Source of the DNA: a virus
Virus record (IMG/VR): IMGVR_UViG_3300024520_000445
Location: 1 to 25,815 of that record
Length of the DNA stretch: 25,815 bases
Reading direction: 5' to 3' (one strand)
This document shows positions 1-25,815 of the stretch, one piece after another; the first letter of the stretch is position 1, and each line of letters opens with the position of its first letter. Position numbers and translations under genes: made by a program. The notes under the pieces are model-generated. The model did no database searches. It had not been told where the DNA came from and saw only the letters and a list, made by a program, of their open reading frames with translations.

Positions 1-123
1 GCGTGTCCGAAAGTGAGAAGGAAAGGCGTAAAAAAGGTTGTGGTAGCGCGAACATTTCGGAATAAAAACACAAAGTCATTTGCAAGTGTTGGGGAACTTT
101 ACGCTAACATTTGCAAAAACTAA
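1..123 (+). CDS. 3' end of an unidentified basic protein (partial)
   Basis: Frame 1 is open from the first base to a TAA at 121-123 and gives the last 40 residues of a protein whose start lies left of the window. The segment is rich in Lys and Arg (for example KVRRKGVKK) and ends GELYANICKN. I do not recognise it. A strong hairpin and T-tract follow within 10 bases, which supports this being the true end of a plus-strand gene. It would belong to a transcription unit upstream of the replication promoter. Because only a short tail is visible, it could be a chance open frame. Confidence 0.4.
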   Translation, partial: ACPKVRRKGVKKVVVARTFRNKNTKSFASVGELYANICKN

Positions 124-130
124 GATGAAG

Positions 131-174
131 AAGAGGGGAAATGAAGTTTTTTCATCTTTTCCCCTCTTTTTTTT
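131..174 (+). terminator. Rho-independent terminator
   Basis: AAGAGGGGAAA (131-141) pairs with TTTTCCCCTCTT (157-168). The inner TGAA/TTCA bases can extend the stem, and a run of T residues follows to 174. It separates the gene ending at 123 from the early promoter that starts at 176. Confidence 0.8.
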
Positions 175-175
175 A

Positions 176-204
176 TTGACTTTATTGCGTAACGCAAGTA
201 TCTA
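176..204 (+). promoter_or_regulatory. Early promoter with palindromic operator in the spacer
   Basis: TTGACT at 176-181 and TATCTA at 199-204 are separated by exactly 17 bases, a sigma70-like arrangement. A TATATA a few bases further on is an alternative -10. The spacer holds the perfect odd palindrome TTGCGTAACGCAA (185-197). A repressor bound there would block polymerase directly. The first gene downstream encodes a small HTH protein, so autoregulation or control by an unseen repressor is likely (inference). Confidence 0.7.
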
Positions 205-242
205 TATATATAGGAATATACTTTTTTAAGGAGGTAACTACA

Positions 243-422
243 ATGAATGACAAAGAATTAGTTCTTGAGGTGATGGCGAAGAAAACCTGGAACCAGAAAC
301 AACTTGCTGATTGGTTACATTTGAACCGATCAAATGTATCAAGGTACCTTAATAAGGGACAGAAACTGCATCCGTCAACCAAAAGTTTACTTTTAACATT
401 CTTATCGAAGGAGATAAAATGA
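243..422 (+). CDS. Small Cro/repressor-like helix-turn-helix protein
   Basis: This 59-residue protein follows a strong AAGGAGG Shine-Dalgarno site. Residues about 15-37 (WNQKQLADWLHLNRSNVSRY) read as a classic helix-turn-helix: Q-K-Q-L-A at the start of helix 2, a turn at LHLN, and RSNVSRYL as recognition helix. Its size, position as first gene after an operator-bearing promoter, and ATGA overlap with the initiator gene fit a Cro-like early regulator that controls its own operon. It could instead be an Xre-type antitoxin-like protein, but no toxin partner is visible. DNA binding is confident from the motif. The link to the palindrome at 185-197 is inference. Confidence 0.75.
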   Translation: MNDKELVLEVMAKKTWNQKQLADWLHLNRSNVSRYLNKGQKLHPSTKSLLLTFLSKEIK

Positions 423-1327
423 AACCACAACCGTCATATTTCGCGATTATCCCAGCAGATGTAAGATATGATATTGATTTATGCCCCAACGCCAAATTAT
501 TATATGGGGAAATTACAGCCCTTGCCAAACGTGAGGGGTATTGTTACGCTGAAAATAAATATTTTGCTGATCTTTACGAAGTATCAAGGTCAGCGGTTTC
601 ACAATGGATTGGACAGCTAAAAAGATCAAGGTACATCGTTGTTAAAATTGACAAAAAGAAAAATACTCGGAAGATTTTCATAAAGCAGTCGTCAAAGATC
701 TCTTCACATGATAAATCTCTGCTAAACACCCCTTTAGCAGAGCTAAACACCTCTTTAGCAGAGCTAAACACCTCTTTAGCAGAGCTAAACACCCCTTTAG
801 CAGAGCTAAACACCCCTTTAGCAGAGCTAAATACCTCTTTAGCAGAGCTAAATAGCTCATCACCTGAAAATACAGCGCAAGCCACCGATTTAAAGACCAC
901 AAAAAAGGAGTCTAAAAGTACATATAAAAGTACATATAAAAGTACAACAGCAACAGAGCCTCACGAATCTCACGTTCAATTAGTGAATGATGCAAAACTT
1001 GCTGTTGCTGCTGTTCTTATTTCATGGGATCAAAACGATGTTGAAAAGATGCTTGATCGGTGGGATTTCCTGAACGAAAAAGAACTCAAAAAACAAATGG
1101 GGGACTTTGGGGTTCAGAACCCTCTTGAAATGGAAAGAGCCATCGAAGCAACACTGCCAAAGCTCACAAGGAGAAATACAACTGCTTTGTTTGGTTACAT
1201 CGCTAAAAGTGGGATTTTACAAGATGGAATTGCCATCCTCCCCACAGACATCACCGCTGGGACAAAACCATCAGGATACACACCACCCCAAAATATTATA
1301 GGAGGAAAATCTTATATCAATTGTTGA
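419..1327 (+). CDS. Phage replication initiator (winged-helix, lambda O-like role)
   Basis: This 302-residue protein starts by ATGA overlap with the HTH gene. Residues about 1-90 resemble the N-terminal winged-helix domain of phage replication and replisome-organiser proteins, with a pattern like LCPNAKLLYGEI, YFADLYEVSRSAVSQWI and a basic wing (KIDKKKNTRK). Residues about 101-143 are an AELNT(S/P)L heptad repeat, encoded by DNA iterons. A Lys/Ser/Thr-rich linker follows, then a C-terminal region (about 190-300) of unclear fold that may contact the helicase. The next gene is a DnaB helicase, the usual partner. The role is therefore origin recognition and helicase recruitment. The iterons inside the gene mirror the lambda O arrangement. 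Function is well supported by context, while the exact family is not. Confidence 0.75.
   Translation: MKPQPSYFAIIPADVRYDIDLCPNAKLLYGEITALAKREGYCYAENKYFADLYEVSRSAVSQWIGQLKRSRYIVVKIDKKKNTRKIFIKQSSKISSHDKSLLNTPLAELNTSLAELNTSLAELNTPLAELNTPLAELNTSLAELNSSSPENTAQATDLKTTKKESKSTYKSTYKSTTATEPHESHVQLVNDAKLAVAAVLISWDQNDVEKMLDRWDFLNEKELKKQMGDFGVQNPLEMERAIEATLPKLTRRNTTALFGYIAKSGILQDGIAILPTDITAGTKPSGYTPPQNIIGGKSYINC
721..858 (+). repeat. Six 21-bp iterons plus a partial seventh: probable replication origin
   Basis: Six tandem 21-base units run 721-846, and a partial copy follows at 847-858. Each unit has inverted arms GCTAAA and TTTAGC around a six-base centre (CACCCC, CACCTC or TACCTC) and then AGA. Copies differ only by C/T changes. 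They lie inside the initiator gene and are followed by AT-rich DNA with a repeated AAAAGTACATAT-type motif (914-946) that could be the unwinding region. This matches the known plan of lambdoid origins. Origin function is inferred. Confidence 0.75.
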
Positions 1328-1349
1328 AAATAAAAAAAGTCTGGATGAA

Positions 1350-2702
1350 GTGGCAGACATGAGTATGCAGAGATTGCCACCTCAGAATATAGAGGCAGAG
1401 GTGGCAATAGTAGGGGCTGGGTTTCTTTCTCAGTTGAGCTTTGCGATAGTGCTTGAACAGATGGAAATGTCTGATTTTCACAGGGGGAGCCATCGTAAAA
1501 TTTATCAAGTGATGTTGGATTTGATCGAGAGAGGGGAGGCTGTCGATCTGTTGACCGTTCGTGCTGAACTTGAGTGTAGAAAGCAGATCGATGATGTTGG
1601 GGGGCCTGCGTATTTGGCCTCTTTGGTTGATGATGTTCCGACAGCCGCAAACGTCGAGTTTCACGCGAAACTCGTACACGAAAAGGCCATTGCCAGGAAT
1701 CTGCTGAATGCCTCTGTTGAAATGGCGACAAAGTGCTATGAAGGTGCGCGGCTCGGTTCGGAATTATTGGAAGAAGCTCAGGATGTCATCTTCGGCCTGT
1801 CCTCTGGACAGAAAAAAACAGGGCTTGTCAGCAACCGTATTACCGCGAAAGAATGGTTTGACGATTTGGAAAAGCTCTCTGAACGTGATGGGCAACTTAG
1901 CGGTATTCCTTCCGGTTTGCAAGACTTAGATGGATTGACCTGTGGGTTTCAAAAGAAGGATCTTATCCTGATAGCTGCGAGACCAGGAATGGGAAAGTCT
2001 GCTCTGGCCGCTTGCAACATTGCAGTACACGCAGCCTCAAAAGGCTTTAATATCGCATTTTTCAGCATGGAAATGGACAAAAAACAAGTTGTGGGGAGGC
2101 AAACCTGTGCAATTGGGAAAGTCTCAACGAGTGAGGCGAGAACAGGGAAGTTCTCTGACCCTGATGCTTGGGAGAAATTGGCTTGGGCAAATGAGATTGT
2201 AGGCTCATTACCGATCTCTATCGATGATACCGCAGAACAAACGGTAGTTGAGGTCAAGAGCAAGTGTAAAAGAATGCTGATTCAAACGGGACTTGATCTG
2301 ATTGTTGTTGATTATCTTCAGTTGATGAAGACACATCAACAACACGCCAACAAAAATGACGAGGTTGGGAATATTGCACAAAGTCTTAAAAACATGGCGA
2401 TGGAGTTGGATGTCCCTGTTATTGCCATGTCTCAACTAAACAGAAAATGTGAAGAGAGGCCAGATAAACGTCCGATGTTGTCAGATTTAAGAGATAGCGG
2501 GAACTTAGAACAGGCGTCAGATATAGTGATATGTGTCTACCGTCCCGAAGAATATTTTGAGGAGGCCGAACGGGGATTGGCAGAGTTGATTATTGCGAAG
2601 TATCGTAACGGGCCTAAAGGTACTGTTCTTTGCCGTTTTTTAGGTGAGTTTACCTGTTTCGCCAACTATACACAAAGACAGGAGGACAGGGCTTTTGGAT
2701 AA
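1350..2702 (+). CDS. dnaB: Replicative DNA helicase, DnaB family
   Basis: About 450 residues, the normal DnaB length. The N-terminal domain (RLPPQNIEAE onward) is followed by a RecA-like motor with Walker A ARPGMGKSAL near residue 212 and Walker B LDLIVVDYLQLM near residue 315. Further on come QLNRK and DLRDSGNLEQASD, the conserved DnaB sensor and arginine-finger region. It would be a hexameric ATP-driven helicase that unwinds the fork after loading by the upstream initiator. The start is uncertain: GTG at 1350 and ATG at 1359 lack a good ribosome-binding site. A GGAGG at 1301-1305 is followed eight bases later by in-frame ATA, which would add about 12 residues. No intein or insertion is seen. 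Confidence 0.95.
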   Translation: MADMSMQRLPPQNIEAEVAIVGAGFLSQLSFAIVLEQMEMSDFHRGSHRKIYQVMLDLIERGEAVDLLTVRAELECRKQIDDVGGPAYLASLVDDVPTAANVEFHAKLVHEKAIARNLLNASVEMATKCYEGARLGSELLEEAQDVIFGLSSGQKKTGLVSNRITAKEWFDDLEKLSERDGQLSGIPSGLQDLDGLTCGFQKKDLILIAARPGMGKSALAACNIAVHAASKGFNIAFFSMEMDKKQVVGRQTCAIGKVSTSEARTGKFSDPDAWEKLAWANEIVGSLPISIDDTAEQTVVEVKSKCKRMLIQTGLDLIVVDYLQLMKTHQQHANKNDEVGNIAQSLKNMAMELDVPVIAMSQLNRKCEERPDKRPMLSDLRDSGNLEQASDIVICVYRPEEYFEEAERGLAELIIAKYRNGPKGTVLCRFLGEFTCFANYTQRQEDRAFG

Positions 2703-2883
2703 TCAACACATTGAGCGGGTTTTAATACAGGAGCGTGAGGCACTTCAAGGGCTAAAACGTGAATATGACCAGAGATGGCAGGCATTATTGAGGGCTGAAG
2801 CCATATTTCTTAGGGAGGGAGAGGGAAAGAAACTCATACGCTCCCGAATCACAAGAGAACTTTATTTGAAAGTGAGGTCGTAA
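2695..2883 (+). CDS. Small hypothetical early protein with TTG start
   Basis: AGGAGG at 2680-2685 sits nine bases before a TTG at 2695, which overlaps the end of the helicase gene. Starting there gives 62 residues beginning MDNQHIERVL. An upstream in-frame GTG at 2644 would lie deep inside the helicase and has no ribosome-binding site. The protein is highly charged and probably mostly helical (REALQGLKREYDQRWQALLRAE). I recognise no family. Its tight packing in the replication operon suggests a small accessory factor. Confidence 0.6.
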   Translation: MDNQHIERVLIQEREALQGLKREYDQRWQALLRAEAIFLREGEGKKLIRSRITRELYLKVRS

Positions 2884-2885
2884 GT

Positions 2886-3329
2886 ATGCCACGAAATATG
2901 TCTTTTATGTTGACAACAGAGCAGATCCGAAATAAAATAAAAACGGTAACTCGCCGTTGTGGTTGGGCTCAATTAAAAAGAGGAGAAATCGTCAATGCCT
3001 GCGTAAAGTGCATGGGATTGAAAAAAGGTGAAAAAATTGAAGTGCTTTGTCAAATCCGCGTTATTGATAAACGGATGGAACCTTTGAACGCGATAAATCA
3101 AGAGGACTGCATAAGAGAAGGTTTTCCGAACATGACACCGCAAGAGTTTGTGCTCATGTTCATGAAGCACATGAAATGTTCTGAATATCGCCCGGTAAAC
3201 AGAATTGAATTTGAATATGTGAACCAGGGTGATAACAATAGAATGAATGTGAGTTTGAAGGGGCGCGGGGAAGTATCGTGTCAAAACTCAGGTTCAGTGG
3301 CCGCGCCCCTTCAAACCACGTTATTTTAA
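2886..3329 (+). CDS. ASCH-domain-like phage protein with a repeat-derived C-terminus
   Basis: Residues 1-112 look like the phage ASCH-like family: KTVTRRCGWAQLKRGE, LKKGEKIEVL, IRVIDKRMEPLNAI, EDCIREGFPNMTPQEFVLMF and a final NRIEFEYV. ASCH proteins share a PUA-like beta-barrel thought to bind RNA or modified nucleotides. The natural domain ends near residue 112. The last roughly 35 residues (from NQGDNN) are encoded by the attC-like hairpin at 3230-3338, so the reading frame has been extended by the inserted element. The start is ATG at 2886, five bases after the preceding stop. Family assignment is from pattern memory and not tested. Confidence 0.6.
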   Translation: MPRNMSFMLTTEQIRNKIKTVTRRCGWAQLKRGEIVNACVKCMGLKKGEKIEVLCQIRVIDKRMEPLNAINQEDCIREGFPNMTPQEFVLMFMKHMKCSEYRPVNRIEFEYVNQGDNNRMNVSLKGRGEVSCQNSGSVAAPLQTTLF

Positions 3330-3338
3330 GCGTTAGAC
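3230..3338 (+). repeat. attC-like site A
   Basis: A TGATAAC box (3230-3236) opens the element and GTTAGAC (3332-3338) closes it; the latter fits the integron R' consensus GTTRRRY. Between them TTTGAAGGGGCGCGG pairs perfectly with CCGCGCCCCTTCAAA (stem 3253-3316 region), and the outer arms continue as an imperfect stem with bulges. This geometry is that of an integron cassette recombination site. The segment 3254-3332 recurs at 4842-4920 with a single difference. Confidence 0.65.
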
Positions 3339-3358
3339 GAACTCTCGAATGAGGATAC

Positions 3359-3496
3359 ATGATGGGGTACAATACAGATTTTAAAGGTGAATTGAAGTTC
3401 ATACCAGAACTAAAAGCCAGTCAACTTGCTTATATTCAGGGAATTTTAGGAGGAGACTGTCGTGATCATCCTGAATGGGGAACTTTATCAGGCTAA
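3359..3496 (+). pseudogene. Truncated phage conserved protein (N-terminal fragment)
   Basis: ATG at 3359 gives 45 residues that begin MMGYNTDFKGELKF and run through SQLAYIQGILGGDCRDHPEWG before a stop. From memory, this is the start of a common phage protein family in which YNTDF.GEL and G(E/G)DCRDHPEW are conserved, followed by a much longer domain. Here the domain is cut soon after HPEWG and replaced by AT-rich repeats. GAGGATAC upstream gives a plausible ribosome-binding site, so the fragment may still be translated. It is the first coding segment after site A and may be a captured and broken gene. A genuinely short paralogue cannot be excluded. Confidence 0.5.
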
Positions 3497-3500
3497 ATGC

Positions 3501-3530
3501 TAAAAAATACTAAAAAATACTAAAAAATAC
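3501..3530 (+). repeat. Three tandem 10-bp repeats (TAAAAAATAC)
   Basis: TAAAAAATAC is present three times in direct tandem and abuts the -35 box at 3531. AT-rich tracts at this position often act as an UP element or as operator sites (inference). Confidence 0.8.
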
Positions 3531-3559
3531 TTGACAAAAACTCTTCTTGATTGTATTGT
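3531..3559 (+). promoter_or_regulatory. Promoter for the accessory genes
   Basis: A consensus TTGACA (3531-3536) and TATTGT (3554-3559) are separated by 17 bases. Transcripts would start near 3566 and carry a leader of about 100 bases that includes the hairpin at 3629-3653. It points toward the gene at 3673 and the rest of the accessory block. Confidence 0.7.
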
Positions 3560-3580
3560 ATATCCGTAAGCTGAGACATA

Positions 3581-3665
3581 GAATAACAAAACAAGTAGAG
3601 ACATCATTGATAAAGCTCAAGTGTTCCGTGTGGCGGCGGCTAACGTCGCCACATCAAGCCGGGTG
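3581..3665 (+). repeat. Degenerate attC-like site H
   Basis: GAATAACAAAACAAG opens the element. An inner stem pairs TGTGGCG with CGCCACA around a short loop, and the element ends ATCAAGCCGGGTG, close to the AGCCGGGCGTTATC end of site D. The final GTTA box is missing, so if this is an attC it is worn. It could simply be a leader hairpin. Confidence 0.35.
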
Positions 3666-3672
3666 AAAAATT

Positions 3673-4221
3673 ATGGGATTACCAAAAGTTATATCAATAG
3701 AAGAATGGTTGAAACGAAATCCTGGGATTAAACAGGCTGAAGAAGAATCCAAAAAAGAATGTCACGAATGTTATGGTGAGGGATGGATCGAATGTGGAGG
3801 AAATATGTTGTCAATGCTAAATAAAAAAATAATCAGAAAGATTATTGAAACGAGTAATTTATTAAATGCGGTTTTTGATGCTGAATTATGTCAGAGTTGG
3901 GGGGACATTCCTGAATTTACAGAATTATACGCGGCTTTACCAGATTGGCTTACGGATGCAATTGATGCAGGCCAACTTGATTTTGATGGGGATTTTGACA
4001 GAGATTTTTGGGGGTCTGATAGTGTTGTGCAATTTTCGATTTATGCCATAAAAAAGGGCACACAGGGATTACGCGATCTTTCGGATCGGCTGGATGAATG
4101 GCAAGAACAGAATGAAAATGAGTATTCAGCATTCTGTGATGGTATGTCAAAAGCAGTATGGGCATTTATCCAGGTTCAAGAAAATTTTACAACGTTTGAT
4201 GCAATCGTGAGAGGTGGATAG
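3673..4221 (+). CDS. Hypothetical protein with DnaJ-type zinc-like motif
   Basis: 182 residues, with ATG at 3673 behind a weak CCGGGTGA site. Residues about 30-42 read CHECYGEGWIEC, a C-x2-C-x-G-x-G...C pattern like one half of the DnaJ cysteine-rich zinc module. The remainder is acidic and helical (FDGDFDRDFWGSDS, then LRDLSDRLDEWQEQNENEY). I recognise no family. The stop overlaps the GTG start of the next gene, so the two are translationally coupled and probably form one cassette behind the 3531 promoter. Confidence 0.6.
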   Translation: MGLPKVISIEEWLKRNPGIKQAEEESKKECHECYGEGWIECGGNMLSMLNKKIIRKIIETSNLLNAVFDAELCQSWGDIPEFTELYAALPDWLTDAIDAGQLDFDGDFDRDFWGSDSVVQFSIYAIKKGTQGLRDLSDRLDEWQEQNENEYSAFCDGMSKAVWAFIQVQENFTTFDAIVRGG

Positions 4222-4436
4222 TGGCAATTAAACCATTTGACATCTACTTTGGCCGCATTCAACAAGCCGGATCGAATATCCGGCTTGAACTCAAAAAACG
4301 ATTCCGTCAGGCGTTGGCGCATCGTGGAGTAGAAATTAAAAAGGGAATTGATATTCCTATGGCGGTGCAATCCGGCGAAGAAGATGGAATTATTGTCGTT
4401 AAATTATACTTCAAAAAATCAGGAATTGATGTATAA
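4221..4436 (+). CDS. Small hypothetical protein, coupled to upstream gene
   Basis: 71 residues from a GTG at 4221 that shares one base with the preceding TAG. AGAGGTGG just upstream is the ribosome-binding site. The protein is basic at the N-terminus (LELKKRFRQALAHRGVEIKK) and ends in a beta-like stretch (GIIVVKLYFKKSG). No family is recognised. Its stop codon lies inside the GTATAAC box of the next hairpin element, the same gene-to-element junction seen repeatedly in this block. Confidence 0.55.
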   Translation: MAIKPFDIYFGRIQQAGSNIRLELKKRFRQALAHRGVEIKKGIDIPMAVQSGEEDGIIVVKLYFKKSGIDV

Positions 4437-4519
4437 CAAGAAAAATGTCAGGCATGTATTGTGAGTGACACCGCGCACTTATGACAGTCATCACTCACAG
4501 TACATGTTTGGATGATAGG
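4431..4519 (+). repeat. attC-like site I (imperfect inverted repeat)
   Basis: GTATAACAAG (4431-4440) includes the preceding stop codon. TGTGAGTGA (4460-4468) pairs with TCACTCACA (4491-4499), and CATGTA (4453-4458) pairs with TACATG (4501-4506), giving a bulged stem with a 22-base loop. No clear GTTRRRY box closes it (GGATGATAGG instead). It is a degenerate cassette site or an unrelated hairpin. Confidence 0.4.
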
Positions 4520-4527
4520 TGAAATAT

Positions 4528-4833
4528 ATGTTGTTAACTGAAAAAGAAGAAAAAGCATTGATAGCTATTACAGAAGAAGCTCTTGAAAATATGGGTGGAG
4601 AAGAACCAAACGATTTACATGAAGATAATTTTTCATGGTTTAACCGTTCGGTAATCTCAACAAGGACTTGTTTCAGTAACCATGTTGCTGCTGGTCTGAT
4701 GTCATCTCTGGAAGAAAAAGGGCTTATTTTCCATAGTGAACCAGATCATGAATTCGGATGGTGTTTGGAAGAAGAGGGCATTGATAAAGCTCAAGCTTTG
4801 TTGTCGAATGATAGCCTTCTAACAATGGCGTAA
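4528..4833 (+). CDS. Hypothetical small acidic protein, possible winged-helix fold
   Basis: ATG at 4528 lies six bases after AGGTG and is preferred to the in-frame GTG at 4519. The 101-residue product begins MLLTEKEEKALIAITEEALENMGG. It contains VISTRTCFSNHVAAGLMSSLEEKGLI, a helix pair that resembles the recognition helix and wing of a winged-helix protein. No family is certain. The last codons (CTA ACA ATG GCG TAA) overlap the left end of site B, so the gene and the element are physically interlocked. Confidence 0.55.
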   Translation: MLLTEKEEKALIAITEEALENMGGEEPNDLHEDNFSWFNRSVISTRTCFSNHVAAGLMSSLEEKGLIFHSEPDHEFGWCLEEEGIDKAQALLSNDSLLTMA

Positions 4834-4920
4834 AATCGACTTTTGAAGGGGCGCGGGGAAGTATCGTGTCAAAACTCAGGTTCAGTGGCCGCCCCCCTTC
4901 AAACCACGTTATTTTAAGCG
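4817..4920 (+). repeat. attC-like site B (near-identical core to site A)
   Basis: TTCTAACAATGG begins the element inside the end of the upstream gene. The 79 bases at 4842-4920 match 3254-3332 with one substitution (GCCCCCC for GCGCCCC). The arms TTTGAAGGGG and CCCCTTCAAA form the stem, and TAAAAT matches on both outer arms. The right end reads AAGCGGAGG instead of AAGCGTTAGAC, so the R' box is lost and replaced by the next gene's Shine-Dalgarno. Confidence 0.6.
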
Positions 4921-4931
4921 GAGGTAGTATC

Positions 4932-5645
4932 ATGCAAGTCATATATGAGCCAACCGGAAAAGCGAAGGAATACGCAGATCTCGCCTGTAATCTGTATAAT
5001 GGGTGTACGCATGGCTGTCAATACTGCTATGCAAAACGATATAAGAAAGAAGAGTATTATACAGCAGCCAATCCGAAGAAAGATGTCATCGAAAAGCTCA
5101 AAAAAGACGTCGATCAACTGAATGGAAACACACCGGAAATTCTGTTGAGTTTTCAGGGTGACGTGTATCAACACGCAGAAATGGAACTCCAGTTGACTCG
5201 ACAATCTCTTGAAATCTTACGAGAGAAGAATTTACCGTTTACGATACTGACAAAAGGCGGAACGAGAGCAGTCAGAGATTTTGATATTTTGGAAGGGTAT
5301 CAAGCCAGATTTGGAACGTCTCTTGTGTGGCTCGAACAAGTTGATGCCAGCAAATATGAGCCGGGAGCAGCATTAATCGGCGACAGAATCGAAGCGATTG
5401 AACAAGCCAAGAAACGATGCATTCCGACATGGATCAGCCTTGAACCAGTAATTGACACTGAACAAGCTCTTGAACTGGTTTTTACATTACATTCTATTGT
5501 TGATTTTTGGAAAATTGGAAAGATTAATCACAATAAAGAGCTTGAGAGTCAATCTGATTGGTTGAAATTTCGAGAAGATATTACAGAAATGCTCGATAGA
5601 TTTCAATGTCAATATTACATCAAAAAGAGTCTCGCTGAACTATAA
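4932..5645 (+). CDS. Radical SAM protein (SPL/DUF5131-like, phage type)
   Basis: GGAGG at 4920-4924 sets the start at ATG 4932, giving 237 residues. An upstream in-frame start would read through site B and is rejected. The 4Fe-4S motif is C25-T-H-G-C29-Q-Y-C32-Y, the radical-SAM CxxxCxxC signature. It is preceded by CNLYNGC, as in spore-photoproduct-lyase-like enzymes. Downstream ILLSFQGDVYQ and LPFTILTKGG fit strands of a partial TIM barrel, and TWISLEPVIDT is a typical later strand. Such enzymes cleave SAM to a 5'-deoxyadenosyl radical. The substrate is unknown, with nucleic acid repair or modification plausible for the subfamily. The gene sits alone between two hairpin elements, as a single cassette would. 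Confidence 0.8.
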   Translation: MQVIYEPTGKAKEYADLACNLYNGCTHGCQYCYAKRYKKEEYYTAANPKKDVIEKLKKDVDQLNGNTPEILLSFQGDVYQHAEMELQLTRQSLEILREKNLPFTILTKGGTRAVRDFDILEGYQARFGTSLVWLEQVDASKYEPGAALIGDRIEAIEQAKKRCIPTWISLEPVIDTEQALELVFTLHSIVDFWKIGKINHNKELESQSDWLKFREDITEMLDRFQCQYYIKKSLAEL

Positions 5646-5652
5646 ACAGGTG

Positions 5653-5734
5653 AATAACGTGGTTTGAAGGGGCGGGCGAAATAATTGGGGAGGAGCAGGA
5701 CAAGTTTCAATCCTCCCTTAATATGCAATTCGCC
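5653..5734 (+). repeat. attC-like site C: left arm plus internal hairpin
   Basis: The 22 bases at 5653-5674 are the exact reverse complement of the right arm shared by sites A and B. This is what the left arm of a fully paired site of the same family would be. Immediately inside lies a second stem: GGCGAA (5675-5680) with TTCGCC (5729-5734), and GGGAGGA (5688-5694) with TCCTCCC (5711-5717). No matching right arm follows, so the site looks rebuilt or interrupted. Confidence 0.55.
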
Positions 5735-5871
5735 ATAACAATGCAAATGCACCAGACTTGAGGAACGCGGCGCAATTTCAGCATGGTTCTTCCGTTCAAG
5801 GGTTGTGGTTGTGTCGGGTGTGTTGCCCGCTACCGAGGGCGGGTTTCAGCAGGTGAAGCCGGGCGTTATCA
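5733..5871 (+). repeat. attC-like site D
   Basis: CCATAACAATGC opens and GAAGCCGGGCGTTATCA closes a 139-base noncoding element, with internal CCCGC/GCGGG and CACC/GGTG pairing. Length and ends resemble long chromosomal-integron attC sites. Together with site C it fills the 256-base gap between the radical-SAM gene and the gene at 5902. I see no ORF or promoter there. Confidence 0.5.
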
Positions 5872-5901
5872 TGCACTTGAAAGGAGAAAGGAGATTTGAA
5901 T

Positions 5902-6135
5902 ATGTTCGGTACAGTTGGGGATGCAGCAACGTTCATAGCTACGATGGGAGAAATGCAAATTTCGTATGCTAATAAGGATCTTTTTAAAATTGCGCACGCG
6001 CTAAATATAGCCTACAACAAAGGGATGCTTGATGGTTTATCGAAAGCAGATCATTCCGATCTTGTCGCTGAAACTGAACTTAATTTGAGCGATAGTCGGT
6101 CACATTTAAAAATAATTAGCCATGGCGCTGTATAA
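5902..6135 (+). CDS. Small hypothetical protein upstream of the methyltransferase
   Basis: ATG at 5902 follows AAAGGAGAAAGGAGAT. The 77-residue product begins MFGTVGDAATFIATMGEMQISY, then carries KDLFKIAHALNIAYNKGMLDGL, an amphipathic helix, and ends in a polar tail. No family is recognised. It overlaps the methyltransferase start by 14 bases, which implies translational coupling and possibly a shared function. The two genes together form the segment between site D and site E. Confidence 0.55.
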   Translation: MFGTVGDAATFIATMGEMQISYANKDLFKIAHALNIAYNKGMLDGLSKADHSDLVAETELNLSDSRSHLKIISHGAV

Positions 6136-6970
6136 AAATGGCATCAACCGGACGCAAAAGGCCGGTTCGGGATGGTACGAAATGTTGAGAAGGTTAGGAA
6201 AGAAAACGAATCTGTTACCCAAACTGCTGCCGTTATTCCCGGAAAACATTACGACGTTTATTGACATGTTCATGGGAAGCGGGGCTGTCACCTTCGCGAT
6301 GATTGACCGGGCAAAGTACATCATTTCAAATGACAAAGATGAAGATGTGTTTAACTTGTTCATGGTGCTTAAGGAACATAAGGAAGCACTTGAAGAGGCA
6401 ATCCGTATGATGCCCGTACATGACAAGCTCTTTCAATACTGGAAAGAGCAAGAAGAGAATGATTGTGTTTGGAAAGCGACACGCTTTTTATTTTTGTCAA
6501 ATTTTAGTTTTTTAGGGCATTCAGATACTCTTAATTTAGGGCAAAATAATTGTAAGCGCATACTGATCGACAAAATTAAAGACGCATTTGATTTGATTTC
6601 ATTTGTTCAGTTTGTAAATGACGATTTCAGGGATATTTTAAAAAGAATAGCGTTTAGGCATGAACTCGATTTGAATAGAGCTTTTATTTATGCAGATCCG
6701 CCATATATTGGAACGTCGAATAATTACGCAGAAGGTTTCACAGAAGATGATACACGGGATTTGTTTTCTATCCTGACAGGTTCAGGCATTCGTTTTGCCG
6801 TGTCGGAGTTCAATAATCCTCTCGTCATAGACATGGCAGAAGAACATGGTTTATTCGTCACAGAATTAGGCGAAAGGTGTAATTTAAAGAACAGACGGAC
6901 GGAAATCTTGATTACAAATTATGATCCGGTCAGACGGCAAATCAGTCTGTTTGACCTGGAAATGAACTAA
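6122..6970 (+). CDS. DNA adenine methyltransferase (D12 / Dam class)
   Basis: 282 residues, the usual length for D12-class N6-adenine methyltransferases. Motif I is DMFMGSG (residues 48-54), the SAM-binding FxGxG loop. Motif IV is DPPY (192-195), the catalytic site, in the order typical of alpha-group enzymes. The C-terminus LKNRRTEILITNYDP is the conserved family end. It transfers a methyl group from SAM to adenine in a short site. GATC is the common target but cannot be read from sequence. In phages such orphan enzymes protect against host restriction or mark DNA. No nuclease partner is present. Translation probably depends on coupling to the gene at 5902, since the region before ATG 6122 lacks a clear ribosome-binding site. 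Confidence 0.9.
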   Translation: MALYKNGINRTQKAGSGWYEMLRRLGKKTNLLPKLLPLFPENITTFIDMFMGSGAVTFAMIDRAKYIISNDKDEDVFNLFMVLKEHKEALEEAIRMMPVHDKLFQYWKEQEENDCVWKATRFLFLSNFSFLGHSDTLNLGQNNCKRILIDKIKDAFDLISFVQFVNDDFRDILKRIAFRHELDLNRAFIYADPPYIGTSNNYAEGFTEDDTRDLFSILTGSGIRFAVSEFNNPLVIDMAEEHGLFVTELGERCNLKNRRTEILITNYDPVRRQISLFDLEMN

Positions 6971-6973
6971 GGT

Positions 6974-7070
6974 GTCTAACAATGCGCCTGACTGCAAGCG
7001 CGAAGCCAGGAGATGAGATTATGAGAAGGAAGCAGAGGTTTGGTTGCCACTATGAACAGCGTACAGGCGC
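6974..7070 (+). repeat. attC-like site E
   Basis: GTCTAAC (6974-6980) fits the R'' consensus RYYYAAC exactly. Five bases later GCGCCTG (6984-6990) pairs with CAGGCGC (7064-7070). The spacing matches the R''-spacer-L'' layout of integron sites. The expected GTTRRRY partner is not clear in the following GTGTTTGGCGTCTGAC. The 281 bases from here to 7251 hold sites E and F and no supported gene. Confidence 0.5.
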
Positions 7071-7082
7071 GTGTTTGGCGTC

Positions 7083-7104
7083 TGACGCATAACGCTATGC
7101 GTCA
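7083..7104 (+). repeat. Perfect 9-bp inverted repeat
   Basis: TGACGCATA (7083-7091) and TATGCGTCA (7096-7104) flank a 4-base ACGC loop. It lies between sites E and F in DNA without a gene. It may be an operator, a small terminator-like hairpin without T-tract, or part of a merged element. Confidence 0.6.
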
Positions 7105-7134
7105 AATGGCGCAGTTGAAAATGATGTCGAATAA

Positions 7135-7235
7135 TGCCAACAAAACAGAATGGAAACGACTTTGAGGGGCGCGGCGTTGGTTGACATGTCAAACTCCGGT
7201 TTTCCCCTCAAACCGGCTCAATCTGGGCGTTATCT
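7135..7235 (+). repeat. attC-like site F
   Basis: TTTGAGGGG (7161-7169) pairs with CCCCTCAAA (7204-7212). Outer arms share AAC, CAGA and CG blocks with bulges, and the element ends CTGGGCGTTATCT. The central GTCAAACTCCGGTT is clearly related to GTCAAAACTCAGGTT in sites A and B, so F belongs to the same family. The interior also holds the palindrome TTGACATGTCAA. GTTATCT (7229-7235) is the R' box and starts the next cassette. Confidence 0.6.
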
Positions 7236-7251
7236 ATCAGGAGAAAAAATC

Positions 7252-7476
7252 GTGAGTACATACTATACATTGCAACAGTTAGCATATAACGATTATTTCG
7301 AAAAAAATAAAGAAAAAGTGTGGCAACCCGTAGAATTAGAAAGAGATAAATTCAAAGCTGAGACAGAAGAAGAAATTCTTTTGTATTTTGAAGACAAGAA
7401 AGATGAATTTGACCCTGGTGAATTAAGGGCATTGAAAATCGTTGAAGATATTGACCAAATAGACATCAATGAATAG
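7252..7476 (+). CDS. Small acidic hypothetical protein (single-gene cassette)
   Basis: AGGAG at 7239-7243 precedes GTG at 7252, giving 74 residues beginning MSTYYTLQQLAYNDYFEKN. An upstream in-frame ATG at 7150 would translate site F and is rejected. The protein is strongly acidic (ETEEEILLYFEDKKDEFDPGEL, ending VEDIDQIDINE), a profile shared with some DNA-mimic and anti-restriction proteins. This is suggestive only, and no family is recognised. The gene is bounded by exactly complementary boxes GTTATCT before and AGATAAC after. It is the clearest cassette in the window. Confidence 0.6.
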   Translation: MSTYYTLQQLAYNDYFEKNKEKVWQPVELERDKFKAETEEEILLYFEDKKDEFDPGELRALKIVEDIDQIDINE

Positions 7477-7492
7477 ATAACAATGCGCTGAC
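7475..7492 (+). repeat. attC-like site G, left arm only
   Basis: AGATAAC (7475-7481) overlaps the stop of the preceding gene and is the exact reverse complement of GTTATCT at 7229-7235. AATGCGCTGACC follows, closely matching AATGCGCCTGAC of site E. The right half is absent: the sequence passes straight into a methyltransferase remnant. Confidence 0.55.
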
Positions 7493-7499
7493 CAGGAAA

Positions 7500-7541
7500 G
7501 ATTTAAAGAACAGACGGAGGGAGATTTTAAATTACCACCTC
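7500..7541 (+). pseudogene. Remnant of a second D12 methyltransferase C-terminus
   Basis: The frame starting GAT TTA AAG encodes DLKNRRREILNY, matching NLKNRRTEILITNY at the end of the complete methyltransferase. The DNA is also similar (TTTAAAGAACAGACGGA shared with about 6886-6902). No upstream catalytic part exists, so this is a 3' fragment left at the boundary between the accessory block and the late operon. Sequence beyond 7541 (a CCACCTCCACCTCC run) may be more of the same remnant. Confidence 0.5.
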
Positions 7542-7903
7542 CACCTCCAAAAACGCCAAAAGGTACCGAATTGGAAGGATTCAATACAAAATTTGAAAAC
7601 ATTCCCAATGTTCCAGGGTTCAATCGTTGCTGTGAATCCGTTAATTTTTACTTTTGTTGAGCCTACGGCTGTCGCCGCGACTCTATAATCAAGAAAATTT
7701 TTTATGACAGATTCCGGGAGCCGAACGAATCCCATTCTATGCCCGCATGTCAAAATTCCGCAAAGAAATTTCCGCCATCGAGTCGGACGGTATTGAATAA
7801 TGCCCGATCTTTTATTTTTCAGGGTCATGAGTTCAATTTTATCGAGATCAATCATGTAATATCTGATAGGATCATTACTATAGGTCAATTTCCCTTCTTT
7901 CAT
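7532..7903 (-). CDS. Hypothetical protein, last gene of the late operon
   Basis: ATG at 7903 lies one base after the upstream gene's stop, giving 123 residues starting MKEGKLTYSNDP. A TTG at 7930 is possible but would sit inside that gene. The central part (SGIIQYRPTRWRKFLCGILTCGHRMGFVRLPESVIKNFL) is basic and contains a short hydrophobic stretch. The C-terminus FWRFWRWRW is Trp/Arg rich and is antisense to the methyltransferase remnant, so the natural protein may have ended near 7600 and been extended by insertion. Function unknown. Its place after a holin candidate fits a lysis or late accessory role, but nothing confirms this. Confidence 0.45.
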   Translation of the reverse strand: MKEGKLTYSNDPIRYYMIDLDKIELMTLKNKRSGIIQYRPTRWRKFLCGILTCGHRMGFVRLPESVIKNFLDYRVAATAVGSTKVKINGFTATIEPWNIGNVFKFCIESFQFGTFWRFWRWRW

Positions 7904-7904
7904 G

Positions 7905-8318
7905 TTAATGTCCCGGGTAGAATTTTGCAAGCTTTTCTATTTCTTCTTGAATATCTCTGTGTTGCTTGGCTGCCATTTCTATTTTTTTATCAAATCTTTC
8001 GATCTTATTGTGGATCTCTCCTCTCATGTCCTCTATGGCATGATTAATATTACTTAGAGCCTTCGTCATCTCTCTGATAGGAGAGACGAAGATATTGCCT
8101 AAATAGGACACCACAATAACTATAGCAAGAGCAATCCCTGGTGTGCTGTTCAATAGGGGGAGAACCTCTTTCAATCTATTTGTTTGATCATCTGTCATTC
8201 CAGACAAGAACCAGAGTATCCCTCCCATTATTACTGGCAACGCATAAGGGCCATTAAGGAGCGGAAGAAATATAGATAGCGAACTCTGTTTTAAATCTTT
8301 AATTTCCTTCGTTGGCAT
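7905..8318 (-). CDS. Membrane protein with two TM segments and coiled coil (holin candidate)
   Basis: 137 residues. Two hydrophobic stretches are visible: about residues 18-40 (PLLNGPYALPVIMGGILWFLSG) and about 60-78 (TPGIALAIVIVVSYLGNIFV). A helical, charged tail with coiled-coil character follows (IEDMRGEIHNKIERFDKKIEMAA). Two TM segments with a cytoplasmic tail, a position after the tail genes and the lack of other lysis genes suggest a holin. No endolysin is recognised in the window, so the assignment is tentative. It could instead be a spanin-like or anchoring protein. Confidence 0.5.
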   Translation of the reverse strand: MPTKEIKDLKQSSLSIFLPLLNGPYALPVIMGGILWFLSGMTDDQTNRLKEVLPLLNSTPGIALAIVIVVSYLGNIFVSPIREMTKALSNINHAIEDMRGEIHNKIERFDKKIEMAAKQHRDIQEEIEKLAKFYPGH

Positions 8319-8324
8319 TATTTC

Positions 8325-8561
8325 TTATTTCTGTAATTTACAAAAACTTGTCTCAGCAATGATCTGGTGAGTGTTCTCAAATCCTCTCGCCATGAGAGTT
8401 TCTTCAATTTCATCAGCCTCGATACATTTCAAAAGAGCGTACATTGATTTGATAGTGAGATGGATCGCAGGTCGCCTGTCTTCCAAATTAAGCAAATCTT
8501 TAGCCGTCTCTTCAAGTGTTTCTGTCACAATTTCGACAATTTCATCAAGTTTGTATTTCAC
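8325..8561 (-). CDS. Small hypothetical helical protein
   Basis: 78 residues from a GTG at 8561 preceded by a G-rich AGGGGGG site. Acidic and helical throughout (VEIVTETLEETAKDLLNLEDRR, then KCIEADEIEETLMARGF). No known family. It overlaps the upstream gene end by 17 bases, so the two are coupled. Confidence 0.5.
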   Translation of the reverse strand: MKYKLDEIVEIVTETLEETAKDLLNLEDRRPAIHLTIKSMYALLKCIEADEIEETLMARGFENTHQIIAETSFCKLQK

Positions 8562-8796
8562 ATTCCCCCCTGATTCGATCCTCTTCTCTTTCTAAAATTG
8601 CTTGGCGTAAATACATAACAAGATCAAGTGCTTCTTCATAGGCTTCAATGAGTGCATCCTTCCCATTCATGGTTCTCAAATAAATTCCGTAATGTTCTTT
8701 TCCTTCTTCTGCCCTCTGTATTATATCATTGATCACAATGTCAACGACTTTTTGCCCGTTTCCTGCTGGTATCTCTTGTTTTTTATTCGCGTCCAT
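8545..8796 (-). CDS. Hypothetical phage protein, MazG-like helix pattern
   Basis: 83 residues from ATG 8796 behind a G-rich site. The stretch VVDIVINDIIQRAEEGKEHYGIYL followed by GKDALIEAYEEALDLVMYLRQAI resembles small phage proteins annotated near the all-alpha nucleotide pyrophosphohydrolase group, where E-E-x-x-D acidic positions bind metal. Here EAYEEALD supplies such residues. If correct it would hydrolyse a non-canonical NTP. The resemblance is from pattern memory, so function is only a suggestion. Confidence 0.45.
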   Translation of the reverse strand: MDANKKQEIPAGNGQKVVDIVINDIIQRAEEGKEHYGIYLRTMNGKDALIEAYEEALDLVMYLRQAILEREEDRIRGECEIQT

Positions 8797-8860
8797 GTTT
8801 CCCCCAATTTAGCATGGTTTTGATCCATTTGAGTCAAATTTTTTTAACGTGGTGAACCCA

Positions 8861-9283
8861 TTACAGAGCCTCCTTGTTTCTGTCATACTTTTCTTGAAGC
8901 CAAATGAGGACTTCTTCAGGAGTTTCAGATCGGGCGGCTTCTGTAATCATTTGTACTAAAATCTCATCCCGATCTAATATCTCTGTCGTTTCCGTAACCT
9001 CGGTCAAATTCCGAATTGTCGATGCGATCTTTGAGATCGGGCTTACGAATGCTTGGAAAGTTTCGATTTCATCAATATGCGCATTGGCGTTCTGCGCCAA
9101 TTTAAAAATAATGGACACAAGAAGTAGGATTACATCTCTCTTTGTCACAGCAGGCTCTTTGACGTTGCTGGTTTTGCGGTATACCCAAGCCTGGGATACC
9201 CCAAGCTTTCGGCAAATATCAGAGATTTTAACCCCACTACTCCGTAAAAATTGTGCGTAATCCGCGACCCTGGTTGTTTTCAT
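8861..9283 (-). CDS. Helix-turn-helix protein in the late operon
   Basis: 140 residues from ATG 9283, one of few late genes without an obvious Shine-Dalgarno site. The N-terminus YAQFLRSSGVKISDICRKLG then SQAWVYRKT is a helix-turn-helix of the resolvase/transposase-like type. A hydrophobic segment (VILLLVSIIFKLA) and an acidic helical C-terminus follow (AARSETPEEVLIWLQEKYD). It may regulate late genes or act in DNA packaging. A terminase small subunit often carries such an HTH, but the position here after tail genes is unusual for one. Confident about HTH, not about role. Confidence 0.55.
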   Translation of the reverse strand: MKTTRVADYAQFLRSSGVKISDICRKLGVSQAWVYRKTSNVKEPAVTKRDVILLLVSIIFKLAQNANAHIDEIETFQAFVSPISKIASTIRNLTEVTETTEILDRDEILVQMITEAARSETPEEVLIWLQEKYDRNKEAL

Positions 9284-9285
9284 TT

Positions 9286-10098
9286 TTATTTTATTGTGGA
9301 GAGGTATAAATCAAACCCCGATGATAGATCATTATCAGCATCACTTGATGTCCCTTGCATTTTAATTATTGCCGGGCCTACAATTTCAAAATATGGGGAA
9401 AAGCGATGGGGGAGATAGCTTGACCCAAAACTTGATACCCCTTGTGTATGCTTCGTGATGTACACATTTGTCTCAATATCAGGGGATGGATTAATATGTA
9501 AGCATATATCGACAAAAGAACTTTGAGTGGGGTTTCTGGCATCATGCAACGATGCGTAATAGTTCGTCATGTAAGCTGTTGTCACGGAACCTATCCCATA
9601 TACTGCCATCTGTGTTTGACCTTTACTTACGTTTATTTGGGCTGTAACAGTCCCATCAACATCAGCCGTTATCGTAATTATTCCTACGTTGGGGCCTGAT
9701 GATCCCCATGTCTTGCAAATAACTCGATGTATGATCACATAAGAGTTGATCGTATTGACTGGCGTGGTTCCATCCAGAGTGACGATCTCTGATGTCTCCA
9801 AAGATGCCCAAGTTTGTAAACCGTACACCTCAACAGTTCGGCATCCCGCTCCTTGCGGGTTGACCCCTCCCGTGTCGCTATCGGCAAGACTCGTACTGAC
9901 AATCGCGTGTAATCTGGCTGTTGTGGGAGGCAGCCATATTTGTTGAGTGGGTACTGCGTCTGCTCTATCCCATACGTCGGTAACAGTCGTTTGCATCCCG
10001 TCAGGCGCCCGTCCAAATTTATTGGCCGTACTGATTTCTGCGAAACCATTGCTAAGTAATGCGCTAAGTTCAAGTGGCAAGCCTTGTGTATTAATCAT
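9286..10098 (-). CDS. Putative virion structural / receptor-associated protein
   Basis: 270 residues with a perfect AGGAGG before ATG 10098. Composition is Thr/Ser/Gly/Val rich with alternating hydrophobic pattern, as in beta-rich virion proteins. The N-terminal half (PPTTARLHAIVSTSLADSDTG, GCRTVEVYGLQTW) and VGIITITADVDGTVTAQINV look like beta-sandwich strands. It resembles hypothetical structural proteins common in environmental phage genomes (pattern memory). Position after the tail-collar gene suggests a tail-tip or decoration component. Confidence 0.5.
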   Translation of the reverse strand: MINTQGLPLELSALLSNGFAEISTANKFGRAPDGMQTTVTDVWDRADAVPTQQIWLPPTTARLHAIVSTSLADSDTGGVNPQGAGCRTVEVYGLQTWASLETSEIVTLDGTTPVNTINSYVIIHRVICKTWGSSGPNVGIITITADVDGTVTAQINVSKGQTQMAVYGIGSVTTAYMTNYYASLHDARNPTQSSFVDICLHINPSPDIETNVYITKHTQGVSSFGSSYLPHRFSPYFEIVGPAIIKMQGTSSDADNDLSSGFDLYLSTIK

Positions 10099-10106
10099 AG
10101 AGCCTC

Positions 10107-10778
10107 CTATAGAACTTCGAAAAAAAGTGGAGAATTGAGTAAACGAATACGATAATCACCCTGAAGTCCAAAGACGTCGCCTTGAATCAATTCAAAATCC
10201 TCTTCAGAGATCTGATATGTCCCTGATTCCCAGCCAATCGGGAGAAAACTAAAGAGTGTCAAATCATTGTCTACAATTGATACGCTTAAAACCCTCGAAT
10301 CTATTGCTATAGGATTAATTGTAGAAATTACCTTGCGGATCGTGACCCGCCAATCGGAGGAAATTAACACTGGGAGTCCTGGTGAGTCTGGTTCGCCGCG
10401 GATATCTCCACTTATCGCCATTGCTATCTCATCAGAACAGCCTACCGGATCTTTTTCATCGCCTCCTGACAGTAATAAATTAAGATACATTTCAGGCAAT
10501 GCCGGCGGTTCCGGAGCTATCGGGTGCGCCTCCGCATAAAGGCTCACATAATAGTCAATTTTATTCTGATATTCTAAGTATCGCTGAGGCGTATAAAATG
10601 GGTCAATCCCTTGATTATTATTTATACTTAAATATTGTTTCCTGGTGTTCCAATATCGAATTTGTCCGGTCGAAATAGGTTGATATGACGGCTCGAATGC
10701 TTTAAATTCATCAGACAGACATTCAAACTTGTCTCCATTATTTTTTATGTAGATTCTTCCGTTTCTTTCTGAAAACAT
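10107..10778 (-). CDS. Hypothetical tail-associated protein
   Basis: 223 residues from ATG 10778 with AGGAGAT upstream. Tyr-rich N-terminal part (RYLEYQNKIDYYVSLYAEA), a Pro-rich linker (HPIAPEPPALPEM), then a beta-rich C-terminal domain with WRVTIRKVISTINPI and LPIGWESGTYQISEEDFELI. No family recognised. Genes between a tail-collar protein and lysis genes in phages often encode fibre parts or fibre chaperones, so either role is possible. Confidence 0.45.
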   Translation of the reverse strand: MFSERNGRIYIKNNGDKFECLSDEFKAFEPSYQPISTGQIRYWNTRKQYLSINNNQGIDPFYTPQRYLEYQNKIDYYVSLYAEAHPIAPEPPALPEMYLNLLLSGGDEKDPVGCSDEIAMAISGDIRGEPDSPGLPVLISSDWRVTIRKVISTINPIAIDSRVLSVSIVDNDLTLFSFLPIGWESGTYQISEEDFELIQGDVFGLQGDYRIRLLNSPLFFEVL

Positions 10779-10786
10779 AAGATCTC

Positions 10787-11440
10787 CTAATAACGTATGA
10801 TGGCTTGGACAATGACAGAGGGTTGCACGGTATTATGAGGAGACCCGCTCCCTGACGTTGTCGTTGTAAGTGTGTCCCATGCTGCCGTCGGGCTTGTCGT
10901 ATTAATATCAGTTCCTCCACCCGATCCAGTCGTATAATCGTGATCATGTGTCGCGTTTTCGGCCTCTGCATTCGCGTGGTCTTCTTCTCCAATTGTATCA
11001 CCTAATGTTCGGGCGGTTAGACCGCCACCGGTACCGGCTCCCATTGGAGATCGGCCTCTGGAATCAGGCATTGTCAGAGTTTTGTTGGCAGCAAAATCAG
11101 CCGCAGCACTCGCCCCCCTGCCTGTCGAAACAGGAGCGTATGTGTCAGACAATGTATCCCAAAGATGTGTAAAAAGGGCTTCATATTTTGACGCGGCATT
11201 ATCAGCCCCACTGGATGCACTCCCTATGCTCCCATAGCATAAAATCCATCGATCAGGATCAGGGGAGGAACTCCAAAAACCATACCGTACCTCACCAATG
11301 ATCCCAGTAGGAGGGTCATCTAAAAATGTGCGTAGTTCAGACGCGGTTGTTGAGTCTGTTCCATCGCTAAGTGTTCCACTTTGAGACTGCGTGACAGACA
11401 GATCTATGTCGGCGCCTGTGTGTGCTGAGGTATAGCTCAA
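10787..11440 (-). CDS. Tail collar domain protein (short tail fibre-like)
   Basis: 217 residues from a TTG at 11440 that overlaps the upstream TGA; AAGGAGAG provides the ribosome-binding site. GEVRYGFWSSSPDPDRWILCYG then LFTHLWDTLSDTYAP and LTMPDSRGRSPMGAGTG form the phage tail-collar domain, in which LPD.RGR..mG is the hallmark. The C-terminus is His/Asn rich (HANAEAENATHDHDY) and ends NTVQPSVIVQAIIRY, typical of the family and of T4 gp12-like fibre tips. It probably trimerises at the tail tip and may bind the host or a metal ion. Confidence 0.8.
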   Translation of the reverse strand: MSYTSAHTGADIDLSVTQSQSGTLSDGTDSTTASELRTFLDDPPTGIIGEVRYGFWSSSPDPDRWILCYGSIGSASSGADNAASKYEALFTHLWDTLSDTYAPVSTGRGASAAADFAANKTLTMPDSRGRSPMGAGTGGGLTARTLGDTIGEEDHANAEAENATHDHDYTTGSGGGTDINTTSPTAAWDTLTTTTSGSGSPHNTVQPSVIVQAIIRY

Positions 11441-14400
11441 AATTCTCTCCTTACGTTAATCTTTGCTTCATTGCTGGTCAGGAAGAGCAAACCGGTTGAC
11501 TCGAAAAATACTTCGTACAATGAGATGAGGCTTAATAATTGTAATTGAGCCTGGAAATTATCAAGATTTATTTCAAGGCCGCGTAATTCAAAAATAGTGT
11601 TCTCCTGTACTTCCCCGTTATTATCCCGTAGCAGAGAAAAAGAACCCTCTATATGATCATAAAGATCTAAAATAAGAAATTTTGTGTCTTGGCCTGAATA
11701 GTTGAGTATCCAATCAGGAAAACGATAAAAGTCAAAAATCGCGGCTATAATTGTGTCAACGGTGGCTGTGTTGCGTGTCCAATCGAAAGCTAATGACCAT
11801 TTTCGATCCCCATAAATCCCTACGCTTTGGCCTTCTGACACTTCATCAGCCGTTCGGAAATAGGAAGTCAGGGCATTATTTTTAAATCGTCTGTCCACGT
11901 CGGCTGATGATAACGCATAATCAATAATAAGCCGATTACACACATTTGCGATTGATTTTTGAATATCGTAATGTATGGCATTATATTCTTGCACTTCTTC
12001 AACAATTTTCGGGGTAATGGACAGTGGACGCAAATATACATCAAGTGTCCCATCCTCCGCAAAATTGAACCATCCCAAAAAAGAATTGAGGATATTTTGC
12101 AGCCAATATCCTAATGTATTATTTGATAGGATAATCCCGGCGCAGGTATAGCCATTCTGATCAGCCGCATTGGTCGCGTCAGAAAAGGAACGCTGCCCTT
12201 TTTGCCACGTGACATCAAGCAATGTCGCAACATAATCAAGGAAATCGTCAATGACCGAGATCGGATTCGTGATTAATGTTCCCCCATCATCTTTTCCTTT
12301 ACATCTCACAGTCACCACACCGCCAGGGTCTGAGGCAAAGTCAAGGATCGCAATGTTTCCTTGACTTTCATAGTCATTGGATTCGTCAAAAACCCAACCT
12401 GATGGCGTTTCTACACCATCAACGTAAACGGTAACGACATTCCCATTAGCAACCGATAGGAGAGGCCACCCCGAAACGCAATAAACAAAATTGACTGTAT
12501 CTATCCCTGGCGCAGTCCAGACGGCTTCATCGGAATTTTCGGTCATATCTCCGTAGACGAGAGGCAGATTGACATTTTGTTGATTTTCACCTGGATCAGC
12601 ATATCTCCCGGCAGTGGGCATGATAATCTCCGTGAGAGCCTCGACTCCATCTTCAACTGATGTTGTACTTATTATTTCCTCAATTTCTCCGAATTCCTCC
12701 CATACCCCATCAACAAGAGCCGTGTCAAGCCCTTGTATCAATTCAGGGAAATCTGTTAAAAGATTGTCGTTATCAATATTTTGGAAAATGGACAGAGGTA
12801 TTCCGGCAAGGGTTGATGTGATAATTTTGTAAATTCCACCACCATCGCCCAAGCCCCCCCCTCCAAAGTCTTTCCCGATTATTAAGGTATCATTTCCTTC
12901 ATCATCTGTATTCATCAAAGAAACATCTTGGTTAAATTTTTGAATCCTATCATTTCCAGTATCACAAATGTATAATTTATTGTTGCTGTCAAGGGCGATA
13001 CCTTGCACTCCCTGGAATTGCCCATCACCTGACCCTGATGTCCCAAACTCATACAACTCTTGACCTGTATATCCGATATATCTTATCTCTGTTGAAAACC
13101 CACCATAGAAAAAAAGGGGAGCCAATTTAATTTGCTTTATTAGATTGCCTGGCGTTGTTGCAATGTTGATATTTTTGACAAAAATAAGATCTAAATCTCG
13201 AACGTTTACCCTGTCGTTTACGCTATCTGCAATGTACAGATGTACCCCGTCTGTATCAACGCCAAATGGTGCATTAAATTGATCATCCCCACTCCCAAAA
13301 CTTCCCACATCATCTATAAAAGTCAAGGATGTATTATGTTTCCGAATTTTATCATTATTGTTATCAGCGGTATAAAGAAAAGTACCATCAGTACAAATTC
13401 CTCCCCCTGTAACCCCATCAAAAAGATACACGCTATCAACCAAAGTAAATGTCAAAGTGTATTTAGCAATATTGACTTTGTTGATTGTGTCTTCATAAAC
13501 TTCATACACATAAAAATAATCACCATCAGTACAGATATCTATCGGGAGTTGACCCGTAAAATCAGTCAAATTATAGAGAGCTACAAAATTAAGATCTGTA
13601 TCTCTTTTTACGATACGATTATTTCCAAAATCGCAAATATACAAAAAATTATTTAAAATTACAATCCCTGTTGGATCATCTAAATTATCATTTCCTGAAC
13701 CAGGCGATCCATATTTTGAATTAAAAGTAAGTAACGCGGGGAGGGGTTGTACATCTGAATTCAGGTAGAAATCCCTACAGGTGATTGAAGCACTCGCGGG
13801 ATCCATCGTGAAAGTAAGTTGTGAGAGTTCTTGTTGATTGATGGTAATGCCATCAAAAGTGATCGCTCTGAGGTCTTGTGGAGCCGATGGGCTGGCACTA
13901 TTCCAATAGATGTAGGGATGGTTATCACTGTCGAGGCCGACAAGAAGCCGTGTATTTCCATAGGCATCATTTTCGATTTCAAGGATGTGTTGATCAACTC
14001 CAAGATCATCAACGACAAAAGTTGTCGTGAGAACCCAATAGTCTTCGGTATAAAACGCATCCTGAAGTTCAGCATAGGTAAAACTTTCTTCAGCCCCAGT
14101 ATTTCCTATCCCTGGATTCCGCATTGAGTAGAGTGTTTCTGTATTAATGGTTGGATCATCCGGTTCGGTGTTTTTTACAGCCTGATTCGCCGATATTTGG
14201 ATAGAGAGCGTTGACATTTCTACGCTTTGGATGATCCCGTTAAAAAGTGGCTGAAGATCAGCAAAAGATGAGTCAAAATACCCCTGAAAAATTAACAATT
14301 GTTGTCCGATTAATTCTTCTCTCGCCAATAAATTAGTAAAGTATTCATCGGCATTGTCACAAGTGAGAGTATAGCTTGACATTTCCGTTTGTGATAGAGT

Positions 14401-14628
14401 TTGCAGGATATTATTTGAATTCTCAGATAACGATTTCCGAAATGTGCCGAATGAGAGAACCCGCGCTGACCAATCTATAATATTGTATGGTGTTCCTGTA
14501 ACATGGTCTCCCGTTGGCGTCTCCTTACCGACCACATGGCATCCAAGATTTGAAAAAACGAATGCCAAAATAAAAGGTTTGTCGCCTCGCATTCTTGCAG
14601 CATTGTATGTTTCTGAGAAACGTCTCAT
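11437..14628 (-). CDS. Large tail-tip protein with an NHL-type beta-propeller
   Basis: 1063 residues, start ATG 14628 overlapping the upstream stop (ATGA). Residues 1-150 and about 620-1063 look like a distal-tail or tail-hub scaffold (early LTCDNADEYF, late NFAEDGTLDVYLRPLSITP and FELRGLEINLDNFQAQLQLLSL). Residues about 190-300 are a LamG-like beta-sandwich. Residues about 305-570 hold NHL-type blades: GIVILNNFLYICDFGNNRIVK, GVDTDGVHLYIADSVNDRV and GIALDSNNKLYICDTGNDRIQK, with two weaker ones (GDYFYVYEVYEDTINKV, GTFLYTADNNNDKIRK). NHL propellers bind proteins, RNA or glycans. On a tail tip, host recognition is the simplest idea (inference). Confidence 0.7.
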   Translation of the reverse strand: MRRFSETYNAARMRGDKPFILAFVFSNLGCHVVGKETPTGDHVTGTPYNIIDWSARVLSFGTFRKSLSENSNNILQTLSQTEMSSYTLTCDNADEYFTNLLAREELIGQQLLIFQGYFDSSFADLQPLFNGIIQSVEMSTLSIQISANQAVKNTEPDDPTINTETLYSMRNPGIGNTGAEESFTYAELQDAFYTEDYWVLTTTFVVDDLGVDQHILEIENDAYGNTRLLVGLDSDNHPYIYWNSASPSAPQDLRAITFDGITINQQELSQLTFTMDPASASITCRDFYLNSDVQPLPALLTFNSKYGSPGSGNDNLDDPTGIVILNNFLYICDFGNNRIVKRDTDLNFVALYNLTDFTGQLPIDICTDGDYFYVYEVYEDTINKVNIAKYTLTFTLVDSVYLFDGVTGGGICTDGTFLYTADNNNDKIRKHNTSLTFIDDVGSFGSGDDQFNAPFGVDTDGVHLYIADSVNDRVNVRDLDLIFVKNINIATTPGNLIKQIKLAPLFFYGGFSTEIRYIGYTGQELYEFGTSGSGDGQFQGVQGIALDSNNKLYICDTGNDRIQKFNQDVSLMNTDDEGNDTLIIGKDFGGGGLGDGGGIYKIITSTLAGIPLSIFQNIDNDNLLTDFPELIQGLDTALVDGVWEEFGEIEEIISTTSVEDGVEALTEIIMPTAGRYADPGENQQNVNLPLVYGDMTENSDEAVWTAPGIDTVNFVYCVSGWPLLSVANGNVVTVYVDGVETPSGWVFDESNDYESQGNIAILDFASDPGGVVTVRCKGKDDGGTLITNPISVIDDFLDYVATLLDVTWQKGQRSFSDATNAADQNGYTCAGIILSNNTLGYWLQNILNSFLGWFNFAEDGTLDVYLRPLSITPKIVEEVQEYNAIHYDIQKSIANVCNRLIIDYALSSADVDRRFKNNALTSYFRTADEVSEGQSVGIYGDRKWSLAFDWTRNTATVDTIIAAIFDFYRFPDWILNYSGQDTKFLILDLYDHIEGSFSLLRDNNGEVQENTIFELRGLEINLDNFQAQLQLLSLISLYEVFFESTGLLFLTSNEAKINVRREF

Positions 14629-15704
14629 ACCTTCGGAACCTCCTCTAAAATCATTTCAACCCCGCTATTGAGAAGATACCTAAAATATTCAAAAGTCCAT
14701 TCCCCTAAGTTATCCCAAGTCATCAGATTGAGTGCGCTTTGCTCATCAGAAAACAGGTGGCACCAAAGAGGGGCAACCTGTGAACCGAGAACAAGAGCGT
14801 TTTGCATCGTGACAAGAGCGTCTTTGTCCTCATTACTTAAGAGATTCCCGAAATTTAGATGAAGCGTCCGTTGACCGGCATATTTATAGCGTCTACTGAC
14901 TCCTGCCTCGCTCTCGTTTTTTTGCAAAATGTAGCCTTCCTGCTGTGAACTCCCCCATTCAGCATTGAGTCTTTCCAAAGAGAGGACAGTCCCTAAAAAC
15001 AAATTGTTGATGCGGATCACCGCTTCAGGATTAGAGGGATCTGCAATATTTATACGAGAATATTGATATATTTCATCGAAATACAATATCAACGGATCTG
15101 TTATTGTAGGGAATGTGAAAGTATAAGATGGTGCCCCCCATGAATCAGAGGGATTCTCTTCAAATATTACTGTAGCCGATGCTGTTAAATTGTGATCTTG
15201 CAAGATTAGAGCTTGTTTTTGTACAGCCCCCCCCGCGTCTATTACGATATTTTCCGATGTGTCTCCCGTAGACTTCCATCCCGTCATTCGATTGCGATCA
15301 AGCAGTCTTTCAAATCCATAAGTTGCTTTGACATAAAATTGCCAGGAATCACCAACGACAAAATCAGTCCCCGTGCCTCCTTGAAACGAAATTGTCAAAC
15401 CATCCTCTAACGTTGTCACGGGGGTTGTCATTGTGACCACCCCTGTTTGTTCCCATGCCCCGGCTGTATCTGAAGACCGCCAGCGTACCGTCGCCTGACC
15501 GATCTCACTGCCAGCCGAAACAGAGTCACACTCAACCAGATATGTTCTGTCGTTTGTGCCGGAATACACACCTCCCACAGTCATAGAGGCGACACCCTTG
15601 CCCTCTTTTGCCGCGTAACTATATTTGCCGTTGGCCTGGGATGACAGCGTAATTGTTGCGGATTCAGCTAAATTCTCATATAAGAATTTTAGAGTTCCAT
15701 ACAT
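14625..15704 (-). CDS. Tail protein, probable distal tail component
   Basis: 359 residues between the tape measure and the tail-hub gene, the usual place of the distal tail protein. The sequence is beta rich (VIFEENPSDSW, YTFTFPTITDPLILYF, INIADPSNPEAVIRINNLFLG), then GEWTFEYFRYLLNSGVEMILEEVPKV at the end. The segment ATVRWRSSDTAG with SFQGGTGTDFVVGDSWQFYV resembles the beta-repeat domains found in virion proteins. No specific family is claimed. Position and composition support a structural tail role. Confidence 0.6.
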   Translation of the reverse strand: MYGTLKFLYENLAESATITLSSQANGKYSYAAKEGKGVASMTVGGVYSGTNDRTYLVECDSVSAGSEIGQATVRWRSSDTAGAWEQTGVVTMTTPVTTLEDGLTISFQGGTGTDFVVGDSWQFYVKATYGFERLLDRNRMTGWKSTGDTSENIVIDAGGAVQKQALILQDHNLTASATVIFEENPSDSWGAPSYTFTFPTITDPLILYFDEIYQYSRINIADPSNPEAVIRINNLFLGTVLSLERLNAEWGSSQQEGYILQKNESEAGVSRRYKYAGQRTLHLNFGNLLSNEDKDALVTMQNALVLGSQVAPLWCHLFSDEQSALNLMTWDNLGEWTFEYFRYLLNSGVEMILEEVPKV

Positions 15705-15709
15705 AGAAA

Positions 15710-18355
15710 TTACCCTTGGATCGACATTCGCTCGAGTTTTTGTAGTCCTTTGTTGGTTTCTCTGATATATTGCTGCCGCGATGCGTCGTTCACAATGTTT
15801 TGCCCTTGGAAAACAATTGTTGCCCCCGCAGCCTGGCTGCGTCTCTGCGTGTCCTGCGCGGATTGACCTGTAATTTGATTCGTGTTGAACTGCTGTTGTG
15901 TAGCTTGTTGTTGTGTAGCTTGAAGTAGTTCTTTCCTGATTGATGAGGGGAGATTAGATTGGCTAATGGCAAGTCTTTGACTGTTCATGTTGGAAAGGGT
16001 TTGACCCGTATTTTTCCCGGCTTTCGCTACCGCCGACAACGCGGACACTGAAGCACCAAATCCCGAATTGAGGTTTGAAACAGCCCCAATATTTTTTCCG
16101 ATCCACTCTTGCATATCAGGAAAAGTACTATTCCCGAAAGCTTCCTGCCCGACATCTTTTAATTTGCCAACAATGCTTCCAATTGCGCTTGCAAGCTTGC
16201 CCACCGCACCTATCGAGTCATTCACAAATTTAACCAGTGAGGAAAAGACATTTTCGATTCCACTGCCTAACTTTTGAATGCTGTCAAGAGGGCTTGTAAA
16301 GATCTTAGATAACCCTTGTGCTATTTCAATAAAGCCCTGTATCGCGGTCTTTGACGTTTCAAAACCAGAAACCAGCATGTCAAAAAAAGGCTCAAAAACA
16401 CTTCCGATGTCTGATGCAGTGTCGCGGATAGTCTCCCAGGCGATCCGAAAAATATCAACCGCCCCCCCAGCTTTTTCAACCCAGCCCATAACTTCCTTGA
16501 TCGCTGCAACAATATCAAGGAGAATATTTTCTGCCTGTTTCAATTTTGGAAATACCATCACGAGCGAATCCCATACACTCATCCCATGCTGAATTGCTCC
16601 GGTAAAGGTTTCAAATTTTGAAATCAGACTAATAATAGCAAGTTTCGCTGACTCAATCCCGTCTGGAATCCCATGCATGAAAAAGTCTTGTAGAGCCTCT
16701 GACGTCTTTATCCATTCAACAAATTGATTCACCAGAGGGATTATATCAGTTTGCACAAGCGATTCCAGGGACGCTCGAAGCTGATCAGCGATCCCGGAAG
16801 CTCCGATCCACTGCTGAAAATCCATTGCAGTTTGGTTGACAACGCTCAGAAAGCTTTTGATCGCGGGCAACATCGCATCAGTCAATTGCCCTGTGGTATT
16901 GATCCAGATTGTCCCTAACGCTTGCCATAATTGAGACACACGAGAGATTGAATTTATGAATTCAGCATTGATCGAATTCATGTTTGTCAAGCCTTGATTG
17001 GCGGGGTTTAAGAATTTTGTCTCCAACTCCGTCCCTAAATTTGCTAAACCCAATATAGCCGTTGATACCCCCGCCCCGGAGATTTTCAATTCAGATAAGG
17101 CTGCTGATACTTGTTGGACACCGCCTGGCGTTTCAGTTGCCATTTTTTGGACATGTTGTAAAAAGACCACCATAGCCTGCCCCATGTCCTCTTGAACCAA
17201 TTTATTGAATGCTGCCACATTGATCCCAAATGTAGTAGCAAACTCATCTGTGCTCCCTGTCATTGCTTTGAATGCGCTTTGAAGGGCTGTTGCTGACGTG
17301 AACGATGAAACGCCCATAGCATCCATCGCCCCTGAAAATCCGATAAGATCTCCTTGTGATAGCTTAAATACGGATAAGGCAGGCGCGGCTCTTTTGGCAA
17401 TTTCTATCATAGAGGGAGCCGCAGCCCTTGTCGAATCGGCTAAAATATTAAAAGCATTTCCCAACTGACCGATGGTTGCCTGACTCCCTGGAAAAGCTCC
17501 CTGTATTTTACCGAGTGCATCGGCTGTTTTTCCGAAGGAAAGATCAAGAGCCACAGAAGCTTTCGCAACATCTTCTGTAAATTTAAGGGCTTGTCTTGAT
17601 GATTTCTCAAAATCTTCCCCTGACAAGATTCCCCGTCGCCCGGCGACTTCTAAAACTTCGCCTAATTCTTCGGCTGTGACTGCCCCTTGTAATTGTACAG
17701 AAGAGAGATCTCTTACCGATTTAGCTAAATCAGTCATTTGCTCTTCCGTTAAATTCCCTGTTCTTTTCGCCCCTGACAAGGCATCTTCCAACGAGACGGA
17801 ACTTTTAAAGGCTTTATCAAATTCATCAACAAGTACTCCACCGACTTTTTTCACAAGGTCAAACACAGCCGTCAAAGCATCTAACGCCAGTGACGCAAAA
17901 CCAGTGACCGCTGCCGTTGCGATTTTAAACCCTGTCTCGAAAGCACGCCCTAACCCTTTAATATTTTCTTTTAGCGATACAAACGATTCTATTGATTCAA
18001 TAACAGCATCCCGCATTTTTCGTAATTCGTTGGCGTAAAAATCTTTAATACGAGATGCCAAACTTTTAGTTGCTTCCTTTGCCTCCTGGGTTGCCTTGTC
18101 ATATACCGACAACGCATCTTTGACAGTTTTAATTTTGGGGGCAAGATCGGTAACTGTCTTTTGCAGATCGCTAAAAACCTGAGAACCCGTAGCTCCTATT
18201 CTTTGCAATGTTTTCGACATAATCAAGAGGATCTTATCAAGTTCTTTTGAGCTTTTCAACAGGCTCTCAAAGTGCTTATCCCAAGCGGAAAATACAGCCT
18301 CCGCGTCATCATCAACTTTTATCTCAAAAATAAGAGTATCCGTTGTAGTTGCCAT
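15710..18355 (-). CDS. Tail tape measure protein
   Basis: 881 residues, the second longest protein here, rich in Ala/Ser/Lys/Gln and helical. Residues about 200-420 (LTEEQMTDLAKSVRDLSS, AVTAEELGEVLEVAGRRG, IEIAKRAAPALSVFKLSQ, FSGAMDAMGVSSFTSATALQ) match the conserved N-terminal core of TP901-type tape measure proteins. Hydrophobic and amphipathic segments follow, and the C-terminus is Gln-rich. Its length sets tail length, and it is threaded into the tail tube during assembly. The chaperone genes lie just upstream, as usual, with one morphogenesis gene between. Confidence 0.9.
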   Translation of the reverse strand: MATTTDTLIFEIKVDDDAEAVFSAWDKHFESLLKSSKELDKILLIMSKTLQRIGATGSQVFSDLQKTVTDLAPKIKTVKDALSVYDKATQEAKEATKSLASRIKDFYANELRKMRDAVIESIESFVSLKENIKGLGRAFETGFKIATAAVTGFASLALDALTAVFDLVKKVGGVLVDEFDKAFKSSVSLEDALSGAKRTGNLTEEQMTDLAKSVRDLSSVQLQGAVTAEELGEVLEVAGRRGILSGEDFEKSSRQALKFTEDVAKASVALDLSFGKTADALGKIQGAFPGSQATIGQLGNAFNILADSTRAAAPSMIEIAKRAAPALSVFKLSQGDLIGFSGAMDAMGVSSFTSATALQSAFKAMTGSTDEFATTFGINVAAFNKLVQEDMGQAMVVFLQHVQKMATETPGGVQQVSAALSELKISGAGVSTAILGLANLGTELETKFLNPANQGLTNMNSINAEFINSISRVSQLWQALGTIWINTTGQLTDAMLPAIKSFLSVVNQTAMDFQQWIGASGIADQLRASLESLVQTDIIPLVNQFVEWIKTSEALQDFFMHGIPDGIESAKLAIISLISKFETFTGAIQHGMSVWDSLVMVFPKLKQAENILLDIVAAIKEVMGWVEKAGGAVDIFRIAWETIRDTASDIGSVFEPFFDMLVSGFETSKTAIQGFIEIAQGLSKIFTSPLDSIQKLGSGIENVFSSLVKFVNDSIGAVGKLASAIGSIVGKLKDVGQEAFGNSTFPDMQEWIGKNIGAVSNLNSGFGASVSALSAVAKAGKNTGQTLSNMNSQRLAISQSNLPSSIRKELLQATQQQATQQQFNTNQITGQSAQDTQRRSQAAGATIVFQGQNIVNDASRQQYIRETNKGLQKLERMSIQG

Positions 18356-18361
18356 AGTTCC

Positions 18362-18769
18362 TTAAGGTGTCAAAAACGCCTTTCGGACGGTGTTTTTGAC
18401 ACGTTCGATTTCCGAAGGAATAAGTTTTATATATTTTCTGATAGGCATTTTTGATGTCCCGTACTGGTGATAAATTCCATATAGAGGGGAAAAGATCCTA
18501 TTGATGTGCATCCCCGCCGTGTGTATCCATTCACGGGCTGTACTTTCCGCTCTGTTTTTCATGCGTGATGTTTTGTTCAGGATAGGCCAAGTATATGGCC
18601 TTGTACGCGATTGCCATTTAGGATTGCGTCCACCGTCATCAATATTTTTTTTAATGCTGCTGGCTATTTGTTCTCCTATTTTGTTATACATCTTAGGATT
18701 TTGACCGGAAAATAATCTCTTCCGTTTTCTCATGTCGTCACGTGCTTTTTTTAACCCCTCTATAGGCAT
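18362..18769 (-). CDS. Virion morphogenesis protein (Mu gpG-like tail completion)
   Basis: Start chosen at ATG 18769 because TGAGG lies six bases before it. ATGs at 18805 and about 18784 have no such site and lie deeper in the upstream gene. The 135-residue product has MPIEGLKKARDDMRKRKRLF, KMYNKIGEQIASSIKKNID, GRNPKWQSRTRPYTWPIL and a C-terminal YGIYHQYGTSKMPIRKYI. The last motif, HQYG....P.R.f/y, is the hallmark of the Mu G family and HK97 gp10-like proteins. The family closes the head-tail interface or tail terminus. In most siphoviruses this gene lies with the head-tail connectors. Here it lies between the chaperone pair and tape measure. Confidence 0.75.
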   Translation of the reverse strand: MPIEGLKKARDDMRKRKRLFSGQNPKMYNKIGEQIASSIKKNIDDGGRNPKWQSRTRPYTWPILNKTSRMKNRAESTAREWIHTAGMHINRIFSPLYGIYHQYGTSKMPIRKYIKLIPSEIERVKNTVRKAFLTP

Positions 18770-19079
18770 GTACAACCTCATCATTGATAATGGATAGCAT
18801 CTCAAAAGCTACTAAAAACTCTATTCCATAGGCATTACAAATCTTGCTGATAAGTACATGGTCAAGCGTGTTTTCTGTGTGATTGTACAAAACTACTGCA
18901 TTAAAAAAATCGAGCCATGCGTTAAGCTCAGGTGGCAGAAATGCGGGATGCCCGTGCTTGCTACATGGCAATGTTTGACAACACGAGGGAATTTTGAGGG
19001 GAGGGATCTTTTGTATGAGTGCCTCCCTATGACACTCTTGACACTCATCCCCCCCATCCCACATTGCATAACGTCTTAT
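18738..19079 (-). CDS. Tail assembly chaperone, frameshift extension (T-like)
   Basis: This frame has no Shine-Dalgarno site before its first ATG (19064). It is however open without a stop from the A9 run that ends the preceding gene, in the -1 frame, reading KKK-IRRYAMWDGGDEC. The extension is Cys rich (DECQECHREA, CCQTLPCSKHGH), which suggests a metal site, then helical (LNAWLDFFNAVVLY). In lambda and many other long-tailed phages the upstream gene makes protein G alone or a G-T fusion by -1 frameshifting, and both coat the tape measure before tail assembly. Expression as a fusion is inferred from the geometry. Separate initiation cannot be excluded. Confidence 0.7.
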   Translation of the reverse strand: MRRYAMWDGGDECQECHREALIQKIPPLKIPSCCQTLPCSKHGHPAFLPPELNAWLDFFNAVVLYNHTENTLDHVLISKICNAYGIEFLVAFEMLSIINDEVVHAYRGVKKST

Positions 19080-19516
19080 TTTTTTTTATAAGATTCCATC
19101 TGTGATGTGTCAAAAACATCACCTGATTCAAAAAATTCAAACATTTTAGAAGCAAGCTCTTTTGCGAAAGCCGGGAATCTTTCGACAAGACCTTGAAGCG
19201 TTGACAAAGAATGCTCATCCAAGACATCACCATTACTACTAACAAAGCAGGAAGGAAGTAAATCTAAGCAGTATCCAGTCGGGTTATTCGTAGGGATTAT
19301 TTCAGCGTTATTTTCCCCATTTCCCCTAAAATTTGCAAGATATTTGACGGAGTTATGTTTCTCCTTTGCTTCAGTTGCCTTCCTACGGATCTTTTTATCA
19401 CTTTTTATGATGATATTCAGTTCATAGCTTTGAGTTTGAGTTTTGAACCCCTCTATGAGGATAATTTTTTCCTGAACTTCATCGGCTAATATCGCAGCCG
19501 CATTAAATAATGCCAT
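19076..19516 (-). CDS. Tail assembly chaperone (G-like)
   Basis: 146 residues between the tail tube-like gene and the tape measure group, the standard place for a tail assembly chaperone. N-terminal LADEVQEKIILIEGFKTQTQSYELNI is beta-like. LVERFPAFAKELASKMFEFFESG is an amphipathic helix. The last codons are AAA AAA AAA TAA, a slippery poly-A run just before the stop. Low direct similarity is normal in this fast-evolving family, so position, length and slippery end are the main evidence. Confidence 0.65.
   Translation of the reverse strand: MALFNAAAILADEVQEKIILIEGFKTQTQSYELNIIIKSDKKIRRKATEAKEKHNSVKYLANFRGNGENNAEIIPTNNPTGYCLDLLPSCFVSSNGDVLDEHSLSTLQGLVERFPAFAKELASKMFEFFESGDVFDTSQMESYKKK
19079..19087 (-). 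promoter_or_regulatory. Programmed -1 frameshift slippery site (A9)
   Basis: Nine A residues on the minus strand (19087 down to 19079) directly precede the TAA stop. A one-base backward slip gives AAA ATA AGA CGT and continues for 114 codons to 18738. Location at the end of the chaperone gene is where such sites occur in tailed phages. Confidence 0.7.
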
Positions 19517-19518
19517 AA

Positions 19519-20901
19519 TTATGACGTCTGGAAGACGGCAAGAACAATTTCATGATCATTGCCCATGACATTATCTTTAGCCGCCTGACTCGTGACTCCT
19601 GTACGCATAAGAGCGTCTGTTTCTAACGAAAATTCTGTGTTTATTTTATTCCGAATGTACACACAAATATAATTTCCATCGAGATCGGCCAAAATTATCT
19701 GTAATGCACTCCCGATGCTTCCATCCCGTAACAGTAAGTCCTGCCAACTTTTGAAATACGGGGTTGGCGTAAATGTCACTGTCCGATTGAGGGGTTTGCG
19801 TCCAGAAAAACCGGAGGTGGCAGAAATACATTTTTCCGTTTCGTCTTCCATCTCAATTGTTAACTCAATCGTATCCCCAAGATTATTTGAGCATCCGATC
19901 CTTAACACAAACACCGTGTCCCCACCTGAAGCGGCAACCGAAACAGCATCATGTCCTAATGTGGTATTTGTCAGAGCATCCCCTGAAACGCTTGTGATTA
20001 AAACAGTCTCAAAAACCCCCGCCCCTACATCGATCTGAATCTTATCACCTATCGCGATCTCATAGGATGGTGTAGTTATTATTGTCTCTGTGGTGGTTGG
20101 TGTTCCCGAAGCCACCCCGGAAAATCTTGAAAATACGGTAGTCCCTTGGCACCTGATGGGTTTGGTTATCGTATCTATTATTGGGGTTACAACTTGCGCG
20201 GTATAATCCGTCACCGGCTCAACGGTGCCTTTGTTAACAAATGTAAGTGGGACAATTTGCCCTACAGCCATTTCCAAAGTCATCTGAGTTGCTAAACATC
20301 CGGCGTAGACTATCCTTTTATCTCCCTCAAAATGCGTGTAGGACGTAAAACTCGGGTGCCCTGAGCTTGCCAGCATGAAATTGATGCCTGCAAGAAACGT
20401 ATCATCTTCAGCAGGGGTGCTTATGAGTGGAATGTCCAGGGTGATCACACCTGCCGCCTCAGACACAATGGCACGGATTTCGTCTTGTGTGGTGAAATAA
20501 ATCAATTGCCCCGCGACGAGATCGCCCGCCCCTGACTTGACTTGTATCACGCTTGTAGTACACCCTAAACCACATATTCCGTCACTCCCCTCTACCTGTG
20601 CCCCCATAATACTCTTCATTAAGACCGCCCATGCGGGTTCTGACAATGTTCCGATGCCTCGCAATGGGGTGGAGACTGTGGGGCCAATGTCTTCTGAGTA
20701 CATCCCTGGTAGAGATGGAGGCTTTGAAAATGAGCCAGAAATGGTCGGATCTTCAAGCAATTCACGTTCAAGATTAAACTCATTTCCATCAACAGACAAT
20801 GGGAACGCCCCGGCTGCCGTCTCTGTGGCAGCTACTCCGAATGTAGTTTCTTCAATAAAAGCCTGTTTTGTGTTTTGAAAAGCTGTTAAAGTTTCTGCCA
20901 T
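19519..20901 (-). CDS. Tail tube-like protein
   Basis: 460 residues, longer than many tube proteins, suggesting an added decoration domain. MAETLTAFQNTKQAFIEETTFGVAATE at the start is the usual opening of siphovirus tube proteins of this group, and GNEFNLERELLEDPTISGSFSKP follows the same plan. Residues about 115-165 (VIQVKSGAGDLVAGQLIYF, AAGVITLDIPL) and about 270-330 (YEIAIGDKIQIDVGAGVFETVLITSVSGDAL) look like two inserted beta domains of similar build. The core resumes near GRKPLNRTVTFTPTPYF. The protein would polymerise as hexameric rings around the tape measure. Context is strong, the exact family less so. Confidence 0.7.
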   Translation of the reverse strand: MAETLTAFQNTKQAFIEETTFGVAATETAAGAFPLSVDGNEFNLERELLEDPTISGSFSKPPSLPGMYSEDIGPTVSTPLRGIGTLSEPAWAVLMKSIMGAQVEGSDGICGLGCTTSVIQVKSGAGDLVAGQLIYFTTQDEIRAIVSEAAGVITLDIPLISTPAEDDTFLAGINFMLASSGHPSFTSYTHFEGDKRIVYAGCLATQMTLEMAVGQIVPLTFVNKGTVEPVTDYTAQVVTPIIDTITKPIRCQGTTVFSRFSGVASGTPTTTETIITTPSYEIAIGDKIQIDVGAGVFETVLITSVSGDALTNTTLGHDAVSVAASGGDTVFVLRIGCSNNLGDTIELTIEMEDETEKCISATSGFSGRKPLNRTVTFTPTPYFKSWQDLLLRDGSIGSALQIILADLDGNYICVYIRNKINTEFSLETDALMRTGVTSQAAKDNVMGNDHEIVLAVFQTS

Positions 20902-20911
20902 TATTTGTCTC

Positions 20912-21373
20912 CTATTTTGCTCTCACGTCAACATCTCGGTGAGTGATCGTCATTGTCCAACCCCCATTAACAGGAGCCTCGAACGGGGGTGATGATGGTA
21001 TTGAATAATCTTTTTGAGGAGCATCGACAGTCTGGGAGACTCCCATACGATTATTAATAAAAATATCCTCAACTGCGTCTAAAATGATTGCTGCTGTTTG
21101 ATCCCTTGTTTCCCCCTGGTTTTCGTTCCAGAACGAAAACCGGATCGGATATTCTTTTTCTATCATGTGGGGGATACAAGTAATCGTTTTACCGATGATA
21201 GGAAGCATGTCAACCTTCAGTACTGGCGGAACTGTGGCGTATTCGGGCGGAGACTCAGATGAGGAATATAGGACGAAAAAAGACTTTATGGCTTCCAAGC
21301 TCTCACCTGAAGCCGTCTCTGTAATAAGTATCGCTTCGATTGCTGCTAATAGCTCGCGCCCTATATCAGCCAT
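20912..21373 (-). CDS. Tail terminator / head-tail joining protein
   Basis: Start at ATG 21373 (MADIGRELLAAIEAILI) is preferred. The longer frame from 21433 lies mostly inside the upstream gene. The 153-residue protein has helix-strand features of minor tail and tail terminator proteins: GRELLAAIEAIL, VLKVDMLPIIGKTIT, EYPIRFSFWNE and a long helix with AAIILDAVEDIF, then GGWTMTITHRDVDV as a final strand. It lies between the gp36-like gene and the tube, exactly where a terminator is expected. Assignment rests on position and pattern. Confidence 0.55.
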   Translation of the reverse strand: MADIGRELLAAIEAILITETASGESLEAIKSFFVLYSSSESPPEYATVPPVLKVDMLPIIGKTITCIPHMIEKEYPIRFSFWNENQGETRDQTAAIILDAVEDIFINNRMGVSQTVDAPQKDYSIPSSPPFEAPVNGGWTMTITHRDVDVRAK

Positions 21374-21855
21374 GTTTCTTCTCGTGGATCGGGCAGAATC
21401 CATGTCGGCTTGACACTTGCATCCTGTGGACATGCACCTGCCTCAAAATCAGAGGTTGCTGCTTCTGTCTGAAATTCCGTACCCGTTGGGATGTTAACAT
21501 CATCAAGATCCATAGTCCCCTCTGCCAAGTCTATCAGCATTGCATGAGCAGAATTAAAAATTGATTCCACATCAGGGAATAATCCCGGCTTATTGATGTT
21601 GTAATCCCATATACACAACGTATCAGAAATCCAAGCGATAAGGGGGGGAACATCATCAGGGAGCAACCACAAGTCAAGGGTGTCTTGACCATATCTCTGC
21701 TTGAGTTTCCCAGCTATAAACCCCCCCGCAAATGCTATCCCTGCTGCGATAGTCGCCGGATCTGCTATCGTGTCCCCATCAAAATCAGTGAGGGCAGTGA
21801 GGCGCGTTGCTGAAATACGAGCCTCTACGCTTGTCTGTGTACTATATGTTGCCAT
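21361..21855 (-). CDS. Head-tail connector, Mu gp36-like (DUF1320)
   Basis: 164 residues. MATYSTQTSVEARISATRLTALTD, then ATIAAGIAFAGGFIAGKLKQRYG and PPLIAWISDTLCIWDY are the typical segments of the gp36 / DUF1320 family: a T.aDl..r..e..l..Ltd opening, a central helix of paired alanines, and an alcIa.y-like helix. The family forms a ring below the portal. Its stop overlaps the next gene by 13 bases. Confidence 0.75.
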   Translation of the reverse strand: MATYSTQTSVEARISATRLTALTDFDGDTIADPATIAAGIAFAGGFIAGKLKQRYGQDTLDLWLLPDDVPPLIAWISDTLCIWDYNINKPGLFPDVESIFNSAHAMLIDLAEGTMDLDDVNIPTGTEFQTEAATSDFEAGACPQDASVKPTWILPDPREETWLI

Positions 21856-21857
21856 TT

Positions 21858-22334
21858 TTAATTGTCTGCCCTACTGACTTCTATGTAATCATTATCCGCT
21901 TGTACATAGAGACACAGCACATCATCAAGACCGGCAGTCCAAGCCGCTGACAATGCAAAATTTCCTGAATCGGCTATTGTGCTGCTAAAGGTCGCACTCC
22001 CTCCAATGATACAGAGAGACTGCCCTGAAACTGCTCCGTCTAAATCAGTGATCGCTGTTGCCCCTGCATTGGCTGAGGTTGTAAGCCAGTATGCCCCTGA
22101 AATATCCGGGGTCACATCGTCACCCTGGATTGTGGCCTGCGTATATACCTGAACCCCAACCTGAGACACAATTGCAACTCTCAATGTGTCAGTTCCGGCA
22201 TTGTTAGACGATACCCCCGCTAAAAATGCCGGAATTTGAATCTGAGAAACCAGTTGAGCGGCTGGCGTAAAAAATACAACCGACAACAGCATAACGGAAA
22301 TAAAAAAGACTGAGATTAGGACTTTATTTTTCAT
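21858..22334 (-). CDS. Signal-peptide protein in the head operon
   Basis: 158 residues from ATG 22334 with GAGGAG upstream. The N-terminus is MKNKVLISVFFISVMLLSVVFF then TPAAQL, a basic n-region, long hydrophobic core and an A-x-A-like cleavage area: a Sec signal peptide or membrane anchor. The mature part is beta rich with SLCIIGGSATFSSTIADSGNFA and ends DVLCLYVQADNDYIEVSRADN, like a compact jelly-roll. The two mature Cys (near residues 107 and 143) could bond in the periplasm. A secreted protein between capsid and connector genes is unusual. It may alter the host envelope, exclude other phages, or be a head protein with an anchor. Function not known. Confidence 0.55.
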   Translation of the reverse strand: MKNKVLISVFFISVMLLSVVFFTPAAQLVSQIQIPAFLAGVSSNNAGTDTLRVAIVSQVGVQVYTQATIQGDDVTPDISGAYWLTTSANAGATAITDLDGAVSGQSLCIIGGSATFSSTIADSGNFALSAAWTAGLDDVLCLYVQADNDYIEVSRADN

Positions 22335-22527
22335 TATTTTGACTCCTCTCCCAACTTACAAGATGTTGTTTGTTTTTGAAATTTAAACCTCGTTCCTTAC
22401 AAATTCTCTCAGACGACGACAACACTTCAAGCATGTTGTCCCCTGTGACAACATGCTTAGAGCCATCAGTTAACATCATATTCATGATAATCACGTCTTT
22501 TTTAGCGGTCTTCTTTTGGGTGGACAT
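22324..22527 (-). CDS. Small hypothetical protein after the major capsid gene
   Basis: 67 residues with perfect AGGAGG before ATG 22527. Basic start (STQKKTAKKD), then VIIMNMMLTDGSKHVVTGDNMLEVLSSSERICKERGLNF, a beta-beta-alpha-like pattern. No family recognised. Overlaps the signal-peptide gene by 11 bases. Confidence 0.5.
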   Translation of the reverse strand: MSTQKKTAKKDVIIMNMMLTDGSKHVVTGDNMLEVLSSSERICKERGLNFKNKQHLVSWERSQNNEK

Positions 22528-22541
22528 ATTTATTCTCCTCC

Positions 22542-23543
22542 TTAAACAACGACAGCATCAATCCGCACAGCCAAGCGAGGATCGTGACTATGATAAGAGT
22601 AATGGTTCCAAAGTTCCCACTTTGTGACACCAGCCACACCACCTTCTTTCATCTTCTCAATCCATGCCCATCCTTCTCCCGGTTCGCCAATGTTTTCAGG
22701 TCTCCAAAAAATGTGCTTCATGAAAGCCCCCTGCATGAGGTTATTTTGAGATGGTTGTGTCGATTGATACAGAAAAGCCGATGGTGTCCAGATGTCCACT
22801 AAAGACGTATCAGCAGGATCGGCTGAATTGGTTTCCACCTCACCATTGATCAGGTGGATATTGTTTAATCCGAAATAATTTTTCAGATATTCGACATTGA
22901 TCGATGGATCGACACGAGAACCTAAACTCTCACTTGTAATGGTTGTCCGGGCCTGGATAGTTTGATTTTGTCTCAAAAAGCTCAGGATTGTATTATTGAT
23001 AATCATTGAATCAATCCTGGGTTGGATGATTTTTGCTGCTTCGATGTCTGCAAGTGGATCAGATAAGCCTACATTACTCCAAGCCACCCCAGCATTGAAA
23101 TACTGTGAGGCACTTTCATAATTTGTATTCTCCTGAACGAATGCGTCAAAGGCGAGATCTTTCGCCTTCTTTTGACGCATCGTTGTGAAGAATCTTTGAG
23201 CTTCAACCATCTGTTGACGACTCATGTGATATAATTGCAATGCCTGCGAAAGATCAGCGTTCGAGAATTCAAAAGCGTCCGAAATCGCCTGAATACTGAA
23301 CGTCGCCGATTCATCACTTGTGTTGTGACTTTCAGGCGTTGAGAACTTTGTAGACTTGTTCTCTTTTTGTTCATAAGCGGCTTGTAGATCGTGTTTGAAA
23401 TATGTAGCGGTTTCGGCATTGACTTCCATCGGAGGAAATGCAAGATTTCTCTCAGATAGATAAAGTGGGTCAACATCTGCAAAGCTCAATTGAGACATTA
23501 CAGGTCGATAAATAAAGGGTGTTGCTCCATAAGCGTTCGGCAT
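22542..23543 (-). CDS. Major capsid protein
   Basis: 333 residues, right after the decoration gene and downstream of protease and scaffold, which is the standard order. PFIYRPVMSQLSFADVDPLYLSERNLAFPPM is a typical capsid N-arm. A helical central part follows (IQAISDAFEFSNADLSQALQLYHMSR, VEAQRFFTTMRQKKAKDLAF), then the capsid-core segments IIQPRIDSMIINNTILSFLR and SINVEYLKNYFGLNNIHLING, and near the end WNHYSYHSHDPRLAVRIDAVVV, the usual late strand of capsid proteins. Fold presumed HK97-like from context. Specific family not named. Confidence 0.8.
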   Translation of the reverse strand: MPNAYGATPFIYRPVMSQLSFADVDPLYLSERNLAFPPMEVNAETATYFKHDLQAAYEQKENKSTKFSTPESHNTSDESATFSIQAISDAFEFSNADLSQALQLYHMSRQQMVEAQRFFTTMRQKKAKDLAFDAFVQENTNYESASQYFNAGVAWSNVGLSDPLADIEAAKIIQPRIDSMIINNTILSFLRQNQTIQARTTITSESLGSRVDPSINVEYLKNYFGLNNIHLINGEVETNSADPADTSLVDIWTPSAFLYQSTQPSQNNLMQGAFMKHIFWRPENIGEPGEGWAWIEKMKEGGVAGVTKWELWNHYSYHSHDPRLAVRIDAVVV

Positions 23544-23553
23544 GATTTACCTC

Positions 23554-23937
23554 CTACACTACGTAATAAAGTTTTTGGACACGATAGGCAACTTCCTCAC
23601 CAATCGCAGCGAGATTTAAAGGCCACCCGATACAAGCGTCAAGTGTCGTTGTGGCCGGCGTCACCGTCCCCGCTGCCGCAGGTTTAAGAGGCAGGGCTAA
23701 ATCGGTTACAGCCGATGCACATACGCTTTTGGCAACACCTGACGTCATGAACGCGCCTTCATCATTCTCAGAAATATCAACGGCTGTAAAACATACCCCT
23801 TCAGGAACATCACCTGCACCTGCGATGGCGATAGAATCAGAAGACCATTTGACGACCAATCCGGGAGCTATATCTTCCGTAAACGTTGCGACGATATTAG
23901 TGTTACTATCAACTTTCCATCCTCTTAAATTTGCCAT
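23554..23937 (-). CDS. Capsid decoration protein (DUF2190-like)
   Basis: 127 residues, with ATG 23937 sharing a base with the protease stop (TAATG). Alternating beta pattern: NIVATFTEDIAPGLVVKWSSDSIAIAGAGDVPEGVCFTAVDIS, AFMTSGVAKSVCAS, CIGWPLNLAAIGEEVAYRVQKLYYVV. This is the plan of DUF2190 / lambda-D-like cement proteins, which bind the capsid surface after expansion. Position between scaffold and major capsid gene fits. Confidence 0.7.
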   Translation of the reverse strand: MANLRGWKVDSNTNIVATFTEDIAPGLVVKWSSDSIAIAGAGDVPEGVCFTAVDISENDEGAFMTSGVAKSVCASAVTDLALPLKPAAAGTVTPATTTLDACIGWPLNLAAIGEEVAYRVQKLYYVV

Positions 23938-24497
23938 TATGCTACCTCCAAAATATCTTGACAGCCCTCTGCTTCTGCCTGTAGAGAGGCGTCGTAAATG
24001 TTTTTCCCTGATTCAACGAGTTCATTCACCCGTTGTGCCATCGTTTTTGGCTTCGCATCTGGTTGTGCAAATGAGCTCTGTCCTTGTGTCGACAAGGATA
24101 CGAACAGATTATCTGCTAAGGACATTTCAAATAAGGAGTTAAAAACTTCTGCACACTTTGAACGTCCAGTTTCGCCTTCAGCGAGCTCAAAAATTCCATC
24201 TTTTACAATGATTGGATGAATAATTTCAAGGGCTGCCGGGCTTACTTGGTAAGCTTTCCCTTCATGTTGGCGGATTCTGGACAATTCAGCAAGAGTTTGA
24301 GTTACTACGACAGCATCTTGTTTTTCCTTAAGTTTAATGATCATTTCATCCTTCTTTACGGATGCCGAATTCGCTTCTCTTACCATTCCCTCCAACTCAA
24401 CGATTTTTGAGGCTTGCTCAACGATTTTTGAGTCTTGCTTAATGATATTAAGCTTCATCTCCTGTAGTACTACCAATTCTTCTGTCTTTTCGGGCAT
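23937..24497 (-). CDS. Nested in-frame scaffold protein
   Basis: Within the protease gene the codons CAG GAG GAA AGC AAT precede ATG 24497 and create AGGAGG eight bases before it. A separate product of 186 residues beginning MPEKTEELVVLQEMKLN would contain only the coiled-coil scaffold. This mirrors the known nested scaffold of lambda (C/Nu3) and Mu (I/Z). Internal start inferred from the ribosome-binding site and the domain boundary. Confidence 0.7.
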   Translation of the reverse strand: MPEKTEELVVLQEMKLNIIKQDSKIVEQASKIVELEGMVREANSASVKKDEMIIKLKEKQDAVVVTQTLAELSRIRQHEGKAYQVSPAALEIIHPIIVKDGIFELAEGETGRSKCAEVFNSLFEMSLADNLFVSLSTQGQSSFAQPDAKPKTMAQRVNELVESGKNIYDASLQAEAEGCQDILEVA

Positions 24498-25106
24498 ATT
24501 GCTTTCCTCCTGAAATGGTTGATCAATCATGAACACAACTAAAGGGCTTTCATCCGTCATAAATTCAACGATTAAATCTGTAGACTGTCCTGAGACTGCC
24601 GGTCTGGTGAGTTTGTCCAAAAATGCCGTCGCTGTGATTATGTGGGGCCAAAGTTTCCCCGTGTTAGGATCTTTGAGAGATAACAACTCAACGGAACGCT
24701 TTTGAAATTGATTTTTTATAGTTTCGGCAACATCATTCGGAACATTTTCAAAACTCTTGACAATCCAGTTTTTCCCATCAATAACAGCCTTCGCAAAAGT
24801 GACGGTGACATCAGATACAGCATTTTTCACCTGGTCTTTGAGCGTTTTTTGATGGTTCAGATTGAGCAACCCTGAAATAGGCTTACCTCGATTGTGCATA
24901 AATTCTGTGACATCAGGATTGCCTTCATAAATTCCCGTTTTAATCGCTGTTTTAATGAGGGGTTGGAGAAGATTAGATCCCTCAATGATTTCGTCAAGGT
25001 CAGCTTCCGTAATCTCGATTTCCCCCGCATTACTGCTTGGGAAAATCCCCGATGTCAAAACAGGAACATTTATGATGCTTGCCATTTCAATCATGTTTTT
25101 ATTCAT
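23937..25106 (-). CDS. Prohead protease with C-terminal scaffold (Mu I-like)
   Basis: The start is uncertain: ATG 25106 forms an ATGAATAA overlap with the upstream stop and is used here, while 25154, 25094 and 25085 remain possible. The N-terminal domain has SIINVPVLTSGIFPSS, EITEADLDEII, NRGKPISGLLNLNHQ (candidate catalytic His) and QKRSVELLSL (candidate nucleophile Ser), as in Mu-like I proteases. Then TATAFLDKLTRPAVSG closes the fold. The C-terminal half is coiled coil (EELVVLQEMKLNIIKQDSKIVEQ) and alanine/glutamine-rich, the scaffold. As in Mu, the protease probably cleaves itself and the scaffold as heads mature. A second start for scaffold alone is described separately. Confidence 0.75.
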   Translation of the reverse strand: MNKNMIEMASIINVPVLTSGIFPSSNAGEIEITEADLDEIIEGSNLLQPLIKTAIKTGIYEGNPDVTEFMHNRGKPISGLLNLNHQKTLKDQVKNAVSDVTVTFAKAVIDGKNWIVKSFENVPNDVAETIKNQFQKRSVELLSLKDPNTGKLWPHIITATAFLDKLTRPAVSGQSTDLIVEFMTDESPLVVFMIDQPFQEESNMPEKTEELVVLQEMKLNIIKQDSKIVEQASKIVELEGMVREANSASVKKDEMIIKLKEKQDAVVVTQTLAELSRIRQHEGKAYQVSPAALEIIHPIIVKDGIFELAEGETGRSKCAEVFNSLFEMSLADNLFVSLSTQGQSSFAQPDAKPKTMAQRVNELVESGKNIYDASLQAEAEGCQDILEVA

Positions 25107-25815
25107 CTGCATAAAGTTTATAAGATTCCCCTGGTAAAAGAACTGGGATTTCATTTTCAGGGGTCAACGCATTAATATCATATACCAATTCCGCAAAGCA
25201 AACACATCCGAAATCTGATGGCGGCAAAACGGTTTCAATGCGATGATCCCCCATAGCCAAAACTACCCCATCCCATTGTTTGTGTATAAATCGTATGATA
25301 TGCCCGTCTTTTAGATTTTTTATTCTGATACCAGCCGCATTATCTGATACGCCAAAATTGATAAGCCCCCGCGAGAACGCAGTTTGACGCGCTTGCCTGA
25401 AGGAAATGCTCAAATCTCTCAACAGAATCTCTGTCGTCTGAATACCATTGTCCTCCAAAATATCTTTTGCTGTTGCTACGTATGCTTGCCATGCGTCACC
25501 TTCGCTATCTAATTTGAGGGTAGGAATAATCTCAGCCTTGAGACTTTCCAGTAATGTAAGGGATGGGATAAATCCCGGTTGTCCCTTGATGGTAAAGACT
25601 TTTCCCCCATCGCTCTCAACAAAATCTTGATACTGTTTGACAGGCATCTCTGATAGATACAATTCAGCAGCCTCTATAATGTTTTTGGCCTGATATGGTT
25701 CAGGGGTTGGCGTCTCGCGTGGGAAATCTTGCGAAATACCATCTTTTTCATCTTGTAATTCTGCCATCATTTCAGGAGGCTCCTGGTCTGTCGGCTCCTG
25801 GTCTGTCGGCTCCTG
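25099..25815 (-). CDS. Minor head protein, Mu F-like (partial, 5' end outside window)
   Basis: The frame is open to the last base, through a QEPTD repeat, so the N-terminus lies beyond the window; ATG 25770 is an internal Met. Diagnostic parts: ISFRQARQTAFSRGLINFG (like the R.ay..G. helix of the family), RFIHKQWDGVVLAMGDHRI, then ETVLPPSDFGCVCFAELVYDI, in which PP..(F/W)GC.C is the hallmark of the phage Mu F / SPP1 gp7 family. These proteins lie near the portal and are thought to help package or eject DNA. The upstream gene, out of view, would be the portal. Confidence 0.7.
   Translation of the reverse strand, partial: QEPTDQEPTDQEPPEMMAELQDEKDGISQDFPRETPTPEPYQAKNIIEAAELYLSEMPVKQYQDFVESDGGKVFTIKGQPGFIPSLTLLESLKAEIIPTLKLDSEGDAWQAYVATAKDILEDNGIQTTEILLRDLSISFRQARQTAFSRGLINFGVSDNAAGIRIKNLKDGHIIRFIHKQWDGVVLAMGDHRIETVLPPSDFGCVCFAELVYDINALTPENEIPVLLPGESYKLYADE
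25779..25815 (-). repeat. 15-bp tandem repeat coding QEPTD
   Basis: Two full units (25779-25793, 25794-25808) and a partial one encode QEPTD in tandem in a Pro/Glu-rich linker of the minor head gene. It may continue beyond the window. Confidence 0.8.

Follow-up and report, generated by a model that had tools for sequence, protein, structure and literature searches.

Within a virus record of 25,815 bases (IMG/VR, classed linear; hereafter the window, meaning the whole stretch that was analyzed), an array of 21-bp palindromic repeats lies inside an open reading frame and is translated as part of its protein. This locus raises the question of whether the repeat is kept as DNA, in the form of binding sites for an origin or an operator, or as a peptide, or whether it is a product of slippage without function. 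An earlier note on this DNA had proposed an iteron origin inside the initiator gene, and the proposal was followed up here in the window, in relatives of the encoded protein and by comparison with known systems.

The initiator gene and its iteron array

Early genes of the window occupy the + strand up to about 7.5 kb; from there on, structural genes are on the − strand. The features around the array are these:

243 to 422, + strand: HTH protein of 59 aa, a probable regulator (from sequence; weak XRE/HTH matches, none above the Pfam cut-off)
419 to 1327, + strand: putative replication initiator gene, 302 aa (HTH_36; phrog_19658)
437 to 682, + strand: winged-helix DNA-binding domain, residues 7 to 88 (AF2 model; phage relatives)
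587 to 625, + strand: predicted recognition helix, residues 57 to 69 (helix from the AF2 model; co-variation in relatives)
717 to 742, + strand: first iteron, with 10-bp perfect arms around CACCCC (dyad inspection)
721 to 852, + strand: iteron array, 21 bp × 6.3, with GCTAAA/TTTAGC arms (Tandem Repeats Finder; palindrome counts)
913 to 946, + strand: AT-rich 12-bp repeats TAAAAGTACATA, candidate unwinding element (Tandem Repeats Finder)
965 to 1228, + strand: C-terminal helical region, residues 183 to 270 (AF2 block means of 53 to 73)
1350 to 2702, + strand: DnaB-type replicative helicase (TIGR00665, 444.9 bits against a cut-off of 385.25)

The stop of the HTH gene overlaps the initiator start in an ATGA at 419 to 422, and the DnaB gene comes right after the initiator reading frame. 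Relatives of the helicase are scattered over many hosts, the best at less than 60% identity. A distant blastn comparison of window positions 1 to 8000 with phages returned nothing beyond a segment of the helicase, present in two records of a single Bacillus phage; a search with the predicted major head protein gave no match, and no Rfam families or tRNAs were found in the window. Cumulative GC skew climbs to about 8 kb and then declines, as gene direction does; since skew tracks gene direction, it is uninformative on the origin and was rejected as evidence for it.

Several other elements of the window were recorded. At 128 to 175, a strong hairpin with a T run behind it is terminator-like, and downstream of it, upstream of the HTH gene at 243, lie TTGACT with an internal palindrome, TTGCGTAACGCAA (185 to 197), and TATATATA. 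The region from 128 to 210 looks like an operator within a promoter, and no second copy of TTGCGTAACGCAA was found in the window at up to two mismatches. An AT-rich tandem repeat, AAATACTAAA (10 bp × 3.7), lies in an inter-ORF gap at 3495 to 3531. The window also encodes a Radical-SAM/DUF5131-like protein (4866 to 5645; uncharacterized phage family phrog_13321, E = 4.6e-25), a D12-class adenine methyltransferase that is possibly a self-protection gene (6122 to 6970), and an NHL-repeat protein of 1063 aa that adjoins the tail genes and is possibly receptor-binding (11437 to 14628). A 21-bp repeat of 2.4 copies lies within a 405-aa ORF (24396 to 24446), and a 15-bp repeat of 2.5 copies (25778 to 25815) stops exactly at the record end and may have halted assembly.

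The 302-aa protein is, as predicted from its sequence, a phage replication initiator with an HTH_36 winged helix. HTH_36 was matched at the N terminus (residues 23 to 73) with E = 1.8e-8 and 34.5 bits against a Pfam cut-off of 25, and phrog_19658, "replication initiation protein," was matched with E = 3.1e-25 over residues 6 to 157, a stretch that takes in the repeat. The winged helix shares 45 to 56% identity with ten phage relatives and was modeled with AF2 block means of 93 to 98 over residues 11 to 90. Block means were 48 to 63 in the repeat-encoded linker, where a helix predicted at 106 to 123 covers part of the repeat. The C-terminal region, which had no Pfam match at E ≤ 10, is presumed to contact the helicase or a loader.

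When the winged-helix profile was run against PDB sequences, nothing was matched significantly (best E, 0.05), and Foldseek found no match at E ≤ 0.001. The best-scoring initiators among solved structures were entries titled Rep or initiator (4pql, 4pt7, 5kbj, and 4pta), which we take, from their titles, to be RepA_N proteins. Model residues 9 to 92 matched 4pt7_B with a Z of 9.6 and 2.3 Å over 84 residues, at 11% identity. Matches titled initiator or Rep scored well (Z 8.2 to 9.8) but level with ordinary winged helices; 4pql_A (Z 9.8) and 4pt7_B tied with 3cta (Z 10.2), a winged-helix protein of another kind.

The palindromic iterons of the window stand directly after the winged helix. Tandem Repeats Finder reported a period of 21 bp with 96% matches and no indels over 6.3 copies, and the pattern TTTAGC-N3-GCTAAA (up to one mismatch) occurred six times in the window, every time inside the array, against 0.07 expected from 100 dinucleotide-preserving shuffles. 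These results confirm the six iterons and their arms as described in the earlier note, together with the in-frame seven-residue repeat: translated in the frame of the 419-to-1327 ORF, the array reads LLNTPLAELNTSLAELNTSLAELNTPLAELNTPLAELNTSLAELNS, a series of LNT(P/S)LAE heptads. The linker contained 7 palindromes; in 1000 synonymous-codon shuffles, the count averaged 0.88 and never rose above 4.

Each repeat contains two dyads, GCTAAA-N6-TTTAGC and TTTAGC-AGA-GCTAAA; at every one of the six places, the 6-bp arms of both are perfect. We lean toward GCTAAA-N6-TTTAGC, the dyad of the earlier note, because its 5-6-5 spacing equals that of the family described below, because variation sits in the N6 centre (CACC(C/T)C) while the arms are constant, and because the first copy, and only the first, extends to 10-bp arms. 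It is also favored by the window's nearest relative (L019; 66% winged-helix identity, likewise with a 21-bp repeat and two alternative dyads), whose K62 fits an A at arm position 5 in that reading only. The register TTTAGC-AGA-GCTAAA is favored by the position of the ACC box, which in the family too lies outside the arms; it was set behind on the four points above.

The AT-rich repeats that had been noted after the array were recovered at 913 to 946 with a period of 12 bp (2.8 copies, 100% matches). AT content is 0.72 to 0.78 at 899 to 958 against 0.50 to 0.62 at 719 to 918, and 539 to 679 likewise reaches 0.72 to 0.78. TAAGTACATATAAAA is also found after the array of the nearest relative. In the window, some 60 nt separate the array from the AT-rich stretch, a longer distance than the family median of 4 nt between last site and motif.

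In-gene iterons and DNA-level selection among relatives

Neither the whole initiator nor DnaB, scanned as a single sequence against IMG/VR, returned a relative, and winged-helix alignments were therefore used. The gene set comprised 14 loci from annotated phages, the best 80 of at least 576 IMG/VR relatives, and the best 80 of 268 GTDB relatives, giving, with the window, 175 genes (171 distinct), of which 162 were long enough. In this best-match sample, a repeat after the winged helix beat all of 20 codon-order shuffles in 130/162 genes, and 142/162 had at least one anchored site (see below). The best periods among the 130 genes were 24 bp (27 genes), 45 (24), 22 (21), 15 (16), 12 (12), 23 (10), 69 (6), and 21 (3, the window included), with others in 11; the 12- and 15-bp periods were the AT-rich element in the cases inspected. 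Repeat sequences vary widely between phages, and their position in the gene is alike. The common plan among the sequences listed is a palindrome on an A-rich six-base centre, with an ACCC/GGGT box between sites, followed by TAATAATACA-type AT-rich DNA. With two queries, the gene after the initiator was DnaB-like in 28/155 cases and DnaC/I-like in 18/155. The same initiator type also occurred on two contigs titled archaeal MAGs (L101 and L152), which are probably misbinned phage contigs.

Across 122 relatives, AT content in the 60 nt past the last site was 0.78 to 0.82, against a gene mean of 0.68. A TAATAATACA-like motif, which encodes NNT(S/I)-type stretches, followed the last anchored site in 109 of these genes compared with 12/122 after shuffling. 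This element is a candidate unwinding element and might also be read as a single strand; its place after the last site supports the suggestion that the AT-rich stretch of the window is a candidate melting zone.

Selection on the DNA was assessed over codons 82 to 150 of 157 genes, with the winged-helix region as control. Palindromes in this region numbered 485, against a mean of 248.6 and a maximum of 279 in 100 synonymous shuffles; the control held 208, against a mean of 184.2 and a maximum of 215. Gene by gene, 19/157 alone exceeded all 100 shuffles. Sites were then anchored on (CC or GG)TA plus an A-rich N6, ignoring the arms, a pattern found in this analysis rather than a published criterion or family definition, and 335 sites were obtained in the 142 genes. 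Their five-base arms paired at 3.33 of 5 positions against 2.09 when permuted (maximum of 1000, 2.25), a count that is not blind, as the anchor was chosen after inspection of the family. Pairing was 0.91 to 1.64 when the arms were slid by 1 to 3 bases, and 17 different perfect arms occurred among the anchored sites.

The earlier note had pointed out that a 21-bp unit, being a multiple of three, can change copy number without a frameshift. This holds for the window and is no rule of the family: 45/110 spacings between neighboring sites were divisible by three, 22- and 23-bp spacings were common, and 45/76 genes had at least one spacing that was not a multiple of three, so that the DNA repeat cannot yield a peptide repeat there. 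The palindrome excess, the co-variation of the arms, and the out-of-frame spacings show that the thing selected is the DNA. We propose that the heptads serve as a flexible linker and that the DNA repeat, for the most part, simply carries this peptide along.

Recognition helix and iteron arms

An arm was used if 4 or more of the 5 positions of its site paired, a limit that left 96/142 genes. Of the winged-helix columns, residues 62, 59, and 58 (67 representatives, window numbering) had the highest mutual information with arm bases, and the AF2 model places these three on helix 57 to 69. Among 68 representatives, R62 went with C at arm position 5 in 27/32 and K62 with A in 12/14; in a set of 88, the counts were 37/42 and 14/16. 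Longer combinations were also seen, with ET..R accompanying TTGAC in 10/12 representatives, VS..K accompanying TTAAA in 7/7, TS..K accompanying TTGAA in 3/3, and HT..Q accompanying TGTAC in 3/3. An arginine that reads the guanine opposite C agrees with general knowledge of protein-DNA contacts.

To set this co-variation apart from relatedness, pairs of genes with the same or different arms were matched on identity outside the helix (30 to 55% band, mean 0.51 in both groups). In this band, residue 62 differed in none of the 47 same-arm pairs, compared with 74% of the 1330 pairs with different arms; the corresponding shares were 6% and 41% for residue 59 and 68% and 92% for residue 58, the cells of these pair counts being mutually dependent. 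Residue 58 ranked fifth here, after 65 and 22; residues 58, 59, and 62 were the top three columns in the 55 to 65% and 65 to 80% bands.

Hold-out genes served as a test on unseen relatives. Further scans gave 164 loci, including the best 80 of at least 598 and the best 80 of at least 574 relatives; 129 that shared more than 80% identity with an earlier gene or with one another were removed, leaving 35, of which 22 had anchored sites, 13 had none, and 16 had usable arms. R62 went with C5 in 9/9, K62 with A5 in 3/3, and V58 with A3 in 5/5, while K58 was mixed.

Together, these counts suggest that recognition helix and iteron arms evolve together in a partly readable code. We consider it likely that residues 58, 59, and 62 would set the arm of the iterons that the same gene carries some 100 bp further on, so that reader and site form one block, with a specificity that may be predicted and that would be changed by block exchange. 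The further suggestion that such an origin can evolve freely was not borne out, as changes in the arms accompany changes in the helix.

The proposed code rests on the relatives, and the window array falls outside the anchored pattern used for it. The (CC/GG)TA-N5-A-rich N6-N5 site is absent from the window, whose array has another spacer, and none was seen in the nearest relative by inspection. The window residues S58/A59/Q62 form a combination without counterpart among the representatives; Q62 occurred in 3/88, all with H58/T59. The window is an ordinary yet clear case, unusual in its 21-bp register.

The origin model, its alternatives, and known systems

We put at roughly 85% the probability that 721 to 852 is the iteron part of a phage origin located within its own initiator gene. 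The winged helix at the N terminus of the 302-aa protein would bind the inverted GCTAAA/TTTAGC half-sites, probably in the form of several dimers along the array; the bound complex would open the AT-rich stretch near 913 to 946; and the C-terminal half would bring in the phage DnaB helicase encoded just downstream. We infer these steps, and origin activity itself. The central claim of the earlier note is upheld as a prediction by the relatives' layout, the DNA-level selection, and the helix-arm co-variation, and its frame argument as a rule and its free evolution are not.

A winged helix and palindromic sites would suit a repressor too, and the structure matches include many MarR/CRP-type regulators; the protein might then bind within its own gene to repress or time transcription, with the origin elsewhere. 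Such a role, which could partly hold together with an origin, is improbable as the whole explanation: the sites lie hundreds of bases into the gene rather than at a promoter, relatives have the AT-rich element past the last site, the protein matches replication-initiator families, and the helicase gene comes next.

Even less probable is selection on the peptide, with the heptads forming a coiled coil or oligomerization stalk and the DNA repeat as a by-product. Leucines at 4-3 spacing, weak matches to coiled-coil families, and the predicted helix over part of the repeat speak for it; a proline in 3/6 heptads, the low model confidence of the linker, the 45/76 relatives whose 22/23-bp or other out-of-frame spacings give no peptide repeat, and the excess of palindromes over synonymous shuffles speak against it. 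The available text of PMC5703833 also describes an origin-encoded linker in pSK41 Rep that can be deleted in frame. Functionless tandem duplication would fit copies that are 96% alike, as after a recent expansion, but we regard it as the least probable reading of all, given that relatives carry unrelated repeat sequences at the same position, that the arms stay perfect while the six-base centre varies, and that the arms are coupled to the recognition helix in relatives.

The predicted origin, which we favor over these alternatives, is of a kind already known from lambda O, RepA_N, and pPR9 Rep. By sequence, the nearest relatives of the window protein are HTH_36 (PF13730) phage initiators (PHROG 19658, 270, and 428), found in phages of Staphylococcus, Lactobacillus, Enterococcus, and Butyrivibrio, among others. 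They share the winged helix, in-gene iterons right behind it, the AT-rich element, and often a helicase or loader gene next. They differ in period, mostly 22 to 24 bp with an A-rich centre against 21 bp and CACC(C/T)C in the window, and in the ACCC/GGGT box between sites, which is a feature of the family unlike the window; the C-terminal half of the window initiator is unrelated to theirs by tblastn.

In pPR9 Rep, according to the available text of PMC5703833, a phage-like HTH_36 domain replaces the RepA_N domain on a pSK41-type C terminus, domain and origin having been exchanged as one block of about 500 bp, and autonomous replication was shown. Likened to the window by description rather than by sequence comparison, this Rep has the same Pfam domain and differs in its plasmid location and its C terminus. 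The same text reports that the N-terminal domain of pSK41 Rep binds Rep boxes placed centrally within rep itself. RepA_N initiators such as this one resemble the window protein in their mid-gene sites and have a winged-helix N terminus whose match to the model, at 11% identity for 4pt7_B, is level with that of 3cta; the RepA_N domain (pfam06970) was absent among Pfam families at E ≤ 1 for the window initiator.

Lambdoid origins sit in the middle of O and combine inverted-repeat iterons with an AT-rich region, and iterons number 4 in lambda and 6 in Stx phages, an in-frame difference that adds 13 aa to O (available text of PMC7466680). The lambda-O-like layout suggested earlier is supported by iterons and an AT-rich region in mid-gene in the window as well (721 to 852 and 913 to 946). 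The predicted partner differs, being DnaB itself in the window and not a P-type loader as for lambda O. PHROG "O-like" profiles matched the window initiator at 4e-7 and 0.0018, over stretches that include the repeat; the lambda-O Pfam family was absent at E ≤ 1, and no lambda O structure was among the structure matches listed.

The most interesting result goes beyond the earlier finding: a proposed recognition code that can be put to the test across a large phage initiator family. No account of a helix-arm code and no survey of in-gene iterons was found in the open-access literature searched, which included passages of papers that mention HTH_36; subscription papers were outside this scope, and the result is weak evidence of novelty.

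To our knowledge, most phage origins have never been mapped. If the iterons and the code hold, sequence alone could be enough to find the origin, and to assign its specificity class, in many temperate phages and prophages, and phages and plasmids that can share or block an origin could be predicted in the same way. The family would also offer a natural data set on the co-evolution of a DNA-binding protein with sites on the same stretch of DNA, where the site is confined by a reading frame.

Follow-up and report, generated by a model that had tools for sequence, protein, structure and literature searches.

We propose that the region from about 3.2 to 7.5 kb of the phage sequence studied here is a short, partly decayed cassette array of bacterial style, lacking an integrase of its own, a reading to which we assign a probability of roughly 0.9. 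The window, i.e. the whole stretch of DNA that was analysed, is the linear IMG/VR virus record IMGVR_UViG_3300024520_000445 (25,815 bases), a fragment of an uncultured tailed phage. Left of the cassette region, family searches identify + strand genes for a replication initiator and a DnaB-like helicase, and a leftward module of tail, tape measure and head genes, starting at ~7.9 kb, occupies the right side of the window. The cassette region itself, located between the rightward replication genes and the leftward structural genes, contains small + strand ORFs, mostly with no known family, together with one radical SAM gene and one D12 adenine methyltransferase gene.

A second contig, IMGVR_UViG_3300024518_005604, is 99.9% identical to the window where the two were compared (6140-9028 and 12545-25815). 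It begins to match at 6140, runs up to 25815 and extends the sequence by 5.8 kb, the structural module continuing there with portal and terminase genes. The attC sites A, D and E2 (see below) and everything left of 6140 have the support of a single contig. Neither the window nor the second contig, both of which are fragments, matches the tyrosine recombinase family PF00589; because the record is a fragment, it is possible that an integrase is encoded elsewhere in the phage.

The 79-nt repeat

The initial annotation described a hairpin element of 79 nt present in two copies, and this observation holds: positions 3254-3332 and 4842-4920 are identical at 78 of 79 positions, GCGCCCC against GCCCCCC being the sole difference. 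Such a match is far above chance, and the flanks of the two copies give no ungapped alignment. A fourth relative proposed at 5653-5674 is indeed the exact complement of 3304-3325 over 22 nt (20 nt when compared with the second copy). The third, at 7161-7212, is a real relative and has the stem in common, but the central loop word, said to be shared as well, is similar rather than identical (GTCAAACTCCGGTT at 7161-7212 vs GTCAAAACTCAGGTT in the 79-mer). The right ends of the two copies continue differently, as had been noticed: AAGCG|TTAGAC in the first against AAGCG|GAGG...ATG in the second, where the GTTA box is gone after 4920 and a Shine-Dalgarno sequence stands instead (GGAGG, 7 nt before the ATG at 4932).

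The boundaries of the repeat are informative. On the right it stops exactly at the G of G^TTRRRY, where attC sites are cleaved (AAGCG^TTAGAC), and on the left at the foot of the inner stem, implying that the full sites are longer than the repeat (site A, 3230-3338; site D, 4817-4920). At full length, sites A and D are 85% identical. That the 79-nt element represents the stem, loop and right arm, i.e. the inner part, of an integron attC site is well supported.

attC sites along the window

Two covariance models were used to score the sites: R1, built on 11 attC sites from a bacterial array (L007, see below), a Shewanella prophage and a Vibrio phage, with none from the window, and R2, a wider model of 33 sites. 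The E-values of R1 given in the following list are rough owing to a short calibration.

3230..3338, + strand: attC site A, complete (R1 50.1 bits, E 5.5e-11; R2 59.4 bits)
3254..3332, + strand: first copy of the 79-nt sequence repeat, within site A
4431..4520, + strand: tentative half attC C, formed by a DNA hairpin and an R'' (GTATAAC) on the stop codon of the 4221-4436 ORF
4817..4920, + strand: attC site D, apparently decayed, holding the second 79-nt copy (R2 18.2 bits)
4842..4920, + strand: second copy of the 79-nt sequence repeat, within site D
5643..5674, + strand: half site; at the stop codon of the radical SAM gene an R''-like TAAAC, followed by the arm 5653-5674
5733..5871, + strand: attC site E2, complete, with a long loop; R'' CCATAAC, R' GTTATCA (R1 22.3 bits, E 0.0011; R2 22.6 bits)
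6974..7079, + strand: tentative attC F; R'' GTCTAAC 7 nt past the methyltransferase stop codon, weak right half
7135..7235, + strand: attC site G, complete; R' GTTATCT (R1 21.9 bits, E 0.0014; R2 23.2 bits)
7475..7492, + strand: half attC H, tentative and without a right half; its R'', AGATAAC, adjoins the stop codon of the 7252-7476 ORF

Site A carries the R'' (YAAC) and R' (GTTRRRY) boxes at its outer ends, as TGATAAC and GTTAGAC respectively, and between them an L'' arm with two extra bases, the stem, the loop and the L' arm, the cut falling after 3332. Its spacing (17 nt on the left, 16 nt on the right) is that of a textbook site, the spacers are unpaired and the extra bases, a G and an A, are confined to the left arm, a layout shared by L007 7094-7203. 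Folded as DNA, site A has a z-score of -4.8, with a strong inner stem and imperfectly pairing outer arms. Site D has an R'' box (TTCTAAC), an altered L'' and one stem mismatch, and it lacks the GTT of the R' box, AAGCG being followed by GAGG; missed by R1 under default filters, it reaches 7.4 bits with the filters off. Judged from the loss of its R' box, site D is probably inactive. We also considered that the right end of D arose by cassette integration at a secondary (attG) site, which is disfavoured because G^GAG misfits the attG consensus, GWT.

A geometry scanner, which looks for an AAC box, a spacer, complementary arms and a GTT box, gave site A a score of 21.8 vs a top score of 16.2 among 20 dinucleotide shuffles of the window. 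The structure of R1 is supported by covariation, the observed score being reached by none of 500 shuffles, and with default filters this model finds three sites in the window, A, E2 and G, all on the + strand. R2 matches the same sites and also D. With filters off, R1 run on the whole window lists A (26.4 bits) and G (16.1 bits) as partial matches and leaves E2 unlisted, and the full-length R1 scores are those obtained with default filters; R2 run in the same way on 4380-7650 gives G 23.2, E2 22.7 and D 18.2 bits. As positive controls, R1 recovered those sites of the Vibrio array that were not in its training set, as well as two sites of phage TJE1 at 20-22 bits. At E<=1 over 248 kb, its only hits were sites belonging to known arrays plus the second contig's copy of G; nothing else emerged at this threshold from control phage stretches L006, L004, L005 and L019.

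The strong model match is A alone; E2 and G barely exceed 20 bits and D is weak. Site G, which has a 2-nt insertion in the R'' spacer, is also found in the second contig. The tentative sites C, F and H are placed by position only, the models giving no support: C reaches only 4 bits and misses the outer right arm, and F, which scores 9.8 in the geometry scan (background level), is missed by R1 and R2. From its sequence, the 5643-5674 arm may be a left half devoid of the extra bases or else a right half in inverted orientation. Like this arm, D, C and H appear to be decayed; the window would illustrate several stages of decay, and, as far as sequence can tell, only the complete sites A, E2 and G could remain substrates for an integrase. 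Between the tentative site F and site G, a palindrome, TGACGCATAACGCTATGCGTCA, occupies 7080-7110.

Cassette genes and layout

The ORFs and gene remnants of the region are the following:

2886..3329, + strand: ORF upstream of attC A, running into the site; no known family
3673..4221, + strand: cassette ORF; no known family, no relative in an IMG/VR search
4221..4436, + strand: cassette ORF, 71 aa; no known family
4528..4833, + strand: cassette ORF, 101 aa; stop codon within the left part of attC D
4932..5645, + strand: radical SAM protein, DUF5131/PA0069-like (weak family matches), directly 3' of attC D
5902..6135, + strand: small cassette ORF
6122..6970, + strand: D12 (Dam-like) adenine-N6 DNA methyltransferase (PF02086, E 1.7e-17; phrog_56, E 3e-48)
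7252..7476, + strand: small cassette ORF after attC G
7501..7528, + strand: putative 28-nt remnant, like the 3' part of the D12 methyltransferase gene (89% to 6882-6909)

In each cassette, an attC site would close a unit of one or two + strand ORFs. We thus read the layout, from left to right, as ORF 2886 with A; ORFs 3673 and 4221 with half site C; ORF 4528 with D; the radical SAM gene with the half site at 5643-5674; then E2; ORF 5902 and the methyltransferase gene with the tentative F; G; ORF 7252 with half site H; and, at the right end, the 28-nt stretch, which resembles the conserved 3' part of D12 methyltransferase genes and may be what is left of a second one. The region contains four + strand occurrences of the word TAACAATG (R'' plus spacer), vs 0.16 in shuffles, and at four of the eight ORFs a TAACAA box is found within 13 nt of the stop, a count somewhat inflated by TAA stop codons alone.

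PADLOC, run on the cassette genes, returned only matches of methyltransferase type and weak radical SAM matches. The methyltransferase cassette plausibly shields the phage DNA from restriction. The radical SAM protein has a phage relative, 60% identical, in L004, a stretch in which the model found no attC. By eye, we also spotted 17 identical bases (CATTGATAAAGCTCAAG) at 3607-3623 and 4779-4795; because the latter sits in the 4528-4833 ORF, the former may be a gene remnant.

A related bacterial array

The initial annotation expected that the element would lead to a host genome with many copies. This was not borne out: a paired-stem search of 84,980 species genomes gave a single matching site in a single contig, JAFGIK010000063.1 (stretch L007), where the stem and loop edges are those of the 79-nt element. 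The best relative of site A is L007 7094-7203, 75% identical over 110 nt. With the geometry scanner, L007 shows four strong sites and the remainder of the contig two more, which identifies the contig as a bacterial cassette array. One of its attC sites has the stem, spacing and extra bases of site A, whereas its remaining attC sites and its genes differ from those of the phage. Among the cassette genes of the array (L007/L020), which has at least six attC sites, are some for ABC transporters and one for an NB-ARC/TPR-like protein. Binning assigns the contig to 'Ca. Dojkabacteria', and two other contigs of the bin carry attC; since R1 detects no attC sites in 17 of 18 other relatives of the bin, JAFGIK010000063.1 may be misbinned.

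Alternative explanations

Could the hairpin be a phage-specific repeat, i.e. a terminator or regulatory hairpin copied between small genes and unrelated to integrons? The exact element and two stem patterns are absent from the other IMG/VR contigs searched, and the inner stem is strong, both in favour of this reading. We nevertheless consider this highly improbable because (i), the bacterial cassette array holds an attC of the same subtype, contradicting the case, allowed for in the initial annotation, of a phage repeat with no link to cassettes or host arrays; (ii), three sites are recognised by an attC model whose training set excluded the window, with E-values (rough, as noted above) down to 5.5e-11; and (iii), a terminator needs no R''/R' boxes, yet both are present and correctly spaced outside the stem. 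An assembly chimera, in which a fragment of a bacterial array was fused to a phage contig, is scarcely credible either: while the sequence left of 6140 is found in one contig only and the second contig ends inside the methyltransferase gene, phage replication genes lie to the left of the array, and the second contig has site G and the methyltransferase gene adjoining the structural genes.

A more serious rival, although we hold it to be somewhat unlikely, is that the second 79-nt copy did not come with a second cassette but formed within the phage, where gene conversion or a template switch at the palindrome would have produced it. Stem, loop and right arm are conserved at 78/79, whereas D has a different left outer arm, whose pairing with its right arm is poor; 22 nt of the right arm recur nearby in inverted orientation, and the attC sites of the bacterial array are more varied. 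However, the ORF that goes with D ends at an R'' box proper to D, as in a separate cassette, and known arrays contain very similar sites: in the array of the Vibrio phage MK672802, pairwise attC identities range from 58 to 96% (median 72%; the L007 sites are more varied), the most similar ones being beside different genes. Near-identical attC sites beside different genes are thus ordinary, which makes gene conversion unnecessary and leaves the similarity, by itself, of little weight as a sign of recent spread or gene conversion. The cassette array remains our preferred reading, and the two near-identical sites would then represent one attC subtype on two cassettes.

Class assignment and known phage arrays

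A CALIN, a cluster of attC sites lacking an integron integrase, needs at least two clustered attC sites (PMC9024848). Sites A, E2 and G lie within ~4 kb on one strand, no integron integrase is found nearby in the window and the second contig, both fragments, and within the available sequence no intI stands beside the array, as it would in a complete integron. The array is very probably a CALIN carried by a phage. CALINs were reported in phages, including methyltransferase cassettes, by Qi et al. 2023 (PMC9892861; TJE1, PH101, P12002L and phage MW202573), who also assayed TJE1 attC sites, and the present cluster is a further example of this kind. Like the window, these CALINs are attC clusters without an integrase, in tailed phages, with small ORFs mostly of unknown function; P12002L and MW202573 also carry a DNA methyltransferase cassette, and the TJE1 sites have model scores (20-22 bits) near those of the window sites. 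The window differs in that it belongs to another, uncultured phage known from sequence alone, with another attC subtype and several seemingly decayed sites. The Vibrio anguillarum phage Va_90-11-286_p16 (MK672802) likewise carries a cassette array with similar attC sites, but there it is a complete integron, with intIA and homogeneous Vibrio-type sites, in a temperate phage that acquired part of its host's array. The uncultured phage described here thus lengthens the short list of phages known to carry integron cassettes, and a methyltransferase gene is once more among the cassettes.

Acquisition would start with entry of the phage into an integron-bearing host, or with recombination with the DNA of such a host. 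The host integron integrase (IntI) would then join folded single-stranded attC sites and thereby place cassettes in the phage, the insertion point being the junction of the rightward replication genes and the leftward structural genes. It is tempting to speculate that the array is live, the lineage gaining and losing cassettes through its hosts' integrases during infection, in a slot at a fixed replication/structural junction. We regard this as distinctly unlikely; if it were so, phages would ferry cassettes from one bacterium to another. Should the complete sites be functional, phages would offer a route for cassette movement between bacteria.

The phage and its relatives

A capsid search gave the second contig as sole relative and matched no isolate; a terminase search matched isolates only distantly, and neither search pointed to a host. 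For the helicase, the methyltransferase and the 3673-4221 ORF, relatives were either absent or limited to the second contig. BLASTN of the region against plasmids and phages gave no match, nor did Rfam at E<=1 anywhere in the window. Within the replication initiator gene, tandem 21-nt repeats at 700-888 encode a repeated LAELNTS-like heptapeptide.
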